A stretch of DNA of 57,905 nucleotides from a virus: positions 1 through 57,905 of IMG/VR virus record IMGVR_UViG_3300013006_000040; one strand, given 5' to 3'. The first letter of the stretch is position 1; the number at the start of each line of letters is the position of its first letter. The translations under genes were made by a program, and so were the position numbers. Under the pieces are notes generated by a model. That model was given only the letters and a program-made list of their open reading frames with translations. It made no database searches and was not told the DNA's origin. Positions 1 to 57,905 of the stretch are shown one piece after another.

Positions 1-246
1 AATTGCTGATGCGATGGTCTTCTTAGCGACCATGCCGACCATTTGCTCGACGAAGCCGAAGCGTTCGTTGATACCAAATTCTGATGCCTTAGCAGTCACG
101 TCGTTCTCTGCCTCGCCTACGCTGAAGCCGAGCTTTGCTAGCTGGTCTTTTACATATGATTCGTGCCTTGAGCGCGATACCATTTTGCCATCTACAAAAC
201 CCTCGAAGCGCTTTTTGGAAGAATTGAACTTGACTGCTATTTCCAT
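1..246 (-). CDS. Hypothetical small protein, 3' end cut by window edge
   Basis: At least 82 codons are open from the ATG at 246 to the left edge, so the C-terminus is missing. The protein is charged, starting MEIAVKFNSSKKRFEGF, with no membrane segment and no motif I recognise. The start is firm: an AAAGGAAA ribosome site lies just upstream and a consensus sigma-70 promoter (277-305) ends about 30 bp before the ATG, so this gene begins its own transcription unit. Function unknown. Confidence 0.7.
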   Translation of the reverse strand, partial: MEIAVKFNSSKKRFEGFVDGKMVSRSRHESYVKDQLAKLGFSVGEAENDVTAKASEFGINERFGFVEQMVGMVAKKTIASAI

Positions 247-276
247 TTTGTTTCCTTTTTGCTGTAACATGTATTG

Positions 277-305
277 ATTATAATGCCTTTTGACCAACCT
301 GTCAA
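277..305 (-). promoter_or_regulatory. Sigma-70 promoter for the gene at 1-246
   Basis: Minus-strand TTGACA at 300-305 and TATAAT at 277-282, separated by exactly 17 bp. Both hexamers match the bacterial consensus perfectly. Confidence 0.9.
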
Positions 306-329
306 CAAATACCCTTATACCCTTACGGG

Positions 330-500
330 TTATTGGGTTACTTCGTACCAGCCTGCTTCGCGAATAATCACCCCGCCGTCAGCGTCCAACTCAACAAATG
401 GGTGGCTGTCGCCATCAAATGTTTCCGATGAACCCTGCAAGCAAACTGATGCATCCTGGGGCATTCTTTTTAATGCTGCTATCAAATCTTTTACTGTCAT
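330..500 (-). CDS. Small conserved-type phage protein of unknown function
   Basis: 56 aa starting MTVKDLIAALKRMPQDA and ending REAGWYEVTQ. Similar short proteins with a 'LKxMPQDA' N-terminus are common in phages and have no assigned function. I chose the ATG at 500 because longer forms would run through the promoter and ribosome site (AAAAAGGAAACAAA then ATG). It is a single-gene unit with its own promoter at 528-556; a weak ACCC/GGGT hairpin lies just past the stop. Confidence 0.8.
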   Translation of the reverse strand: MTVKDLIAALKRMPQDASVCLQGSSETFDGDSHPFVELDADGGVIIREAGWYEVTQ

Positions 501-527
501 TTTGTTTCCTTTTTCTAATATGTCTTT

Positions 528-556
528 ATTATAGCACATTTTGGACAACCTGTCAA
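528..556 (-). promoter_or_regulatory. Sigma-70 promoter for the gene at 330-500
   Basis: TTGACA at 551-556 and TATAAT at 528-533 on the minus strand with a 17 bp spacer. Much of the spacer (GTCCAAAATGTGC) is shared with the promoter at 907-935, so the two look duplicated. Confidence 0.9.
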
Positions 557-561
557 CAAAT

Positions 562-581
562 ACCCTTATTTCCACAAGGGT
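562..581 (-). terminator. Hairpin between two early units
   Basis: Minus-strand ACCCTT / AAGGGT, a 6 bp stem with an 8 nt loop, sits between the stop of the gene at 589-879 and the -35 box of the next promoter. There is no strong U tract on the minus strand, so termination is plausible rather than certain. Confidence 0.45.
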
Positions 582-588
582 TGTAGGG

Positions 589-879
589 TTATTCTATTGC
601 TGCATCTGCTTGTCTCATTTCGTCAATTATGTCACCTGGGATTTTCAATTCTGCTATTACCCTTACATAGTCCTCGGTTACTTTAACTGTGTTCTCAGCG
701 CCCTGGTCTTTAATATATGCCTTTAAAACCAATGCCAAAAATGTCTTTTTCTCATTGTTATATTCCTTAAAAACAACACTGCGTCTGCTTAAATCTATAG
801 CAGATGTCTTGTCTGTATATTTTGCAAATGCGCCATATTGTTTAGCGAAATCCCGAACCTGCTGTGTGCTTAAAAACAT
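589..879 (-). CDS. Hypothetical protein, 96 aa
   Basis: Starts MFLSTQQVRDFAKQYGAF at the ATG at 879, preceded by AAAAAGGAAATAAA. Longer in-frame forms would enter the promoter. The protein is soluble, mixed alpha/beta by composition and ends acidic (DEMRQADAAIE). No motif recognised. It is a monocistronic early unit with a promoter at 907-935. Confidence 0.75.
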   Translation of the reverse strand: MFLSTQQVRDFAKQYGAFAKYTDKTSAIDLSRRSVVFKEYNNEKKTFLALVLKAYIKDQGAENTVKVTEDYVRVIAELKIPGDIIDEMRQADAAIE

Positions 880-906
880 TTTATTTCCTTTTTCTAATAT
901 GTCATT

Positions 907-935
907 ATTATAGCACATTTTGGATAACTTGTCAA
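907..935 (-). promoter_or_regulatory. Sigma-70 promoter for the gene at 589-879
   Basis: TTGACA at 930-935 and TATAAT at 907-912 on the minus strand, 17 bp apart, perfect consensus. Confidence 0.9.
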
Positions 936-941
936 ATAGAA

Positions 942-968
942 ACCCGTTATCCTACTCAGACAACGGGT
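942..968. terminator. Hairpin, possibly bidirectional terminator
   Basis: A 7 bp stem ACCCGTT/AACGGGT with a 13 nt loop. On the plus strand it is followed by CTTTT, on the minus strand by TTTCTATTT, so it could stop transcription from either side. It lies immediately upstream of the promoter at 907-935. Confidence 0.5.
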
Positions 969-1292
969 CTTTTAAAATTGTGCAAATTGCAAATAAAGAA
1001 AGCTATTGGATTCCGGATTCCGATAGTCTCCGCCTATAATAGCAAATGCCTATAGGAAATGCTTCTGCAATAGACCGAGACTATTATAGTCTAAGGCTAT
1101 GAGGATTTGATTTTAAATTTAAAAAATTAATAATAAACTCTGGGATTCTTCACAGTATCCACACTTTTCCGCCATATAAATACCGTCTAATATAGGCTCG
1201 ATTTAGATGTTGCGATTCCGGATTCTAGCAGTATCTTATATTGCATATAACCAATATAGCCATATCTGTTCTCATCTCTTATAGCAATATCG
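969..1292. other. About 320 bp without a confident gene; short repeats and a palindrome
   Basis: The sequence GATTCCGGATTC occurs twice (about 1009-1020 and 1214-1225). AGACTATTATAGTCT near 1080 is a palindrome with 7 bp arms. CTATAG-type words recur. On the minus strand 1187-1292 stays open in the frame shifted by one from the gene at 1293-1451, and could be its displaced C-terminus. An 18-codon ORF with a CxxC (1119-1175) has no good ribosome site. No tRNA was found. Confidence 0.5.
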
Positions 1293-1451
1293 TTATCCAA
1301 CTCTTCCCGCAACTCTTTTGTCCATCTCTGAGCGCAACTCTGGGGACAACTCTGAGCGGTTCCCTGTACATTGCTCTATAGGCTTCTCTACACGCTTCCC
1401 TATAGTATATCCTATAAACAACCCTATTACTATGCCTATAGCGTATTCCAT
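1293..1451 (-). CDS. Small membrane protein, probably frameshifted at its C-terminus
   Basis: 52 aa. Residues 3-18 (YAIGIVIGLFIGYTIG) form one membrane helix, followed by a charged tail. The ATG has AAAGGA at the right distance and lies 3 nt after the stop of the upstream gene, so they are co-transcribed. The reading ends in ELRSEMDKRVAGRVG. Dropping one A from the AAAA run near 1317 would instead continue as ELREELDNDIAIRDENRYG and extend the protein to a stop at 1187, giving about 87 aa. The present form may therefore be truncated or need a frameshift. Confidence 0.6.
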   Translation of the reverse strand: MEYAIGIVIGLFIGYTIGKRVEKPIEQCTGNRSELSPELRSEMDKRVAGRVG

Positions 1452-1454
1452 ATA

Positions 1455-2165
1455 CTATTCCTTTATGTTTCTGTATATACTGTAATAATACGTACTAAAT
1501 ACGTTATTATCTTTATCTATTCCTGTTTGATAATGCCGAACGGGATATCCGATAAATTCTTTTATTTCTTTATTGTAGATTGTGTCCGGCTTGAAGGGTA
1601 TGCAAATACTCATACGATCTGTACCCAAATCAGTTGCAAACATGAAATAATGATTCTGTTGCTGTTCTAAATATTCTGTTACGAACTGTGGTAGATGTTC
1701 GATTCCACATGATTGTGCTGTGCTATAAAGTAAACTGATATCTTTGGTTATGATACTATAATACTTTGTCATCTGTTGTCCTTTGTGGTCCGACGTCCAT
1801 TTGACAGAATTGATACACTCGTGTGGTTGCTCGGGCTCTGCCTTTTTGCTAATACGCTTTTCGAAATATAATCTGTAGACTCTGGCTTCTGTGTCCAAAG
1901 CGATCATAATGTATGTGCTGTTATTATACTGATTATAGAGCCAGTACATATACTCTACTGGAAAGCTCAGGCTACCTAGTATCTCTAATAGATGATCCAT
2001 CGGCATACTGGCCAGATCAAACTTGACCAAAATACGGCCGTTATTTGCCTGGCCGTTGTGTATCTTTACTGATTGCTCAAGACTGATGATATTGTATTGT
2101 CTGAATACTTCAGCGAAGTCAACGACATCATTGTTAACAGCAACAACTCTACTAACTGGATTCAT
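1455..2165 (-). CDS. Hypothetical protein, 236 aa
   Basis: Starts MNPVSRVVAVNNDVVDF. It is rich in Tyr and Asn, has no clear membrane segment, and I recognise no family. The first 14 nt overlap the end of the upstream gene (2152-2418), which points to translational coupling. It is the longest gene of unknown function in the first 10 kb, at the end of the operon that begins with the aldolase or earlier. Confidence 0.75.
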   Translation of the reverse strand: MNPVSRVVAVNNDVVDFAEVFRQYNIISLEQSVKIHNGQANNGRILVKFDLASMPMDHLLEILGSLSFPVEYMYWLYNQYNNSTYIMIALDTEARVYRLYFEKRISKKAEPEQPHECINSVKWTSDHKGQQMTKYYSIITKDISLLYSTAQSCGIEHLPQFVTEYLEQQQNHYFMFATDLGTDRMSICIPFKPDTIYNKEIKEFIGYPVRHYQTGIDKDNNVFSTYYYSIYRNIKE

Positions 2166-2418
2166 GCTCTAATTCTTTAGTTTTATCCGTGGATTCGTTG
2201 GGATTAATCTTTTTGAGCCATTTTGCGGGAACGTCTACATTATGACCCATTGCCCCGTATTCTGACGATATCTGTTCTTTCGAGTATACTGTCCATACTT
2301 TACCATATAGTGTATGCTCACCTTTGATCTTTACACAAGTAACGATTCTACCTATATTAATCCCCAGGGCGGATTCTATGATGATTGCCAAGCAACCGGG
2401 CTCTAGTTCGTTGCTCAA
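2152..2418 (-). CDS. Small SH3-like-fold phage protein
   Basis: 88 aa starting MSNELEPGCLAIIIES. The pattern 'PGCLAII...NIGRIVTCVKI...W.V...VPAKWLKKI' resembles a small beta-barrel (SH3/KOW-like) family common in phages and plasmids. The tail (KTKELEHESS) is charged. The start overlaps the stop of the gene at 2415-2570 by 4 nt (ATGA). The family has no agreed function; the fold is my inference from the pattern. Confidence 0.7.
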   Translation of the reverse strand: MSNELEPGCLAIIIESALGINIGRIVTCVKIKGEHTLYGKVWTVYSKEQISSEYGAMGHNVDVPAKWLKKINPNESTDKTKELEHESS

Positions 2419-2570
2419 GTATTGTTCTCCTTGAGCTGATCCATGGTTTGTATTACTGCATCCACAATGTCAATGGCTGTGGCCACGATGTCGTCAATTT
2501 GCTCAGGTGTCAGGCCTCGCCAGGGTTGCTTATAGACTTGGATATCGTCATCGTCTTCTATGGGTGTCAT
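2415..2570 (-). CDS. Very small conserved-type phage protein
   Basis: 51 aa starting MTPIEDDDDIQVYKQPW and containing WRGLTPEQIDDIV. Proteins with this 'PWRGLTxEQID' core are frequent in T4-like phages; function unknown. The ATG at 2570 was chosen because CAGGAG lies 10 nt upstream and it falls just past the aldolase stop codon. It overlaps the next gene by ATGA. Confidence 0.75.
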   Translation of the reverse strand: MTPIEDDDDIQVYKQPWRGLTPEQIDDIVATAIDIVDAVIQTMDQLKENNT

Positions 2571-2572
2571 TT

Positions 2573-3229
2573 TTAGTTTACTCCTGATGCCAAAACAATC
2601 CGGCAAATGTGTTCAAGACGTTCAATATGTTCATATGCACGCCAAGGTGAGGTATCTATTGACACTACACCGTGACCCTTGATTCCGATTATGTCATAAC
2701 CAGTATATCCGTTATCCGCCAACTGTAGATTTTCAAAACAACGATCGGCCAGTTCCTGACTGATGGGGGCAACATCTCCCACATTGGGTGCCACTCTGGT
2801 GTATCTATTCAATTCCGGAAATGCCGCACAAACTGTACTTAGATCTATACCTTTGTGCATGGCAGCAATACAATAGGTGGGGTGTACATGAACTACCACA
2901 CGAACTTCTCCTGCATGCTGTCCCATTTCTCGTTGTAGTCCAAAGTGCAAGGGAATCTCGCCGCTGGGCGTTAGATTCTTGCTGATGTCAGTGTAAGGCA
3001 AGTCTCTCCAGTTGTAGGTATATATGCCGGTGCCGTGTCCACTGTTTATGGTTCTATCAATTGCAATCTTTTTAAACTGATCTGGCTGTAATGTTTGCTT
3101 GCGTACTCCACTGGGTGTGATATAAAAGTGGTCACGGTCATGATGACGAATACTTACATTGCCATCACGGCTGGTTATCCAATTGCGCTTATAGGCGTCT
3201 TCTAATACTTCGCAGATTGTTTCTAACAT
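2573..3229 (-). CDS. Class II aldolase/adducin-family enzyme
   Basis: 218 aa, the usual length for a fuculose-1-phosphate aldolase-like protein. The family cleaves or epimerises phosphorylated sugars using zinc. Visible motifs: GNVSIR (23-28), ITPSG (37-41), PSGE with the catalytic-type Glu at 91, the zinc pair HVH (114 and 116) in HVHPTY, and the third histidine in GHG (186). All key residues seem present, so it should be active, but the substrate cannot be read from sequence. An AAGGAAA ribosome site precedes the ATG. A sugar enzyme among tiny early phage genes is unusual; it may have come from a host. Confidence 0.88.
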   Translation of the reverse strand: MLETICEVLEDAYKRNWITSRDGNVSIRHHDRDHFYITPSGVRKQTLQPDQFKKIAIDRTINSGHGTGIYTYNWRDLPYTDISKNLTPSGEIPLHFGLQREMGQHAGEVRVVVHVHPTYCIAAMHKGIDLSTVCAAFPELNRYTRVAPNVGDVAPISQELADRCFENLQLADNGYTGYDIIGIKGHGVVSIDTSPWRAYEHIERLEHICRIVLASGVN

Positions 3230-3249
3230 TGTATTTCCTTAGGCCATTA

Positions 3250-3489
3250 CTATGGCTTTAATTTACCCATAAGTTTATGAGCCATCTCCATAGCTTTTTC
3301 TGTCTGCTCTGTCTGATGTGCTAGTCTATCTTCTAGCCATTTGATGTGTTCATCTTTATCTTTTATAATTAACTCAGCAAACTTGGATAGGTGTCGATCC
3401 GTTCCTGCAATCACACTCCATCCAAATGACTTATCCTCAAATAATCCAATTTGAGCCTGTAGAGCGAGTTGTTTAATTCGTTCGTTCAT
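3250..3489 (-). CDS. 'FAELI' family small protein, copy 1
   Basis: 79 aa starting MNERIKQLALQAQIG, with the family core LSKFAELIIKDKDEHI and a Lys-rich helical tail. It is one of at least six paralogues between 3.2 and 6.8 kb. The usual pattern is an 'MN--I--LA' start, a variable loop with W or G, 'FAELI(V/I)-EC', then a short tail ending in 'HF'. This copy has lost the Cys (IIKDKD). Start by ATGA overlap with the stop of copy 2. Function unknown. Confidence 0.75.
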   Translation of the reverse strand: MNERIKQLALQAQIGLFEDKSFGWSVIAGTDRHLSKFAELIIKDKDEHIKWLEDRLAHQTEQTEKAMEMAHKLMGKLKP

Positions 3490-3743
3490 TCTTTACTCCA
3501 AAATCCTTCATTCTTCACTCCGAAATGTTCTTTGATAATCTTACGATACTTAGTTTGAAACAACAGTTCTTCTGGTGTATATTGCTTGCCTAACTGCATA
3601 CGCAGGCAGTCATGCATACACTCCAACACAATTAACTCAGCGAACTTTTCCTCAAACTCATCCGAAAGACGATAGGCCCAACTACTACCCATTGGTTTGA
3701 TTCTGGCCTCATCTGCCAGCGTCTTAATTAGTTCACTATTCAT
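3486..3743 (-). CDS. 'FAELI' family small protein, copy 2
   Basis: 85 aa starting MNSELIKTLADEARIK, with core EKFAELIVLECMHDC and tail IIKEHFGVKNEGFW. It is joined to both neighbours by ATGA overlaps (3740-3743 and 3486-3489), so copies 3, 2 and 1 are translated in series. No known domain; soluble, mainly helical by composition. Confidence 0.8.
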   Translation of the reverse strand: MNSELIKTLADEARIKPMGSSWAYRLSDEFEEKFAELIVLECMHDCLRMQLGKQYTPEELLFQTKYRKIIKEHFGVKNEGFWSKE

Positions 3744-3934
3744 AAAATTTCAAAATGGTCTTTAATCCATTTGCCCCAAGGAATGCCTCTGCAATAGATA
3801 GTTTGCTTGTCAGATTCTCTGGCACATTCCTCAATAATCAACTCGGCAAACTTTTGTGCGTGATCCGCGTCCATCCATTTGCCGCTGGAATCTGTGCCGG
3901 CTTGTTTCATTAGTTGTGTAATTTGTTCGTTCAT
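3740..3934 (-). CDS. 'FAELI' family small protein, copy 3
   Basis: 64 aa, the most compact member: MNEQITQLMKQAG, then QKFAELIIEECARES, then GKWIKDHFEIL. Coupled by ATGA to the Bax-inhibitor gene upstream (3931-3934) and to copy 2 downstream. The shared N- and C-terminal blocks with a variable middle suggest one small fold that has diverged after duplication. Confidence 0.8.
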   Translation of the reverse strand: MNEQITQLMKQAGTDSSGKWMDADHAQKFAELIIEECARESDKQTIYCRGIPWGKWIKDHFEIL

Positions 3935-4617
3935 TTTCTATCACCAAATAGTGTGAGTAAATTCAAGAACAGATTAATAAAGTCCATGTACAATGTCAAT
4001 GCACCTCGCACCTCTGCCGAGTCGCTGGTTTCGAAACTAAGTTCCTCGCGAATCTTTTGCGTATCATAGGCAGTTAATCCCAAAAAGATAATGATGGCCA
4101 TTGCAGAGATTACCATTTGCATCACAGTGCTGCCAATAAAGATGTTAACGATGCTGGCAATCACAATGGCAATTAATCCCACAAACATAAACTTGCCTAC
4201 ACTATCAAGACTGCGTTTGGTAAAGTAGCCATACCCACTCATAACACCAAACAGTATTGCTGCACTCATAAAGGCACTGACAATGCTGCCCATAGCAAAT
4301 ACCGCAAAGATTGTTGCAAAGCTCAATCCCATTAGAGCAGCAAAGCTATGTAGGCATAATTGCGCTACGCTCTTACTGGGATTATTAGCCAGTACTGCGG
4401 AAATACCAAATATTGCAACAAGCGGAGCAAAGATAACAATCCATTTTGTTGCACCTGTAAAAAAGAACTGCAATAGTTCTGGTGTAGTTCCTACAAAGTA
4501 ACTGACAATACCTGATACGCCTACTGCCAAACTCATATGCCCATATACACGACTCATTGCTGAGTTGATTTCGCTAACAGAGCGATATACCATATCGCCC
4601 ATAGTTGTTCCAAACAT
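3931..4617 (-). CDS. Bax inhibitor-1/YccA-family membrane protein
   Basis: 228 aa with about seven hydrophobic helices. The family signature near the C-terminus is clear: GLTAYDTQKI followed by GALTLYMDFINLFLNLL. In bacteria, members such as YccA modulate the FtsH membrane protease; others affect calcium leak and cell death. AAGGAG six nt before the ATG fixes the start at 4617. It heads a coupled run with FAELI copies 3, 2 and 1. I infer a role in protecting phage proteins from, or redirecting, host membrane proteolysis; the sequence shows only the family. Confidence 0.88.
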   Translation of the reverse strand: MFGTTMGDMVYRSVSEINSAMSRVYGHMSLAVGVSGIVSYFVGTTPELLQFFFTGATKWIVIFAPLVAIFGISAVLANNPSKSVAQLCLHSFAALMGLSFATIFAVFAMGSIVSAFMSAAILFGVMSGYGYFTKRSLDSVGKFMFVGLIAIVIASIVNIFIGSTVMQMVISAMAIIIFLGLTAYDTQKIREELSFETSDSAEVRGALTLYMDFINLFLNLLTLFGDRK

Positions 4618-4627
4618 AACTGTCTCC

Positions 4628-4741
4628 TTAAACTTTTAAATGCCAAATAAACAATGCTACAAATATAGCAATGATAATCCAATCTATTTTGTTCCTGCGC
4701 TTTTGCTCACGCTCAATTACTTTACTTTTTGAGTATTGCAT
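4628..4741 (-). CDS. Tiny single-pass membrane protein
   Basis: 37 aa: a basic N-terminus (KVIEREQKRRNK) followed by one helix (WIIIAIFVALFIW). The charge pattern suggests the N-terminus stays inside. The ATG lies inside the end of the upstream gene (20 nt overlap), and the stop overlaps the ribosome site of the Bax-inhibitor gene, so it belongs to the same operon. No homologue recognised. Confidence 0.6.
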   Translation of the reverse strand: MQYSKSKVIEREQKRRNKIDWIIIAIFVALFIWHLKV

Positions 4742-4901
4742 CACAAGTCTTTCTGGCCTCAATTATTGTGAGGTTTTTGTGATTTTCAAAACACCTATCA
4801 TACATTTGATCTCTGCCTATCTGAGTACCAAGTGCGCCGCCCACACAAGCAGTTGCTATTAACACTGCTATCGATGCTATTGCAAATTCACTATCTTTCA
4901 T
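4722..4901 (-). CDS. Small exported or anchored protein with two cysteines
   Basis: 59 aa. The N-terminal helix (FAIASIAVLIATACVGGALG) is a signal anchor or uncleaved signal. The charged rest carries Cys37 and Cys53, 16 residues apart, which could form a periplasmic disulfide. It starts with an ATGA overlap on FAELI copy 4. Several nearby micro-proteins have the same layout (N-terminal helix plus a Cys pair). Function unknown. Confidence 0.65.
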   Translation of the reverse strand: MKDSEFAIASIAVLIATACVGGALGTQIGRDQMYDRCFENHKNLTIIEARKTCDAILKK

Positions 4902-5107
4902 TCTGTAACTCTAAAATGTTTTAGTACATATGTACCAGGACTTGCCCATTGATGTGCATTAATTGTTGCAATATCCGCACATTCTTTCACAATCAACTGG
5001 GCGAACTGTTCCACATCAAATTTACGATCTACCATAAATCGTTTCTGTTCATACACCTGGTGCCATGCGCCGCATTGTAGAGCGAGTTCTTCAATTTTTT
5101 TGTTCAT
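4898..5107 (-). CDS. 'FAELI' family small protein, copy 4
   Basis: 69 aa: MNKKIEELALQCGAWH, core EQFAQLIVKECADIA, tail YVLKHFRVTE. The start at 5107 is chosen because it matches the family start and overlaps the upstream stop by ATGA; a longer in-frame version to 5206 would overlap two other real genes. Function unknown. Confidence 0.78.
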   Translation of the reverse strand: MNKKIEELALQCGAWHQVYEQKRFMVDRKFDVEQFAQLIVKECADIATINAHQWASPGTYVLKHFRVTE

Positions 5108-5214
5108 ACAAATAATGATAATAACATACCAAAACAAAATCCAAATAGAAATAGGAACACCATCAGTAGACAGAATACTGGTGCATTGTCTACAATCTCT
5201 TCCCAATCCATCAT
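5104..5214 (-). CDS. Tiny hydrophobic membrane protein
   Basis: 36 aa starting MMDWEEIVDN, followed by one long helix (APVFCLLMVFLFLFGFCFG) that reaches nearly to the C-terminus. It is joined by ATGA overlaps to genes on both sides. It resembles in layout the very small inner-membrane proteins of T4-type early regions. Role unknown. Confidence 0.6.
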   Translation of the reverse strand: MMDWEEIVDNAPVFCLLMVFLFLFGFCFGMLLSLFV

Positions 5215-5387
5215 ATCTTTTTCTTTGCTACTTTGACACACTCCAACGAAGTATTATACTTGGTAACAATATAATCCTTAGCATGCTCACACTGATAGAC
5301 TGTCTCATATCTAGCCAGCACAGTCTTTTGTATGGTCGTAGCACTGCCCGGATACATCAATAACATAGTTAAAACTAAATCAAACAT
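5211..5387 (-). CDS. Small probable secreted protein with two cysteines
   Basis: 58 aa. The N-terminus MFDLVLTMLLMYPGSA looks like a short signal peptide. The mature part has Cys33 and Cys50, 17 residues apart, and a basic tail (KVAKKKI). The ATG sits 8 nt inside the end of FAELI copy 5 and the stop makes an ATGA overlap with the next gene. Compare the gene at 4722-4901. A periplasmic role is inferred only. Confidence 0.62.
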   Translation of the reverse strand: MFDLVLTMLLMYPGSATTIQKTVLARYETVYQCEHAKDYIVTKYNTSLECVKVAKKKI

Positions 5388-5619
5388 CTTGCTCTTTCAT
5401 TTCAAAGATATCTTTTATATTGGTTACCATCATATTGGTCGCCCAAGCTATGTCCGGATTCTCCCATTGCGAGACACCCATCATTGCTACTTCTGAGATG
5501 CATCGACGAACTACTAATTCACCAAACCTCTCAATGGCTTCATGCATATAACTATCCATCTCGTCCCAGCAACCCTGTGCTGTTAGACCGGAGTCATACA
5601 TTTGCTTTTCAAAATTCAT
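5380..5619 (-). CDS. 'FAELI' family small protein, divergent copy 5
   Basis: 79 aa starting MNFEKQMYDSGLTAQG, with the altered core ERFGELVVRRCISEV and an extended C-terminal half. I chose the second ATG (5619): it makes an ATGA overlap with the upstream stop, has AGGA at a good distance, and gives the 'MN' start of the family. The 'EC' of the core is replaced by 'RC'. Function unknown. Confidence 0.72.
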   Translation of the reverse strand: MNFEKQMYDSGLTAQGCWDEMDSYMHEAIERFGELVVRRCISEVAMMGVSQWENPDIAWATNMMVTNIKDIFEMKEQDV

Positions 5620-5900
5620 TTCCATGTCCTATGCTTTTCAGCAATCCATTCATCACCATCATACTCTTCGATTTGCCATTCAACACCATCTGGTATTTCG
5701 ATAATCCTTAGATCAGCATAACTAGATGCGGCAGCATGCCCCCATTCAGTTACGATATCTACTAGATGTTGATCATCTCTAGAGATATTATAATCGAAAA
5801 AATACTGGTCTGTTACGTTGGCTCTGCGCTTATACTCAAGCAGTGCCAATTCAGATAAACCAAACCCACCGTAACAAGCATTAATTACAATCTTTGTCAT
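5616..5900 (-). CDS. Conserved phage protein, 'INACYGGFGLS' family
   Basis: 94 aa starting MTKIVINACYGGFGLSE. The N-terminal block, the middle RDDQHLVDIV and the ending 'IPDGVEWQIEEYDG' with 'AEKHRTW' are a combination I know from many tailed-phage genomes, always as a hypothetical protein. The high conservation points to a compact globular protein with a general role in infection. It is the first gene after the consensus promoter at 5924-5952 and leads the operon running toward 3.2 kb or beyond. Confidence 0.85.
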   Translation of the reverse strand: MTKIVINACYGGFGLSELALLEYKRRANVTDQYFFDYNISRDDQHLVDIVTEWGHAAASSYADLRIIEIPDGVEWQIEEYDGDEWIAEKHRTWK

Positions 5901-5923
5901 AAGTCACCTTTACTGTTTGCTAA

Positions 5924-5952
5924 ATTATAATATCTTTTAGATAGTATGTCAA
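5924..5952 (-). promoter_or_regulatory. Sigma-70 promoter for the operon starting at 5900
   Basis: TTGACA at 5947-5952 and TATAAT at 5924-5929 on the minus strand, 17 bp apart. The -35 box directly abuts the TAA stop (5953-5955) of the upstream gene, so there is no terminator between them. Confidence 0.92.
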
Positions 5953-6153
5953 TTAGTCTTTGTCCGTTCTTACGCAAATGTAAGCCTTCCGGGTGTCTAT
6001 GTTCTTTTTAGTCAGTCTTTTCTCTTCTCTATAGCATTCAGCAAAAGTGCTATAGTAGTCTAACGGATCATACTTAATATCGAACTTTTTAGTTACCGGA
6101 TCCTGTATCAGCATTACTGCTACTAATACTACATCTGTTAGAGGCTTGAACAT
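5953..6153 (-). CDS. Small exported-type protein with two cysteines
   Basis: 66 aa. The N-terminus is moderately hydrophobic (LTDVVLVAVMLI), then a Tyr-rich, basic body with Cys41 and Cys60. The ATG overlaps the stop of the upstream coiled-coil gene by one base (TAATG). I suspect secretion to the periplasm, but the signal is weak. No family recognised. Confidence 0.65.
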   Translation of the reverse strand: MFKPLTDVVLVAVMLIQDPVTKKFDIKYDPLDYYSTFAECYREEKRLTKKNIDTRKAYICVRTDKD

Positions 6154-6374
6154 TACATCACCACAAAATTACTTGCAGGCTTAGAATTCAATTTGATTTC
6201 TAAATCTCTAAGTGCTGTAGTAAGCATTTCCATTTCCATTTCTAATCTATCAAGTTGTTTCTCAAGTTGTTCTATATGTTCATATGCCTTGAACAAAGTT
6301 TCATCTCCATACTTGATTCTATCATGCAGATGCTCTACATACATCTTATTTGCTATTTCTCTTTTACGCCACAT
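6153..6374 (-). CDS. Small coiled-coil protein
   Basis: 73 aa, almost fully helical: from about residue 14 to 64 the sequence is a Leu/Glu/Lys heptad pattern (EHIEQLEKQLDRLEMEMEML). It begins MWRKREIANKMY with a basic cap. Likely forms a dimeric coiled coil. It is co-transcribed with the genes on both sides; role unknown. Confidence 0.7.
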   Translation of the reverse strand: MWRKREIANKMYVEHLHDRIKYGDETLFKAYEHIEQLEKQLDRLEMEMEMLTTALRDLEIKLNSKPASNFVVM

Positions 6375-6383
6375 ACCATTTCC

Positions 6384-6563
6384 TTATTTAACTGGTGTAT
6401 TCATCATACACTGTTGATCTTCTTTAATCCAAATCTCGCCACGCTTGATATAGTATTCACCATTGATACATGCATGGTTTGATGCAGTAGGTGTCAATAT
6501 AAAATCTAAAGACAACCAAACCCATAGTACAACTAGTACAATAACAAAGTTCTTAAGATTCAT
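6384..6563 (-). CDS. Small signal-anchored protein with a Cys pair
   Basis: 59 aa: MNLKNFVIVLVVLWVWLSLD is an N-terminal membrane helix. The outer part holds ACINGEYYIKRGEIW and a second Cys (32 and 52), a pattern seen in small phage envelope proteins. The ATG at 6563 has AGGAG five nt upstream and lies inside the end of FAELI copy 6. Probably periplasm-facing with a disulfide; function unknown. Confidence 0.68.
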   Translation of the reverse strand: MNLKNFVIVLVVLWVWLSLDFILTPTASNHACINGEYYIKRGEIWIKEDQQCMMNTPVK

Positions 6564-6783
6564 TATCACTCCTAAAATGCTCTCGTATTTTTATTGCTAT
6601 CTTAGACTCAGGGGTGTCCCTAGGATCAGCAAGTTCGTTAACACACAAATACATACACTCATCAAGAATGTCTTGAGCAAAACGCTCCAATGACTTCTCT
6701 GTAAAGATGTAGTGTTTTTGCTCATTCTCAATGTATACATTCTTTGCCCAGATGCCTGATGCTTTAGATAGATGTTTATTCAT
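6553..6783 (-). CDS. 'FAELI' family small protein, copy 6
   Basis: 76 aa starting MNKHLSKASGIWAKNV, with core ERFAQDILDECMYLC and tail IAIKIREHFRSDNES. I used the ATG at 6783 rather than an upstream GTG to keep the family start. The ATG lies just past the stop of the lipoprotein gene (ATGTGATTATG). Function unknown. Confidence 0.74.
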   Translation of the reverse strand: MNKHLSKASGIWAKNVYIENEQKHYIFTEKSLERFAQDILDECMYLCVNELADPRDTPESKIAIKIREHFRSDNES

Positions 6784-6785
6784 AA

Positions 6786-6941
6786 TCACATTTCGTTACA
6801 ATAAAGATAAGATCCTACCTGACGGCAAATCGGATTCCTCATGCTGTTCATAATCTTAATCTGTTTTTCTGTCATAGCATCTGTACTAGTTTGAGCACAG
6901 CCCGTAACAAGAATTGCTATACTTATGAAGATAAATTTCAT
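6786..6941 (-). CDS. Small lipoprotein
   Basis: 51 aa with a textbook lipoprotein signal: MKFIFISIAILVTGC, where Cys15 follows V-T-G (lipobox), so it should be lipidated and cleaved. The mature part is about 37 aa, Met-rich, with Cys39 and Cys48. The start overlaps the upstream stop (ATGA at 6938-6941). It may act at the outer or inner membrane during infection, for example in exclusion of other phages; this role is a guess. Confidence 0.75.
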   Translation of the reverse strand: MKFIFISIAILVTGCAQTSTDAMTEKQIKIMNSMRNPICRQVGSYLYCNEM

Positions 6942-7180
6942 ATGTAAAAACACTCGCCACGCTCATCCGCACCGATAGCATCATACACATACTCACGAAC
7001 AACCGTATCCATTGCCTCACCGTACATATCAGAATTACTATCTGCCAACTGTCGAAGTTCAGCAAAGGTCTCTTTCCAATTTAGTTTATGCTCTAATGCT
7101 CGTACTACAATACTGTGCACAGCCTTGTCACCTTCGGGTGAGAACATACCATAAGTGTCAACCAAATTACTTTCTATCAT
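6938..7180 (-). CDS. Hypothetical protein, 80 aa
   Basis: Starts MIESNLVDTYGMFSPEGD and ends DERGECFYI. It is acidic, soluble and mostly helical by composition, with no motif recognised. ATGA overlaps link it to the gene upstream (7177-7180) and to the lipoprotein gene downstream. It is part of the long operon between about 7.9 and 5.95 kb. Confidence 0.72.
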   Translation of the reverse strand: MIESNLVDTYGMFSPEGDKAVHSIVVRALEHKLNWKETFAELRQLADSNSDMYGEAMDTVVREYVYDAIGADERGECFYI

Positions 7181-7476
7181 ACTAGCTCCAATACTTTTGC
7201 GGGATAACGAACAAAGCCTTCAAAATCTAACTGACTCTTTTCAAAGTCTGTCATGTAATCATCTGCAACCACATCCCAACCTAGAATGTATTCTTCATAC
7301 ATTGGGTGATTACTTTCAATGTCGCCACGCACAGCCATCACCAATTCGGTTACCTTCGAATCGGAAACACTCTTGCCCATTGGGACAAAGTAATCCATTC
7401 CGCCTTTGAACTTCCAATAAGGTTGTTCGGCTGTACCATAGTTCTCGCGACACTGAGTCCAAATGTATAATTTCAT
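7177..7476 (-). CDS. Conserved phage protein, 'YTQCRENYG' type
   Basis: 99 aa starting MKLYIWTQCRENYGTAEQ, then PYWKFKGGMDYFVP. This N-terminal block is one I recognise from T4-like phage hypothetical proteins. The C-terminal half includes GWDVVADDYMTDFEKSQ and ends KVLELV. An AAGGAA ribosome site precedes the ATG. Function unknown, but the conservation across phages makes it a real gene. Confidence 0.78.
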   Translation of the reverse strand: MKLYIWTQCRENYGTAEQPYWKFKGGMDYFVPMGKSVSDSKVTELVMAVRGDIESNHPMYEEYILGWDVVADDYMTDFEKSQLDFEGFVRYPAKVLELV

Positions 7477-7488
7477 ATTGCTTCCTTA

Positions 7489-7671
7489 TTAAGCACCACT
7501 CATGCTAGACATACCTTCACACTCCCAATCACAACCATTCTCGATGGTGCGATGGATTTCCAAATTGTCAAACAATTCATTTTCCTCGAGCAGTACCGCT
7601 GCCTCATCCTCATCTTCAGCACGCACAAATACTGTCTCAACTACAACACGTCTAAAAACAAATTCTTTCAT
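7489..7671 (-). CDS. Small acidic beta-strand protein
   Basis: 60 aa starting MKEFVFRRVVVETVFVRA, then DEDEAAVLLEEN. The strand-then-helix pattern with 'EA-DEDEA' resembles the small DpnD/PcfM-like family seen on plasmids and phages, but the match is by eye only. ATGA overlap with the gene upstream (7668-7671). Confidence 0.68.
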   Translation of the reverse strand: MKEFVFRRVVVETVFVRAEDEDEAAVLLEENELFDNLEIHRTIENGCDWECEGMSSMSGA

Positions 7672-7946
7672 ACTGCGTGTACCTTTCTAGAGTTAGATTG
7701 TAACAATTTGTCTTCCATCATTTCTGATAAGATGAACTTTGCTATGTTCAATTGCTTGCGAACATATTCGTTGGAGTTAGGCGAGGGGATAGAAGAACTA
7801 TTCATTGACATCATCTCTTGTGCATCGCTTAGCACACCCATCACAACCATTTCCATGCCTGTCAACTCTGCTGTCAAAGATTGCATGTACTGAGTCTTGA
7901 TATCTTCAATGCTGATACCAAACATTTTTTGCTCGCGTTCTGTCAT
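7668..7946 (-). CDS. Hypothetical Met-rich helical protein, 92 aa
   Basis: Starts MTEREQKMFGISIEDIKTQY; the middle is rich in Met and Ser (EMMSMNSSSIPSP). I used the ATG at 7946 because AAAAGGAACA precedes it and a longer version would enter the promoter. First gene after the promoter at 7977-8005. No family recognised. Confidence 0.72.
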   Translation of the reverse strand: MTEREQKMFGISIEDIKTQYMQSLTAELTGMEMVVMGVLSDAQEMMSMNSSSIPSPNSNEYVRKQLNIAKFILSEMMEDKLLQSNSRKVHAV

Positions 7947-7976
7947 ATATTGTTCCTTTTTGCTGTTCATGTCATA

Positions 7977-8005
7977 ATTATAACACCTTTTGAACAACCG
8001 GTCAA
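7977..8005 (-). promoter_or_regulatory. Sigma-70 promoter for the operon starting at 7946
   Basis: TTGACC at 8000-8005 and TATAAT at 7977-7982, 17 bp apart, on the minus strand. It lies immediately after the hairpin pair at 8010-8061. Confidence 0.9.
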
Positions 8006-8009
8006 GAGA

Positions 8010-8061
8010 AACCCTGCACAGAGCAGGGTTACTAAAAGGTAATAAAAAGGTTTTACCTTTT
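8010..8061 (-). terminator. Double hairpin terminator
   Basis: Reading the minus strand after the stop at 8060: first AAAAGGT-AAA-ACCTTTT followed by TATT, an A/T-rich stem with a U tail; then AACCCTG-CTCTGTG-CAGGGTT followed by TCTCTT. The same arrangement occurs at 10741-10792. Confidence 0.75.
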
Positions 8062-8263
8062 AGATGTACATATCTATGCGAGTTCCTTTGGCTTTTATGG
8101 ACATTATAAACGCTCTTTGGTTGTATAATCTCTCTACAACTATATTCTCAAAACGCTTGTTGTCGTATGCTAGTTTTTCGAGCGCTGTCGTTTCATTAAA
8201 CTGATTCTTTACTTGTATGCGCTGTATATCTTTAAGGGCAAACTCAGCAGGAGTAATTCTCAT
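8060..8263 (-). CDS. Hypothetical protein, 67 aa
   Basis: Starts MRITPAEFALKDIQRIQ and ends AKGTRIDMYI. It is basic, with no membrane segment and no recognised motif. ATGA overlap with the upstream HTH-like micro-protein gene (8260-8263). Its stop codon lies inside the terminator hairpin, so it is the last gene of its operon. Confidence 0.7.
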   Translation of the reverse strand: MRITPAEFALKDIQRIQVKNQFNETTALEKLAYDNKRFENIVVERLYNQRAFIMSIKAKGTRIDMYI

Positions 8264-8397
8264 GATAATATACCTTTAATTACATCCATGGCAAACTTTA
8301 CTGTGTCTATGTCAATATTAAGTTTATTTGCAATTTCAAAAGCATTCCAGTGCCTATCCATAAGCTCTCTGACTTGATTTATGATCGACCTATGCAT
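8260..8397 (-). CDS. HTH-like micro-protein
   Basis: 45 aa starting MHRSIINQVRELMDRHW, then AFEIANKLNIDIDTVKFA. The second part reads like a helix-turn-helix ('xxEIAxxLNIxxxTVxxA'), as in the C-terminal region of sigma factors and small regulators. The ATG at 8397 has AAAGGA five nt upstream; an ATG two codons earlier is less well placed. A DNA-binding role is plausible but not proven. Confidence 0.6.
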   Translation of the reverse strand: MHRSIINQVRELMDRHWNAFEIANKLNIDIDTVKFAMDVIKGILS

Positions 8398-8410
8398 AGA
8401 CATCCTTTAG

Positions 8411-8524
8411 TTAGTTATACCAACCCCTTAACGATATATATGTTCCGTCGGTGTATTCTGCTTCTATAGAGAATGCACAAAGGCATAAAAGATAGATAGC
8501 TATCCATAACAAAGATCTAAACAT
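8411..8524 (-). CDS. Tiny secreted peptide
   Basis: 37 aa. MFRSLLWIAIYLLCLCAFSI is a signal peptide, and SIEA-E gives a plausible cleavage site, leaving a mature peptide of only about 15 residues (EYTDGTYISLRGWYN). It starts one base inside the upstream stop (TAATG) with GGTGAG as ribosome site. Role unknown. Confidence 0.55.
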   Translation of the reverse strand: MFRSLLWIAIYLLCLCAFSIEAEYTDGTYISLRGWYN

Positions 8525-8730
8525 TACATCTCACCCGCTTGCTGTTGTCGAATATACTCTCCATATAAACGATTGTATGCTTGTCGTATTTCATTGGGCA
8601 ATTTAGTTGCATCCCAGGGTGACTGAGGATCATCTTCTTTTCGGATTTGATCTGCAACTGCATTTGCCAATGCTCTAGATAACGTAATCTCTCGTATGTA
8701 GCCTACAGGTGCTACTTCAAAATCATTCAT
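8524..8730 (-). CDS. Hypothetical protein, 68 aa
   Basis: Starts MNDFEVAPVGYIREITLS and is helical after residue 15, with a Gln-rich end (YIRQQQAGEM). The first 8 nt overlap the end of the upstream gene. No recognised motif. Confidence 0.7.
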   Translation of the reverse strand: MNDFEVAPVGYIREITLSRALANAVADQIRKEDDPQSPWDATKLPNEIRQAYNRLYGEYIRQQQAGEM

Positions 8731-9133
8731 ACTCTTCCTCCTCTGTGGGATCTGTTTCTATTACTATATGACCAAATTGTATTAGACCTTCCCAACCTGG
8801 TTCACCTCTGCCTCCACCCGTCACGAAATCTGTATCAAAATCTTGTATAGCTCCCAAGTCTAATAAGTTATCATACTTATTGGCTTTGATGTCCTCTATA
8901 CGAATACAACCAATTGATCCTGAATCTACACTATATGAAAAACCATAATGATCATAGTATGTTCCATCACCATATGCTGTACTGTACATTGCAAATTTAC
9001 GACCATCTTTTAATTGAAATTCACCTTCAATGAGTCGGCTACCCTGAATGGTTACGTCACATACTTCTAGCCATTCCTCATTTGTCATTACATAACATAA
9101 GTCACCAATAAAGTATTCACCTGCGGGCATCAT
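8723..9133 (-). CDS. Conserved-type protein, 'PAGEYFIGDLCYVM' family
   Basis: 136 aa. The N-terminus MMPAGEYFIGDLCYVM, the middle FAMYSTAYGDGTYYD and VDSGSIGC form a pattern found in phage and bacterial hypothetical proteins. It looks like an all-beta fold with a Glu-rich tail (TDPTEEEEYE). I know no function for it. It is one of the larger proteins of its operon, and its end overlaps the next gene by 8 nt. Confidence 0.78.
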   Translation of the reverse strand: MMPAGEYFIGDLCYVMTNEEWLEVCDVTIQGSRLIEGEFQLKDGRKFAMYSTAYGDGTYYDHYGFSYSVDSGSIGCIRIEDIKANKYDNLLDLGAIQDFDTDFVTGGGRGEPGWEGLIQFGHIVIETDPTEEEEYE

Positions 9134-9134
9134 A

Positions 9135-9371
9135 CTATAACACTCCTAGTTGTTTCTGAATAACGTGAACTATCTCTCTTCGCATACCTGAAGTCATTTC
9201 TGTGGATGCCCATGCAGGTAAATATTCACCTAAACGATTTGGATCTAATGGCTTAGGTATTACTTCTTTTACAAATTCCTCAAGCTGATCTAGTGTGAAT
9301 ACCCAGTCTGCAGGAGCATCTACCTTAGCACCAACCTTTGATGCTAATTTAACAATTTCTAATCTGTTCAT
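9135..9371 (-). CDS. Small protein distantly like the FAELI family
   Basis: 78 aa starting MNRLEIVKLASKVGAKVD, then WVFTLDQLEEFVKEV, ending IVHVIQKQLGVL. The order (MN--I--LA--G, then '-EEFVKEV', then a short basic end) resembles the FAELI proteins at 3.2-6.8 kb, with changed core residues. ATGA overlap with the upstream gene. Membership of that family is tentative. Confidence 0.7.
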   Translation of the reverse strand: MNRLEIVKLASKVGAKVDAPADWVFTLDQLEEFVKEVIPKPLDPNRLGEYLPAWASTEMTSGMRREIVHVIQKQLGVL

Positions 9372-9679
9372 GCTAAGTCCTCATGTGCTACAACTGCGTA
9401 ATCAATCTTAGATGCCATGCCTGGTTTTGGTCTGTATACTTGCATCTCACCATCCCATTGATCTTCATCATATAAAGGATCGTCAGGTTGTAATGGTCTA
9501 AACTCAAGTATTTTATTTGTAAAGTGTGATCTTACAAAGAATGTACTTGGATAACGACTTCCCGTAGGCACTACACCTTTGAACGCTTCAACAGGTATAA
9601 ATAATTTCCTTGTCTTTGGAAAGTAACTGCACTTGTCCAATGGCACTGCCATTGCCACTGCCACTGCTGTATTAATCAT
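9368..9679 (-). CDS. Hypothetical protein, 103 aa
   Basis: Starts MINTAVAVAMAVPLDKCS; the rest is rich in Pro, Tyr and Phe (RSHFTNKILEFRPLQPDDP). The N-terminus has a short hydrophobic run but no clear signal. The ATG is 8 nt inside the end of the upstream HTH-like gene. No family recognised. Confidence 0.7.
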   Translation of the reverse strand: MINTAVAVAMAVPLDKCSYFPKTRKLFIPVEAFKGVVPTGSRYPSTFFVRSHFTNKILEFRPLQPDDPLYDEDQWDGEMQVYRPKPGMASKIDYAVVAHEDLA

Positions 9680-9842
9680 TGGTAATTCCTGCTTCTTCTT
9701 TGATCTTTTCCCAACGAGCTTCTACAACATCCTCAACCATTTTCTCTGGTATGTTTAGCAAATTTGCAATCTCACCAATCATGAACTTGGTGTTGCTCAA
9801 CAAGTCATTAATCTCGATATCTAACTCAGACATTTTACCCAT
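9672..9842 (-). CDS. Small helical protein with an HTH-like segment
   Basis: 56 aa starting MGKMSELDIEINDLLSNT, then FMIGEIANLLNIPEKMVEDV. The 'IGEIANLLNIPEKMVEDVV' stretch resembles a recognition-helix motif and echoes the micro-protein at 8260-8397 ('FEIANKLNID'). Strong AAGGAG ribosome site before the ATG at 9842. Possible DNA-binding regulator. Confidence 0.65.
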   Translation of the reverse strand: MGKMSELDIEINDLLSNTKFMIGEIANLLNIPEKMVEDVVEARWEKIKEEAGITND

Positions 9843-9852
9843 ACTATACTCC

Positions 9853-10104
9853 TTAAACTAAATCAACTTGAACTTGATACTCTTTTACCTGCATCTTCTC
9901 ATCATATACACGATGTGTCGTTGCCAAACCATTACAAGGGATACCATTCTTCATGCGTTCAATCGCCAACCAAACTGCTACCCGCTGTTCAGTGAATGGC
10001 ATATTAACCATTTCTTTTACTGTAGTGAAAAACCCTACACCATTAAGAATCACTCTAAAGCGTTGATGATTGTTCACACCCGGAATAATCTGTTTCATTT
10101 TCAT
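9853..10104 (-). CDS. Hypothetical protein, 83 aa
   Basis: Starts MKMKQIIPGVNNHQRFRV, then LNGVGFFTTVKEMVNMPF and IERMKNGIPCNGLATTHRVYD. The ATG at 10104 has AAAAAGGA and follows the upstream stop directly; a longer form would overlap that gene. The alternating strands suggest a small alpha/beta protein. No family recognised. Confidence 0.72.
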   Translation of the reverse strand: MKMKQIIPGVNNHQRFRVILNGVGFFTTVKEMVNMPFTEQRVAVWLAIERMKNGIPCNGLATTHRVYDEKMQVKEYQVQVDLV

Positions 10105-10105
10105 A

Positions 10106-10315
10106 TTAGTCCTTTTTAGGAAAGCGTGCTGTGGGGTCAACCAATGTCTTCATACCTGAATTTGATTTGCCTCGAGCTGAGATCGGTTTAGGATTTTTGC
10201 GTCCCTTGAGAACTTCTACACTTCCGCCATTAGCGAAAAACTTTGCTAGTGCGTCCTCTTGCATTTCTCGTGCTGTGTTTTTGGGGACTACTGGGAGATC
10301 TTTTACATCTTGCAT
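10106..10315 (-). CDS. Small basic protein
   Basis: 69 aa starting MQDVKDLPVVPKNTARE, with a strongly basic second half (LKGRKNPKPISARGKS). Probably binds nucleic acid or phosphate-rich partners; this is from charge alone. First gene after the promoter at 10343-10371, with the usual AAAAGGAAACAAA before the ATG. Confidence 0.72.
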   Translation of the reverse strand: MQDVKDLPVVPKNTAREMQEDALAKFFANGGSVEVLKGRKNPKPISARGKSNSGMKTLVDPTARFPKKD

Positions 10316-10342
10316 TTTGTTTCCTTTTCTTGCTATGTGCTT

Positions 10343-10371
10343 ATTATAACATCTAATGGAACATTACTCAA
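10343..10371 (-). promoter_or_regulatory. Sigma-70 promoter for the gene pair starting at 10315
   Basis: TTGAGT at 10366-10371 and TATAAT at 10343-10348, 17 bp apart on the minus strand. The -35 box is weaker than at the other early promoters. Confidence 0.85.
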
Positions 10372-10376
10372 GCAAT

Positions 10377-10397
10377 AACCATTAGAGTTAATGGGTT
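10377..10397 (-). terminator. Hairpin after the GIY-YIG gene
   Basis: AACC-C-ATTA / TAAT-GGTT on the minus strand (8 bp with one bulged base) overlaps the stop codon of the GIY-YIG gene and precedes the next promoter. It fits the hairpin-then-promoter layout of this region. Confidence 0.45.
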
Positions 10398-10701
10398 ACT
10401 GTGTATTTAATGTTGGTAAGCACTCACCTATGAGCTGACGCTCTAGGGAATGTGCTGCAACCTTGCCTCTCACTACAGCAATTTGCTGTGCTACGAACGA
10501 CTCTGGACCAAAAGAGCGAATTGCTTCGCACAATGTCCAGGACTTGCCTTCAGTCAATGCCCGTCGTACATGCTTTTGCACACGTATTTTAAGGTCACGC
10601 TGACGAAAACCCTGCGTAATGCCTATATAGAAATCACCTGTGACACAATTGGTCAGGCAATATACTATATGTTTACGATCAATTCTCTTTTTTCTTTTCA
10701 T
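10396..10701 (-). CDS. GIY-YIG nuclease domain protein
   Basis: 101 aa, essentially one GIY-YIG domain. It has Tyr14 (IVYCLTN), the YIG at 25-27, Arg40 and His44 in LKIRVQKH, and Glu87 in SLERQLIGE, matching the catalytic layout of this family, which cuts DNA. No separate DNA-binding domain is present, so it may be a stand-alone or homing-type nuclease. The start is odd: the TATAAT box (10708-10713) is only 6 bp upstream, so the mRNA would begin at or near the ATG itself. Confidence 0.82.
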   Translation of the reverse strand: MKRKKRIDRKHIVYCLTNCVTGDFYIGITQGFRQRDLKIRVQKHVRRALTEGKSWTLCEAIRSFGPESFVAQQIAVVRGKVAAHSLERQLIGECLPTLNTQ

Positions 10702-10707
10702 GCCATA

Positions 10708-10736
10708 ATTATAACACCTTTTGGCAAACTGGTCAA
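10708..10736 (-). promoter_or_regulatory. Sigma-70 promoter abutting the GIY-YIG start codon
   Basis: TTGACC at 10731-10736 and TATAAT at 10708-10713, 17 bp apart on the minus strand. The expected start of transcription, about 7 nt past the -10 box, coincides with the ATG at 10701, implying a leaderless message. Confidence 0.85.
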
Positions 10737-10740
10737 GAAT

Positions 10741-10792
10741 AACCCTTTAGAGAAAAGGGTTACTAACAGGTAATAAAAAGGTTTTACCTTTT
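10741..10792 (-). terminator. Double hairpin terminator
   Basis: Minus strand: AAAAGGT-AAA-ACCTTTT followed by TATT, then AACCCTT / AAGGGTT. The layout and much of the sequence match 8010-8061, so this is a repeated terminator cassette directly in front of a promoter. Confidence 0.72.
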
Positions 10793-11048
10793 AATCGTTG
10801 CTATCTTCATGCAATTTGTCCTGATAGAAACGCTTTTCCTGAATAGTTAATTCCTTGAAGAGTTTTCTTGGACTAGCACATAACATACATTTGGGATTAC
10901 CACAATCCATTGCATGATGCTTGTTGAACTTGTGTGGTTCTTTTACATCCATGCCATGAGCTTTAGCAATCTTTGTTTGCTTTTTGATATGGACTTCATC
11001 TTGATAAAGCCGTGAACTATGTTTTAGTTTGTCCTGCTCTGCGCTCAT
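10791..11048 (-). CDS. Conserved phage protein with a Cys cluster
   Basis: 85 aa starting MSAEQDKLKHSSRLYQDE. It contains HKFNKHHAMDCGNPKCMLC followed by SPRKLFKE and TIQEKRFYQDKL. This 'CGNPKCxxC-xPRK' core is well known in phage genomes as a hypothetical protein; the His and Cys residues may bind one metal. The ATG at 11048 has AAAGGTGG upstream and overlaps the upstream membrane-protein gene by 32 nt. Confidence 0.8.
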   Translation of the reverse strand: MSAEQDKLKHSSRLYQDEVHIKKQTKIAKAHGMDVKEPHKFNKHHAMDCGNPKCMLCASPRKLFKELTIQEKRFYQDKLHEDSND

Positions 11049-11277
11049 TATTACCACCTTTATCTAATTTAGGTTCTACCTTCGGTTCAGTTGTGTCTGG
11101 TTCTACAAACGATACAGTATAATTGCCCCATGGTTTAGCCCATTCAGCAAAGCCTGTTGTCTTCCAAAATCTATGGTAGATGTTATTTAAAAATAGTATA
11201 ACAACTCCTAATACACCTATGCCCAAACTCATTAATATAGTGCTTACCAAAAAAGTTCCTGACTGATCTATTGTCAT
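11017..11277 (-). CDS. Single-pass membrane protein
   Basis: 86 aa. Residues 7-31 form one helix (FLVSTILMSLGIGVLGVVIL), then NNIYHRFWKTTGF and a Pro/Glu/Lys tail. An aromatic-basic cluster just after the helix is typical of a cytoplasmic-side anchor. Its last 32 nt are shared with the next gene in another frame. Start by ATGA overlap. Role unknown. Confidence 0.7.
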   Translation of the reverse strand: MTIDQSGTFLVSTILMSLGIGVLGVVILFLNNIYHRFWKTTGFAEWAKPWGNYTVSFVEPDTTEPKVEPKLDKGGNNERRAGQTKT

Positions 11278-11513
11278 ATTCTTTTCTTTCTATAAGATTG
11301 TTTCTCTTCTACGCCTATTGTCATTTTCTCATAATCCTTTTTGGTAATCTCCCTGAAGGAGTGTTCTTTCACCATCTCTAATGACTTTTCAAATTCTAAT
11401 AATGAATGTAGGTTGTAACCCCTTGCAGGTACTTTAAACTTAAAGCCATCATCAAGCATCACGCTTATTTGATAATAGCCATCTCTACTTATCTTTTTAT
11501 TTGTAACTGTCAT
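11274..11513 (-). CDS. Small basic protein, 79 aa
   Basis: Starts MTVTNKKISRDGYYQISV; a strand-rich first half (DDGFKFKVPARGYN) and a helical, Lys-rich end (QSYRKKRI). ATGA overlaps on both sides. No recognised family. Confidence 0.68.
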   Translation of the reverse strand: MTVTNKKISRDGYYQISVMLDDGFKFKVPARGYNLHSLLEFEKSLEMVKEHSFREITKKDYEKMTIGVEEKQSYRKKRI

Positions 11514-11719
11514 AACTTCATTAGTTTCATTTCCAATGATTCGAATTGTTTCAGGAGTTTATCCTGCTCATGCCTTGGCATATTAGTCATAATCTCTGTA
11601 AGTATAATTTGGTATGCACCTGCAGCATAGCCAGCATCGCCATGTGCAGCAACACTGGTCTGATAGAATCTATTCAAAGCAGTGTTTATATCTATTTTGG
11701 GTATTTGGGGTAGTATCAT
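11510..11719 (-). CDS. Small helical protein, 69 aa
   Basis: Starts MILPQIPKIDINTALNRF; Ala/Gly-rich middle (SVAAHGDAGYAAGAYQI) and a helical end (FESLEMKLMKL). ATGA overlaps on both sides. I recognise no family. Confidence 0.7.
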   Translation of the reverse strand: MILPQIPKIDINTALNRFYQTSVAAHGDAGYAAGAYQIILTEIMTNMPRHEQDKLLKQFESLEMKLMKL

Positions 11720-11958
11720 AGCATGAACTGTTTAAGTACTGCCTTGGCCTGCGGGAACCTTTTTGTGTTTTCCCATTGGGCATCTGCAACCTCAAGTATA
11801 ATCAAGCGCTGCAATGTATCTACAGTATTTTGATCATCCTTGTCCAATGTTTCATACCAATCAAAGAACTCATCTACGCTATCAAGAGACCACATTATAT
11901 CGAGCATTTCGACTTGCTCATAGGTTAAACCGCTTAGTTTGATATCTCGGGGATTCAT
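11716..11958 (-). CDS. Small acidic protein, 80 aa
   Basis: Starts MNPRDIKLSGLTYEQVEM, then LDSVDEFFDWYETLDKDD; acidic and helical throughout. First gene after the promoter at 11986-12014, with AAAGGAAAT before the ATG. No recognised motif. Confidence 0.7.
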   Translation of the reverse strand: MNPRDIKLSGLTYEQVEMLDIMWSLDSVDEFFDWYETLDKDDQNTVDTLQRLIILEVADAQWENTKRFPQAKAVLKQFML

Positions 11959-11985
11959 AGGATTTCCTTTGGTTGCTATGCTTAT

Positions 11986-12014
11986 ATTATATAGTCTTTT
12001 GTATTAGTTGTCAA
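11986..12014 (-). promoter_or_regulatory. Sigma-70 promoter for the operon starting at 11958
   Basis: TTGACA at 12009-12014 and TATAAT at 11986-11991 on the minus strand, 17 bp apart. The -35 box lies inside the last codons of the gene at 12004-12180. Confidence 0.9.
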
Positions 12015-12180
12015 GTCTGTTATACTGAGGGATTACAAGGGGGACAAAGGGTAGTTTTTCGTTTATGAGCATCTTATCCTCTTTGAACACTTTATTTGTA
12101 GTCCAATAACTAAGGTGTGTGACAATGTTGCTTGAGGCTACTACACACAATGCATCTATGGACTGTTCTGCATCTATCAT
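12004..12180 (-). CDS. Hypothetical protein, 58 aa
   Basis: Starts MIDAEQSIDALCVVASS and ends PLVIPQYNRLDN. It begins with an ATGA overlap on the upstream gene. The final codons contain the -35 box of the next promoter. No family recognised; real-gene status rests on the clean coupling and fit in the gap. Confidence 0.6.
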   Translation of the reverse strand: MIDAEQSIDALCVVASSNIVTHLSYWTTNKVFKEDKMLINEKLPFVPLVIPQYNRLDN

Positions 12181-12320
12181 AATAGATTATTTGCTGATAG
12201 AAATCTGTATAGTTTTACATAATAAGAAAATGATGCAGGAAACACTTCGGGATCAGGTATTTTATCACCCCAGCGTTCCTGCATCTTAATGTATGTCTCA
12301 ACTATTTCCTGATCTGTCAT
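12177..12320 (-). CDS. Hypothetical protein, 47 aa
   Basis: Starts MTDQEIVETYIKMQERWG, then PDPEVFPASFSYYVKLY. It is coupled by ATGA to the phosphoesterase gene upstream (12317-12320) and to the 58 aa gene downstream. Probably a small helical adaptor; nothing specific can be said. Confidence 0.62.
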   Translation of the reverse strand: MTDQEIVETYIKMQERWGDKIPDPEVFPASFSYYVKLYRFLSANNLL

Positions 12321-13261
12321 ACATCTACATACTTTAAAGTAAAGTTATCAGCACGATCCTCGTAACCATCATAACCTCTTGGATTACAGACAATACGAGT
12401 AGAACCTAGCATATAATCAAAATCCTCATGGGTGTGTCCGTGAGTCCACAACTTGATCTGAGGATTATCTAATATGAATGCAGATAGATCTGAACTATAG
12501 CCACCGTTCATGATTTCCTCATTTTTATAACGAGGATGAGTCGATAGCTTAGATGGTGCATGATGTCCGACAACTACAAATTTTTCAGTATGTTTACCTT
12601 CAAGCATAACCGTTAGGTAAGCAAGCATTTTCTTGTGGTCATCAAAGGCATCCTGTGGTGAAAATGTAGAAACATCTTCTTTTCTTTTCTCACCTATTTG
12701 TATAAACTGACCCGCTTCGTTAGTTGCATATCTTAGACCGTTCTTACCATCGGGTGTCCAATCAGGATTTGGCTCATAGATAGGAACCATACGTTGAACC
12801 ATTCTATTAGAGTTTTTAACACATCTAAAATCGTTCATCATGGTTCGCAACTGATATAACGTAAGTTCGTCACCATTGTTCATATCAGTCCACAGAGTGC
12901 CACCGATGAATGTGGTGTCATCAATAACTTTAGTCTCCTTGTCAAGCAAGTATACGTTGCTTAGCATGTTGGACTCAAGCATTGATTGCAGTTTGTTTTT
13001 GGATTCGGCAAAGTCACCGTTGTAATGCTCATGGTTACCCATGATGAGAATTACATGTGGAAATTGAAATGAACAACGCTTAAAGAAATCAACAATACGA
13101 TTACTGCGAGCACCTTCAAAGATGTTGCCATTGTCTGGCCTGCCAATGTCGGCAGCAACGCAGATGTCACCGCCTAGAATTAATACATCAGCGTTGTCTG
13201 TGTTCTGTAAATTGATATCACCAAACTCAAGGTGAATATCTGAGCAAATTGCTACTCTCAT
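12317..13261 (-). CDS. Calcineurin-like metallophosphoesterase
   Basis: 314 aa, one full domain with all metal-binding blocks in order: SDIHLEF (D8, H10), GGDIC (D32), GNHEHY, VVGHHAPS, and THGHTHEDF. The enzyme should hydrolyse phosphomono- or diesters with two metal ions; members include nucleases, cyclic-nucleotide and protein phosphatases, so the substrate is open. It is first in its operon, behind a perfect promoter at 13284-13312, and has AAGGAAAAGGT before the ATG, which suggests strong early expression. Confidence 0.92.
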   Translation of the reverse strand: MRVAICSDIHLEFGDINLQNTDNADVLILGGDICVAADIGRPDNGNIFEGARSNRIVDFFKRCSFQFPHVILIMGNHEHYNGDFAESKNKLQSMLESNMLSNVYLLDKETKVIDDTTFIGGTLWTDMNNGDELTLYQLRTMMNDFRCVKNSNRMVQRMVPIYEPNPDWTPDGKNGLRYATNEAGQFIQIGEKRKEDVSTFSPQDAFDDHKKMLAYLTVMLEGKHTEKFVVVGHHAPSKLSTHPRYKNEEIMNGGYSSDLSAFILDNPQIKLWTHGHTHEDFDYMLGSTRIVCNPRGYDGYEDRADNFTLKYVDV

Positions 13262-13283
13262 ACCTTTTCCTTATTAATCCATT

Positions 13284-13312
13284 ATTATAACAGATTTTAG
13301 GTTCCGTGTCAA
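13284..13312 (-). promoter_or_regulatory. Sigma-70 promoter for the phosphoesterase operon
   Basis: TTGACA at 13307-13312 and TATAAT at 13284-13289, 17 bp apart on the minus strand, perfect consensus. Confidence 0.92.
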
Positions 13313-13315
13313 GTC

Positions 13316-13621
13316 TTATTTGAACAGTATCAAAGCCATTAAAACCGCTTGTCCCATGAAGCCTACACCAATAGTAATTATATTAAGCGCATCTTTAAGT
13401 ACAACTGACCTGATAAACATCAAAACTAATCCTGCCCACATCATCAACACCACATCAAGACTGGGTGTTTTATCACTTAGTCCTGTTAGTAACGCCAGTA
13501 ATGATGGCAGCGTGGCACAATGTATCATTATCACCGCCAGCCAACCCATGGTGTCAGCAGATATCTTATATAGATGCTCGTTTAGAAAATTTCTAACAGC
13601 ATTTGCATTAAAGAATGTCAT
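13316..13621 (-). CDS. Holin-like membrane protein
   Basis: 101 aa with three hydrophobic helices at about 24-47, 55-75 and 79-100, short loops and a single final Lys. Size and topology fit a class I holin, and the gene follows the cell-wall hydrolase with an ATGA overlap, the usual holin/endolysin pairing although in the reverse order. I also recall a similar protein as a conserved membrane protein in other phages. Holin function is inferred from context. Confidence 0.65.
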   Translation of the reverse strand: MTFFNANAVRNFLNEHLYKISADTMGWLAVIMIHCATLPSLLALLTGLSDKTPSLDVVLMMWAGLVLMFIRSVVLKDALNIITIGVGFMGQAVLMALILFK

Positions 13622-14196
13622 ACTCTATCTCCGTAAAATATATGTCTACCGATCTTTTCTATCTTTGGCATTTTCCAATTTGGTTGCACATAATCTGCAT
13701 GATAATATAGTGCATTCTTTAGTGAAGGTAATCTAAAATTCTCTAATAAGACTTTTCTAGCTACCAATTCACTTTCTTCCCATAGGGGTTTGTGTATTGG
13801 TCTAATCTTATGAGTGTTTTCGCAGTACCAACTAAATTGGCAAATAACCTTTTGATAAACGACATTCTTTTGGTAAACAACTTCACATACTGAATCTGCA
13901 AACTTTCCGGAATTCATTCTGTTTATAGTTACTTGTGCCACACCCACTTTGCCTTCGAATGGCTCAGATGCAGCTTCCCAATAAATGTTTCTGGTTAGGC
14001 AATCTAACTCTTTCATTCTTGTGGAAGCAGTAACGTATCCGTTTGGCAATGATGCCTGAGCTTCTTTGAGATTGTTTAATTTGGTTTTGCAGGCAAATAC
14101 TACTGCACTTGCTATAACTACAAAACCTATTACCTTTAAGACTTTCGCTGTCAAATCAACAATGGTTGCACTGTTGGTTTTTAAACTAATATCCAT
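13618..14196 (-). CDS. Membrane-anchored SleB-type cell-wall hydrolase (endolysin candidate)
   Basis: 192 aa. Residues 19-36 (VLKVIGFVVIASAVVFAC) form an N-terminal signal anchor. The rest matches the SleB/CwlJ hydrolase domain: TRNIYWEAASEPFEGKV with the likely catalytic Glu74, then VAQVTINRM, CQFSW (119-123) and YYHADYVQPNWK. Such enzymes cut peptidoglycan glycan strands. The anchor suggests Sec-dependent export, as in SAR endolysins. AGGAG precedes the ATG. The message has an unusually long, hairpin-forming leader (about 85 nt). Confidence 0.85.
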   Translation of the reverse strand: MDISLKTNSATIVDLTAKVLKVIGFVVIASAVVFACKTKLNNLKEAQASLPNGYVTASTRMKELDCLTRNIYWEAASEPFEGKVGVAQVTINRMNSGKFADSVCEVVYQKNVVYQKVICQFSWYCENTHKIRPIHKPLWEESELVARKVLLENFRLPSLKNALYYHADYVQPNWKMPKIEKIGRHIFYGDRV

Positions 14197-14199
14197 TTT

Positions 14200-14286
14200 T
14201 TCTCCTATTTGGATCCCCTCTCAAAAACTGAGACAAAGAGTGCATAGGGCACTATTTTTCTGAGGGATTTATTTGGTCACAGGATA
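14200..14286 (-). promoter_or_regulatory. Structured leader of the endolysin message
   Basis: The other early genes have leaders of about 20-30 nt; this one is about 85 nt. It holds two small hairpins: AGTGC-CCTAT-GCACT (14239-14253) and CTCA-GTTTT-TGAG (14220-14232), the latter ending next to the ribosome site. It could delay translation of the lysis gene. Confidence 0.4.
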
Positions 14287-14315
14287 ATTATATATGACTT
14301 GACTAGGTTTGTCAA
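14287..14315 (-). promoter_or_regulatory. Sigma-70 promoter for the endolysin/holin operon
   Basis: TTGACA at 14310-14315 and TATAAT at 14287-14292 on the minus strand, 17 bp apart. Confidence 0.9.
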
Positions 14316-14317
14316 GC

Positions 14318-14340
14318 GACCCGGACAACTGATCCGGGTC
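14318..14340 (-). terminator. Hairpin between virion genes and early region
   Basis: Perfect 8 bp stem GACCCGGA/TCCGGGTC with a 7 nt loop, 18 nt past the stop of the gene at 14358-14753. No U tract follows; it abuts the -35 box instead. It marks the boundary between structural and early DNA. Confidence 0.55.
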
Positions 14341-14357
14341 TCCGCTAATCCGTAAGA

Positions 14358-14753
14358 TTAAGCTTGGGTTTCTAATTTTGGCACGGTAACGGCCTTCCAA
14401 TTTACAACAGATTCGTCCCACTCATAGAATGTTCCTTCTGCCTCTGTCGTTGGCATAACTGCTGCAGGTTGATCTACAGGTGCCTTCCAATAGCATGTGG
14501 CTTCATCCAAAGTCCAGCTTGGGTAAGGTTGAGGTGCATAGAATGCATCTCTGCCCGCATCATATACATATCCAATACCTGCATAGTTCTTACGCAATGG
14601 AGTTCCACCGTTGCGATGTGTTCCACCCTGAGTATTGTAACTTGTTTGAACCCAAGTGCTAGGATCTCCTACAGCACCAGTGTCGATAAAATCTTGTTCA
14701 GCAACGATAACTTGTGTTACTGTTCCGTTTTCTACTTTAGCAAAATGTCCCAT
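14358..14753 (-). CDS. Conserved virion-associated protein
   Basis: 131 aa starting MGHFAKVENGTVTQVIVAE. It contains WVQTSYNTQGG, LRKNYAGIGYVYDAGRDAF, and PQPYPSWTLDE with a 'CYWKAP' block. I know this order from marine and freshwater T4-like phages, where it lies among structural genes. Probably a small tail or decoration protein; the exact role is not known. A TATAAATA late promoter lies at 14803-14810. Confidence 0.78.
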   Translation of the reverse strand: MGHFAKVENGTVTQVIVAEQDFIDTGAVGDPSTWVQTSYNTQGGTHRNGGTPLRKNYAGIGYVYDAGRDAFYAPQPYPSWTLDEATCYWKAPVDQPAAVMPTTEAEGTFYEWDESVVNWKAVTVPKLETQA

Positions 14754-14802
14754 TTTTTCTCCTTAATTTACTTACCATTACAAGGTAATTGCTATATTAA
14801 TT

Positions 14803-14810
14803 TATTTATA
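14803..14810 (-). promoter_or_regulatory. T4-type late promoter candidate
   Basis: Minus-strand TATAAATA, exactly the T4 late -10 consensus, 50 nt before the ATG at 14753 and 28 nt past the stop of the previous gene. Confidence 0.65.
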
Positions 14811-14837
14811 TGTCTAGTATGTTTAAAGTTTACCAAT

Positions 14838-17800
14838 TTAGAATGTAATATTTCCAGATGCATAGAATGCATGTATGTTATTACCTCCTACGGTTGTAAC
14901 AAGTACATTGGATCCTGTATTGGATGCCAGGATAAACGCAGTAGGATATGATATTATAACTACCCCTGAGCCTCCGGATGCTCCTCCCGATGGATAAGAA
15001 TTACCACCACCTCCGCCACCTCCGCCACGATTAGTCAATCCAGCGGAACCTTGAGATGTAGGTATTCCGGCAAAAGGTGGCGCAGTTGGTCCTATTCCAC
15101 CATTGCCTCCACCACCCGAACCTCCCAACGGAACTGTGGCGCTACCATAATTACCTCCACCTCCACCGCCAGCATAATATGTAGATGTGCCTGCGATGTT
15201 TGAATCAAATCCTATTCCACCTGGACCTCCTTGTGTTGGCGAGGCAGCACCTCCAACATTACCAGCTCCACCTCCACCCCCACCATTGCGCAAAGAGCCT
15301 CCATCCGTAAGTCCGTTTCCACCAGGATATCCTTGTCTCACTGGACTAGTTATACCTGAACCGCCAGTATGATTAGTACTACCCGCGGATCCACCACCGC
15401 CTCCCGATCCGCCAGGTGAAGCTATCGGAGAAGGTCCAGGTCCAGTTTCACCCGAAGCGCCACCGCCACCTGTTGCAGTTAAAGTAAGTGCAGTTGATGG
15501 TGTACCGTTTGCTGTTTGTGTAGCACCGCCTGCGCCTACTGTAATAGTATAAGGTGAACCAGGTGTAACAGATATTGTGCCACTCAATAATCCTCCAGCG
15601 CCGCCGCCACCTCCGCCGTTTCCGCCGCCACCCGCGCCGCCACCTGCAACTATTAAGTAATTGACAGTTGTAGCTCGAGTTGGAACCACTGTCGCTGTTA
15701 CATTAGGTGCTGCTACTATAGAAACAGTGGTTGTTGTGCTTGTGCTGGATGAAAACAAAACAAGATAACCTAGATAAGTATTTGCTCTGTCTGGTGTAAA
15801 CGGTGCAGTATATCTACATACACCATTAGTTACTCTGATATTTTCAAGATATCCGTCAAATCCTGTTCCTGCTCCATTAGTCTGATTTCCTATTATTAGA
15901 GGACGTGAGTTATCGCTTACAACTGTTATATTTTGAAATGTCATTGACGCAATATTACCATTGACCCATGTAGTCAAAACATTTGCAATATTTCTCGTAT
16001 GCGCAACATGATTCCATGCATTGCCTATTAATCCAACATTTCCTAAAATATCTTGCGTAGTCGATGCCCCTGTTGCATCACCTATTTGGAATCTTACATT
16101 CCCGTCAGTGGCAATCTTAGATGCCCAAACAGGATATCCAGAACCAGATAAGGCACTCTTTTGTATAACATATGCATTTACATTTAACCCGGCAAATGCA
16201 GTAGGGTATATCCAATAATCTACAGTAAAAGGAACCGTATCTTCGGTAAAATCATACTTAGGATCATGGGGAACTGTTATCTGTGTAGTGCCTGCTTTTA
16301 CAAATGGACCTATTGCTTTATTAAATTTTGGCGTAATGTTACTGGTAAATCCCACGTTTGCCGTTTCAAAATTGCCTTGACCAGCATAATCTATTACACC
16401 TCCAGATGTAAAGTTTAATAATAGATTTGTATTTGTAGAAAGTACTTCAGGAACATAAGTACCGAACGGACTATATGGTGATCCTGCAATAGTACCAGTA
16501 TTTGTAAAAGTAATACCTCGACCACTATTATCTACATTCGAACCCTGCAATGTAAGTAAACTTGTGACATTAGCTAATCCTGTAAAGATTGTAGGTGTCA
16601 ATGGTGTAGTAATAGGCGTGAAAGCTGAGGTATATAAAGCAAGACCTTTAGTTATCCTTAAATTAGTAATGTAACCATTAAAATACCCATCACTAAAAGA
16701 TTTATTATCTCCAACCTGACCGATAATTATGTCTTGAACACCTGTTCCATAATTATTGGTGTCAACGTATGTTGTTGAATTAGGTACACCACCTACATAT
16801 AATCTAGTATTTGCGTTATATCTAACCAATGCAACATGGTACCAAACATTACCGCGCAATCCAGAAGTCGTTATTCTATTTCCTCCACCTTGAGAAAAAC
16901 GTATGGAATCCACTCCTGCAAATTGTAAACTTGGTTTTACTTGATTCGAAACTCCTGTTTGTCTAAAATCTACAATCGTTGAATCCGAATTTTTCCATGC
17001 TGTTCTATTTACCCAGCATTCTATTGTAAAATCACCTGTTCCTAGACCAAATACATTACTTGAAGATGAAACTAGATAAGATCCACCGTTGAAGTAAACA
17101 CTATTTGAAGTATTTGCTGTTGGCCGTGTATCTATAACAGATGCGTTTGCTGTAAAAGGAATTCGGGTGGGGGTATTACCTCCCACAGTATATACTGCTT
17201 GTTTTGCCAAACGGAAACCTGAGATATAACCATAGAATGGACTAGATGCGCTGGAATCACCCGCTAATGTAAATCCACCGTTACCTATATTACCTAAAAA
17301 GACATTTGAAGTTGTACTAATATTACCGTTTAAAATTGCAGATATTGTATTATTTGAACGAACAAATGCAACGTGTGACCACGTATTACCTATAACATTT
17401 GCCCCTACATAGTATGTTGCTGTATTACCTTGCTTGCTACTAACTATTTGCCCATTAATAATAGATGCCAGATATCTATCTGGATTTTCAGAACCTAAAC
17501 AGAATAAAGAATATGTCCCCGATAAACTCCTAGGATATACCCATGCCTCGGCAGTAAAATCTCCAGTAAAAGTATATGCAGCATTTGATGTACCACTTAA
17601 ATCTCGTATGTAATCGCCAGATCCATCAAAGTATGCAGAACCACCATTAACATTAGCTAAATAAGAATTGTTAAGAGTATTTGGTCTATTAGGTGAGAAT
17701 GTACCCATTGTCACATTACCAAATTTTATTAGATTAGCTCTGTATTGACTCTCATCATATACAGTAGCATTTCTATTATTAAAATTACCATTATATTGTA

Positions 17801-19367
17801 AAGTTAATAGTTTAGTATTTGCAGTGGGAGTTACTGGTGCTGTAGGAAGTGTAAAACTAGCTCCGTAAAGTGCGTTGGCTGTAACTAAACGGAAATTACT
17901 AATATAACCATTGTAGTCGGTAGATGTATCTAATCTTCTACCTATTGCAGCACTGTGAGATGTTCCTTGCCAGTTTGTATATATTTTTGTGTTGGCCAGT
18001 ATTCCATCCACAAACAAACTGGCACTATTGCCATTTTTAACTAAAGCTATATGTTTCCACACACCCAATGGTATAGCTTCAGCGGTGGTAATTTCATTTC
18101 CAGTTTGTTGGTTATCTATGACAATTTTACCTGCAGGATCAAGCGCTATAGCAAGAAGACCTGCACCGTCGCCTGGTGATTTTTGAGGCTGATATAATTT
18201 TACATCATTACTACCTGGTCTTGCGGTAACATTTATCCACATTTCTACAGTAAAATTTAAATCCTGTTTAAACATTGTGGTATCTGCTATGGATAAATAA
18301 TCTCCACTACCATCAAAAACTATACTATATCCTGATGCAAAAGGACTATTGCTTGATACTGCAGCGCCACCAAAAACTGTTACTGTCTTGTTTTGAATAC
18401 TATTATCAACTATTGTGGCGGATTGTGCTAGCAATAACTGCGTATTAGCTACAGATGTTAATGCCGATGTAGGTACAGTAAAATTTGAATATAAAGAATT
18501 GCCTACAACTACTCTTAAATCGGCAATGTGACCGTTTAAGAAAAAACCATCATTTGTTCTTCCAATATAGCTAATTGCGGAACCGTTTATATTTGCTGCA
18601 GAAGTAAATGCTGTGGCTTTTACAATACCGTTAATCCAAATATTTCTTATTCCTGCTTGTCTGGTAAAAGCAATATGTGTCCAACTACCTACAGAAACAT
18701 TACCTGCACCTGTTGTTAAATTTGAGGTACCATCTCCACCTTCTACGGTGCCGTCGGAAAAAAGAACTATACGTGGACCTGGCATATCTCCTTGATCAAA
18801 AACACCGTTATAGTTTGCTAATTGAAAAGGACGTACCCAGCACTCCACCGTGAAATCATATGTATAATAGCCCCATTGTTTTGAAGGTATATTTAGGTAT
18901 GGCCCAACAACGCCTGATGCGTAAAAGAGATCTTTTCCAGCAATAGGAGTATATAAAGAACCATATGTGGCATTTGCACCGTTATATGGAGTAAAATCTG
19001 AGGCTCTAATAGATGTACGTGAATCAGTTGTACCAAAATTGGCATTAACTATTTGCAAATCATTTCTAATATTACTGGCATCATAATTTACTATAGTATT
19101 GGCCAGGGGTGTATCTAATAATAAAGATACAGAATTCCAGTATACATCTCCAACCTGAGAATAAATTAAGTTTGTATTAACTTGAACATTTGTTTGTGTG
19201 TATGTAGTAGTTATTACAGCATTTGCCGCAGTATTACCAAATCCGTGCCATTCGGGTGTTGTCCCATTACGCGGAATCATTTTATAGATTACGTTTTCTA
19301 CAGGATTATACCACTCGTCGCCAAGTGCGCCGCTAGGTGGTTGAGTGTTTGATGTTATAAATGCCAT
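14838..19367 (-). CDS. Giant LamG-repeat and glycine-rich tail adhesin
   Basis: 1509 aa. The N-terminal cap (MAFITSNTQPPSGALGDEW) is shared with the next two genes upstream. Five LamG/concanavalin-like jelly-roll domains follow, each with a 'DFTVECWV' entry strand and a 'GYIxxxRxxxxxxLY' exit (about residues 130-1220). The last ~280 residues are a glycine-rich domain opening NYLIVAGGGAGGGGN and closing with VVIISYP. LamG folds commonly bind sugars, so this is probably a receptor-binding fibre or decoration. It is the largest gene wholly in view. Confidence 0.85.
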   Translation of the reverse strand: MAFITSNTQPPSGALGDEWYNPVENVIYKMIPRNGTTPEWHGFGNTAANAVITTTYTQTNVQVNTNLIYSQVGDVYWNSVSLLLDTPLANTIVNYDASNIRNDLQIVNANFGTTDSRTSIRASDFTPYNGANATYGSLYTPIAGKDLFYASGVVGPYLNIPSKQWGYYTYDFTVECWVRPFQLANYNGVFDQGDMPGPRIVLFSDGTVEGGDGTSNLTTGAGNVSVGSWTHIAFTRQAGIRNIWINGIVKATAFTSAANINGSAISYIGRTNDGFFLNGHIADLRVVVGNSLYSNFTVPTSALTSVANTQLLLAQSATIVDNSIQNKTVTVFGGAAVSSNSPFASGYSIVFDGSGDYLSIADTTMFKQDLNFTVEMWINVTARPGSNDVKLYQPQKSPGDGAGLLAIALDPAGKIVIDNQQTGNEITTAEAIPLGVWKHIALVKNGNSASLFVDGILANTKIYTNWQGTSHSAAIGRRLDTSTDYNGYISNFRLVTANALYGASFTLPTAPVTPTANTKLLTLQYNGNFNNRNATVYDESQYRANLIKFGNVTMGTFSPNRPNTLNNSYLANVNGGSAYFDGSGDYIRDLSGTSNAAYTFTGDFTAEAWVYPRSLSGTYSLFCLGSENPDRYLASIINGQIVSSKQGNTATYYVGANVIGNTWSHVAFVRSNNTISAILNGNISTTSNVFLGNIGNGGFTLAGDSSASSPFYGYISGFRLAKQAVYTVGGNTPTRIPFTANASVIDTRPTANTSNSVYFNGGSYLVSSSSNVFGLGTGDFTIECWVNRTAWKNSDSTIVDFRQTGVSNQVKPSLQFAGVDSIRFSQGGGNRITTSGLRGNVWYHVALVRYNANTRLYVGGVPNSTTYVDTNNYGTGVQDIIIGQVGDNKSFSDGYFNGYITNLRITKGLALYTSAFTPITTPLTPTIFTGLANVTSLLTLQGSNVDNSGRGITFTNTGTIAGSPYSPFGTYVPEVLSTNTNLLLNFTSGGVIDYAGQGNFETANVGFTSNITPKFNKAIGPFVKAGTTQITVPHDPKYDFTEDTVPFTVDYWIYPTAFAGLNVNAYVIQKSALSGSGYPVWASKIATDGNVRFQIGDATGASTTQDILGNVGLIGNAWNHVAHTRNIANVLTTWVNGNIASMTFQNITVVSDNSRPLIIGNQTNGAGTGFDGYLENIRVTNGVCRYTAPFTPDRANTYLGYLVLFSSSTSTTTTVSIVAAPNVTATVVPTRATTVNYLIVAGGGAGGGGNGGGGGGAGGLLSGTISVTPGSPYTITVGAGGATQTANGTPSTALTLTATGGGGASGETGPGPSPIASPGGSGGGGGSAGSTNHTGGSGITSPVRQGYPGGNGLTDGGSLRNGGGGGGAGNVGGAASPTQGGPGGIGFDSNIAGTSTYYAGGGGGGNYGSATVPLGGSGGGGNGGIGPTAPPFAGIPTSQGSAGLTNRGGGGGGGGNSYPSGGASGGSGVVIISYPTAFILASNTGSNVLVTTVGGNNIHAFYASGNITF

Positions 19368-19368
19368 A

Positions 19369-20457
19369 TTAACGTAAACTACTAGTAAAAATTATTGTTC
19401 CGGGTGAAGAAAACTTGTATATTAAATTTCCTGAAGTGTTTGAGAGTATTACATTACTACCTGTTACTGTTGCGTTTGCGTATAATATAGGATGTGAAAA
19501 TATAACTACACCCGAACCGCCTGCGGCACCCGCACCACTATATCCTGAACCTGTTCCGCCACCCCCACCTGAGAATGCCGTGCCTGCTGTTCCAGCAGTG
19601 GTACTGGGACCGTTTGCACCATTACCGCCACCACCTAGACCCCCTGCAGTAGGGCCAGAATTAATATGACTACCGCCACCCCCACCACCTGCATAATACT
19701 TAGGTGATCCTTCTATATCTAAATTAATACCAATACCGCCTGCAGGAGAATATCCTCCTCCTGGGGCAGGTTCACCCACTCCCCCTGCGCCACCACCACC
19801 GCCTCCCGATCTGCTTGCGCCCGAACCTGCACCTGCTACTCCTGGATATCCCTGAGCACCGGTCGGCGTGTAAAATAATGCTGCTGGACTAGGAAAACCA
19901 GATCCAACACCGACTGTTGTACTTTCCCCGGGTGCGCCACCACCCGAACCACCACCATGCACAGGTGCATTGTATCCCGCAATTGCTCCCCTACCTGCGC
20001 CTCCACCAAATGCAGTTAAGGTAAGTGCACCGCCGATAATTGTTGTGGGTGTGCCTGTAGTAGCACTTGTCGGATCACCTCCGGGACTTGCCGCACCTCC
20101 ACCGCCTACTGTAATTGCATACGGAGTTCCTGAAGAAATAGATAATGTATTACTTGTTAATACGCCACCAGCACCACCTCCAGAACCAGCATTACCTCCG
20201 CCACCGCCACCGCCGGCGATTGCAAGGAATCTAACGGAGGATAGCGGTGAAATTGCTGGCGGAGTCGGAGGAGCAGTATATGGAGCATTAGCATAAAGAT
20301 AATTTACTCCATTAAATGCAGGTATATTATATTCAACCCAAGATGCAGTTGTTCCGTTTAAAGGAACAAGCTTATATATTTTATTAGTGAGGGGATTATA
20401 CCACTCGTCGCCAAGTGCGCCGCTAGGTGGTTGAGTGTTTGATGTTATAAAAGCCAT
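19369..20457 (-). CDS. Glycine-rich tail protein with the shared cap
   Basis: 362 aa. Residues 1-45 repeat the cap of the 1509 aa protein (LGDEWYNPLTNKIYKLVP), then one glycine-rich domain: SVRFLAIAGGGGGGG, a series of GGxG loops, and GGSGVVIFSHP near the end. Such domains form polyglycine-helix bundles in T4-like adhesins (gp38 type) whose variable loops bind receptors. The 1 nt gap to the next gene suggests coupled expression. Confidence 0.82.
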   Translation of the reverse strand: MAFITSNTQPPSGALGDEWYNPLTNKIYKLVPLNGTTASWVEYNIPAFNGVNYLYANAPYTAPPTPPAISPLSSVRFLAIAGGGGGGGNAGSGGGAGGVLTSNTLSISSGTPYAITVGGGGAASPGGDPTSATTGTPTTIIGGALTLTAFGGGAGRGAIAGYNAPVHGGGSGGGAPGESTTVGVGSGFPSPAALFYTPTGAQGYPGVAGAGSGASRSGGGGGGAGGVGEPAPGGGYSPAGGIGINLDIEGSPKYYAGGGGGGSHINSGPTAGGLGGGGNGANGPSTTAGTAGTAFSGGGGGTGSGYSGAGAAGGSGVVIFSHPILYANATVTGSNVILSNTSGNLIYKFSSPGTIIFTSSLR

Positions 20458-20458
20458 A

Positions 20459-22423
20459 TTAAAATAAAATATTACCAGATGTTATAAAAGTATATATGGT
20501 GTATCCATTTGCAGTTGTGTAAGTTGCACCACTTACAATAGTTGCATTAGGATAAAGACTGGGATATCTTAAAACAGCTATACCTGAACCACCTGAACCA
20601 ACTATAAATCCTGGGTTACCGCCGCCTCCACCGCCGCCTCCAGTAAAGTTTACTGCAGAGTTAGCATTACCATTGGCTACACCCCCAGCACCACCTCCAC
20701 CTGCACCACCTGTTGCAACAGCAGGCTGCGGCTGACCTGACCCACCTCCACCACCTCCACCATATGCAACATTAGAACCTGTTATGGTAGAATATATGCC
20801 AGTGCCTCCGGCGCCCGCTTGACCCGTCGGCGCAGAAGTTCCAAGTCCCCCCGCACCGCCGCCGCCACCTGCTCTATCGTAACTAGAATTGTCTGATGTT
20901 CCAGTACCGCCAGGGTAACCTTGTTGTGTTGGTCCAAGATATCCAAACCCACTACCTGCAGTCGCTCCTTTAGAACTTGCACCGCCCCCAGATCCGCCAC
21001 CTGTACCTATGAATGGTAAATTTGCTTCTGGATATGCTCCACCGCCAGGGTCTTCTTTTGATGATCCTCCGCCGCCACCTCCATATGCTGTAAATAATGT
21101 GGTTGTGGGAGTAGATAATATAGTACTAACACCCGTACCGCCTTGAATATTTGCTATGCCTGCCGTTCCACCTGCGCCAACTGTAATCGTATATAGTGTA
21201 TTTGATGTAAATGTAGTGGTACCTTGAAGTAAGCCCCCAGCGCCACCTCCGCCACCCCATCTAAATCCTCCACCGCCGCCTGCACCAACTAACAGATAAT
21301 CTACAGGAATAGAAGATAATGTTGAATCTGATCTGTATCTTACTATAACAACACCTGAACCACCATTGCCACCAATATTAATTGCTGGAGTTGGAGTATT
21401 TCCATTTCCACCGCCTCCGCCGCCACCGCCACCAGAATTTGTAAATGCAGGAAGTCCTAATGAATTTATGTTGCCGCCTCGACCGCCACCTCCAGTTCCA
21501 CCTGTTCCTGAACCAGCAGGTATTGTTGGCCCAGCGGTAGCTCCACCGCCCCCTGCCGCAAAATATGCAGACCAACCATTGATACTTGAAATTTTACCCG
21601 GACCACCTGTTCCTCCAGTATTAGGACTTCCCGCACCGCCTACGCCGCCGGCTCCTCCGCCACCACCGCCAGCACCTGCTCCGTCTGTTGCTTGATTGGC
21701 ACCTGCAGGAAAACCTTGTGCAGGATTTAATGACGGGGTTCCTGCATATGGGGTATTACCTGTTCCGCCAGCACCTGCAGCACCGCTCGATGCGCCTTGT
21801 CTGCCCTGGAATGTAGGAGGACCATAAAAACCACCACCGCCACCATATATGGCTTCAAATACACCGGCATTTAGGTTTGCAAATGTAGATGTACCATTTG
21901 ATCCATATCCTGCAGGTGCAGATGTAGTAGTTCCGCCAGCGCCACCAGCACCCACAATAATTGAATATGTTCCAGATTTTAAATTTGAAACAAATATTTC
22001 TCTAAACCCACCAGCGCCACCGCCACCTCCAGTACCGCCTCCGCCACCGCCACCGCCACCAATCAATAAAACTTGTGCAGTATTATATGCTGGGCCGACA
22101 CCAATACCCATTGTAACTGCAAATGTAGAAGATGCATTGAAGGTATGATATGTATACCCATTTGCTGTGAATATATTGCCACCTGTGGCAGTTATCCAAT
22201 CGGAAAATGTTTGCGAAATAGATGATGTGGTTATAGTAGTATTGTTACTGATATTTGGAACAATAACATTACCGACTAACGTGTTTGCTCTGTTTATAGT
22301 AACATAGGTAAGAGCAGTACCTGAGAAAGCGACGAGTTTTCTTAATTCGTTGGTATTTGGATTAAACCACTCGTCACCTAAACTACCACCCGGAGGTTGT
22401 GTTGCCGATACTACAAATGCCAT
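20459..22423 (-). CDS. Double glycine-rich tail protein with the shared cap
   Basis: 654 aa. Cap MAFVVSATQPPGGSLGDEWF, a strand-rich linker, then two glycine-rich domains in tandem (openings AQVLLIGGGGGGGGG and VDYLLVGAGGGGGFR; the first closes with GSGVVIVRY, the second with GSGIAVLRYP). Third member of the tandem trio 14838-22423. Same inferred role as a receptor-facing tail tip protein. Confidence 0.82.
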   Translation of the reverse strand: MAFVVSATQPPGGSLGDEWFNPNTNELRKLVAFSGTALTYVTINRANTLVGNVIVPNISNNTTITTSSISQTFSDWITATGGNIFTANGYTYHTFNASSTFAVTMGIGVGPAYNTAQVLLIGGGGGGGGGTGGGGGAGGFREIFVSNLKSGTYSIIVGAGGAGGTTTSAPAGYGSNGTSTFANLNAGVFEAIYGGGGGFYGPPTFQGRQGASSGAAGAGGTGNTPYAGTPSLNPAQGFPAGANQATDGAGAGGGGGGAGGVGGAGSPNTGGTGGPGKISSINGWSAYFAAGGGGATAGPTIPAGSGTGGTGGGGRGGNINSLGLPAFTNSGGGGGGGGGNGNTPTPAINIGGNGGSGVVIVRYRSDSTLSSIPVDYLLVGAGGGGGFRWGGGGGAGGLLQGTTTFTSNTLYTITVGAGGTAGIANIQGGTGVSTILSTPTTTLFTAYGGGGGGSSKEDPGGGAYPEANLPFIGTGGGSGGGASSKGATAGSGFGYLGPTQQGYPGGTGTSDNSSYDRAGGGGGAGGLGTSAPTGQAGAGGTGIYSTITGSNVAYGGGGGGGSGQPQPAVATGGAGGGGAGGVANGNANSAVNFTGGGGGGGGNPGFIVGSGGSGIAVLRYPSLYPNATIVSGATYTTANGYTIYTFITSGNILF

Positions 22424-22432
22424 AGTACATTA

Positions 22433-25324
22433 TTAAGCTTGTGCTTCTGTCCAGCTGATACGAGCGTTGATGTTACCTGTTGCCTGCAATGCAGTAGCAC
22501 AAATTGTAATCATATCAGGACCATCAGGATACTTGTTTAATAAAGTATTTGCTTGTAGCGATGTTCCGCCACCCAATATGCTTGTACCAAGATCTCTGGC
22601 CAACGCCATGTCTTGCTGTGTTTGACCTGCAGATTGTGTAAAGAATGAGAACATATTCTCACCACCAATAATTGTTGTTCCTGGTGTATGTAGAATATAT
22701 TGTGCCAAGCTTGAACCACCAAGATTTACCCATGAACCTGCGACAGGTGTTCCATTTAGAATAACGTCAACACGATAAGGTCCGTTTGTTAACGCATCCA
22801 TTTGGCGTAAAACCAATTGCATACGATTAACAATTTCTCTTTGACCAAGTAATCCAATAAAACCATTATCTACACTAGGTGCTATTCTCAAACTTATAAG
22901 AGCAATTCTTGTGTTGATTGGAGGATTTTGTACACTAGTATTTTGACCAATGTTAAACACCAAAGATTTATCATCGTCATATTTACCATCCATAATAACA
23001 GATGAACCCCAATGACTAATTGTTGCTGCAACTTGCGGTGAATATAACGATACCTGATGCGGCACATTTGCTGCATATGTAAATGACGATGCTGTTGTTA
23101 TTCCGCCTGGAACTGCTCTGGCTCCAATTGTTAAAACATTGCCTGTTCTTGCTGAATATGAAATATATTCAATATTTGCGTTAGTATCACCCGATTGCTG
23201 TACTACAACTGTTCCTACATTCGGGAATAAATTGGCATCTACAACTGTTATTGTTCCACCTGTTGTTGCCGAACTTAATAGACTTGCTCCAAGTGTGGAT
23301 GTTGGAGGGAATGTAGTTGTTTCATATCTTGCAGGCAAATTACCAGAACGCATATATGCCTCAGTATTTACGTTGTTATTTGCAATACGATGGCAATATA
23401 CAACCTCGCCTCTGGCATTCTTGAAGCCATATCTAATTGCTCCTGCACCATACCAAGTATAATCGATATAGAACATTTGCATTCTTGCCAAATCTATATT
23501 ATATAAACTATGACCTGTGCCATCTAGTCTGTCAATGTTCCATTGACTTTGTGGTGTTTTAACATCAACGGTTTTACTTACGTAACAGTTTTGAGATGTA
23601 ACTCCTCTGTATTCTGGAGAAATTCCAATTTGAGTGTCCGACATAATAGATTCAACTATATAACTAGTACCACGAATAACGATTCTATCATTAGGTACTA
23701 ATTGAGTACCAAATTTAGTTTTCAATCCTGTTACTATAGGAGAACCTGTAATGACTGATACTGATCCTGATATTTGTAGTGTACTAGATCTCTTAACAGC
23801 ATATAGTTGTTGACCATCGAATTCAAAGAAGAATCCGTTTTGTTCGTCGTACATACCGATTCTGCTTCTTGAACCATACCAAGAATTTGGACTAACTGTA
23901 ATCGGGAATCCTGATGCAGGAGTTGCTGTAGGAGTAGTTGCTGCAGTATATGTAAATGATGTCTGTCCTGGTACAGATACAACATTAAATGAACCATTAT
24001 AAGCTGTTTCTGTAGCTCCCGATACTGTAATATTTGCGCCAACACCCATTCCGTGTGGTATTTTAGTAGTTACAGTTACAGTAGTTCCGCTTGATGTTAA
24101 TTCATCCACTGTTAATGCAGGTTTCATAATAGAACCTGTACTAAATTGAACACCCTTACCTGATTGATACCGGAAATATCTACGTGTTTGTCTGATAAAT
24201 TGTGCGTTATGGTATGGTGTTTGGTTTGTAAATTGAACACCTCCATCATATGGTCTATGTTCTACATAACCAGGGTGTCTTGCATATAAAACGTTACCTA
24301 GACTACTTGCTGCTATTGTTGCTGCACCAGGTGTGAATGTAGTTCCTACAAAACCATTTGCAATTAATGTATTAGTAGTAGGGGTGGATGTAACAGTCCA
24401 TAGACCGTTTAGACCAGTGACACCTGTACCTGTTACACCTGAAGTATTAGTAATAAAAATACTACCACCTGTACTTAAATTGTGTGCATTTGCAGTTGAT
24501 ACGTAAATTGCATTAGTAGTAACTGATACGTTGTTTACACGAATTGCTGCGTTAGAATAAAATGCTCCAGCAAATACATATGTCTTTGTAGGATCATATA
24601 ATACGTTTGATGGAATAGCAGTTGTTCTATATGAGAAATTTACGTTAGCTGTTAGTGTGTCAATAACATACCAACCGTCTGCATTTGCCACATCAAGTGT
24701 ACCTTGAACGAAAATTGGTTGACCTACATAAATGTTTGGCGTAACTGTGTCTGTTATACTAACAACGACTTGTGTGTTGCCGCCACCTGGACCGAATACG
24801 TTTGATATAGTTAAGGCTCCAGTTTGTCCTGCATTTGCTGCAGGTATTGCTGGCGCACCCGCAGAGGAATAAAATGCGATTGGTCTGTTATTAATTAAAC
24901 CAATACTTTCCCACTTTGTTGGCTGTACACCATATTCAAAGTCTGTGTCGATTAGAGACTGTGGCTCCGAAACTCTCATCTTGCCTACAGGATCAAGTTG
25001 TGTTTCCGCCGGAGTAACCTCTGTATATGTTTCTTCAACTAAAATTGCCAACTTATCTGTACTGCTCATTGCAGTAGTATTATAAGCCAACAGAATAGTT
25101 GTTGTTTCCAAAGCAGTACCTTGCCCAGGAACACCCGTAGCAGTTACTGAATTAACATAAGATGTAGCACCTAAATTAGGATCGCTAAAATTATAGATTA
25201 CAGTATTACGTGTTACGTTAGTAATCAGTAATAATTGTTCTCTGCGGATGTTCTTGCCTGTTACTACAACCGATCTTGTGGACGGTGTAAATGAGTAACT
25301 TTCTAATATTACGTGCTTTGCCAT
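22433..25324 (-). CDS. Large virion structural protein (tail/baseplate type)
   Basis: 963 aa starting MAKHVILESYSFTPSTRS. The block KMRVSEPQSLIDTDFEYG followed by QPTKWESIGLINNRP is one I recognise from large structural proteins of marine T4-like phages. The centre has repeated beta-rich segments (for example 'TTVTVTTKIPHGMGVG'), and the C-terminal part carries RISWTEA. It is likely a baseplate-proximal fibre or hub onto which the downstream adhesins attach. Exact position in the virion is unknown. Confidence 0.75.
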   Translation of the reverse strand: MAKHVILESYSFTPSTRSVVVTGKNIRREQLLLITNVTRNTVIYNFSDPNLGATSYVNSVTATGVPGQGTALETTTILLAYNTTAMSSTDKLAILVEETYTEVTPAETQLDPVGKMRVSEPQSLIDTDFEYGVQPTKWESIGLINNRPIAFYSSAGAPAIPAANAGQTGALTISNVFGPGGGNTQVVVSITDTVTPNIYVGQPIFVQGTLDVANADGWYVIDTLTANVNFSYRTTAIPSNVLYDPTKTYVFAGAFYSNAAIRVNNVSVTTNAIYVSTANAHNLSTGGSIFITNTSGVTGTGVTGLNGLWTVTSTPTTNTLIANGFVGTTFTPGAATIAASSLGNVLYARHPGYVEHRPYDGGVQFTNQTPYHNAQFIRQTRRYFRYQSGKGVQFSTGSIMKPALTVDELTSSGTTVTVTTKIPHGMGVGANITVSGATETAYNGSFNVVSVPGQTSFTYTAATTPTATPASGFPITVSPNSWYGSRSRIGMYDEQNGFFFEFDGQQLYAVKRSSTLQISGSVSVITGSPIVTGLKTKFGTQLVPNDRIVIRGTSYIVESIMSDTQIGISPEYRGVTSQNCYVSKTVDVKTPQSQWNIDRLDGTGHSLYNIDLARMQMFYIDYTWYGAGAIRYGFKNARGEVVYCHRIANNNVNTEAYMRSGNLPARYETTTFPPTSTLGASLLSSATTGGTITVVDANLFPNVGTVVVQQSGDTNANIEYISYSARTGNVLTIGARAVPGGITTASSFTYAANVPHQVSLYSPQVAATISHWGSSVIMDGKYDDDKSLVFNIGQNTSVQNPPINTRIALISLRIAPSVDNGFIGLLGQREIVNRMQLVLRQMDALTNGPYRVDVILNGTPVAGSWVNLGGSSLAQYILHTPGTTIIGGENMFSFFTQSAGQTQQDMALARDLGTSILGGGTSLQANTLLNKYPDGPDMITICATALQATGNINARISWTEAQA

Positions 25325-25328
25325 TTCT

Positions 25329-25796
25329 TTAGTCTCCTAATACGACTCCACCCGCCGTAAACGGGTAACGTCTTGTTTGAATTGTTCTACTGATGTTTCT
25401 GATAATTATTGAGCAATCGTTGCCTGGGGAAGGTGCCACATAAAATACGATACTGTCGCCTTCTACTCTGTAACCTTGTCTAAATGAATCATATGGTGTT
25501 AGCCAGGGGTAAGTTGTTTGACCTATATATGGCTTGACGAGTTGGCCACCCATTGAAACATCTAAATCTTTTGAATCTAATATTGAAGTATTTATAACAT
25601 TCGACACAGCCAATGTATCGACTGACAATGTAAAAACTGTTTTATCTCCGTCAAATTGTGGAGAAATATCATCCATTACTAAAGGTAGCGCAAAACCATT
25701 TGCGGCAAATGTACCGTCTGGTTGGACAGTTACAACCGCACCAACACTTGCCGTGTTCGGTACTTTAATCTGTGTTAGTAATATTTGTGTTGACAT
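25329..25796 (-). CDS. Small structural protein in the tail cluster
   Basis: 155 aa starting MSTQILLTQIKVPNTASV and ending RRYPFTAGGVVLGD. It is beta-rich, with a Gly/Asp/Tyr-containing middle (YPWLTPYDSFRQGYRVEG). It precedes the 963 aa protein with a 4 nt gap, so they are co-translated. Probably a small tail fibre or chaperone-like connector; unrecognised. Confidence 0.7.
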   Translation of the reverse strand: MSTQILLTQIKVPNTASVGAVVTVQPDGTFAANGFALPLVMDDISPQFDGDKTVFTLSVDTLAVSNVINTSILDSKDLDVSMGGQLVKPYIGQTTYPWLTPYDSFRQGYRVEGDSIVFYVAPSPGNDCSIIIRNISRTIQTRRYPFTAGGVVLGD

Positions 25797-25802
25797 TTTT
25801 TT

Positions 25803-26720
25803 TTACGTGTTATACGTCCCGGGGCCGATGTATGTTATTACTGTTTTGCTGCCGGCAGTTGTGATACTAGAAGAACCTGGAGCAGAACCCGGATATTTTG
25901 CAGTAGGTATAGCTATAATACAAGCGCCGCCCCCACCCTGGCCGCCCACCATGGTTGGGCTATTTCCAGGTCCCATATTGCCAGGTACTGCTCCATTACC
26001 TGTACCTGGAGCGCCGGCTATCCCTATAGCGGGAGAGGTCCAGATTTGCGGATTAGTATTTCCACCTCGCCCATATGTAACAGTATTAACTGGCCATGTA
26101 TAACCTGCGCCACCTCCGCCACCACCCGTGCCTGGGTTAGGACCCTGGCCGCCAGCACTGGTTGCCCCACCGCCACCATAACCAGCCGAACTACCTCCGG
26201 GGCCGCCCCCTGGGTTTCCTAAATTCTGCGTTATAAAACTATATGAAGGTCCTAGATTTTGCAAGGGTTGTATACCGACACCAAATGCGCTAAAACCGCC
26301 CCCACCAGAACCACCTGGGCCGCCAGTATAAGTAACCGAAAGAGGAGATCCACTCGAACCTCCGCCTCCACCCACAGCGTTGATCGGCACACCCGGCCCA
26401 GTGTAAGGGGTTGTTAAATAACTATTTGACCCCATACCGCCAACGAAGCTTCCCGTGCCCCCACCACCTATAGTAAATGTAACAGGAAAAGATGCTCCTC
26501 CACCTGGCACATTAAAAGACCCAACTACTACGCCTCCGGCGCCACCCGCAGATCCTTGACCATATGCTGCACCATTACCGTTGCCCGCGCCGCCACCCCC
26601 ACCTACAAGCAAAAATTCTAGTGTCCATGGCGAATTACTACTGATGGGAAGAAGACTTGCAGAATTTAATCTGTTAATAGGATTAGCAAAATTTCTTGCC
26701 GCGTGGCGCTTAGTGGACAT
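25803..26720 (-). CDS. Glycine-rich adhesin, C gene of tail cassette 1
   Basis: 305 aa. N-terminal 'RLNSASL' cap (also in cassettes 2 and 3 as RLNAAANL and RVNSANL), then one glycine-rich domain from LEFLLVGGGGGAGNGN to the end. It overlaps the stop of the B gene by one base (TAATG). The cap probably docks on the B protein while the Gly-rich domain faces outward. Confidence 0.8.
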   Translation of the reverse strand: MSTKRHAARNFANPINRLNSASLLPISSNSPWTLEFLLVGGGGGAGNGNGAAYGQGSAGGAGGVVVGSFNVPGGGASFPVTFTIGGGGTGSFVGGMGSNSYLTTPYTGPGVPINAVGGGGGSSGSPLSVTYTGGPGGSGGGGFSAFGVGIQPLQNLGPSYSFITQNLGNPGGGPGGSSAGYGGGGATSAGGQGPNPGTGGGGGGAGYTWPVNTVTYGRGGNTNPQIWTSPAIGIAGAPGTGNGAVPGNMGPGNSPTMVGGQGGGGACIIAIPTAKYPGSAPGSSSITTAGSKTVITYIGPGTYNT

Positions 26721-27052
26721 TAATAAATCTCTGAGCCAAAAACGTTAAAGGATACATTACCCTGAAAAGAATAAACTTGTATTGTATCTGTTGCATCTAA
26801 AGTCATACCCATTGTTAATCCAATTGCATCTTGTGCTGGTAATGCTGTATCATATGCAATATATGAATTAGATGGAGTGGGAGTAATACCTCCCCTTAGT
26901 ACTGCAATTCTAAATGTTACATTAGTTGCAGATGTGTTACATATATTTAATGTGGAAATAACAGCGCTATTTCCCGCAGGTACCGTATATAATGTCGCAT
27001 TTGCGTTTGCCGCAGGAAAAGCTTGCCCGAGAATTTTATATTTAATTGCCAT
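26720..27052 (-). CDS. 110 aa tail protein, B gene of tail cassette 1
   Basis: 110 aa: YKILGQAFP, LYTVPAGNSAVISTLNIC, ALPAQDAIGLTMGMTL, VYSFQGNVSFNVFGSEIY. Three paralogues (here, 43920 and 46471) keep the blocks 'YTVPAG-SA-IST-N-CN', 'LPAQD' and 'YSFQGNVSF--FG-E'. The family is known from T4-like marine phages; all-beta, likely trimeric connector. AAGGAAACAAA precedes the ATG. Confidence 0.8.
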   Translation of the reverse strand: MAIKYKILGQAFPAANANATLYTVPAGNSAVISTLNICNTSATNVTFRIAVLRGGITPTPSNSYIAYDTALPAQDAIGLTMGMTLDATDTIQVYSFQGNVSFNVFGSEIY

Positions 27053-27061
27053 TTTGTTTCC

Positions 27062-27223
27062 TTACATTCCTGCCAATAGGAATGGACTTAATGTTTCTAT
27101 TACAAGTATGGGTTGACCCAATGAATTAGTAGATGTAGTTACTCCACCGCCAGTAAGTGTTGCCTGAATCGCAATAATTGCATTCGGGGATAGACCGTCT
27201 TGTTGAATTTGTGTTAGAGCCAT
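27062..27223 (-). CDS. Minimal A gene of tail cassette 1
   Basis: 53 aa starting MALTQIQQDGLSPNAIIA and ending ETLSPFLLAGM. It takes the place of the long 'LYYTNARV' A genes of cassettes 2 and 3, which also end in '-PFLLSLL' or '-ISFMLSGL'. It has no repeats at all. It may be an ancestral stub or a deletion product that keeps only the C-terminal docking tail. A TATAAATA late promoter lies 24 nt upstream. Confidence 0.68.
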   Translation of the reverse strand: MALTQIQQDGLSPNAIIAIQATLTGGGVTTSTNSLGQPILVIETLSPFLLAGM

Positions 27224-27246
27224 GATTTTCTCTTATGTTATACTTA

Positions 27247-27254
27247 TATTTATA
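27247..27254 (-). promoter_or_regulatory. T4-type late promoter candidate for cassette 1
   Basis: Minus-strand TATAAATA, a perfect match to the T4 late consensus, 24 nt before the ATG at 27223. Confidence 0.7.
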
Positions 27255-28091
27255 TTAATTCAAATCTTTGTTCTTAAAGGAAAAGACTGAGCTTTTGTCT
27301 ATCTCTATCGAATTCCGCATATTTCTGAATTTTGGCTTCTTTTTATCATTCTGAAGCATAGAGTTTGCCCCAATTACCAACAGAATAGCCAACGGATCAA
27401 ATACTATAATTATCAGCAGAATCATCCAAGAAACCGCTTTCTCCAGTATACTTGTGTCTGTTGCCCCATACATAAATGCTGCGATATACTTTATAGGACC
27501 AACCTCAGCCTCAACCTTGCGCATTTCCGCTGCTATAGGAGCCCGCTCCTCATTAAGTTTAGCAATTGCTTTCTGCTCGGCTTCGATATCAGCAAATAAT
27601 CTAGCCCTCTCCTTCTGCTGACTTCTACGTATGTTGACCGCTTTATCCGCACCTTTTTCATCTGTCGATCTGCCCATAACTTGATCCACAGCTTCATCCA
27701 TCTGTTTAAGAGTTTTGCGGTTGGCTTCGATATTGTCTTTTGAAGTCTTAATCTTTTCGTCATATATTGATATCTTTGCCAGGACATCACCCGACACTAA
27801 ATTTTGGTCGCTATGCGCTTTGGATAAAAATCCAAATATGCCCATGGATGTGAGTAATGATAAAACTACAACACTGATAATAAGATAAGATTTCATCAGT
27901 GTGTTTATACTGTCCCATTGTCTATATACGTAGGATGCAGTTACAAGTTTACCCACTTCAAGAGCAGCACCCATTATCAAAATAGGAGTTGGGCTAGCTG
28001 AAAATATATAAGTCAATCCCATGATTGAAAAATATCCTGCTATACCTGAAATAGCTAAAGCTGTTCCTAATAATATAGCTGCAAAAATCAT
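27255..28091 (-). CDS. Membrane protein with central coiled coil
   Basis: 278 aa. Helices at the N-terminus (IFAAILLGTALAISGIAGYF, and two more by residue 90), a long charged coiled coil (about 110-200), then a C-terminal membrane pair (WMILLIIIVFDPLAILLVIG) and a basic tail. The block KYIAAFMYGATDTSILEKAV is familiar from T4-like phages. Possibly an inner-membrane sensor or lysis-timing protein; function unknown. ATGA overlap with the upstream gene. Confidence 0.75.
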   Translation of the reverse strand: MIFAAILLGTALAISGIAGYFSIMGLTYIFSASPTPILIMGAALEVGKLVTASYVYRQWDSINTLMKSYLIISVVVLSLLTSMGIFGFLSKAHSDQNLVSGDVLAKISIYDEKIKTSKDNIEANRKTLKQMDEAVDQVMGRSTDEKGADKAVNIRRSQQKERARLFADIEAEQKAIAKLNEERAPIAAEMRKVEAEVGPIKYIAAFMYGATDTSILEKAVSWMILLIIIVFDPLAILLVIGANSMLQNDKKKPKFRNMRNSIEIDKSSVFSFKNKDLN

Positions 28092-28729
28092 TGGGTCATT
28101 AACCTATCTACAAATTTTAACAGTAAAGCATGATGCTCACCGTTGTGATATTTTCCTTTTAGCCAACTGTAACTATCATACCAAAATTGTTCACTTTCAG
28201 GATGGCACCCTATTAATCCTATGTTCTTTTGAATAATCGCCATCGGGTCACCATTTGCGTAAGTAGCGATTGTTTCGTAGTGTCCATCACCAACCAAAGC
28301 ACAACCATCGTAAAAAAACATCTTTGTGTCAGTTCCATCCCAGTTAATTTTAATGTTCTTAGCATGAGGTCTCCTCGTATCCGTATTAGGACGCTTAATA
28401 TATTGTATCGCCTTTACGTCTTTTATTATGTTTAGATAATGATGTCCTGCCCAATAGGCACCCATACATATCCCCAGATATTTACCACCATTTTTTACAA
28501 AGTCTTTTACTGCTTTTCTATTGTGTTTAAATAGATTGTCATATGAATCAGAATCTCCGAATCCACCAGGGACAACTATTAAATCTACATCATCAAAGAA
28601 GTTATATTCTATTTCATTCTTGGAAAATAGTTTGAATCTATACTTATTTCCTAACGATTTCATAATACCATTACCGCTCTGCACTGAGCATTTTGGGTCA
28701 TGGATAAACAATGCTATAGTTTTTTGCAT
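28088..28729 (-). CDS. BPL_N / class I glutamine-amidotransferase-like protein
   Basis: 213 aa. It has VVPGGFGDSDSYD (52-64), the nucleophile elbow LGICMGAYWAG with Cys88, and GCHPESEQFW with His176 and Glu178 completing a Cys-His-Glu triad. This is the N-terminal domain type of eukaryotic biotin-protein ligase, which in bacteria and phages stands alone; its substrate is not known. There is no ribosome site before the ATG. A 15-codon ORF with a good site overlaps the start, so translation is probably coupled to it. Confidence 0.82.
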   Translation of the reverse strand: MQKTIALFIHDPKCSVQSGNGIMKSLGNKYRFKLFSKNEIEYNFFDDVDLIVVPGGFGDSDSYDNLFKHNRKAVKDFVKNGGKYLGICMGAYWAGHHYLNIIKDVKAIQYIKRPNTDTRRPHAKNIKINWDGTDTKMFFYDGCALVGDGHYETIATYANGDPMAIIQKNIGLIGCHPESEQFWYDSYSWLKGKYHNGEHHALLLKFVDRLMTQ

Positions 28730-28761
28730 TTTAAAATGGTTTTGTTGCGCTCTGCGAGCAT
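28714..28761 (-). CDS. Possible 15-codon leader ORF
   Basis: MLAERNKTILKCKKL, with AAGGAAATAT before its ATG. It overlaps the start of the amidotransferase-like gene, whose own ATG lacks a ribosome site (TTTTAAAATG). A coupling leader is the simplest reading; the peptide itself need not be functional. Confidence 0.35.
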   Translation of the reverse strand: MLAERNKTILKCKKL

Positions 28762-28769
28762 ATATTTCC

Positions 28770-29450
28770 TTAGAACGGATTCAATGAAGAACTTGTTACA
28801 GCACCATTATTAGTAATTATTATATTATTTGTTGACGAATCTTTTAGGAAATTAGCATCATTCGAGGTGTTTAATAATAATTGGGTACCCCCGATTGCAC
28901 TCAATGGTGAGGTAGGGACAGTAATTGTTGATCCGATGTAAAGTGCTGTGCCGCTAACAATTCTAAAATTGCTTATACGACCATTAAAATAACCATTACC
29001 TTGCACCGCACTATATGCAATATCAATTGATCTATTTGCTGTACTATTATATCCTATGCCGCTTTGGGACATTACAGAAACTCCGTTTACATAAAGTGTA
29101 AGAGTTCCACTTGCTCTTACTAATGCAATATGATGCCAGGCCCCTACAGTTATTACTGTATTAGTAGCACTATTGCGTACACCGCCTTCACCAAAGTAGT
29201 AAATACCCCCATTACCATTAAGATCTACATTATCACGATCAGAACTAAAATACCACAAACGCCCAGAAAGATTATTGGGGTAAATCCAGGTTTCCATAGT
29301 AAAATCGTTTGTTCCAAAAGCAAACGCAGAACTTGACGGGGTATTTAAATATTGACTTGTGCCATTAAAGGATAAACTACCCTGCAATACGGGGGCTGCC
29401 GGAGGAAAAAATGTCATTCCACCTTGTTGTATCATTCCTGTTATTATCAT
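28770..29450 (-). CDS. Single LamG-domain protein
   Basis: 226 aa. After a short hydrophobic-Pro start (MTFFPPAAPVLQGSL), one LamG jelly roll: FNGTSQYLNT, DFTMETWIYP, WHHIALVRASGTLTLYVNG, and exit GRISNFRIVSGTALY. It matches the repeat unit of the 1509 aa adhesin. It lacks both the cap and the Gly-rich tail, so it is a free lectin-like module, perhaps a detachable decoration. ATGA overlap with the GIY-YIG gene upstream. Confidence 0.82.
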   Translation of the reverse strand: MIITGMIQQGGMTFFPPAAPVLQGSLSFNGTSQYLNTPSSSAFAFGTNDFTMETWIYPNNLSGRLWYFSSDRDNVDLNGNGGIYYFGEGGVRNSATNTVITVGAWHHIALVRASGTLTLYVNGVSVMSQSGIGYNSTANRSIDIAYSAVQGNGYFNGRISNFRIVSGTALYIGSTITVPTSPLSAIGGTQLLLNTSNDANFLKDSSTNNIIITNNGAVTSSSLNPF

Positions 29451-29839
29451 ATCTTTATATGTGTCCTATGTACTCTGCATTGTATCTGACCATTATAATA
29501 ATCCTCGGTCTCCAATACTCTGCGATCCATTTGTTCTCTTGCCTCAAGATAATTACAAGATCCCTTATTAGGACAAATATGTAATATCTCTCTTATAAAT
29601 TTATCTATTCCAAATGTCTCAACATCTTTTTTAACTTCGTCGGATGAAGACCAATAATCACGCCAATCTGATTCGACCTTTATGCGCTTCTTTTTACCCT
29701 TAACTTGTTTAGTTTTACGAAACCAAAAAAGTTTTTTACCTATGTATTTCCGTCCAGTAACAGTATTTGTAATCAAATACACATAACCATACGCAGTTTC
29801 TGGAATTTCCTCAAGAGGGGAATTATTATAAAGCCACAT
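29447..29839 (-). CDS. GIY-YIG superfamily protein (Seg-like)
   Basis: 130 aa. GYVYLITNTVTGRKYIGKK gives the GIY-YIG core (VYL and YIG), followed by an insertion rich in Lys (KQVKGKKKRIKVESDW), DYWSSSDEV, and CNYLEAREQMDRRVLE with the expected Glu. This longer form is widely found in T4-like marine phages, annotated as Seg-like. I chose the ATG at 29839 over an upstream GTG. It may be a homing nuclease or a housekeeping endonuclease. Confidence 0.85.
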   Translation of the reverse strand: MWLYNNSPLEEIPETAYGYVYLITNTVTGRKYIGKKLFWFRKTKQVKGKKKRIKVESDWRDYWSSSDEVKKDVETFGIDKFIREILHICPNKGSCNYLEAREQMDRRVLETEDYYNGQIQCRVHRTHIKI

Positions 29840-29858
29840 AAACACCTATCTAAATAAG

Positions 29859-29866
29859 TATTTATT
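29859..29866 (-). promoter_or_regulatory. T4-type late promoter candidate
   Basis: Minus-strand AATAAATA (one mismatch to TATAAATA), 20 nt before the ATG at 29839. Confidence 0.45.
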
Positions 29867-30230
29867 GTCCCACAACCTCCCACATATCTCCATCTTCAGA
29901 GTATCTATCGTCATCTACACGGGGAGGTATTATGAAATAATCCTCAGGATCCGTCATGACATCCTCGAGTCGCTCGGTTGCCAAGCCATTGCCCATTGTT
30001 CCAGTCTTAATAAGCATTGATGTTTGTACAGACTTTTTATATCTGTGATATTCTGACTCGTCTCGAGCCATATAATCTTTTTGCTTTTCAGAGAATACTT
30101 GTTTCTGTTCCTCTGACCATTGCCTTGAATTGGCACAAGCCCGGGTGCAAAATTTCCCAGGCTTGTTATGGTGTGTCCCACACTTAGGACAGGTCTTCGT
30201 CGTTGTCGTCGAGGTCTTGATACTGCTCAT
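29862..30230 (-). CDS. Zinc-ribbon protein with 'CPKCG...FCTRACANS' motif
   Basis: 122 aa. Residues 14-33 (CPKCGTHHNKPGKFCTRACA) form a four-Cys ribbon (CxxC...CxxxC), followed by NSRQWSEEQKQVFSEKQ. This finger type is common at the start of homing endonucleases and their relatives. The rest is charged and ends EDGDMWEVVGQ, with no nuclease core seen. Its first 47 nt lie inside another gene (30184-30363). Confidence 0.75.
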   Translation of the reverse strand: MSSIKTSTTTTKTCPKCGTHHNKPGKFCTRACANSRQWSEEQKQVFSEKQKDYMARDESEYHRYKKSVQTSMLIKTGTMGNGLATERLEDVMTDPEDYFIIPPRVDDDRYSEDGDMWEVVGQ

Positions 30231-30363
30231 CTATTTGATCTTCATCTATAGCGCCACCGCAGAATGGACAAAATCCTACTTTATAATGATGTTCGTCAAG
30301 ATCATGTTTTATCTTGAAGACGGCATCACATTCGACGCACTCGTGATGTTTGTTTTTTGCCAT
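30184..30363 (-). CDS. Small double-CxxC zinc-ribbon protein
   Basis: 59 aa: HHECVECDAVFKIKHDLDEH, then FCPFCGGAIDEDQID and an Asp-rich tail. Cys9/Cys12 and Cys32/Cys35 form a classical ribbon. I know this small protein from T4-like phages. It is nested: its first 55 nt overlap the end of the nucleotidyltransferase gene and its last 47 nt the start of the next zinc-finger gene, each in a different frame. Confidence 0.75.
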   Translation of the reverse strand: MAKNKHHECVECDAVFKIKHDLDEHHYKVGFCPFCGGAIDEDQIDEQYQDLDDNDEDLS

Positions 30364-30803
30364 GTCTCAATTCCTCTTTTCTTTGCTTCAGTTTCAAATA
30401 CTCTAGTTCTTAAATCCGATGAACTAAAGTAATGATCACGCTTGTTAAAATAAATGTCAATTTTTCTTTTCTCACAGATAGCTTTGCCTGTGTATTCAGT
30501 ATCTCTATACTCCTCACCCAAGATACGAATATCAATAGGCAAAGACATAAAGATGTCCTCAAGCTCTTTTTCTGTTGAATATACAATAATCTCATCGACG
30601 TGTTTGCAAGCGGCAACTTGTATTTGCCGTTCGATTATTGATTGTACTGGTTTGTTTTTACTTGTCCTGTCGATTGTTGGATCGACTTGGATTGCTGCGA
30701 TTAAATGATCGCATTGTTTTTTCGCTTCTTCTAGCATGATAACATGACCAGCATGAAAAAGATCAAAAGTACTGCAAGTAATTCCTATAATTTTATTACT
30801 CAT
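30309..30803 (-). CDS. TagD-like cytidylyltransferase-family protein
   Basis: 164 aa. The nucleotidyltransferase signature is clear: TFDLFHAGHV (the HxGH at 17-20), a middle with ILGEEYRDTEYTGK, and YFSSSDLRTRVFE, which matches the 'ISSTxLR' loop. The family moves CMP or AMP onto phosphorylated alcohols (for example glycerol-3-phosphate). The substrate here is unknown. It overlaps the next gene by 55 nt and is coupled to a 24-codon ORF upstream by ATGA. Confidence 0.85.
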   Translation of the reverse strand: MSNKIIGITCSTFDLFHAGHVIMLEEAKKQCDHLIAAIQVDPTIDRTSKNKPVQSIIERQIQVAACKHVDEIIVYSTEKELEDIFMSLPIDIRILGEEYRDTEYTGKAICEKRKIDIYFNKRDHYFSSSDLRTRVFETEAKKRGIETWQKTNITSASNVMPSSR

Positions 30804-30874
30804 ATTTGCTTATCCTCTTTTAATTCAAATCCATTAATAACATCATTAAACTTTTCAATAGTTAATCCTGGCAT
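30800..30874 (-). CDS. 24-codon ORF coupled to the cytidylyltransferase
   Basis: MPGLTIEKFNDVINGFEL plus a charged end. It has a strong AAAGGAG ribosome site and ends in an ATGA overlap with the cytidylyltransferase start. Either a tiny protein or a translational leader. Confidence 0.5.
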   Translation of the reverse strand: MPGLTIEKFNDVINGFELKEDKQI

Positions 30875-30885
30875 AATATACTCCT

Positions 30886-31068
30886 TTAATTTTCTTCAAT
30901 TTGCCATTTGCCTTCGGGGCATTTTTCCCATTTAATTAGTGTCTTGCCCCATATGGCACAGCCACATGATTTACAAAATTTTGCACCAATAATAATTTTT
31001 TTATGTTCGCATGTCTCGCAAATTCGTCTGCGAACTATTGCATAGTTTGTTTCTTTATCTGAATCCAT
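30886..31068 (-). CDS. Small Cys-rich phage protein (two CxxC pairs)
   Basis: 60 aa: RRRICETCEHKK, then KFCKSCGCAIWGKTLIKW, then KCPEGKWQIEEN. At least five Cys residues make one or two metal sites. This pattern is common in marine T4-like phages; function unknown. Its start lies inside the previous gene (34 nt overlap). Confidence 0.78.
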   Translation of the reverse strand: MDSDKETNYAIVRRRICETCEHKKIIIGAKFCKSCGCAIWGKTLIKWEKCPEGKWQIEEN

Positions 31069-31274
31069 TTTTTACACCAATAATTAGGTTTCACTTTGGC
31101 ATCCCAGGTTTTACAATATTTTGTTCCTGGCACATATGCCCCACAATTTGCACAATTTTCTTTACTATTACCAACAGCATACGCAGGAGGTAATTTTTTA
31201 GGAATTAATGTTCCGTCAGGATATTTCCTAGGTCTTAACTCCTCAAACTTCTTTACCATATTTAGTCCTGTCAT
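31035..31274 (-). CDS. Cys-rich small protein, 'NCANCGAYVPGTKYC' type
   Basis: 79 aa. The C-terminal half holds ENCANCGAYVPGTKYCKTW and PNYWCKKWIQ, a four-Cys cluster that may carry zinc or an iron-sulfur centre. The nearby Fe-S assembly genes make the latter worth testing. Start at 31274 by ATGA overlap with the upstream gene; an ATG 15 nt later has the better ribosome site (AGGA). Confidence 0.75.
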   Translation of the reverse strand: MTGLNMVKKFEELRPRKYPDGTLIPKKLPPAYAVGNSKENCANCGAYVPGTKYCKTWDAKVKPNYWCKKWIQIKKQTMQ

Positions 31275-31741
31275 TTAACATCTATCACATGAGCTTCCAC
31301 CCCATAACCTACAGTAGTTGCTCTAGTATTTCCGGCTACTAAGTGGTGATGGGTTTGACCTTGTGCGTCAGTATGTCTATATACGATTGGTCTATCTATA
31401 CCACCACCTAGTTTCATTTGAGATTTAACTCTGTTAACTTTTTCCTTATCCTCGACTGCTTTTACTCCCTGACCAATTTCTGAATTATTGACATTAGTTC
31501 CAGGTTTTATTTTCTCAATTTTTGATGAGGATAGAGCAGCAGTAAACGAATCCTTATCCTTAGCAAATTTATGAATTGCTGATGCTATTACAGGATGAAC
31601 ATCACTCATATGTCCGGATTTTATTGCATTACTTTGGACAACATTCTCATTATGCTCCTCATCTGAGAGCCTTTGCGGGTTTGGTTTTTTATATGTTACA
31701 GGTGTAACCTCTTCGTCTATAAATTCTTTAAATTGTTTCAT
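31271..31741 (-). CDS. Protein with a ParB/Srx-like C-terminal segment
   Basis: 156 aa starting MKQFKEFIDEEVTPVTYK, a start type often seen in T4-like phage proteins. The C-terminal part PIVYRHTDAQGQTHHHLVAG followed by NTRATTVGYGVEAHVIDV looks like the ParB/sulfiredoxin core ('h.V.R..DG.Y.LVAGNTRL'). The middle is charged. ATGA overlap with nrdB. A DNA-binding, nuclease or nucleotide-hydrolysing role is possible. Confidence 0.68.
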   Translation of the reverse strand: MKQFKEFIDEEVTPVTYKKPNPQRLSDEEHNENVVQSNAIKSGHMSDVHPVIASAIHKFAKDKDSFTAALSSSKIEKIKPGTNVNNSEIGQGVKAVEDKEKVNRVKSQMKLGGGIDRPIVYRHTDAQGQTHHHLVAGNTRATTVGYGVEAHVIDVK

Positions 31742-32721
31742 GCAGCCTTTCCCCATACATCATGCCAGTCGCCAGACAAGGCACCTTTGGCGTAGTCTGT
31801 TGCTCTGTTCTCAAAGAAATTAGTATGCGTTGGAGCATTAATCATTTCTTCAACCCAGGGTAAAGGATTCTTTTTACGCTTGAAGATACCTTTTAGTCCA
31901 AGACTAATTAGACGTCTATCAGCAATGTAGCGAATATATTCCTTTACATCATGCTCTGTCAACCCTTCGATAGCGCCAGATTTGAAAGACAGTTCAATAA
32001 ACTTATCTTCAAGACTAACCATCTTCTCCGCAATCGAGTAGATCTTTTCTTTGAGAGTATCATTCCATATCTCCTTATTTTCTTCGATGTAGGTACGGAA
32101 TAATTTAATCATGCCTTCAGCGTGTTGTGTCTCATCCACAATAGACCAGGTAACAATTTGTCCCATGCCTCTCATTTTACCTGTACGAGGAAAGTTAAGT
32201 AACATAATAAAGGAACTGAACAGTTGCATACCTTCGGTGAATGCGCTAAACACAGCAATATGTTCCGCAGTTGAGGCAATCGTACCGTTCTTAGATGAGA
32301 TATCAAGAACAAAGTCATGCTTGTCTTTCATTTCCTGATACTCAAGAAATTGATTATATGTTGTCTCAGGCAATCCCAAGGTTTCAATCAGATGGGAATA
32401 TGCTGCAATGTGCAATGCTTCACGAGCTGCAAAGCCCATTAGCATCATTCTTATCTCAGGTTGCGGAAAGTGAGGTAGATAATTATTGACATATCCACCA
32501 GCAACATCAATATCTCCCTGAGTAAAGAATCGGAAGATGTGTGTAAGGAATTGTTTTTCTTCATTTGATAACTTCTTTTTCCAATCTTTAACATCCTCGT
32601 GCATCGGTACTTCAGTATGTAACCAATGGCTTTGCTCATGCTTTAGCCATGCATCATATGCCCAAGGGTAATTAAAGGGTTTAAACGAATTTCTATCATC
32701 CGTCATTCTTGTCTTTTTCAT
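31738..32721 (-). CDS. nrdB: Class Ia ribonucleotide reductase, beta subunit
   Basis: 327 aa. It holds the diiron-tyrosyl radical that starts ribonucleotide reduction. Ligands are all visible: Asp70 (FTQGD), Glu101 and His104 in REALHIAAY, Glu163 (FTEGM), Glu197 and His200 in DETQH. The radical Tyr108 is present, seven residues after Glu101 as in E. coli. It sits with two A-type Fe-S carriers upstream and shares the block with nrdA. AAAAGG precedes the ATG. Makes dNTPs for phage DNA. Confidence 0.95.
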   Translation of the reverse strand: MKKTRMTDDRNSFKPFNYPWAYDAWLKHEQSHWLHTEVPMHEDVKDWKKKLSNEEKQFLTHIFRFFTQGDIDVAGGYVNNYLPHFPQPEIRMMLMGFAAREALHIAAYSHLIETLGLPETTYNQFLEYQEMKDKHDFVLDISSKNGTIASTAEHIAVFSAFTEGMQLFSSFIMLLNFPRTGKMRGMGQIVTWSIVDETQHAEGMIKLFRTYIEENKEIWNDTLKEKIYSIAEKMVSLEDKFIELSFKSGAIEGLTEHDVKEYIRYIADRRLISLGLKGIFKRKKNPLPWVEEMINAPTHTNFFENRATDYAKGALSGDWHDVWGKAA

Positions 32722-32735
32722 TTATGCCTTTTCTT

Positions 32736-33059
32736 TTATACAGTAAAACTACTACCACATCCGCAGGTTGTTTGTGCATTTGGATTTGTTATAACAAACT
32801 GCGAACCTTGTAAATCATCTTTGTAATCTATGCTTGCACCTTGTAGATATTGCATACTCATAGAATCCACTAACACCTTAAATTTTTCTAAAGGTAATTC
32901 AAAATCATCTTCATTCATAACCTCATCAAATGTAAATCCATAACTCATTCCACTACAACCGCCCCCTTGAACAAATGTTCTTAGTGATAGGTCAGGGTTG
33001 TTTTCTTCTGCGAGAAGATCTAAAATTTTTATTTTTGCTGACTCTGTTATTGTAATCAT
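32736..33059 (-). CDS. A-type iron-sulfur carrier (ErpA/IscA-like), copy 2
   Basis: 107 aa. The three conserved Cys are present: Cys35 in [10 protein letters not shown], and Cys99 and Cys101 in TTCGCGSSF. These proteins carry [2Fe-2S]/[4Fe-4S] clusters or iron to target enzymes. It lies between nrdB and a conserved 210 aa gene, and shares little beyond the Cys motifs with copy 1, so the two may serve different targets. Confidence 0.9.
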
Positions 33060-33688
33060 TTTTGTTCCTCGTACATTACAGTATTAGTTTCACCCAATGC
33101 CCATTTAGCATCCGTTTCAACAGACCATCGGGTGGTTGCTACTTTAAAGTCTGGCATCTTCAGCTCTTTTGGGTTGCTGCTTGGTTCTAATATAATCAAT
33201 CTATTATTTGGCTGAGCAGCAAACTGCCCATTATCACACTGAATGAAATTATAAGACTTGTGATCTTCGATGTCTTCGCTAAACCCTGTATCAAGTATGT
33301 TGAAATCAGGATGAGCAGAATCAAGTGTAAAAAGATAAACACCATATTGCCAATCTCCATTCTTTAATTTAAACTTACACTTCATTGATTGTAACTGTGC
33401 TTTCTTTATAACTGTTATGTCATATGAAAGACAATCCCATAATTGCAAATAATCTAATGGTAATTCATTCTCAACAGGTTTCCAACAATATGCATGTAAT
33501 GGCAATTTGTCATACAATGCACCATAGTTGTTTAGGTATGATTCAATACGAAATGCTTGGCCCCGCAATGATTTAACACTGACCCACCAACAAGGTTCAA
33601 GTTCTCCGTAACCTTTCTCAAAGTTATAGAGAAATTCTTTGCGAACAAAACACTTAACGGGGGGAAGATTTGCAACAATATGTGCCAT
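33056..33688 (-). CDS. Conserved T4-like phage protein of unknown function
   Basis: 210 aa starting [20 protein letters not shown], followed by [21 protein letters not shown] recognise this N-terminus from T4-like phages, without known function. It is Trp/Tyr rich, with no membrane segment. ATGA overlap with the carrier gene downstream. Position between two Fe-S carriers raises the question of a link to iron or RNR, but nothing in the sequence proves it. Confidence 0.78.
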
Positions 33689-34018
33689 TTATATCCTAAA
33701 ACTTTCTCCGCAACCACAGCGGTCACGCTCATTTGGATTTTTAAAATCGAATCCTTCGTTGAGGCCATTACGTTTGTAATCTATAGTCATGCCATCGATA
33801 TATACCAGATCTTTAACATTAGCAACGACATAAACACCATCGTCGAATTCCCATATCTTGTCATAAAGTGGGTTTGTTTTCCCAGTGTCGAGATACTCAA
33901 GAACATACGCCAGACCACTGCACCCTGTGGTTTTTACACCAACACGAATGCCAACACCTGAACCACGCTTCTCGAGATGTTGTTTAATTTTGCTAGACGC
34001 TAATTGCGTGAGTGTCAT
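33689..34018 (-). CDS. A-type iron-sulfur carrier (IscA-like), copy 1
   Basis: 109 aa: VGVKTTGCSGLAYVLEY with Cys33, and RDRCGCGESF with Cys101 and Cys103 at the C-terminus, plus FDFKNPNE just before. This is a complete IscA-type protein. The ATG at 34018 has GGAG five nt upstream and lies 26 nt inside the end of the IscU gene, so scaffold and carrier are translated together. Confidence 0.92.
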   Translation of the reverse strand: MTLTQLASSKIKQHLEKRGSGVGIRVGVKTTGCSGLAYVLEYLDTGKTNPLYDKIWEFDDGVYVVANVKDLVYIDGMTIDYKRNGLNEGFDFKNPNERDRCGCGESFRI

Positions 34019-34388
34019 GTTTACTCCGGTAATCGTTGATTGCTGCTTTAATAGCATCTTCTGCTAAAATGGAACAATGTATCTTTACTGGTGGAAGCGC
34101 AAGCTCTTCTGCAATCTGGGAGTTTTTAAGATTAACAGCATCATTAATATGCATACCCTTAACCCACTCTGTAACCAGCGACGAACTGGCGATTGCTGAA
34201 CCACATCCATATGTCTTGAAACGAGCATCTCTAATAATACCATCGTCGTCTACCTTTATTTGTAGTTTCATGACGTCGCCGCAGGCAGGTGCCCCCACCA
34301 TACCTGTGCCGATTGTGTCGTCTATTTCAAATTTGCCTACATTACGAGGATTTTCGTAATGATCGATTACCTTGTCAGAGTAGGCCAT
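33993..34388 (-). CDS. iscU: Iron-sulfur cluster scaffold protein
   Basis: 131 aa, full length. It has the three cluster-binding Cys: Cys36 in PACGDVMKLQI, Cys62 in YGCGSAIASSS and Cys105 in KIHCSIL, plus LPPVK, the HscA-binding motif. IscU receives sulfur from IscS and hands clusters to carriers. No IscS, HscA or ferredoxin is in view, so it would have to use host partners. Unusual in a phage. Confidence 0.95.
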   Translation of the reverse strand: MAYSDKVIDHYENPRNVGKFEIDDTIGTGMVGAPACGDVMKLQIKVDDDGIIRDARFKTYGCGSAIASSSLVTEWVKGMHINDAVNLKNSQIAEELALPPVKIHCSILAEDAIKAAINDYRSKHDTHAISV

Positions 34389-34391
34389 ATA

Positions 34392-34640
34392 TTACCAGGT
34401 TACTTTGCCGCTAGAAATCTTTCTTAGACCCATATTAATAGCGCCCATCAAAAGCATTTGATATTCTGCAGGAACTACAAAGCCATAATTTGTTTGTACT
34501 ATTACTAATACGCCTGCTACAATATTAGCCCAGAAAGTTTTACTATAGTACCACTTCTTACCTGTTGCTTCGCTTACCATTGCTTCGTTAACTGCTTCAA
34601 TAATGTTTTCGTTAACTACTGTTTGTTTTTTCGTTGCCAT
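34392..34640 (-). CDS. Small membrane protein, possible holin
   Basis: 82 aa. After a polar start, KKWYYSKTFWANIVAGVLV begins one helix, and a second follows (PAEYQMLLMGAINMGL) before ISSGKVTW. This 'KTFWANI--...W' pattern is found in many phage small membrane proteins, sometimes called holin-like. It is 3 nt upstream of the IscU gene. Candidate holin, weaker than the one at 13316. Confidence 0.65.
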   Translation of the reverse strand: MATKKQTVVNENIIEAVNEAMVSEATGKKWYYSKTFWANIVAGVLVIVQTNYGFVVPAEYQMLLMGAINMGLRKISSGKVTW

Positions 34641-34664
34641 TTTATTTCCTTATTTTTATATTTG

Positions 34665-34814
34665 TTACCAATGTCTTATAACACCTGCTATGATAAAGCA
34701 GTTGGTGATTATATATGATACCACAATAATTGTTCTTATAATTGCTACTCTATCTGCTTCTTTTTTGTCATTGGACGCTTTTTCTCCAAGTGCCTTTGCC
34801 CAAAGTTTCCACAT
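34665..34814 (-). CDS. Tiny conserved-type membrane protein
   Basis: 49 aa starting MWKLWAKALGEKASNDKK, then one helix (IIVVSYIITNCFIIAGVI) and RHW. I know near copies from T4-like phages. It starts directly after the nrdA stop. Function unknown. Confidence 0.72.
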   Translation of the reverse strand: MWKLWAKALGEKASNDKKEADRVAIIRTIIVVSYIITNCFIIAGVIRHW

Positions 34815-36626
34815 TTAACCCTCGCATGCCAAACAAGTATCGCCCTCTATCATCGCCTTCATATCTAATTCTTTGATAACTTCTCTTTCGATTCTCTTAG
34901 AGACTTTATCTGCCTTGCCGATCTTTTCAGAACGACAATAGTAAAGGGTTTTTAATCCCTGCTTCCATGCTAGAAAATGAACAGCATGTAGGTATTTAAT
35001 ATTTGCATCTGGTCTAAAGAATAGATTAACAGACTGCGCTTGATCTATATATTGTTGTCTATCGGCAGCATGCTGGATAACCCAACGCTGGTCAATTTCC
35101 ATAGATGTTTTAAATACATCTTTATCCCAATCAGACATCCAAGTCAGGTGTTGCACTGAACCATCATTAGCAATGATAGATGACCAAATTTGATTATACT
35201 CATCCTGACTAATAAGATGACTGTCGTCTGACAAGTGGTCTTGAATTACTTTATCCAACCATTTATTTTTATTTAACGACGATCCCGACAAAGTGTCTTG
35301 TCTATAAGCGTTAGCACGTAATGGCTCGACGGAAGGAGAAGTATTACCCATAATAATGGAAGAAGAAGCGTTAGGAGCGATAGCAAGCATGTGAGAAAAA
35401 CGCCTTCCCGTACCTGCAGCATCGGGCGCCTCGCCTCTTTCATGTCCCAATTTGAGGTTTGCATTATCTAATCCTGTTCTAATATGTTTAAAAATTTGGT
35501 GGTTTCTTCCCACAGCCATTGCGCTTTCCCATGGAATGCTATTCTTTTGTAAATATGCATGCCAGCCTAAGGCTCCAATACCAATGCTACGCTCACGAGT
35601 AGCAGAGTAAATAGCCCTGGAAATGGCACTAGGTGCATTATCAATAAAATACTGTAAAACATTATCAAGCATCTCAGCAACATCACGAAGGAAGAGAGCG
35701 TCAGATTTCCATTCATCATAGTACTCCAAATTCAAAGATGATAAACAACATACCGCTGTACGCTCTTTATCAGTAGGCAAAATAATCTCAGAACATAAAT
35801 TAGATTGCTTAATGCTTAGACCAAGTTTCTTTTGGAAGTCTGGCATTGCTCTGTTACTTGTATCAATGAAATGTAAATAAGGTTCACCTGTTTGCATTCT
35901 CATTTCTAAAATACGTTGCCACAATTCTCTAGCAGAAATAGTATCACGTACTACTCCAGAATGGGGATCTTTTAATTCCCATGTGTCATTTGCGTCTTTG
36001 TCCAACATACACTTCTCAACCAACTGCATAAAGTCATCAGTGATATTGATACCGTGATGCAAATTAAGTGTCCTCATATTAGGATCACCTGTTGGTTTTC
36101 TCATCTCTAAGAAGATAAGGATATCGGGATGAGAAATATCAAGATAAGCAGCATAAGACCCCCGCCTCGTCCGCCCTTGTCTGTATGCCAAACTACTAGC
36201 GTCATAAGTGCGAAGATGAGGCATAACGCCAACGCTTTTATCATCTGCTGATCTGATACCAATTCCAATTCCAACTCCTCCGCCCAGCATGCTGAGCCAA
36301 TTTACTTCTGCGAGAGTATTAACCAAGCCTTCTGCACTGTCATCCAAATATGGTAAAAAACAAGATATAGGCAACCCACGCTTGCTACGACCAAAGCTAA
36401 GAATGGGAGTAGAATAAGAAAGCCAATGCTTGGACGAATACTCATAAAGTCGTTGTGCATGCTTTGCATTAGAGCCAAACGCTTTTGATACATATGCAAA
36501 CCTTTCTTGAGGCGATGCCTCATCATCTTTCATGTAACTTTCTTTTAATCTTTTAATTCCCAATTCATCAAACAAACTATCTCTAGTATAATTGACATTT
36601 ATCCCATGGACTACATCTTTAGTCAT
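34815..36626 (-). CDS. nrdA: Class Ia ribonucleotide reductase, alpha subunit
   Basis: 603 aa. It reduces ribonucleotides using the radical from NrdB. Key residues: Cys89 in PISCFLP (redox), Asn276, Cys278 and Glu280 in QSNLCSEIILP (active site), Cys293/294 in TAVCCLSSL (partner Cys), APNASSSIIMGNTSPS, and a C-terminal CLAC tail for re-reduction. The N-terminal ATP cone of bacterial NrdA is missing, as in many phage forms, so dATP inhibition is probably lost. GGAG precedes the ATG. Confidence 0.96.
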   Translation of the reverse strand: MTKDVVHGINVNYTRDSLFDELGIKRLKESYMKDDEASPQERFAYVSKAFGSNAKHAQRLYEYSSKHWLSYSTPILSFGRSKRGLPISCFLPYLDDSAEGLVNTLAEVNWLSMLGGGVGIGIGIRSADDKSVGVMPHLRTYDASSLAYRQGRTRRGSYAAYLDISHPDILIFLEMRKPTGDPNMRTLNLHHGINITDDFMQLVEKCMLDKDANDTWELKDPHSGVVRDTISARELWQRILEMRMQTGEPYLHFIDTSNRAMPDFQKKLGLSIKQSNLCSEIILPTDKERTAVCCLSSLNLEYYDEWKSDALFLRDVAEMLDNVLQYFIDNAPSAISRAIYSATRERSIGIGALGWHAYLQKNSIPWESAMAVGRNHQIFKHIRTGLDNANLKLGHERGEAPDAAGTGRRFSHMLAIAPNASSSIIMGNTSPSVEPLRANAYRQDTLSGSSLNKNKWLDKVIQDHLSDDSHLISQDEYNQIWSSIIANDGSVQHLTWMSDWDKDVFKTSMEIDQRWVIQHAADRQQYIDQAQSVNLFFRPDANIKYLHAVHFLAWKQGLKTLYYCRSEKIGKADKVSKRIEREVIKELDMKAMIEGDTCLACEG

Positions 36627-36642
36627 TCTTACTCCAATTTTA

Positions 36643-36900
36643 TTATTTTACTGATTCAAAAATATGCTTTTGTATTTGATACCACTCGTTCCATGCGTCA
36701 TTTCTAACAGCACAGTCATAATATGTAGTATAATTTATTGTCACTGTATTAGCAACATCACTTAGCTTTGCGCCTTCTTTTAGTTCCTGTAACTGGGGAC
36801 AGGGTTGTAATGAATATTTAGGTGGTTCAGGAAACTTAGCTGTCACGGGAACAGTAGTTGAACATCCTGTTAATAGTAATAACCATAGTATATATTTCAT
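36643..36900 (-). CDS. Outer-membrane spanin lipoprotein (Rz1-like)
   Basis: 85 aa. MKYILWLLLLTGC is a lipoprotein signal with the lipidated Cys13, then a short Pro-containing stretch (PVTAKFPEPPKYSLQPCP). Together with the coupled gene upstream (36897-37319) this is the o-spanin/i-spanin pair that fuses the inner and outer membranes at the end of lysis. The ATGA overlap between the two is typical. Diagnostic of a Gram-negative host. Confidence 0.8.
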   Translation of the reverse strand: MKYILWLLLLTGCSTTVPVTAKFPEPPKYSLQPCPQLQELKEGAKLSDVANTVTINYTTYYDCAVRNDAWNEWYQIQKHIFESVK

Positions 36901-37319
36901 CGCTTCGCTGCCTTATTATGGGCTTCTATAAATTCGTTTGGTATAGTACAGGAGTTGTCGTATTTAACAATCTCTCTATCTATATATTGTTTCAAGACTC
37001 TTTTCTTTTCTACGAGTTGGATAACAGTCTTTTGTGTTTTTGCTTCTAATTTTGTATTGGCATCTTTGCTTTGTTCTTCTGCCAATGCAACTTTAGCTTC
37101 CATCTCTTTGACTCTGGCTACCCAAGCCTCATTATTGTAAATAGCGCCTTCGAAGAATATTCCAAGGGCAAGTAAAGCAATCCCTACATAATGTAGAATA
37201 ATTTTATATTGGCGTATTAGGGGTATGAATCCGAGAAAAGTACTAAACAATATCGCTAGCGCACCTGCGCATACGACGTAATGAAAAATCCAGGTAGGAA
37301 GAAAAGATAGTATCCACAT
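36897..37319 (-). CDS. Inner-membrane spanin (Rz-like)
   Basis: 140 aa. Two to three hydrophobic helices at the N-terminus (WIFHYVVCAGALAILFSTFL, then YVGIALLALGIFFEG), a coiled coil (about 65-110), and the ending NSCTIPNEFIEAHNKAAKR, which has the 'C-IP-EF--AHN-AA' form of Rz-type C-termini. This protein should span the periplasm and meet the lipoprotein encoded by the next gene. Confidence 0.78.
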   Translation of the reverse strand: MWILSFLPTWIFHYVVCAGALAILFSTFLGFIPLIRQYKIILHYVGIALLALGIFFEGAIYNNEAWVARVKEMEAKVALAEEQSKDANTKLEAKTQKTVIQLVEKKRVLKQYIDREIVKYDNSCTIPNEFIEAHNKAAKR

Positions 37320-37420
37320 ATCTTATATATCTAATCACAACTCTTTAGTTATCGGAAAAATCTTAGAAATAGCCTCAGCGCATGCTTTTGCAACTTTAAT
37401 ACGTTCTTTTTGTGTTCCAT

Positions 37421-37636
37421 TTAATGTATTTTAATGTCCCTTTTAGTTTTTGATCGTATGGATACGTTAGCTGCTAATTTTTTAAAATCCTCTTCTGAAC
37501 CAACATATTCATTTGCGAGCAAAAGTCTAGCTAAAATAATGGAACTTAGTATTAGTGGATCTATTTCATGTTTCTTGAGCATAGATGAAAGGAATTCATC
37601 TACATCATAGGCCATAGATTCCATGTTATTTTTCAT
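37421..37636 (-). CDS. Conserved-type small phage protein
   Basis: 71 aa: MAYDVDEFLSSMLKKHEIDP, LILSSIILARLLLANEYVG, SEEDFKKLAANVSIRSK. This helical protein resembles small proteins in other T4-like phages. The ATG at 37636 follows the upstream stop by 2 nt. Function unknown. The 100 bp downstream (37320-37420) shows no gene with a proper start. Confidence 0.72.
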   Translation of the reverse strand: MKNNMESMAYDVDEFLSSMLKKHEIDPLILSSIILARLLLANEYVGSEEDFKKLAANVSIRSKTKRDIKIH

Positions 37637-37638
37637 AA

Positions 37639-38268
37639 TCAATCCCACAATCCCTGATAGTACTTACCAAACAATCGGAATCCGTTTCTTATTCTAGCCT
37701 CGTATGCGTGCATACCATCCCAGTCAATTTTCTGAGTATGATTAGGACCTTCCTTCATTTGATAGAGCTTCCCACTCTCATCTTTTTCGTGAACATAATC
37801 AGCAACACCGGTATAAAATTGATCTTGCCAATCATCATCTAATTTAGATTGGTGTGCAAAGATCATTTCATCCATTACATAATCCCAACGCTTGAAATGA
37901 TTATCGTCAACATCATATTCTTCTTTCGGAGGTGCACTGGTACTTTTTAATTCTTCGGGCACATCCTCATCGTCAACCAGAGGTGCACCGTGCTTTACTT
38001 CTTTAAGTTGTTTGAGCATTGGCACAACAATACTGGACAGAGTATTATCCATTGACCAAGTATCCCAATGGTCAATTTTTACATATTCAACTCTTGGATG
38101 GATAAAGTCTAAAACATCTTGTAGTACTTTACTAAAGGGTTCTAAACGGTCTGCCCATTTTTCAATGATTGGTTCCTCATAATCAATCTCACGCCAAAAG
38201 AATACTTTTTCAAGTATTATATATGGACTGAGCCAATGGCTACGATATTTGCTTATATAGACTTTCAT
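37639..38268 (-). CDS. Conserved phage protein with a 'NGxRLFGKYYQGLWD' C-terminus
   Basis: 209 aa. The blocks VKIDHWDTWSMDNTLSSIV, HGAPLVDDEDVPEELKST, FKRWDYVMDEMIFA and the final RNGFRLFGKYYQGLWD make a very widespread phage family with no assigned role. The Asp/Glu/Trp-rich blocks are highly conserved, which suggests a fixed interaction partner. Adjacent to primase, so a link to replication is possible. Confidence 0.82.
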   Translation of the reverse strand: MKVYISKYRSHWLSPYIILEKVFFWREIDYEEPIIEKWADRLEPFSKVLQDVLDFIHPRVEYVKIDHWDTWSMDNTLSSIVVPMLKQLKEVKHGAPLVDDEDVPEELKSTSAPPKEEYDVDDNHFKRWDYVMDEMIFAHQSKLDDDWQDQFYTGVADYVHEKDESGKLYQMKEGPNHTQKIDWDGMHAYEARIRNGFRLFGKYYQGLWD

Positions 38269-38720
38269 CAGTAATCTCTTTTCTCACCTTCTTTAGTGAA
38301 GAATGCTTTCATTTTATTTTCCGTGTTCCAAGGTTTTGCATACTCATTTTCGTTATCGCAGAGTGTCAACGCATCTTCCTCAGACATAACTCGGTGACTG
38401 ACAATGGTCTCACCTAAGTGTTTTTGGCTAAACTCTTTTGCCTCATTCATTGTTACAGTATCTAATGCCCAATCAGCTTTGCCTTTAGGTACTTCTACCA
38501 TATAACGCTCACGGAATGTACTGATACATTCAACCAATACCCATTCTGTTACATCTTCCATGTCTTTTTTCCTCAACACCCAAGAACCATCCTTTTGGTC
38601 TACCCATTCCAAAGTATCACCAATCTCCCAACCTGTTTCAGAAAAGATCTCGTCATTTAATGGCAAGATCAAATCACCTGTTTCTGGATCTGTAACTAAA
38701 GTAACAACGGTTGAATTCAT
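38268..38720 (-). CDS. AbrB-like N-terminus plus unknown C-terminal domain
   Basis: 150 aa. Residues 1-53 (DLILPLNDEIFSETGWEIGD, TLEWVDQKDGSWVLRKK) look like an AbrB/SpoVT-type swapped-hairpin strand pair. The C-terminal part (VLVECISTFRERYMVEV..., AKEFSQKHLGETIVSHRVM) is a separate conserved segment. It could be an antitoxin-like DNA binder or just a small beta domain. Ends one base into the next gene. Confidence 0.7.
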   Translation of the reverse strand: MNSTVVTLVTDPETGDLILPLNDEIFSETGWEIGDTLEWVDQKDGSWVLRKKDMEDVTEWVLVECISTFRERYMVEVPKGKADWALDTVTMNEAKEFSQKHLGETIVSHRVMSEEDALTLCDNENEYAKPWNTENKMKAFFTKEGEKRDY

Positions 38721-38721
38721 A

Positions 38722-39744
38722 TTAACACCTTTTCCATTCTGTAAATTTCATTTTAGCTTCCAAACCTGAGAATACATTCTTTGCCACAATCTTTTTAGCA
38801 TCAATGCCATTCTCAACCATTTCATTTATGTCCTTTTCTACAATGTTCTGAGGCCATATTACTACATTATAATGCCTTTCTATCACCTTGTCAAGCACTC
38901 GGACAACATCCTTATTTCTGGGCTGGTTATCAATAATCATAACCAATTTATCTTTTGGCAAATCCAATAGTTCCATTTTACCGAAAGATGTACCACCTAC
39001 TGCGATTGCATTTGGTAAGAACAAACTATCCAACGGACCCTCGGTTACATAGATTGTTTTGGTTTTGTCTACCTCATTCATACCAAATATTAATTGATCG
39101 TCTTCTTTAATTTTGATAACCAAATATCTTAATGATTCTCCTCGCAACCCTCTGCAAGTTACACCTGAGAGTTGACCGATATTGTTATAAAACGGAATAA
39201 CCAATCTGGGTTCTTCTGTTGTTATTTTGTCTTTGTATTTATCAGACAATTGCACAATGTCCTTTATATTAGGAATAAAGTACAATCGTTTGAACATCTC
39301 TCTGGGGATTTTTCTTTTAAGACAGAACTGAACTGCTTCATTGTCTTCAGGCAAAGTATCAAGCCTATCCAATACTTTATCTAATAATGTCTCTTCCTTC
39401 TTCTCAAAGACAGGTTCGGACATTCTAAATTTATCTTCAATCTTTTGATGCGGCTTGTTCATTGGCATGCCCTCATTATATCGTTCCATTACATACTGGT
39501 TATACTGAAAACCATCTAGTTGTTTTAGGAATGATCCAAAGTGCATGGACACACTGCAATTATGACACTTATAATATAAGTCATTTTTAGCAACATAAAA
39601 ATAACCACGAGTCTTACTTTGCTTTTTGGAAGAGTCTCCGCACAAGATACATCTGCAGTTATAAAGACGTTCGCTCTTCTGTTTGAACAGAGGCAAACGG
39701 TTACTTATTAGTTTGAGATATTTAAGATCAGTGAATAAAGACAA
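38722..39744 (-). CDS. DNA primase, T4 gp61-like
   Basis: 340 aa. It makes RNA primers for lagging-strand synthesis with the gp41-type helicase. The N-terminal zinc ribbon uses Cys32/Cys35 (CILCGDS) and Cys60/Cys63 (YKCHNCS). A TOPRIM fold follows: IYVTEGPLDSLF with Glu235, AVGGTSFG, and MIIDNQPRNKD with the acidic pair at 272 and 279. The start is a TTG with a strong GGGAG seven nt upstream. Driven by a sigma-70 promoter at 39769-39797. Confidence 0.92.
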   Translation of the reverse strand: MSLFTDLKYLKLISNRLPLFKQKSERLYNCRCILCGDSSKKQSKTRGYFYVAKNDLYYKCHNCSVSMHFGSFLKQLDGFQYNQYVMERYNEGMPMNKPHQKIEDKFRMSEPVFEKKEETLLDKVLDRLDTLPEDNEAVQFCLKRKIPREMFKRLYFIPNIKDIVQLSDKYKDKITTEEPRLVIPFYNNIGQLSGVTCRGLRGESLRYLVIKIKEDDQLIFGMNEVDKTKTIYVTEGPLDSLFLPNAIAVGGTSFGKMELLDLPKDKLVMIIDNQPRNKDVVRVLDKVIERHYNVVIWPQNIVEKDINEMVENGIDAKKIVAKNVFSGLEAKMKFTEWKRC

Positions 39745-39768
39745 AACGAGACTCCCATTAGAGTCTTT

Positions 39769-39797
39769 ATTATAATATAATTTTAGGGAGAAGTCAA
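39769..39797 (-). promoter_or_regulatory. Sigma-70 promoter for the primase
   Basis: TTGACT at 39792-39797 and TATAAT at 39769-39774, 17 bp apart on the minus strand. It is the only early-type promoter I found in the right two thirds of the window. Confidence 0.85.
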
Positions 39798-39801
39798 GTG
39801 T

Positions 39802-40140
39802 TTAGAACAACTTTTCCAATTTGATGTGAGCCAAAACATATCCTGCAGAAATGGCACCACCCATTACCATCCAACGCCATTTCTCAATGGAAGCCATTTT
39901 ATCAGCAATAGCTTTATGCTGGTCTGTACTGGCTTTGGTTTGCTCATCTAATTTTTCCATAACCTTGTCGTGTTTGGTTTCTATGTTATCAATCATGTCA
40001 TCGCGCATTTCGCTTATGCGATGGTGTAGTGTTGAGTAATTGGAATCAATCTTACCTTCAAGTTTTTCCACGGTGCGGTTAATTCCCTTAACTTCCGTTT
40101 CTAATACTGTTATGCGTTGTAGTTCTTCTTGGTCAGACAT
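39802..40140 (-). CDS. Coiled-coil protein with C-terminal anchor
   Basis: 112 aa: a long heptad region (ITVLETEVKGINRTVEKLEG onwards to about 86) followed by one membrane helix (WRWMVMGGAISAGYVLAHI). This layout matches XhlA-like and related phage proteins that help lysis or anchor complexes. It overlaps the gene upstream by 8 nt. Role not certain. Confidence 0.72.
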   Translation of the reverse strand: MSDQEELQRITVLETEVKGINRTVEKLEGKIDSNYSTLHHRISEMRDDMIDNIETKHDKVMEKLDEQTKASTDQHKAIADKMASIEKWRWMVMGGAISAGYVLAHIKLEKLF

Positions 40141-40690
40141 TTGGTTTTCCTCTGGTGAACATGCTATTTGAAGCGGTCCACTTTCTTTGTGCTTTTTTAC
40201 TTACGGGTGGGTTTTTATCTAAGCCTGCTATGCCAGCGGTGGCCGCGGCATTGTTTGCAGGTGCTCCTTCACCTTCCTCTGAGACAAATTGCTTAAAGGA
40301 TAAAATTTTACTCTGATCTAATGCAGCATTTACTTCCATTAGTTCCTGTGTTAGGTCCTCGTCGAGTTTGCGTAAAAATTTCTCTTCAAGGTTAATTGAT
40401 TCTTTACCTGCAGCAAGGTCTTCTCTAATTAGAGCATATGCCGCAGCCAAAGATAATAATTTTTTGTTTTCAATAGGAACTTTGTTTATAATTCGTTTCA
40501 ATCTAAATACTAACCTGTGAAGCAAAGTATATGCATCTCTTTCTTCCACAGTATTAAGTTCTCGCATCTTCTTTAGTTCTTTACCTGTCTTGTCAATTAT
40601 GCCAAGACGAAACGCATCGGTGTTCTCAAAAGGAACAACCAACATATGTAGTATTCTAAATGCGATGACTGAGTCTACAAATTTTCCCAT
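40133..40690 (-). CDS. Conserved phage structural-type protein
   Basis: 185 aa starting MGKFVDSVIAFRILHMLVVP, then NTVEERDAYTLLHRLVFRLK and IENKKLLSLAAAYALIRED. I recognise it from marine T4-like phages near structural genes. C-terminal Ala/Gly/Pro-rich linker and a basic end (QRKWTASNSMFTRGKP). Perhaps an internal or neck-associated protein; not proven. Confidence 0.75.
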   Translation of the reverse strand: MGKFVDSVIAFRILHMLVVPFENTDAFRLGIIDKTGKELKKMRELNTVEERDAYTLLHRLVFRLKRIINKVPIENKKLLSLAAAYALIREDLAAGKESINLEEKFLRKLDEDLTQELMEVNAALDQSKILSFKQFVSEEGEGAPANNAAATAGIAGLDKNPPVSKKAQRKWTASNSMFTRGKPNV

Positions 40691-41080
40691 TTAAATTCTC
40701 TTTAAATCTTCTAGTATTGTTTCATCTATTGGAATATCTTTATCTAAGATCTCTATTCCAGGAGACACTATTATTTTCAATGGCATATAGTTTAAAAACA
40801 CAAGAAATGTTTTTACCTGAGGCCAAAATTTTTCTTCTAACTTAAAAAACAACATCTTTGTTGTTGGCTCAACGCCAAATAAATTACCAAGAACAATAAT
40901 ATGATTAAGTATTAATCGCTCTTTAAGTTCTTTACCTACATTATGTTTTCTTAATAATCTTTTAATGTACTTAAATCTTTTCAAGTCATCTAAAAATTCA
41001 TCCATGCCCTTACACGAAGGGTTATCATAATTTTTAATGGCATACATCATAAAATTGTCTTCAGTCAATTCATTTATCAT
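40691..41080 (-). CDS. Conserved T4-like phage protein, 129 aa
   Basis: Blocks NFMMYAIKNYDNPSCKGMDE, FKYIKRLLRKHNVGKELKER, LILNHIIVLGNLFGVEPT and KTFLVFLNYMPLKII form a family widespread in marine T4-like phages, with unknown function. Helical, mixed charge. Ends directly before the gene at 40690, so they are co-translated. Confidence 0.78.
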   Translation of the reverse strand: MINELTEDNFMMYAIKNYDNPSCKGMDEFLDDLKRFKYIKRLLRKHNVGKELKERLILNHIIVLGNLFGVEPTTKMLFFKLEEKFWPQVKTFLVFLNYMPLKIIVSPGIEILDKDIPIDETILEDLKRI

Positions 41081-41081
41081 T

Positions 41082-42710
41082 TTAGGTCAGTGTTATAGTT
41101 CCGTTTGTTAATGTTATAGGCCCTGTAAGACCACCTGCTCCTCCCGATTGTGATGCCAACGCATTAAAGGGACTGTATAAAAATTTGTTCTTTGTACTTA
41201 ATGTAGAATATCCGTTAAGGTAATCACTTAAATTAACATTACCGGTATTATATATAACATTCGAAACTGATGCCGTATTAGTAGCCCATACTTTTAATTG
41301 TGCCGGACTTACTCCGGGGTTTAATTGTAAAAATGTTGCCAACACACCACATACCTGAGGTGCGGCTTGAGATGTACCACTTAAAACAACTTGTTTAAAT
41401 CCACTATCTAGATTATAACTTACTGCACTAAACCTATTTGTATTACTGCAGCAACTCATTATATTTGACCCAGGCGCCCACATATCTATACCATTGCCGG
41501 AAGTACTAAAAATTGCCTTTTGATCTAAATTTGCAGCATAAACACTTGAATCTAAACATCCAACTTTAAAGGCTTCGTCATCCAAAGGACTGCTACCTCT
41601 GTGCCAGTAATATGTGCCGCCTGCAGAAATGTAATTATTATAATCTAAACCATCAGAAACATCTATTTTTGTGTAGTGGTTACCGCCCGCAATAACCACA
41701 TGTACACCTTCATCTATTAATTCTTGTATATCCGTATCAACCGAACCTACTCTTGTTGATGTGGTATAAGATGTCATGTCCGTTGCCAGTGCATTAACCA
41801 CCCCAAATGGATACAAACCAAAATACCATTTTTTAATATATCCTGATATTTGTGTACCAGAATAATTAGTACCTCTATGGTTTATTCCTGTTATGGCAGA
41901 GGTTGTAATTGTTGTAGTATATCCCCAACTCATATTAACAATGGTTGGTCTTTTCTTTCCTGTGGATGCCTGTATTGGTTTATTTCTATGCCATAATTTA
42001 ATTACATCAAAACAATCTGAAATAGCTATACCTGTACCAGAATCACCTGCACCCTCAAGCCCATTTACCTTAATGGAATACACATTTGCATTCTTTGCCC
42101 AGCCAAAACTTTTGCCTGCAGCAATGCCTGCAACATGAGTCCCGTGACCATCATAATCTCTGTAATGGTTTGCATTTTGCGTACCACCCAATCCACTGGC
42201 AGTATACCAATCTATTTGTTGTACACGTGAATTGCCTCTGGCATCTGTAAATTCCGGATGCGCTACTTCTAATCCGCTATCCTGTATAACAACGTCTACA
42301 CCTGTGCCATCTAGAAAATAATCATAGTATGAAACGGATGATGTTAAATTTGAACCAAACACATTGTTATTATTACTTATACGAACCAGACCCCAGTTTA
42401 CATTCGCACCATTGGATGTTGTGGGTTTATTAAAATTGCCGGTTTGTCTTGCTCTGATACCTATTTCAATATCTGTTCTTTGATCTGGAGGAATTTCTAC
42501 AGAATAAACTCTATCGTCATTTTGTAATGTAGTTGCTTCCGCATCTGTAAGTGAGTAATGACAGCTACGCAAACTGCCGTCTCTGTTGTTTACTATATCT
42601 ACACGCCTATTAGGTACAAAAAGGAGTCCTTCTGTCTCGGACTCCATTTGTGACCAAAATAAATTATAGTCTACGTCACGTTTTAAACTGACGATATATT
42701 CTTTTAACAT
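41082..42710 (-). CDS. Subtilisin-like serine protease with propeptide
   Basis: 542 aa. N-terminal I9-like propeptide (EYIVSLKRD, then SCHYSLTDAEATTLQ and RVYSVE). The catalytic triad is complete: Asp144 in VIQDSGLEVAHPEF, His189 in DGHGTHVAGI, Ser447 in LSGTSQAAPQ; oxyanion Asn344 in AGGNHY. The last ~40 residues (SGGAGGLTGPITLTNGTITL) look like tail protein sequence. It may be virion-bound and clip host surface proteins, or process neighbouring adhesins. Confidence 0.92.
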   Translation of the reverse strand: MLKEYIVSLKRDVDYNLFWSQMESETEGLLFVPNRRVDIVNNRDGSLRSCHYSLTDAEATTLQNDDRVYSVEIPPDQRTDIEIGIRARQTGNFNKPTTSNGANVNWGLVRISNNNNVFGSNLTSSVSYYDYFLDGTGVDVVIQDSGLEVAHPEFTDARGNSRVQQIDWYTASGLGGTQNANHYRDYDGHGTHVAGIAAGKSFGWAKNANVYSIKVNGLEGAGDSGTGIAISDCFDVIKLWHRNKPIQASTGKKRPTIVNMSWGYTTTITTSAITGINHRGTNYSGTQISGYIKKWYFGLYPFGVVNALATDMTSYTTSTRVGSVDTDIQELIDEGVHVVIAGGNHYTKIDVSDGLDYNNYISAGGTYYWHRGSSPLDDEAFKVGCLDSSVYAANLDQKAIFSTSGNGIDMWAPGSNIMSCCSNTNRFSAVSYNLDSGFKQVVLSGTSQAAPQVCGVLATFLQLNPGVSPAQLKVWATNTASVSNVIYNTGNVNLSDYLNGYSTLSTKNKFLYSPFNALASQSGGAGGLTGPITLTNGTITLT

Positions 42711-42711
42711 A

Positions 42712-43005
42712 TTAATGTAAGTTTATCCATCCACCTGATGCGTAAACTTGTAACTTGTTTGTTTGAGAATTAAAGATGATTGTGCCATTTGACACAGTAA
42801 GTGCATTGGCTTGGGATGAACTGTAACTTGGTGCTATAATAGTGTTAGCTGTAATACTACCGGTAACTCTAACATTGCCATTGATATTACCCAGTAGGTC
42901 TTGTGCAGTAACTGCCTTACTGGTATTTGATTGCACAACATACATTAAATCTGTAAGATTGATAGATGTTGCTCTTTGTAATTCTGATACTTTTAATTTT
43001 GACAT
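42712..43005 (-). CDS. Small tail-fibre-type protein
   Basis: 97 aa: MSKLKVSELQRATSINLTDL, then VTAQDLLGNINGNVRVTGS, ending LQVYASGGWINLH. The 'VTGSITANT' and 'NKLQVYASGGW' strands resemble short fibre or base segments that cap trimeric fibres. It lies between the protease and cassette 2. Function inferred from position and pattern. Confidence 0.68.
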   Translation of the reverse strand: MSKLKVSELQRATSINLTDLMYVVQSNTSKAVTAQDLLGNINGNVRVTGSITANTIIAPSYSSSQANALTVSNGTIIFNSQTNKLQVYASGGWINLH

Positions 43006-43011
43006 GATTAT

Positions 43012-43920
43012 TTAGAATGTTATTGTTCCTGAAGCACTAAATTTATAAACTCTATATCCACCGGAAGTAGAATATATTACATTGCTACCTGTGTTTGCAG
43101 TTGCAATTGGATATGCTGTTGGATATCTAAGAACTACAATACCTGAGCCACCTTGTCCTCCAGCAAACGTAGACCAGTGACCTGCTCCACCCCCACCTCC
43201 AGTATATTCATTTCCTGCTGTCCCGAAAGTACCGTTTCCGCCTGGGCCCCCTCCGCCTTGTCCTCCGAGTGCCCACTGCCCATTTGATGCACCCCCACCG
43301 CCGCCGGCATAATAACTTACACTTCCGGAAATTGATGATTGAACTCCAATCCCACCGACACCTACAACTTCTCCATTTGCTCCAATTCCGCCAGCTGCAC
43401 CCGCACCACCGCCACCAGAACCACCCGAGCCTGGAGGATATGTGCCTGTACCTGCACCACCCGGATATCCTTGTTGGCTTGGGCTTGGATATCCATAACC
43501 AGAACCTGCAGCTGCGGTAAGATCCTTACCTACACCACCGCCCGAACCTCCAGATCTTCCTGCTAAACCATTTGAACCACCGCCCCCTCCACCCACCGCA
43601 TTAAATATGCCAAAACTTCCTGAGATGTTGGAATTCGCTCCATTAGTCGCAATAGAATATGGCGCGCTGCCCGCAGGTGCGCCTGCTCCGCCGGCTCCGA
43701 CAAGTATAGTATAAGGCAAGGTCGTCGATACTGTTGCAGTTCCTGTCAATAGTCCACCCGCTCCGCCACCGCCGCCGCCGCCGGATCCACCACCGCCACC
43801 ACCGGCTACTATTAAGTATTCTACATTAAAATCATATCTAGAAAGAATTAATGATAAATTAGCAGCAGCATTGAGCCTTTGCGAAGAACCTCTTCTAGAA
43901 GTACCTAGCTTAAAGCCCAT
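43012..43920 (-). CDS. Glycine-rich adhesin, C gene of tail cassette 2
   Basis: 302 aa. Cap with 'SSQRLNAAANLSLIL', then VEYLIVAGGGGGGSGGGG and many GGxG loops, a GGSGIVVLRYP close, and a C-terminal strand (GGYRVYKFSASGTITF). The same layout as the C genes at 25803 and 45485 but with different loops. Starts one base inside the B stop (TAATG). Confidence 0.8.
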   Translation of the reverse strand: MGFKLGTSRRGSSQRLNAAANLSLILSRYDFNVEYLIVAGGGGGGSGGGGGGGAGGLLTGTATVSTTLPYTILVGAGGAGAPAGSAPYSIATNGANSNISGSFGIFNAVGGGGGGSNGLAGRSGGSGGGVGKDLTAAAGSGYGYPSPSQQGYPGGAGTGTYPPGSGGSGGGGAGAAGGIGANGEVVGVGGIGVQSSISGSVSYYAGGGGGASNGQWALGGQGGGGPGGNGTFGTAGNEYTGGGGGAGHWSTFAGGQGGSGIVVLRYPTAYPIATANTGSNVIYSTSGGYRVYKFSASGTITF

Positions 43921-44249
43921 TAGGTAATCTCCGTACCAAATGCTGCAAAACTTACGTTACCCTGAAATGAATATGCTGTAATAACATCTGTATTACCTAA
44001 AGTCATACCTAAAGATACAGCCATTGTGTCTTGTGCTGGAAGAGCAGAATCAAACACAATAAAATGTTTAGATGTACCCGTTACGCCTGCTGGTCTAATT
44101 GATAATCTAAATGTAACATTGGATGTAGATTGATTACATACATTTACTGTTGAAATAATTGCGCTGGTGCCGGCTGGAACAGTATACAAATTTACATTTG
44201 CACCTGCTGCTGGAATTTCTTGTCCTAAAACTTTATATGTATACGCCAT
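43920..44249 (-). CDS. 110 aa-type tail protein, B gene of tail cassette 2
   Basis: 109 aa: YKVLGQEIP, LYTVPAGTSAIISTVNVC, ALPAQDTMAVSLGMTL, YSFQGNVSFAAFGTEIT. Paralogue of 26720-27052 and 46471-46803. AAGGAAAAATAA precedes the ATG. Probably the connector between A and C. Confidence 0.8.
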   Translation of the reverse strand: MAYTYKVLGQEIPAAGANVNLYTVPAGTSAIISTVNVCNQSTSNVTFRLSIRPAGVTGTSKHFIVFDSALPAQDTMAVSLGMTLGNTDVITAYSFQGNVSFAAFGTEIT

Positions 44250-44259
44250 TTATTTTTCC

Positions 44260-45444
44260 TTACAATAGTGATAACAGAAACGGATGTATCTGTTCCTGCA
44301 CAGTTGCATTAATTTGTCCGTTAGCTTGGACTACTATGTTTTGACCGCCAACGTATGTTTGTGTACCATTTAGTGTTGGTAGTTCTCTAATCTCTACAGT
44401 TATACCAGCTCTTGGTGGAGTAGCAAATCTTAATACTCCGCCACTTGCAGAATAATCTATTCCTGGAACTTGAGCAACGCCGTTTTCAAATACCAGAATA
44501 CTTGAGTCTGTAAAATTATTACTTATTGATGCTACATTAGCTGAGCCATTACCATAAAATAATCTACTGTTAAAATCTTTAGCTAAAACTTGAGTTACAT
44601 CAAGTATTCTAACATCTATGTCTGCATTTGCTGCAGGATATCCGCTTAATACTAAAGTATTGCCGGATAAAGTATATGCATTGGATAATTGTGTTACACC
44701 GTTAATAATAACAGTAATATAATTATTATTCGTAGGTGTTATTGGAAGAGCATAATTTAGTAACTGGGCATTACCTTTAAATGTGGCAATGGATGGTCTA
44801 AATACTGCTCCACCTGAGAATGCGGCCTGTGCTCTCGCATTTGAGAAGTATAAGTTTGCGCCACCTTCAGCCAAATTAGCAGTTGTAAATGCTGCTAAAG
44901 ATGTTATACCTGTGGAATTAGATCTAATCTGACCATTAGCTTCAATTACAATCGTTGCATCTGTTGATAAATTTGAACTAATCTGACCATTGGCTTGGAT
45001 TGTAATATATTGGCCAGCTAAGCTAGGTAAAAATGCTATAACATTACTGTTGACACGAGCGTTAGTATAATAAAGATTTGTTAACTCTGCTACATTTGAT
45101 GTTGTTAAGTCAGTTGTATTTGCTTTTAGTGCAAGATTACCCACAATCGCGGAATAAACTCTTGCATTGGTATAATAAAGATTTGAACCCTCAGCAACAT
45201 TTGATGTTGTTAGGAATTGGCTAATTGTATCAAATGTTACTGTAGCAGCATTTGCATTTATCTGTCCATTGGCTTGAATCTGTATACCCGATCCAGCTAA
45301 TGTTGGTAACAATGCGATTACATTGGAGTAAACTCTGGCATTAGTGAAGTAAAGATTACTACCTTCAACTAAATTAGCGGTAGTTAGACCGGCTAATATG
45401 TTGCCTGTGTCTCTAATCTGCGATATGAATATACTTCGTGCCAT
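44260..45444 (-). CDS. 'LYYTNARV'-repeat protein, A gene of tail cassette 2
   Basis: 394 aa starting MARSIFISQIRDTGNILAG. About four copies of a 'SNVAEGSNLYYTNARV' unit, each followed by 'IQANGQI'-type strands, then a beta-rich C-terminal domain and the tail QEQIHPFLLSLL. Such repeats build long trimeric beta-fibres in T4-like phages. No clear ribosome site precedes the ATG. Confidence 0.78.
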   Translation of the reverse strand: MARSIFISQIRDTGNILAGLTTANLVEGSNLYFTNARVYSNVIALLPTLAGSGIQIQANGQINANAATVTFDTISQFLTTSNVAEGSNLYYTNARVYSAIVGNLALKANTTDLTTSNVAELTNLYYTNARVNSNVIAFLPSLAGQYITIQANGQISSNLSTDATIVIEANGQIRSNSTGITSLAAFTTANLAEGGANLYFSNARAQAAFSGGAVFRPSIATFKGNAQLLNYALPITPTNNNYITVIINGVTQLSNAYTLSGNTLVLSGYPAANADIDVRILDVTQVLAKDFNSRLFYGNGSANVASISNNFTDSSILVFENGVAQVPGIDYSASGGVLRFATPPRAGITVEIRELPTLNGTQTYVGGQNIVVQANGQINATVQEQIHPFLLSLL

Positions 45445-45484
45445 TTGTTTTATTTATTAGATTGTTATTGTACCGGATTATAAA

Positions 45485-46471
45485 TTACCCTAGATAGCCT
45501 GTAGTGTCTATTAGATATCTAATAATAACTTTTCCAGAACCACCCGCGCCCGCAGAACCACCCGACCAATTACCGCCACCTCCACCGCCAGAATTAATGG
45601 TACCGGGTTGATTATTATTATTAGCATATGTGTCACCAAACCCTCCCCCGCCGGCGCCACCAGATCCACCGATATTTAGAGGAGAAAATGCATCCGATCC
45701 TCCACCGCCTCCTGCATAGTATGTAGAATATCCAGATATTGTAGATATGCCACCAGCGCCACCATCGCCAGCTTGAGGTCCAGAAGTACCTGCCGCTCCT
45801 CCACCACCACCGCCTACCCCATCACTACCCCCTACTCGAAGAGTCTTTGATACCCCAGGAGTAGCTGACCCCCCAGAATTTCCTTGCCCAGGTGTACCGT
45901 TACCGCCCACACCTCCATAAAAATTACCACCAGCACCGCCACCCGATCCGCCAGGCCTACCATTCTTTTGAGTATTTGCTGGAGAGGGTGTAGAATCTCC
46001 AACCCCGCCGCCGCCGCCACCGCCTAGCGATTGAATAGTTGAAGGTGTTACTGTACTATTGAAAATAATATTACTAGGCGAACCATCATTACCATAGGTA
46101 ACACTCGGGCCACCCGCACCGCCACCCCCGATTCGGATAACATTATTTGCTGTTTGTGTAAATGTTACGTTACCAGATAATATACCGCCACCGCCACCAC
46201 CTGCACCTCCTGCGGTAGCACCTGAACCGCCACCGCCAATAATTAAATAATCTATTACATTATAGGTAGGCGAGGTTACAGATAAACCGGTAATAGATAA
46301 ATTAGATGATGCATTAAATGAATGTATTCTGTAACCACCTACATTTGTTTGGATTCCGCCGGTCACCTGCATGGTAGAATAATATCTACTTGCGATAAAT
46401 GCTAGATTAGCAGAGTTTACTCTATTATTAATAGATACAGTACTTCTCTGCGAATGTCGACGAATTGGCAT
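45485..46471 (-). CDS. Glycine-rich adhesin, C gene of tail cassette 3
   Basis: 328 aa. Cap INNRVNSANLAFIASRYY, a strand linker ending with NVIDYLIIGGGGSGATAG, then Gly-rich loops ending GGSGKVIIRYL. Paralogue of the C genes of cassettes 1 and 2, with a longer linker. TAATG overlap with its B gene. Confidence 0.8.
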   Translation of the reverse strand: MPIRRHSQRSTVSINNRVNSANLAFIASRYYSTMQVTGGIQTNVGGYRIHSFNASSNLSITGLSVTSPTYNVIDYLIIGGGGSGATAGGAGGGGGGILSGNVTFTQTANNVIRIGGGGAGGPSVTYGNDGSPSNIIFNSTVTPSTIQSLGGGGGGGVGDSTPSPANTQKNGRPGGSGGGAGGNFYGGVGGNGTPGQGNSGGSATPGVSKTLRVGGSDGVGGGGGGAAGTSGPQAGDGGAGGISTISGYSTYYAGGGGGSDAFSPLNIGGSGGAGGGGFGDTYANNNNQPGTINSGGGGGGNWSGGSAGAGGSGKVIIRYLIDTTGYLG

Positions 46472-46803
46472 TAATTAACCTCTGAACCAAACAATGTAAA
46501 GGTTACATTGCCTTGAAATGAATATACTGTTATTTTATCTGTCGCCGCCAAAGTCATACCTAAAGAAAGACCTAATGCATCTTGTGCAGGTAATGCTGCA
46601 TCATATACTATTGCCTGCGATGTTGTGTTACCTGCCGCACCTGCAATTCTTGCATATACTCTAAATGTTACGTTGGATTGAGTAGTATTACATACATTTA
46701 TTGTGGAAATAATAGCACTGTTACCTGCAGGAACTGTGTATATGTCATAATTTGTAGCGTTTGTGGGCATTGCTTGCCCTAAAATTTTAAATGTTGTTGC
46801 CAT
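46471..46803 (-). CDS. 110 aa tail protein, B gene of tail cassette 3
   Basis: 110 aa: FKILGQAMP, IYTVPAGNSAIISTINVC, ALPAQDALGLSLGMTL, VYSFQGNVTFTLFGSEVN. Closer to cassette 1 B than to cassette 2 B in the C-terminal blocks. AAGGAAAAATT precedes the ATG. Confidence 0.8.
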   Translation of the reverse strand: MATTFKILGQAMPTNATNYDIYTVPAGNSAIISTINVCNTTQSNVTFRVYARIAGAAGNTTSQAIVYDAALPAQDALGLSLGMTLAATDKITVYSFQGNVTFTLFGSEVN

Positions 46804-46812
46804 AATTTTTCC

Positions 46813-47952
46813 TTATAATCCGCTAAGCATAAACGATATTGGATTAACTCCGCCGATTACTGTTGTAGTTGAATTAATAGTAGATGTTGTTCCAAAATAT
46901 CTAATTTCAAGATTAGATCCCACTGGATATTGTGTAGTAGTTGTTAATGTTGTACCAGATACTGTGTAATCTGTCGTTGGTATTTGTATCAAACCCTCAT
47001 TTATAACAAATATAGATTCGGGATTTGCCACTGATCTTGACATTGTATATGTTGTCGTTGCCGCTAATATAGATATTGTTTCTGTTGCAGCAACAGTAAT
47101 TCCAACAATATTTGCACTAATTTGACCATTGGCCAATATGCTAACATTTTGACCAGCTAATGAAGGTAATAGACCAATTACATTAGAAGAGACTCTTGCG
47201 TTGGTATAGTAAAGATTTGAGCCTTCAGCCAAGTTGCTAGTTGTTAATCCTGCTAATGATACTGTAGCAGTACTAGCATTGATTTGGCCATTCGCTTGAA
47301 TCTGTATACCAGAGCCAGCTAATGAGGGTAATAGACCAATTACATTTGAATAAACTCTTGCATTGGTGTAATATAAATTACTACCTTCAACTAAATTAGC
47401 AGTAGTGAAATTGCTTAATGATAGTACAGTATTGGCTACATTTGAAGATGTTGCGAATCCAGATGTTGCTGATGCATTTGCATTTATCTGTCCATTAGCT
47501 TGAATCTGTATGCCTGAACCTGCCAATGTAGGCAATAATGCAATTACATTTGAATAAACTCTGGCATTGGTATAATATAAATTGCTACCTTCTGCAACAT
47601 TAGATGTTGTTAGATAAGGTAATACTGCGGATATTACTCTGGCATTGGTATAATAAAGATTGGATCCTTCTGCAACATTAGATGTTGTTAGGAATTGACT
47701 AATTGATGCGAATGTTACTACAGCAGCATTTGCGCTAATCTGACCGTTAGCCTGTATAGCAATACCGGAACCAGCCAATGCAGGCAATAATGCTATTACA
47801 TTTGAATATACTCTTGCATTAGAGAAGTAAAGATTTATACCTTCAGTAATATCCGAAGTTGATATAACCTGAGCCGTAGGCCAATCGTTGCCTACTTGTC
47901 TCAAGTAAGCTGTACCTAAATTAAATATACCTCGACTATTAATTATTGACAT
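46813..47952 (-). CDS. 'LYYTNARV'-repeat protein, A gene of tail cassette 3
   Basis: 379 aa. The N-terminus (RQVGNDWPTAQVISTSDITE) is shared with the gene at 50953-52572, so these two belong to one sub-family. Six 'AEGSNLYYTNARV'-type repeats follow, then a beta-rich end and GGVNPISFMLSGL. A CATAAATA late promoter candidate lies 26 nt upstream. Confidence 0.8.
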   Translation of the reverse strand: MSIINSRGIFNLGTAYLRQVGNDWPTAQVISTSDITEGINLYFSNARVYSNVIALLPALAGSGIAIQANGQISANAAVVTFASISQFLTTSNVAEGSNLYYTNARVISAVLPYLTTSNVAEGSNLYYTNARVYSNVIALLPTLAGSGIQIQANGQINANASATSGFATSSNVANTVLSLSNFTTANLVEGSNLYYTNARVYSNVIGLLPSLAGSGIQIQANGQINASTATVSLAGLTTSNLAEGSNLYYTNARVSSNVIGLLPSLAGQNVSILANGQISANIVGITVAATETISILAATTTYTMSRSVANPESIFVINEGLIQIPTTDYTVSGTTLTTTTQYPVGSNLEIRYFGTTSTINSTTTVIGGVNPISFMLSGL

Positions 47953-47977
47953 CTTTTTTCTTTATACTGTTACTGTA

Positions 47978-47985
47978 TATTTATG
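47978..47985 (-). promoter_or_regulatory. T4-type late promoter candidate
   Basis: Minus-strand CATAAATA, one mismatch to TATAAATA, 26 nt before the ATG at 47952. The surrounding CATAAATATACAGT is repeated at 52592, so the whole upstream region was probably duplicated. Confidence 0.5.
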
Positions 47986-47990
47986 GCTTT

Positions 47991-50948
47991 TTAAACGTAC
48001 GGGTATCTAATAATAATAATACCCGAAGCGCCGCTGCCGCCCGCATAATTACCGCCGCCCCCCGATCCTCCAGAACCGCCGCCCCCAGTATTTTGCAATC
48101 CACTTAAACCTACGTTATCGTTTTGACCATTTGCTCCTCCACCATAACCTCCAAGTTTTCCACTATACACCGTCGGCCAACCGGTGGAGCCTGCGCCACC
48201 ACCAAAATATCCTTTACCGGATACATTGCTTACAGAATTGGTTACATTGGTTCCGTATCTATCAAAATTCGCAAAATATTTACCTCTACCACCTTGGCCT
48301 GGATATGTTGCGTCGTTATAAGCAAATCCGCTAGTGCCCATACCCCCACCAGAAGATCCGGCACCATTTCCTAAGTCACTTAAACCAAATGCACTTAATG
48401 TATTTCCAGATGCCCCGCCGTATCCTCGTATGTTAATATCCCCGTTATTATGAGACACGCAATATTGTCCCCGGAAACCTGTCTGTGCAAACCCAATCGT
48501 ACCGCCAGATAAAATACTTGAACTTGTACCATTCGCAGAATCACCTGCAGGATAACCTGTGCCTCCTGCGCCACCACCACCCACAAGCATACCAAAATTA
48601 TTTACAGTTGCGGTAATAGATCCGGTATTTCCATTACCGCCACCACCACCGCCTCCGCTATAAAATGTGCCGTTACCTGCAGCACCGCCGCCACCGGCAC
48701 CAATAACTAGATAATCCATAGAATTATTAGCAGGAGTAACAGTAGCTACTGAATTTACAAGTAAATTACCCGATGTAGTAAATGAATGATACTTATATCC
48801 ATTCACTATTGTTATATTTCCACCTGTTGCATTAATGTAGAAGTCTGAAACATTATATAGTACAACATTACTACTACTGGTTATTGATATTGGGCCTGTT
48901 GTAGAATCTTGTCTTATTTCTAATCCAAAAATCTTAGATACATCTAGTATTGCACTGCTATTTGTTTGCAGGGTGATCGTTGCACCCGTAGTATTTGCCG
49001 TAAATGAACCAGTATTTCCACCAATGAAATGCGAGGAATTTGCATTACCTGATGTAGAATAATATAATGTAGTACCGTTTGCATTTAGAACAGAAAGATT
49101 AAATATTACATTTCCGCCAGTTAATACGTTGGTTGAACTTGTTGTTAGAGTTGTAAAGTATTGTCCGGTAAATGGATATCGTATAATAACAATGCCAGAA
49201 CCGCCCGTTCCGCCCGCATTATATACTGATGGAACAGGAGTTGTGGCTGGAATACCTGCGCCACCTCCGCCTCCCCCAGTATTAATAGTACCAGGAGTGC
49301 CTCCTGAACCAGATCCACCTCCACCGCCTCCGCCAGCGCCACCGCCACCGGCATATCCAACGAAAGGCCCAGGCGTTGGGTGACCTCCGTTGGATCCTCC
49401 TCCGCCGCCACCAGCAAAATACCCGCTAGGGCCCCAAGTACCAAATGCTGTAGGATTTCTACCAACACCACCTGAAGCAGAAAAACTACCATATGGTTGT
49501 GGTGATTCATTAGTAGCTGCGCCACCCGCCCCACCCCCAGCAGCAGCATTTGAACCATTTGGACCTTGTGCAGAATTACCTGGGTATCCCTCTGTAGCAA
49601 TACCGGTTCCATTTGCTCCAGGTTGGCCGCCGCCACCCGAACCGCCAGGATAACCTACACTACCTGAATATCCGCCGGCACCGCCTCCTGTGGTCGAAAC
49701 ATTAGTCCAACTTGGTCCTGTGCCAGTAATTGAACTTGGATTTCCTTGTACACCTGGACTAGGACTAGATGGGGCGGTGCCACCGGCGCCAACTGTTATT
49801 GTATAATTTTGTCCCGCAGCAACATAATTTGCAGGTTGTGCTGTAGAACTTGGGCCACCTGATAATTCGCCTGATACATTTAATTTATAACCTCCGGCGC
49901 CTGCACCTGAGCCTTTACCTGCGTTATTTGTAGGTCCTCCGCCTCCCCCTCCTGCAACAACTAAATATTCAATAGCTCCGCCAGTTGTACCTATACCTGT
50001 AACAGATAGATTTGAAGATGTATTAAAGGTATGATACTTATAGCCATTAAGAACTGTTATATTACCGCCAGTAGCGGCCATTTGTGTTAGAGAAGAATCA
50101 TTTATTAATAAGTTATTACTTGTGGCTAATACTGTTCCTGTTACAGAATCTCTTCTTATTCTTACTCGGAAATCTACAGATGTTCCATATGGGACTGCTG
50201 AAGTTGTAACTAATGATATAGTATTAGAAACACTATTCATTCTAAATGAACCTGTATTTCCGCCAGTAAAGTTTGAGGTTGTTACGTTACCGGTGGTATC
50301 ATAATATAGCAATGTACCTGCAGATATATTAATAACATTCGCTGTTAATGTTAACGTACCACCCTCAGTTGCACTACTTGCGCTTTCAACAAAACTCAAT
50401 ACATTGTACTGATTGGATGTATCTAGAACTGTTACGTTGGATGATGTGATAACAACATTACCGTTAGTATTATTAGTTCTAATTTGCAGTGTAAACGCTT
50501 CAGTTGTTTCATCAAATAAAGATACGTCAGCGTTTGTAGTTAACCTAAGTGTTCCCACGTTATTTGCGATAGTAATTACACCAGTATTGCCACCAACAAA
50601 GTCATTGCTATTTACGTTGGCTGTTATTATAGAATTTGTAGTATAATATACATTAGTACCGTTTACAACATTAGATGTCGTTAATGTATATAATATTACG
50701 TTGCCCTCTGCTGCTGTAGTTGCATTTGCTGTTAAACTAACAATAGTTGTTGTATCAGGAATAGTAATAGTATTTGATGTGCCAATAACTGTGCCTGTAA
50801 ATCCTTCTTTGCGAAGTTTAACTACGAATGTTTTTGTACCTTCAAATGCAAAAGCTGATAAAGGCAAAACAATATTGGCCAAGCCACCTGCTACTGTGAC
50901 TGTACCTTGAAGCGCATTTGCTGCGAAATTACTTGCGAATATTGGCAT
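47991..50948 (-). CDS. Calx-beta-like and double glycine-rich tail protein
   Basis: 985 aa. It opens with the second half of a Calx-beta-like domain (ASNFAANALQGTVTVAGG, FEGTKTFVVKLRKEGFTG), followed by further complete Calx-beta-like repeats (VYYTTN..., DDETTEAF-type ends), then two glycine-rich domains with a Calx-like domain between them. The first half of that opening domain is at the end of the upstream gene. No ribosome site is obvious. Likely a receptor-facing tail protein. Confidence 0.78.
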   Translation of the reverse strand: MPIFASNFAANALQGTVTVAGGLANIVLPLSAFAFEGTKTFVVKLRKEGFTGTVIGTSNTITIPDTTTIVSLTANATTAAEGNVILYTLTTSNVVNGTNVYYTTNSIITANVNSNDFVGGNTGVITIANNVGTLRLTTNADVSLFDETTEAFTLQIRTNNTNGNVVITSSNVTVLDTSNQYNVLSFVESASSATEGGTLTLTANVINISAGTLLYYDTTGNVTTSNFTGGNTGSFRMNSVSNTISLVTTSAVPYGTSVDFRVRIRRDSVTGTVLATSNNLLINDSSLTQMAATGGNITVLNGYKYHTFNTSSNLSVTGIGTTGGAIEYLVVAGGGGGGPTNNAGKGSGAGAGGYKLNVSGELSGGPSSTAQPANYVAAGQNYTITVGAGGTAPSSPSPGVQGNPSSITGTGPSWTNVSTTGGGAGGYSGSVGYPGGSGGGGQPGANGTGIATEGYPGNSAQGPNGSNAAAGGGAGGAATNESPQPYGSFSASGGVGRNPTAFGTWGPSGYFAGGGGGGSNGGHPTPGPFVGYAGGGGAGGGGGGGSGSGGTPGTINTGGGGGGAGIPATTPVPSVYNAGGTGGSGIVIIRYPFTGQYFTTLTTSSTNVLTGGNVIFNLSVLNANGTTLYYSTSGNANSSHFIGGNTGSFTANTTGATITLQTNSSAILDVSKIFGLEIRQDSTTGPISITSSSNVVLYNVSDFYINATGGNITIVNGYKYHSFTTSGNLLVNSVATVTPANNSMDYLVIGAGGGGAAGNGTFYSGGGGGGGNGNTGSITATVNNFGMLVGGGGAGGTGYPAGDSANGTSSSILSGGTIGFAQTGFRGQYCVSHNNGDINIRGYGGASGNTLSAFGLSDLGNGAGSSGGGMGTSGFAYNDATYPGQGGRGKYFANFDRYGTNVTNSVSNVSGKGYFGGGAGSTGWPTVYSGKLGGYGGGANGQNDNVGLSGLQNTGGGGSGGSGGGGNYAGGSGASGIIIIRYPYV

Positions 50949-50952
50949 ATCT

Positions 50953-52572
50953 TTATTCTATGGTGTAATATAAAACGGTGCCTTCTGGCACTGAAGTATT
51001 AAATGTAACTATTGCTGTATTGGCAGCTGATACTGATGGAGACGTAAAACTTACAGTAGTTTGTTCAGTCTTTCTATATGATGTAAATACTGCTATAGAA
51101 TCAGCATTGCTTGAATTTGCATAACTTGCGTATAATGCATCATATTGTTTCAATGCTTTAGGTGATTGTAATATCTCAAGAGAGGATCCTGCGGGCACTT
51201 GCATATTATATGCCAAGTATGCTTTTGGAACTGCTGTTGTAGAGTTGGCAAAATATAATTTAACTGGAATGTTTGTTGGTTTTAGATTAACAAACTTTAT
51301 ACTTTCAATAACAAAATCTGTTGTGTCTGCTGTTACTAATGATACGTTTGAATTTGCATTTGCCAGTGTTTGACCTACGCCTACATAGGAAACATCATTT
51401 GTAATTGTTTCATAAGTTAAGTATGCGGATAAAATATTACTAGTGGGTGTAAAATTATTATCGAATCCTTGGAAGTATAATGAATCACCAGATTGTAAAA
51501 TTTGTGTTCTATTGATAAATTCAACAAATCCACCTAACGGAACACTGATTAAATTACCAAGATAAGCAGTATTGCCTGCAGAATATCTTACGTTAGCAGA
51601 AACATATGCCAAATTGCTTTCAGATATGTTTGTAATTTGTATAGATCTAATAATGAATCTATCTGCAGCAATTGAACCTGTAAATGTTACACCTGCCATA
51701 ATATTAGATACAGTATATGCTGTTGCGCCGGTTAAACTAATATTGTAATCGCCACCTGCGGCAGTGCTCTTGATTGTACCATCACCAAGAATAGAAATAC
51801 CTTTACCTGCAGTAAATGCTGTTCTGGCTCTTGTATTGGTGTAGTAAAGGTTTGACCCTTCTGCTAAATTGGTAGTGCTTAATCCTGCTAATGATACCGA
51901 TTGCGTATTTGCATTAATTTGACCATTGGCTTGTATGTTAATGCCTGTACCAGCCAATGTGGGTAACAATGCGATTACATTGGAATAAACTCTTGCATTA
52001 GTATAATAAAGATTTGTTAATTCTGTTACATTAGCAGTTGTTAAATCTGTTACATTTGCCTTTAATGCAAGATTACCTTGTATTGCTGAATAAACTCTAG
52101 CATTAGTATAATAAAGATTAGATCCTTCTGCAACATTTGATGTTGTCAAATACGGAAGAACTGCAGATATTACTCTGGCGTTAGTATAATAAAGATTAGA
52201 TCCCTCTGCAACATTTGATGTTGTCAAATACGGAAGAACTGCAGATATTACACGAGCGTTAGTATAATAAAGATTCGATCCCTCAGCAACATTAGATGTT
52301 GTTAATAATGAAGAAACAAACGATAATACTCTAGCGTTGGTATAATAAAGATTTGTTAACTCAGATACATTTGCTGTGGTTAGATCAGAAACATTAGCCT
52401 TTAAAGCCAAATTACCTGATACTGCAGCATTTACTCTGGCATTTGTAAAGTAAAGGTTAGTACCTTCGGTTATATCCGAAGTTGATAGAACCTGAGCCGT
52501 AGGCCAATCGTTTCCTGTTTGTCTAAGGAATACGTCAGCTGTATCAAATATACCTTTGTTGATTATCGTCAT
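50953..52572 (-). CDS. 'LYYTNARV'-repeat protein ending in half a Calx-beta-like domain
   Basis: 539 aa. N-terminus RQTGNDWPTAQVLSTSDITE, about eight LYYTNARV repeats (two of them almost identical at DNA level), a beta-rich C-terminal domain also found in the next A-like gene (ESIKFVNLKPTNIPVKLYFA), and the final SVPEGTVLYYTIE. The stop comes exactly where a Calx-beta-like domain would continue; the rest opens the next gene after 4 nt. Confidence 0.8.
   Translation of the reverse strand: MTIINKGIFDTADVFLRQTGNDWPTAQVLSTSDITEGTNLYFTNARVNAAVSGNLALKANVSDLTTANVSELTNLYYTNARVLSFVSSLLTTSNVAEGSNLYYTNARVISAVLPYLTTSNVAEGSNLYYTNARVISAVLPYLTTSNVAEGSNLYYTNARVYSAIQGNLALKANVTDLTTANVTELTNLYYTNARVYSNVIALLPTLAGTGINIQANGQINANTQSVSLAGLSTTNLAEGSNLYYTNTRARTAFTAGKGISILGDGTIKSTAAGGDYNISLTGATAYTVSNIMAGVTFTGSIAADRFIIRSIQITNISESNLAYVSANVRYSAGNTAYLGNLISVPLGGFVEFINRTQILQSGDSLYFQGFDNNFTPTSNILSAYLTYETITNDVSYVGVGQTLANANSNVSLVTADTTDFVIESIKFVNLKPTNIPVKLYFANSTTAVPKAYLAYNMQVPAGSSLEILQSPKALKQYDALYASYANSSNADSIAVFTSYRKTEQTTVSFTSPSVSAANTAIVTFNTSVPEGTVLYYTIE
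52141..52296 (-). repeat. Two 78 bp tandem repeats in the fibre gene
   Basis: Units start at 52141 and 52219 and encode 26 residues each (with SNVAEGSNLYYTNARV). They differ at only a few bases, far less than the other LYYTNARV units, so this is a recent duplication. Repeat number could vary between strains. Confidence 0.75.
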
Positions 52573-52591
52573 CTTTTTTCTTTATACTGTA

Positions 52592-52599
52592 TATTTATG
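52592..52599 (-). promoter_or_regulatory. T4-type late promoter candidate
   Basis: Minus-strand CATAAATA, 20 nt before the ATG at 52572. The surrounding sequence (CATAAATATACAGT) repeats that upstream of 47952. Confidence 0.5.
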
Positions 52600-52602
52600 G
52601 CA

Positions 52603-54789
52603 TTAGAATATTATGGTACCTGAACTGTAGAATGAATATATTAGGTTAGATCCGTCTGAGGTATAACTTACATTAGATCCTGTCACCGTTGCTGGTCTAA
52701 ATGCGCCAGGATATCGGAATATCGCTACACCCGATTCACCTGCAGCTCCACCTCCACCTAGACCCCCACCTTGGCCGCCTCTACCATAGTAGCCTGTACC
52801 CGGAGTTCCTGCGCCAGATGGTGATCCGCCACCTCCACCGCCAGCATAAACTACAGAAGTACCAGTAATTGATGACGGTAAACCATTTCCTCCAGAACCA
52901 CCTGGGCCGTCTGAATTTCCAGCTCCACCTATTGCACCAGCACCACCACCACCGCCACCGCCCCGTGTGCTACCTGAACCTGAACCTGAGCCACCCGGAT
53001 AACCTTGTTGTGTTGGACTTGGATATCCATAACCACTACCTATGCCGGCTCCGTCTGAGCCACCGCCACCTGAACCACCATTTGTAGTTCCACCCGTGTT
53101 TGAACGACCAGCGCCACCGCCAACTGTAATTAATAGATTGGATGTGGGACTAGATAATATTGTGTTAGCGCCACTAGTGGCTGAAGTAGTTGCGTATACT
53201 CCGGCTGCACCTGCCGCACCTACTGTAACGGTATAAGATGTGCCTGCAGTTACAGGATATGATGCCGATGTGGTAAATCCACCAGCACCACCGCCACCTC
53301 CAGAGCCAGCGCCTGACTGACCAAAGCCACCGCCACCGCCGCCTGCAACTAATAGATAATCTATGCTAGATGTACCTGCTACAGTTACGGGATAACGTAT
53401 AATAGCTATACCGGAACCGCCAGAACCAGCTAAATAAGATGGACTAGCTCCGCCTCCACCTCCACCGCCGGTATTTACGTTTCCGCCAAATGCCTGCAAA
53501 GCCTGAGGACCAGCCATTGCTCCACGACCACCACCACCAGATCCACCATCACCTGGGGTACCAGTATTTGCGTCAGTTGAGCCACCGCCCCCTCCAGAAA
53601 AATGTCTACCGGGTGCTGGCCCAGGTGTGCCATAAGATGAGGGTATACCTGCAAAGGTAGGAACAAGACCAATACCACCAACGCGAGGACCATTTTGAAA
53701 TCCATTAAATGTTGCACCTGCGCCACCTGCGCCACCGCCACCTGCGCTGGACTGTCCTATTGGATTGGAACCTATAATGCTTCCTCCAGGATAACCCTGT
53801 GAGCCTGCAATATTTAAACCTGGGCTGCCTATAGCCAGCCCTCCCGGGGCTCCTCCAGGACTATCACCTGCACCGCCACCACCTGATCCCCCAGGTTGAC
53901 CATTTTGCACAGGTGATACATAATCGTCACCGCCGCCGCCCCCAAATGCAATAGCACCAAATATACTCGTATTGGCTCCCTGACCGCCAAGTGTATTTCT
54001 GGCAGGGGCCGCAGTACCGCCGGCACCTACAATAATACTACTAGTACCAGAAATAGAAATATTTCCCATTAATATACCGCCTGCCCCTGCACCAGAGCCA
54101 GGGTATGGATTGGAAGCGCCTATTGCCCCTCCACCTCCACCCGCAACTAACATATAATCTATAGTAATGTTAGATGAAGGATTTGATATTACAAAATTAT
54201 TAGATGATTGGAATACGTGATACTTATATCCGCCGAATGTGAATGTGTCATTACCTCCAGATGCATTAATTTCTGCATTAGATGTATCTAATACGTTAAT
54301 AGTATTTGAAGTATAAACTATATTACCTGCAATATTACTTGTTCTAATATCAACTCTAAATGATTCTACACCTTCTGTTATATTATCTGCATTTGAATTA
54401 AATGTAAACGATCCTGTATTATTATTAATTGTTATAATACCAGTATTTGCACCTATAAAATCAGGAAGATTTATATTTGAGGTGTAGTAAACATTGGATC
54501 CGTTAACAGCATTTGCCGTTGTCAAGGTAAATGTCACTGCCTGTCCCTCATTAATTGAGGATACATTAGAAGTTAAACTAACAACAGAACTCGAATCCTG
54601 TAATGTTATCGTTGGAGATACTGCAAGTACTTCGCCGGTTGGACTACCGTTTCTTAATTTAATTACAAAAGATTTGTTACCTTCTAGTGCATAAGGAATA
54701 GTATCAAGTGAGATATTTGCAAAGCCGTTAATAACACTAACGGTGCCCGATAATGAGTTTGATCTAAAATTACTTGCGGAGATTGGCAT
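52603..54789 (-). CDS. Calx-beta-like and double glycine-rich tail protein
   Basis: 728 aa. It opens MPISASNFRSNSLSGTVSV, again the second half of a Calx-beta-like domain, ending EGNKSFVIKLRNGSPTG. One full Calx-like repeat (VYYTSNINLPDFIGANTG) and two Gly-rich domains follow. Paralogue of 47991-50948. No good ribosome site; translation is probably coupled to the upstream gene. Confidence 0.78.
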   Translation of the reverse strand: MPISASNFRSNSLSGTVSVINGFANISLDTIPYALEGNKSFVIKLRNGSPTGEVLAVSPTITLQDSSSVVSLTSNVSSINEGQAVTFTLTTANAVNGSNVYYTSNINLPDFIGANTGIITINNNTGSFTFNSNADNITEGVESFRVDIRTSNIAGNIVYTSNTINVLDTSNAEINASGGNDTFTFGGYKYHVFQSSNNFVISNPSSNITIDYMLVAGGGGGAIGASNPYPGSGAGAGGILMGNISISGTSSIIVGAGGTAAPARNTLGGQGANTSIFGAIAFGGGGGDDYVSPVQNGQPGGSGGGGAGDSPGGAPGGLAIGSPGLNIAGSQGYPGGSIIGSNPIGQSSAGGGGAGGAGATFNGFQNGPRVGGIGLVPTFAGIPSSYGTPGPAPGRHFSGGGGGSTDANTGTPGDGGSGGGGRGAMAGPQALQAFGGNVNTGGGGGGGASPSYLAGSGGSGIAIIRYPVTVAGTSSIDYLLVAGGGGGGFGQSGAGSGGGGGAGGFTTSASYPVTAGTSYTVTVGAAGAAGVYATTSATSGANTILSSPTSNLLITVGGGAGRSNTGGTTNGGSGGGGSDGAGIGSGYGYPSPTQQGYPGGSGSGSGSTRGGGGGGGAGAIGGAGNSDGPGGSGGNGLPSSITGTSVVYAGGGGGGSPSGAGTPGTGYYGRGGQGGGLGGGGAAGESGVAIFRYPGAFRPATVTGSNVSYTSDGSNLIYSFYSSGTIIF

Positions 54790-54793
54790 ATTC

Positions 54794-57700
54794 TTATTCT
54801 ATTGTGTAATATAAACCGGTGCCTTCGTTCGCAGAAGTGCCAAACGATGCTGTTATAGTATTTCCAGGTAATCCTGCGGAAGTATATGTTCCAATTGTAT
54901 ATGCCGCACCATATCTTGCTGATACAAATGCCGATACGCCATTAGTTGCTCCGCCAGTATAGCTCGCATATAATGCATCACCTTGATTTATACGCTTCGT
55001 AGATTGTAACAATTCTACAGATGTGTTAGGTGGTAATTGTAAACCAAATGCCAAATGAGCTTTTGGCACACCGTTTGCATCACCCCAATAACACGTAACG
55101 GGAACAGTTGTGGATTGAAGATTTACAAACTTAACACTTTCAATAATACTAAATGAGTTCGCGGAATTATATATCTTCGTATTAGTACCAGATGTAGCTA
55201 TCGTCTGACCTGTGCCCATATAACTATTATCGTTATAGAACGTCTCGTATGTTAGCATTACGGACATTAAATTCGCAGTAGCTGTACCTGAATTATTAAA
55301 TCCCTGCAAGTTAATTTGGTCGCCTGGTTGGAATATTTGATATGTTTTAATAAATTCCATTACTCCACCAGGTGCAACCGGGATTATATTTGCCATATAT
55401 GCTGTGTTACCTGTAGCATATAAAACATTACTTGATACTAATGCTGTTGCGCCAGATGTATTTACCAAATGCAATGAGCGTAATAAGAATCTATCATTTG
55501 CTGCAGTTGTTGGGAATGTTATTACTGGCGACATTGTTGCCAGTACGTTAGCTCCAACTGTGCCATCAATACCGGTGTTATACTGTGAAGAAGAACCTGT
55601 ATTATTAACAATACCGCCTTCACTAATAGTAATACCTTTACCTGCGGTGAATGCTGTTCTGACTCTAGTATTGGTGTAATAAAGATTTATACCCTCTGCA
55701 ACATTTGATGTAGTCTGATTAGATAATGAAATTACCTGTGCTGCAAGATTAACAAAGTCTGATTGAAGTATAGTAACATTAGATAAATCTAAGTTTGCAC
55801 TAATTCTACCATTTGCCTGAATAATAATATTTTGACCTGCCAATGTAGGCAATAATGCAAGCACATTGGAATAAACACGAGCATTTGTAAAGTATAGATT
55901 TGTACCTTCAACTACATTAGAAGTGATTAAATCGACTACATTTGCTTTGGTTGATAAATTACCCTGGATTGCCGCATAAACTCTTGCATTAGTATAATAT
56001 AAATTGCTACCCTCTACTACATTTGAAGTAGTTAAATAAGGTGTTATAGCTAGTGCAACGCGAGCATTTGTAAAGTATTGGTTAGTGCCTTCTGCTAAAT
56101 TAGCAGTTGTAAAGTTACTTAGTGTTCCCGCAGTGCCTGATACATTACCAAAGAATGTTGTTGCTGCAATATTAGCTAATCTAAATGATGCGTGAGCTGT
56201 ATCAATAAAGATGTTAGCATCGGGTTCTGGATCATAATTATCAAATACCTTGAATGTGCCATTGTCGGATGCGTCTCTAAAGAAACCACCGTGATGATAA
56301 ACACCATCATTATAATTAAATGCAAAGCCTATATCAGGATTCGAAACAGTGGAGTTCGAATTCAAATATATCATATTATCCGAAACGGATATATTATTTG
56401 CACCGTATGTAGTTACACCGCCGTATACAGTTAAGTTATTTGTAACACTAAGATTAAAGAATGTTACATTAGCAGTTGATGCTACATTCTGTCCAATTGA
56501 TATTGCACCTGTAGTTGTATCATAACTTACACCAGTGCCACCACTTAAAGCAGATCTTACTCTAGTATTGGTATAATATAAATTAGAATTTGATTCTAAT
56601 ACGTTAGCAGTAGTTAAAAGAGGAGTAACTGCAGTTATAACTCTACCATTGGTATAATATAAATTATTATTACCTTCGGTTATGCTATTAGTAGTCAAAT
56701 TACTAATAGTCGAATTTAAATTAGCAATTTCAAGATTTACATTTGCGCTAATTCTACCATTAGATTCAATTACAATATTATCGCCAGCAATAAATGCGGT
56801 TCTAACTCTAGAATTGGTATAGTATAAATTGACGTTTGCTTCTAATAAGTTTGCTGTAGTAAGTCCACTTAAAGATAATACAGTATTTGCAACATTTGCT
56901 GTTAGAGCAATATTGGCTGTGCCGGCGGTGTTAGCAAACAACGCAATATTTGCTGTTGTACCTGAGTCTATAGTGCCTGCAACAAAACTTGCACCATTCC
57001 AAATTAATATACCGTTGGTAGTAATACCTGTTGTATCGACGTCTGAAAATATATTAACACTTTGCTGGGATAAATTAGCAGTTACTCTTGCATTAGTGAA
57101 GTATTGATTAGTGCCTTCTGCTAAATTAGATGTAGTAAAATTAGATAATGAACTTATTGTACCTGTTACATTACCTACAAATGAGTTGGTAACTACAAGA
57201 TTGCCTGTAGTAATATTTGAAGCCGTAAGACTAACTAAGGTTAGACCCGTTTGCGCATTGCCTGATATCTTCTGACCACCGACATATAATGACTCTGCAC
57301 TTAAGTAAAAGTCTTTCCATTGTTTATCTAATGATCCAAAATTGAATGTGGAATCTAGAGACGGTATAATGTTACCAGTAATAAGTATATTACCAGAAGA
57401 GGCAAGCAAATTCCCGGTTTGAATATATGATGCGGATATTAAATTGGCACCTGTTAAGGAACCACCTGATCCTGCACCGAACGTAGTGCTACCAGATATG
57501 CTAACATTGCCTATAGTTGCATTACCTATAGCAATATTACCTGCTAATAATGCTATTACATTAGAATAAACTCTGGCATTGGTATAATATAAGTTTGTGC
57601 CTTCTGCTACATTTGAAGTAGTTAAGTATGGAAGGACTGCAGATATTACGCGAGCATTTGTATAGTAAAGATTGGAATTTGATTCTAATACGTTTGCCGT

Positions 57701-57905
57701 AGTTAAATAAGGAGTTACTGCTGATATAACACGAGCATTGGTATAATATAAATTAATACCTTCTGCTAAATTTGCTGTGGTGAAATTGGATAATGTACTT
57801 ACTGTACCAATTAAATTACCATATATCAATCTCGATATAATTGCATTACCTGCAAAAATATTTGCTGCAGTAAAATCTGTGGCTGTTCCGGTGGATGTTG
57901 TTACT
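54794..57905 (-). CDS. Long 'LYYTNARV'-repeat fibre protein, 5' end beyond window
   Basis: At least 1037 codons are open; the frame continues past 57829 to the right edge, so the N-terminus is missing. It has at least ten LYYTNARV-type repeats. A middle domain (SDNMIYLNSNSTVSNPDIGF, then GFFRDASDNGTFKVFDNY) is typical of marine T4-like tail fibres. The C-terminal domain matches that of the gene at 50953 and ends SANEGTGLYYTIE, with the same split Calx-beta-like boundary. Confidence 0.8.
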   Translation of the reverse strand, partial: VTTSTGTATDFTAANIFAGNAIISRLIYGNLIGTVSTLSNFTTANLAEGINLYYTNARVISAVTPYLTTANVLESNSNLYYTNARVISAVLPYLTTSNVAEGTNLYYTNARVYSNVIALLAGNIAIGNATIGNVSISGSTTFGAGSGGSLTGANLISASYIQTGNLLASSGNILITGNIIPSLDSTFNFGSLDKQWKDFYLSAESLYVGGQKISGNAQTGLTLVSLTASNITTGNLVVTNSFVGNVTGTISSLSNFTTSNLAEGTNQYFTNARVTANLSQQSVNIFSDVDTTGITTNGILIWNGASFVAGTIDSGTTANIALFANTAGTANIALTANVANTVLSLSGLTTANLLEANVNLYYTNSRVRTAFIAGDNIVIESNGRISANVNLEIANLNSTISNLTTNSITEGNNNLYYTNGRVITAVTPLLTTANVLESNSNLYYTNTRVRSALSGGTGVSYDTTTGAISIGQNVASTANVTFFNLSVTNNLTVYGGVTTYGANNISVSDNMIYLNSNSTVSNPDIGFAFNYNDGVYHHGGFFRDASDNGTFKVFDNYDPEPDANIFIDTAHASFRLANIAATTFFGNVSGTAGTLSNFTTANLAEGTNQYFTNARVALAITPYLTTSNVVEGSNLYYTNARVYAAIQGNLSTKANVVDLITSNVVEGTNLYFTNARVYSNVLALLPTLAGQNIIIQANGRISANLDLSNVTILQSDFVNLAAQVISLSNQTTSNVAEGINLYYTNTRVRTAFTAGKGITISEGGIVNNTGSSSQYNTGIDGTVGANVLATMSPVITFPTTAANDRFLLRSLHLVNTSGATALVSSNVLYATGNTAYMANIIPVAPGGVMEFIKTYQIFQPGDQINLQGFNNSGTATANLMSVMLTYETFYNDNSYMGTGQTIATSGTNTKIYNSANSFSIIESVKFVNLQSTTVPVTCYWGDANGVPKAHLAFGLQLPPNTSVELLQSTKRINQGDALYASYTGGATNGVSAFVSARYGAAYTIGTYTSAGLPGNTITASFGTSANEGTGLYYTIE

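Follow-up and report, generated by a model that had tools for sequence, protein, structure and literature searches.

In the long tail fibres of the phages T2 and S16 a gp37 trimer carries the glycine-rich adhesin gp38 at its tip; gp38 docks on gp37 through its N-terminus, which has to fit this partner (PMC12892980). The window analyzed here, the whole 57,905-nt stretch of a virus of bacteria, contains two gene pairs which resemble this system in that the genes are adjacent, a fibre gene is followed by the gene of a glycine-rich tip protein, and the products would be separate chains. As with gp37 and gp38, a Gly_rich_2 gene is found directly downstream of a fibre-PHROG gene. The comparison is a functional analogy only, and it differs in the proposed docking part, which here would be a divided Calx-beta-like unit. 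In a partial survey of the literature we met no phage fibre described as divided in this manner.

Two known ways of expressing neighbouring genes have to be considered for this locus. In the work of Huber and colleagues a spacing of −8 to +10 nt between genes served as a predictor of termination–reinitiation, and genes spaced in this way showed an enrichment of heteromeric-complex subunits (PMC10666635). The pairs described here are similar to these coupled genes in that stop and start of neighbouring genes are a few nucleotides apart and the products plausibly form a complex; they differ in that one domain is common to both products and that the Shine–Dalgarno sequence is missing. With programmed frameshifting in phage genes the locus shares two closely spaced structural reading frames in different frames, whereas here no slippery site is recognized, the frame relation varies and the start codon is conserved.

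All genes of both pairs are on the minus strand (Table 1); the name adhesin and the fold labels are given by resemblance. The upstream protein of copy 1 consists of LYYTNAR repeats followed by two beta domains and then the half-domain tail, and it matches PHROG 697 (structural protein) and PHROG 33244 (tail fiber). In both copies the fibre gene ends with ...EGTxLYYTIE-TAA and 4 nt further on the next gene begins with MPIxASNF, its start being in the +1 frame relative to the upstream gene. The fibre frame of copy 1 (52572–50953) closes with ...NTAIVTFNTSVPEGTVLYYTIE-TAA followed by AGAT, and the downstream frame opens at 50948 with ATG CCA ATA TTC GCA AGT AAT TTC. The sequence, coordinates and frame given for this junction in an earlier note on this DNA (gap of 4 nt, +1) are correct.

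Table 1. Positions of the two fibre–adhesin gene pairs, their junctions and the divided unit in the window
Feature	Position	Strand	Description and basis
Upstream fibre gene, copy 1	50953..52572	−	539 aa; open reading frame, ends ...SVPEGTVLYYTIE-TAA
Tail, copy 1	50956..51045	−	final 30 codons, encoding the initial strands of the divided Calx-beta-like unit; end is YYTIE
Junction, copy 1	50946..50955	−	TAA AGAT ATG; without Shine–Dalgarno (sequence and duplex energy)
Head, copy 1	50745..50948	−	codons 1–68 of the downstream gene; rest of the divided unit
Calx-beta-like unit 2, intact, internal reference	50412..50744	−	nine predicted strands and alignment
Downstream glycine-rich adhesin-like gene, copy 1	47991..50948	−	985 aa; Pfam Gly_rich_2 2.3e-15; PHROG 2295
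Upstream fibre gene, copy 2	54794..57829	−	open reading frame, open at the window edge; PHROG 697
Tail, copy 2	54797..54886	−	open reading frame and HHalign
Junction, copy 2	54787..54796	−	TAA GAAT ATG, preceded by the codon GAA; sequence and duplex energy
Head, copy 2	54586..54789	−	open reading frame and HHalign
Downstream glycine-rich adhesin-like gene, copy 2	52603..54789	−	728 aa; Pfam Gly_rich_2 5.8e-31

We joined the last 30 upstream residues (the tail) to the first 68 downstream residues (the head) for the window and the related loci. HHalign matches the joined sequences to intact unit 2 of these proteins along 93 columns at a probability of 95.8; the tail alone covers the first ~26 and the head alone the last ~56 positions of this unit. 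When the joined profile was compared with the intact unit of a naturally fused homologue together with its counterpart on contig G008, the score was 74 over 87 columns; joining the halves in the wrong order reduced this to 60.6 over 65 columns. We regard the naturally fused homologue, at the level of sequence, as the strongest support for one domain divided between two genes. The earlier reading of a single Calx-beta-like unit divided in this way, found twice, is upheld by the HHalign comparison with unit 2 and by the fused homologue. In an alignment with unjoined rows (A7) the upstream tails had fallen on unit 2, and we discarded it.

The units appear to be beta-sandwich repeat units like the Calx-beta domain (PF03160), from which they differ in that here a unit is divided between two genes. 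Neither the window proteins nor the joined units match PF03160 above the cut-off, and we therefore name the units Calx-beta-like only. The family matches L104 alone, a distant relative of these units (39.3 bits, cut-off 27). Among the Foldseek matches 3e9t (Calx CBD1) ranks 44th and 47th with an E value of about 3e-3 and a TM score by target of 0.53, among many other beta-sandwiches; the upstream region gave diffuse beta-sandwich matches only.

Structure prediction of the separate chains suggests that the two ends are incomplete by themselves. For the C-terminal region of the upstream protein two beta domains are predicted with a pLDDT of ~90, followed by the tail with ~45–55 and almost no strands, so that the tail alone is predicted to be disordered. 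In the downstream N-terminus unit 2 has nine strands, and of the divided unit 1 only the last short strands are formed, with a mean pLDDT for this region that is not low (about 80); the head alone is thus predicted to fold in part only. Both parts are under purifying selection: in three pairs dN/dS was 0.24, 0.18 and 0.36 in the tail, and in the head it was 0.25, 0.21 and 0.18 (the first value in each case being copy 1 against L005, and the third pair having very few changes). Therefore neither tail nor head is decaying. In the relatives we did not encounter the same gap lacking a shared domain on either side, nor did the two ends fold as complete domains in the separate-chain predictions.

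Eight distinct junctions were compared, namely copies 1 and 2 of the window, L005, L007 a, L007 b, L017, L081 and L102. L007 a, L007 b and L017 are the three junctions of contig G002, with near-identical forms on G003, G004, G005 and G007, and the related contigs are metagenomic and partial. The gap between stop and ATG is 4 nt in both window copies, L005, L007 a and L017, 1 nt in L007 b, 5 nt in L081 and 3 nt in L102, the last two gaps being seen on one contig each. The split falls at the same position in all eight, so that chance can be dismissed as its origin. A stop followed by an ATG 1–5 nt downstream is thus kept in all eight, and all three frame relations occur: six junctions fit +1, another would require +2 (or −1), and at the remaining one the two frames coincide, interrupted only by the stop. 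Read-through of the stop would connect the frames in L102 only and was rejected. A tblastn search of named phages found no split homologue.

The gaps of all eight junctions lie within the range of distances taken as predictive of termination–reinitiation. The duplex energy with the anti-Shine–Dalgarno sequence is +0.2 and −0.3 kcal/mol at the two window junctions, against a median of −3.1 kcal/mol for the window genes, which agrees with the earlier remark that there is no real ribosome site. Shine–Dalgarno pairing is absent at seven of the eight junction starts, and weak at L102 (−3.3); its absence would fit a downstream gene that depends on translation of the upstream one. Other window genes, too, start without Shine–Dalgarno sequence just after a stop, for example at 19367, 41080 and 22423, so that the stop–start spacing alone is ordinary in this genome. 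The earlier note had called either mode of expression unusual; this does not hold for the close spacing, which is common here and typical of translational coupling, and it does hold for the split domain itself. A T4-type late promoter (TATAAATA) was not enriched, with 5 occurrences seen and 9.5 expected.

The relatives show four arrangements of the gene boundary around unit 1. The boundary lies inside unit 1, mostly without Shine–Dalgarno sequence, in the eight junctions. It is missing in the fused genes of G005 and G007: a single 819-aa gene on G007 (L095/L173) encodes the fibre domain, an intact unit 1 and then the glycine-rich part, and G005 has the same fused open frame with 822 aa. Here the fused homologue with the intact unit sits beside a split paralogue on one contig. 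In L093/L094 the boundary precedes unit 1; the fibre domain is the last part of the upstream gene, and the unit in the downstream gene appears intact (from a single sequence, with an HHalign probability of 74). Finally, on G008 (2326–4077/4087) the boundary lies inside the next unit with a 9-nt gap and a strong Shine–Dalgarno sequence, AAGGAG, and the same contig also carries a pair divided within unit 1. In this locus (L172, 2326–4077 and 4087–6348) the cut runs through unit 2 and leaves unit 1 whole, the downstream part beginning with MPIPDNETRFFQLQIRTGS behind the strong Shine–Dalgarno sequence (TTAAGGAGTAGAAATG). Since this downstream gene restarts at an ordinary ribosome site, the arrangement supports separate chains. 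In MH319754 and MH319758 the upstream homologue ends before the tail and the next gene is without head; tail and head are thus present or absent together in the cases seen.

Two large structural proteins, L020 (4759–10404) and L021 (5995–8820), have N-termini in which only the final hairpin of a unit of this type is present (MKRFVVKLRKGG... and MSKQFVVRLRKGS...), and no first half of the unit could be recognized upstream. Possibly this hairpin is an N-terminal docking element, and there may be partial units that do without a partner.

We infer that fibre and adhesin are probably two separate chains made by termination–reinitiation, whose half-domains complete each other as the joint between fibre and adhesin. 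The ribosome would finish the fibre at UAA or UAG and restart at the AUG 1–5 nt further on, without Shine–Dalgarno sequence. Because it would restart directly behind the fibre stop in this way, the adhesin would be made in step with the fibre, and fibre shaft chain and glycine-rich adhesin chain would be produced in coupled amounts. The C-terminus of the fibre would contribute the first strands of the Calx-beta-like sandwich and the N-terminus of the adhesin the remainder, so that a single domain could form from both chains and keep the adhesin attached to the end of the fibre. For this reassembly we rely on homology and conservation.

The earlier note had considered both a restart at the ATG giving two chains and a +1 slip at the UAA. 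Programmed +1 frameshifting at GAA-UAA, fusing fibre and adhesin always or in a fraction of cases, would account for the +1 relation of six of the eight junctions, and the slip would give a smoothly joined unit (YYTIE-K-D/N-M-P). Furthermore, the codons TAC, ATA and GAA ahead of the stop are identical in six junctions. As the junction sequences are related this identity is weak evidence; synonymous identity over the junction region matches the expectation (10 columns seen, 8.9 expected), and there may be some local sequence constraint, perhaps from the initiation region. The sequence ATAGAATAR, conserved in most junctions, is not a known site, and by eye we recognized neither a slippery nor a stimulatory signal. 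Re-pairing of the GAA tRNA on AAU would also be poor. With gaps of 4, 1, 5 or 3 nt a +1 slip would leave two of the eight junctions, L081 and L102, unjoined, and an ATG close to the stop is kept at every junction. We therefore rejected the programmed +1 shift as general mechanism and consider frameshifting of this kind very improbable. The break is kept while the reading frame varies in the relatives, and two fitting chains are therefore likelier than a fusion by ribosome slip; the restart at the ATG is favoured, as stop and close ATG are retained in every frame.

There could also be two chains that do not reassemble, the tail being left over, in a disordered state, from an older fusion, and the head being a partial domain which stands alone or docks elsewhere. 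The disorder predicted for the isolated tail would fit this explanation, as would L020 and L021, which open with the last hairpin of a unit in the absence of an upstream half. However, both parts are constrained, the tail retains the F, T and YYTIE positions across the homologues, and homologues lacking one half also lack the other. We regard the lack of reassembly as unlikely, albeit worth keeping in mind. Errors of sequencing or assembly, or a disabling mutation of recent date, are negligible as explanations of the break. All split junctions come from metagenome assemblies, and any single one could contain a single-base indel, but the same stop–ATG junction recurs across different metagenomes and also across paralogues of about 45% identity, and dN/dS is well below 1 on either side of it.

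If fibre and adhesin are indeed joined by completing each other's half-domain, the locus would be a natural and conserved case of one beta-sandwich common to two adjacent phage genes, serving as fibre–tip joint, and it would explain how a separate adhesin is attached in this group of uncultivated phages. The compact split-domain pair would then be a candidate protein joint, with the fused homologue next to the split one on the same contig as a ready-made comparison. It would also mean that annotation based on open reading frames can cut one domain in two. More speculatively, the split beta-sandwich might be a general coupler. Paralogous fibre–adhesin pairs are present in the same phage (two in the window, three on a related contig), and it is conceivable, if rather doubtful at present, that the parts are kept compatible among these pairs, that shafts and tip adhesins could be swapped during evolution, or combined within a single virion, with no need of a covalent fusion, and that the boundary can move between repeat units.

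Several other loci of the window were noted. Three consecutive PHROG 2295 (glycine-rich type) genes lie at 14838–22423 with 1-nt gaps; there is no Shine–Dalgarno sequence at 19367 and a 1-nt gap at 20457, the spacing being as tight as at the junctions studied. Three genes of 109–110 aa (46471–46803, 43920–44249 and 26720–27052) are each followed by a gene at −1 nt overlap, and neither tail nor head was seen at these loci. By eye, the first of them is similar to one of the pair of beta domains at the C-terminal end of the fibre, and the gene behind it (45485–46471) is glycine-rich. Genes of the small and large subunits of ribonucleotide reductase are present at 31738–32721 and 34815–36626 (PHROG 86 and 84), and a DNA primase gene at 38722–39744.

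Follow-up and report, generated by a model that had tools for sequence, protein, structure and literature searches.

Adjacent fibre-shaft and glycine-rich adhesin genes of an uncultivated phage may share one Ig-like domain across the gene boundary

RESULTS

Two gene pairs with a break at the same point

The stretch of viral DNA analysed here (the window; all 57,905 nt of IMG/VR record IMGVR_UViG_3300013006_000040) carries two adjacent gene pairs, A|B and C|D. With a probability of roughly two in three, judged from sequence comparison and structure prediction, each pair encodes a fibre shaft and a glycine-rich adhesin that are translated apart and joined non-covalently via a shared Ig-like domain. 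Gene A would encode the tail-fibre shaft and gene B the glycine-rich adhesin, with C|D likewise forming a two-gene cassette, and the gene boundary would cut a loop within the Ig-like domain that links shaft and adhesin. The ribosome would stop at the TAA of A and, as the spacing and the missing Shine–Dalgarno sequence suggest, reinitiate at the ATG 4 nt further on (coupled reinitiation). The C-terminus of A would supply the first strands and the N-terminus of B the rest, so that two chains complete one β-sandwich and the adhesin is held on the shaft without a covalent link. For the window, we infer separate translation, association of the chains and their position in the virion. The parts of the two cassettes are as follows.

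54794–57905, minus strand: gene A (ORF at 54794–57904), putative fibre shaft with NLYYTNARV-type repeats, a core and then a half-domain at the C-terminus, ending GTGLYYTIE and TAA (54796–54794); 5′ end beyond the contig edge
About 54929–55504, minus strand: conserved C-terminal core of gene A, directly before the A-half
54797–54928, minus strand: A-half, the final 44 aa of A, predicted to supply the split Ig-like domain with its first strands; profile match weak alone
54790–54796, minus strand: break of copy 2, TAA (54796–54794) and spacer GAAT (54793–54790), followed by ATG at 54789
52603–54789, minus strand: ORF/gene B, 728 aa, beginning ATG CCA ATC at 54789
54592–54789, minus strand: B-half, the first 66 aa of B, predicted remaining strands of the split Ig-like domain
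About 54286–54591, minus strand: intact Ig-like domain of gene B, between the half-domain and the glycine-rich region
About 53392–54204, minus strand: best Gly_rich_2 (Pfam) stretch of the glycine-rich region of gene B
50953–52572, minus strand: ORF/gene C, paralogue of A, ending GTVLYYTIE and TAA, with its A-half at 50956–51087
50949–50955, minus strand: break of copy 1, TAA and AGAT, followed by ATG at 50948
47991–50948, minus strand: ORF/gene D, paralogue of B, 985 aa, beginning ATG CCA ATA at 50948, with its B-half at 50751–50948

The break at 54794/54789, first pointed out in a preliminary description of this DNA, is real and is repeated at 50953/50948, in both cases as TAA, 4 nt and ATG on the minus strand. 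MPISASNFRSNSLSG is the start of ORF B, which is opened by the ATG 4 nt past the TAA of the fibre gene ending in GTGLYYTIE; no Shine–Dalgarno sequence was seen ahead of this ATG at the copy 2 break. The degenerate pattern YYTIE-TAA-N4-MPI matched the window only at the two breaks (mean of 0.00 in 100 shuffles). A short intergenic gap is by itself ordinary in the window: in a hand-picked list of 67 gaps between minus-strand genes, 36 lay between −4 and +10 nt and three were exactly 4 nt, two of these being the A|B and C|D breaks.

Gene C, the paralogue of A, gave a tail-fibre PHROG match. B and D matched Pfam Gly_rich_2 (E = 5.8e-31 and 2.3e-15, respectively), a sequence match only, from which a receptor-binding role is putative. 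The two window copies were 46 and 47 % identical, and identity and the tree built place them as paralogues of one old cassette, without independent origins. The codons flanking the break had been described as different between the copies; in fact 12 of the 15 synonymous-testable codons beside it were identical, against 94/185 farther off (Fisher p = 0.026).

Split cassettes in related viruses

Twelve distinct cassettes were identified (17 instances on nine IMG/VR records including the window), of which 11 were split and one was a single ORF; these counts give no frequency, since several scans were seeded with junction or B-half sequence. In all 11 distinct split cassettes the tip gene lay directly downstream of the fibre gene and was opened by ATG. 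The gap between the shaft and tip ORFs was 0, 1, 2, 3, 4 or 9 nt, and the frame offset was +1 in six cassettes, 0 in four and +2 in one. The equal gap and offset of the window copies had been read as a sign of selection, an argument that fails because both vary in the relatives and the copies are paralogous. It had also been argued that a sequencing error is unlikely, which is borne out by the arrangement recurring within the window and on eight other records that carry relatives. Every record is an uncultivated virus contig, which leaves some room for errors of assembly or sequencing, or for decay of a fibre gene; such an origin is extremely improbable given a like break on nine separate records, downstream ORFs of 553–1106 aa that remain open and dN/dS below 1 (see below).

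The offsets also bear on programmed recoding, in which a +1 shift at GAA-TAA, or readthrough in the in-frame relatives, would yield an A–B fusion with the whole domain. GAA before the stop went together with a +1 offset in 6/11 distinct split cassettes, the break codons were more alike between the window copies than codons elsewhere (which could reflect gene conversion or a signal in the RNA), and the known Ig-like extensions of phage coat and tail proteins come from +1, −1 or in-frame decoding (PMC5009743, as far as its available text goes). No conserved offset was found, however, and the in-frame cassette G001b sits among +1 cassettes in the tree. These varying offsets, the constant ATG of the second ORF and a TAAGGAG site ahead of it in one relative's cassette make recoding improbable, and re-pairing of tRNA-Glu on AAU would, by reasoning alone, be poor.

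The position of the break was also variable. Eight of the 11 split cassettes were broken at the same C–D loop and three at other turns, so that within one family four different turns carried the break and one cassette was unsplit. This is what neutral gene fission would leave, in which stop and restart changes cut a single gene and the pieces re-associate anyway, the split having no benefit of its own. Against this, the C–D break was kept in all 11 instances of one tree group (support 90/93), seven of which have shaft cores differing by as much as 57 %, although split loss elsewhere could be missed because the group was partly found by junction-seeded scans. Neutral fission is a real if lesser possibility; as association of the pieces is common to it and to the shared-domain joint, the odds of the two overlap.

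Other searches returned nothing further. The strict YYTIE-TAA-N4-MPI pattern had no match in viral contigs, single-sequence and two-row profile scans with the A C-terminus found nothing, and neither did a seven-row A profile against genome contigs. In phages, tblastn of whole B and of its N-terminus found nothing, and no DNA near-identical to 46800–57905 was found. Junction-pattern matches L005 and L006 (two of three in one scan, L007 being kept) and L008, L009, L010, L011, L013, L014 and L015 (seven of nine in another, L012 being kept) were dropped on translation. In the marine viruses AG-345-L05 and AG-345-O18 the shaft core is present and ends before the half-domain, with another kind of gene next and no split. 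Pelagibacter phage HTVC023P has glycine-rich genes, with no split domain in the three genes translated. In marine virus AG-345-F15 a different gene holds an Ig-like domain, which is intact.

Probably one Ig-like domain in two parts

A profile was built solely from second domains of B proteins, seven of them, all intact. In all seven cassettes the A-half covered positions 2–15 to 37–38 of this profile and the B-half positions 46–55 to 110–111, and the joined halves outscored the B-half alone (7/7). The A-half alone gave E values of 0.006–0.1, window A being the weakest. A second profile, which added to the first a pair of intact domains from the single-ORF relative, matched G007b at 2–40 then 46–112 (A side E = 1.5e-10) and G001a at 3–73 then 78–111. 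The match of the window A-half on its own is not significant by this profile comparison (E = 0.93 with the second profile, an upstream stretch doing slightly better at 0.3). In G007a the profile had no match in the last 23 residues of A and strand A was assigned by eye, whilst in G007c the break lay in the hairpin heading the Gly-rich module, outside the Ig-like domain (A-side E = 0.058). No Pfam Ig or Calx-beta model matched at E up to 1.

In the single-ORF relative (G006), the shaft, both Ig-like domains and the Gly-rich part all lie in one 819-aa ORF; the ORF of G008 is of the same length and 100 % identical over the 358 residues compared. In the other cassette of G001, an unsplit domain aligns across both halves. 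From these alignments the two sides of the break appear to be pieces of a single Ig-like β-sandwich that complement each other, and the earlier view that the halves belong to one domain is upheld by the complementary profile matches and the single-ORF relative. The linkers between domains of these proteins are short and a random boundary would often fall within a domain, so the count of breaks inside a domain (11/11) was set aside as a statistic.

Across three pairs, dN/dS was 0.14–0.47 for the A-half and 0.22–0.42 for the B-half, with 0.14–0.20 for the shaft core and 0.23–0.36 for the intact domain. Purifying selection acts on both halves. That the split is maintained is the better supported reading of these comparisons, despite the varying gap and offset. 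The proposal of selection on the split domain thus holds in that the split is kept and both halves are conserved, but not for the reason first given; random gaps and offsets in homologues, which had been named as evidence against it, were found as regards the gap, yet the split persists.

Every ORF ending in an A-half (11/11, at seven loci) was followed within 1–4 nt by an ORF starting with a B-half at residue 1, and no orphan half was found among these loci, in a scan with A-half and B-half profiles built from seven of the same 11 cassettes. Such pairing speaks against separate small functional tails, a reading in which the A-half caps the shaft, the B-half docks elsewhere and their common domain descent is merely historical. 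Both halves also stay conserved and the single-ORF relative holds both in one domain. In its favour are the weak A-half profile matches, the inferred nature of chain association and the behaviour of B modelled alone (below); overall, separate tails are unlikely.

Predicted structures

AlphaFold2 modelling of the relative L012, read through its in-frame TAA as a single chain with a 12-row alignment of mostly unpaired halves, gave a mean pLDDT of 82.5 and pTM of 0.60. The model has three strands before the junction and five after; pLDDT blocks of the domain range from 48 to 88, with the first strand (204–207) in a stretch below 50. B modelled alone, a control that differs in query and alignment, had no strand of at least three residues ahead of residue 39, with pLDDT of 58–65 at residues 1–30 and 72–85 at residues 31–60. 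No helix of at least four residues was present in the L012 read-through or B-alone model, confidence being low there in the latter. Among solved sandwich structures, a beta-mannosidase aligned with model residues 203–304 of L012 (Z 7.5, rmsd 2.8, 92 residues) in a part of the enzyme that is an Ig-like domain, although unrelated sandwiches also reach such scores. Most entries of the VIA-align list matched the shaft core (model residues 91–201), and a structure missing from it is not read as absent.

DISCUSSION

Gene boundaries usually respect folded domains. The A|B type of boundary lies inside a domain, and does so repeatedly and with conservation, within marine-phage gene arrays that probably serve host recognition. 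Should the halves complement each other, they would form a split-domain joint of natural origin, of which one genome holds several divergent pairs, and a new way to attach a glycine-rich adhesin to a fibre. For annotation, two such genes may form one structural unit.

Completion of a subunit by a strand of another chain occurs in chaperone–usher pili (donor-strand complementation). The predicted A|B joint is alike in that a domain is completed by another chain; it differs in lying in phage fibres and in the number of strands, about three on one side and four or five on the other.

Among phages, one close likeness is with T2/S16-type gp37/gp38, in which gp38 interacts with gp37 through its N-terminal part and the glycine-rich, receptor-binding tip at the fibre end has its own gene, as the putative adhesin does in A|B (PMC12892980, PMC9608196); in both, that gene lies directly downstream of the fibre gene. 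According to the available text, S16 gp38 attaches through three short α-helices (PMC9608196), whereas the A|B joint is predicted to use a segment of an Ig-like sandwich, the remaining segment lying at the end of the shaft gene. No α-helical attachment segment of the gp38 type was recognized at the N-terminus of B, the B-half being β in the L012 model. A phmmer search of B against PDB chains gave one match (E = 0.25, unrelated); glycine-rich sequence is hard for such a search, and the set may lack gp38 chains.

Ig-like domains join structural proteins of phages T3, A2 and PSA via programmed frameshifting (PMC5009743). As there, an Ig-like domain of a virion gene is coded across a stop, sometimes with a frame change; by the partial account available, the A|B type differs in three ways: the domain itself contains the break, an ATG of its own opens the second ORF, and the offsets are unconserved. 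In branched receptor-binding proteins of Klebsiella phages, fibre proteins are likewise joined non-covalently via terminal segments, by docking peptides on T4gp10-like domains (PMC6872550); in what is available of that source the peptide docks on an intact domain, whilst in A|B it would complete a shared one. No description of two phage genes sharing a split fibre domain was found among the matches listed in the literature searched, at title and abstract level and mostly outside subscription journals.

The halves had also been suggested to join separate trimeric fibres. Gene order (a YYTNAR-repeat shaft, then a glycine-rich protein) and the single-ORF relative instead favour joining of each shaft to its own tip. 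More speculatively, this family of marine phages may keep the boundary between shaft and adhesin genes within a β-domain so that it acts as a plug and socket, the shaft ending in a half-domain socket and the adhesin starting with the matching plug; tandem cassettes could then possibly exchange tips, whether by re-pairing or by recombination, and the host-binding fibres would become mosaic. Cassettes occurred in tandem, with up to three on one contig.

Two breaks at the right end of the window

At the right end of the window (57,905 bases, the entire IMG/VR virus record), two putative tail-fibre shaft genes were each followed by a gene for a putative Gly-rich adhesin:

54794 to contig edge, minus strand, gene A (shaft)
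52603–54789, minus strand, gene B (adhesin)
50953–52572, minus strand, gene C (shaft)
47991–50948, minus strand, gene D (adhesin)

NLYYTNARV-type repeats were present in both A and C, whose C-terminal regions were 46 % identical; B and D, both with Gly_rich_2 regions, were 47 % identical (tool's count). Both shafts terminated in LYYTIE followed by TAA, and both adhesins opened with MPI.ASNF from a start 4 nt past the stop, at an offset of +1. The preliminary description of one domain broken alike at two loci, with equal gap and offset, was accurate overall, except for the statement that the flanking codons differ: 12 of the 15 codons beside the break were identical in the window's two copies, compared with 94 of 185 elsewhere (p = 0.026).

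Two complementary halves of a putative Ig-like domain

A profile built from seven intact second domains only (these being the ~100 residues that follow the first 66 of B) matched the ends of the shafts (last 44 aa, A-half) from positions 2–15 to 37–38 and the adhesin starts (first 66 aa, B-half) from positions 46–55 to 110–111, each in 7/7 cassettes. The joined halves outscored the B-half alone in all seven, and an unsplit homologous domain aligned across both sides. At the level of sequence the halves are complementary, the weak spots being the joined match of window A, which started only at profile position 15, and the A-side E-values. A-halves alone gave E 0.006–0.1 with the seven-domain profile and 0.03–1.7 across seven main-group cassettes with a slightly larger one; with the latter, the window A-half gave 0.93, an upstream stretch of A scored 0.3 and the A side of G007b (second cassette of relative G007) reached 1.5e-10. 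As A-side matches alone are weak, the claim of a single domain rests on complementarity, the unsplit homologue, a single-ORF relative and a structure model.

The model (AlphaFold2) was of L012, a relative with an in-frame stop, with TAA read as Q (mean pLDDT 82.5, pTM 0.60). Strands were placed ahead of the junction (204–207, 216–223, 230–237) and past it (252–256, 261–268, 277–285, 291–295, 299–301); pLDDT was <50 for strand 204–207 and ranged from 48 to 88 between domain blocks. Residues 203–304 aligned with a beta-mannosidase (Z 7.5, rmsd 2.8, 92 residues), which is suggestive of the fold, not decisive. Residues 1–30 of B modelled alone had pLDDT 58–65, a hint only because query and alignment differed from those of the read-through model.

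Cassettes in related records

Viral contig scans, some seeded by the junction or B-halves and others by patterns inside the shaft core, yielded eight additional records with cassettes, from which chosen stretches were fetched; the full records were searched with an A profile. Junction and both genes were visible in 17 cassettes from nine records (window, 2; G001, 2; G002, 1; G003, 1; G004, 3; G005, 2; G006, 2; G007, 3; G008, 1). Outside these were a cassette cut at the G008 edge, its break still visible, and an adhesin-like ORF at the G001 edge with its start out of view. G003 and G005 shaft cores nearly equalled G004 copies, the first of G006 nearly equalled the third of G004, and the G008 shaft was 100 % identical to the second of G006 over 358 residues. 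Merging near-copies left 12 distinct cassettes, 11 split and one a single ORF (G006, L045 3469–5928, 819 aa), counts that are not frequencies since the scans were partly seeded with the junction or B-halves. G004 carried three tandem cassettes (L034 4425–15238; spacers 43 and 37 nt), all broken at one loop.

With strands named by reference to profile positions, the alignment and the model rather than a solved structure, the break lay at the C–D loop of the first domain in eight of the 11 split cassettes (gaps: A/B, C/D, G002, G004a and G004c, 4 nt; G001b, 3 nt; G007b, 2 nt; G004b, 1 nt). The others were broken in the E–F region of the second domain (G001a, 9 nt), past strand A of the second domain (G007a, 0 nt; strand in A's last 23 residues assigned by eye) and within the hairpin that heads the Gly-rich module (G007c, 0 nt; A-side match weak, E 0.058). 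The hairpin break (L053 589–6105) resembles the same habit beyond the Ig-like domain. An ORF ending in an A-half was followed within 1–4 nt by one opening with a B-half in 11 of 11 instances (seven loci), the half-domain profiles having been built from seven of the same 11 pairs.

Recoding is a known source of Ig-like domains in phages (PMC5009743) and could in principle yield an A–B fusion. No conserved offset was found here, the 11 distinct split cassettes comprising six with +1, four with 0 and one with +2, and a recoded fusion would call for a different trick from one relative to another. The split, its conservation, the varying frame and the single-ORF form can all be read from the genes compared.

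Translation and proposed joint

No anti-Shine-Dalgarno pairing was found upstream of B or D (−0.3 and +0.2 kcal/mol; median of 67 listed starts, −4.3), nor for several other tightly packed window genes. Termination-reinitiation would be the natural reading at both starts. The stop of G001a overlaps a TAAGGAG motif five bases ahead of an ATG, and this has the look of a genuine second start. This stop merged with a Shine-Dalgarno sequence lies inside domain coding (L024 4063–4100); the G006 sister reads straight through.

A would form the shaft and B the adhesin, with the domain common to both as their putative joint; we infer A–B association, translational coupling and location on the virion. 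Since only short linkers separate the successive domains, a boundary placed at random would often land inside one of them; the long-kept C–D break, the conservation of both halves and their adjoining position speak for a function. The closest working analogue is the gp37/gp38 pair of T2/S16 phages, membership of which is not claimed. Excerpts of two sources describe gp38-type adhesins as separate Gly-rich proteins bound via their N-terminal part (PMC12892980, PMC9608196), with attachment by alpha-helices in S16 (PMC9608196). Among the papers listed by the literature searches, no published equivalent of this split was found.

Selection and history

Mean pairwise identity across seven cassettes was 0.46 (A-half), 0.55 (B-half), 0.54 (shaft core) and 0.54 (intact domain). 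Values of dN/dS from three pairs were 0.14, 0.16, 0.47 (A-half), 0.22, 0.23, 0.42 (B-half), 0.14–0.20 (shaft core) and 0.23–0.36 (intact domain); selection is thus purifying, with slightly weaker constraint in one of the pairs.

In the shaft-core tree (15 rows, 14 different; G007, found later, absent), whose root is uncertain as long branches meet the outgroup (tool's warning), the eleven C–D instances then known clustered together, with support of 90/93 that fell short of the tool's star. Window C grouped with G002 and G001b (98/97), separately from window A, so duplication and C–D break probably predate these phages. G001a came out as sister to the single-ORF cassette (100/99). G007b was 54 % identical to the single-ORF cassette (best segment) yet broken at the C–D loop, which indicates that breaks or fusions occurred more than once.

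Other window genes

Three genes of 109–110 aa (43920–44249, 46471–46803 and 26720–27052) were similar to a portion of the shaft core (~93–164 in the profile); a Gly-rich gene follows each of them immediately, its start overlapped by 1 nt. Three adjoining genes 1 nt apart (14838–22423) shared the start MAF..S.TQPP.G.LGDEW.NP and Gly-rich regions, one of them (1509 aa) with baseplate-wedge PHROG matches too. Downstream of the fibre genes lay a 542-aa gene (41082–42710) with a protease PHROG match; G002 and G007 have ORFs that resemble it by eye, again downstream of their fibre genes.
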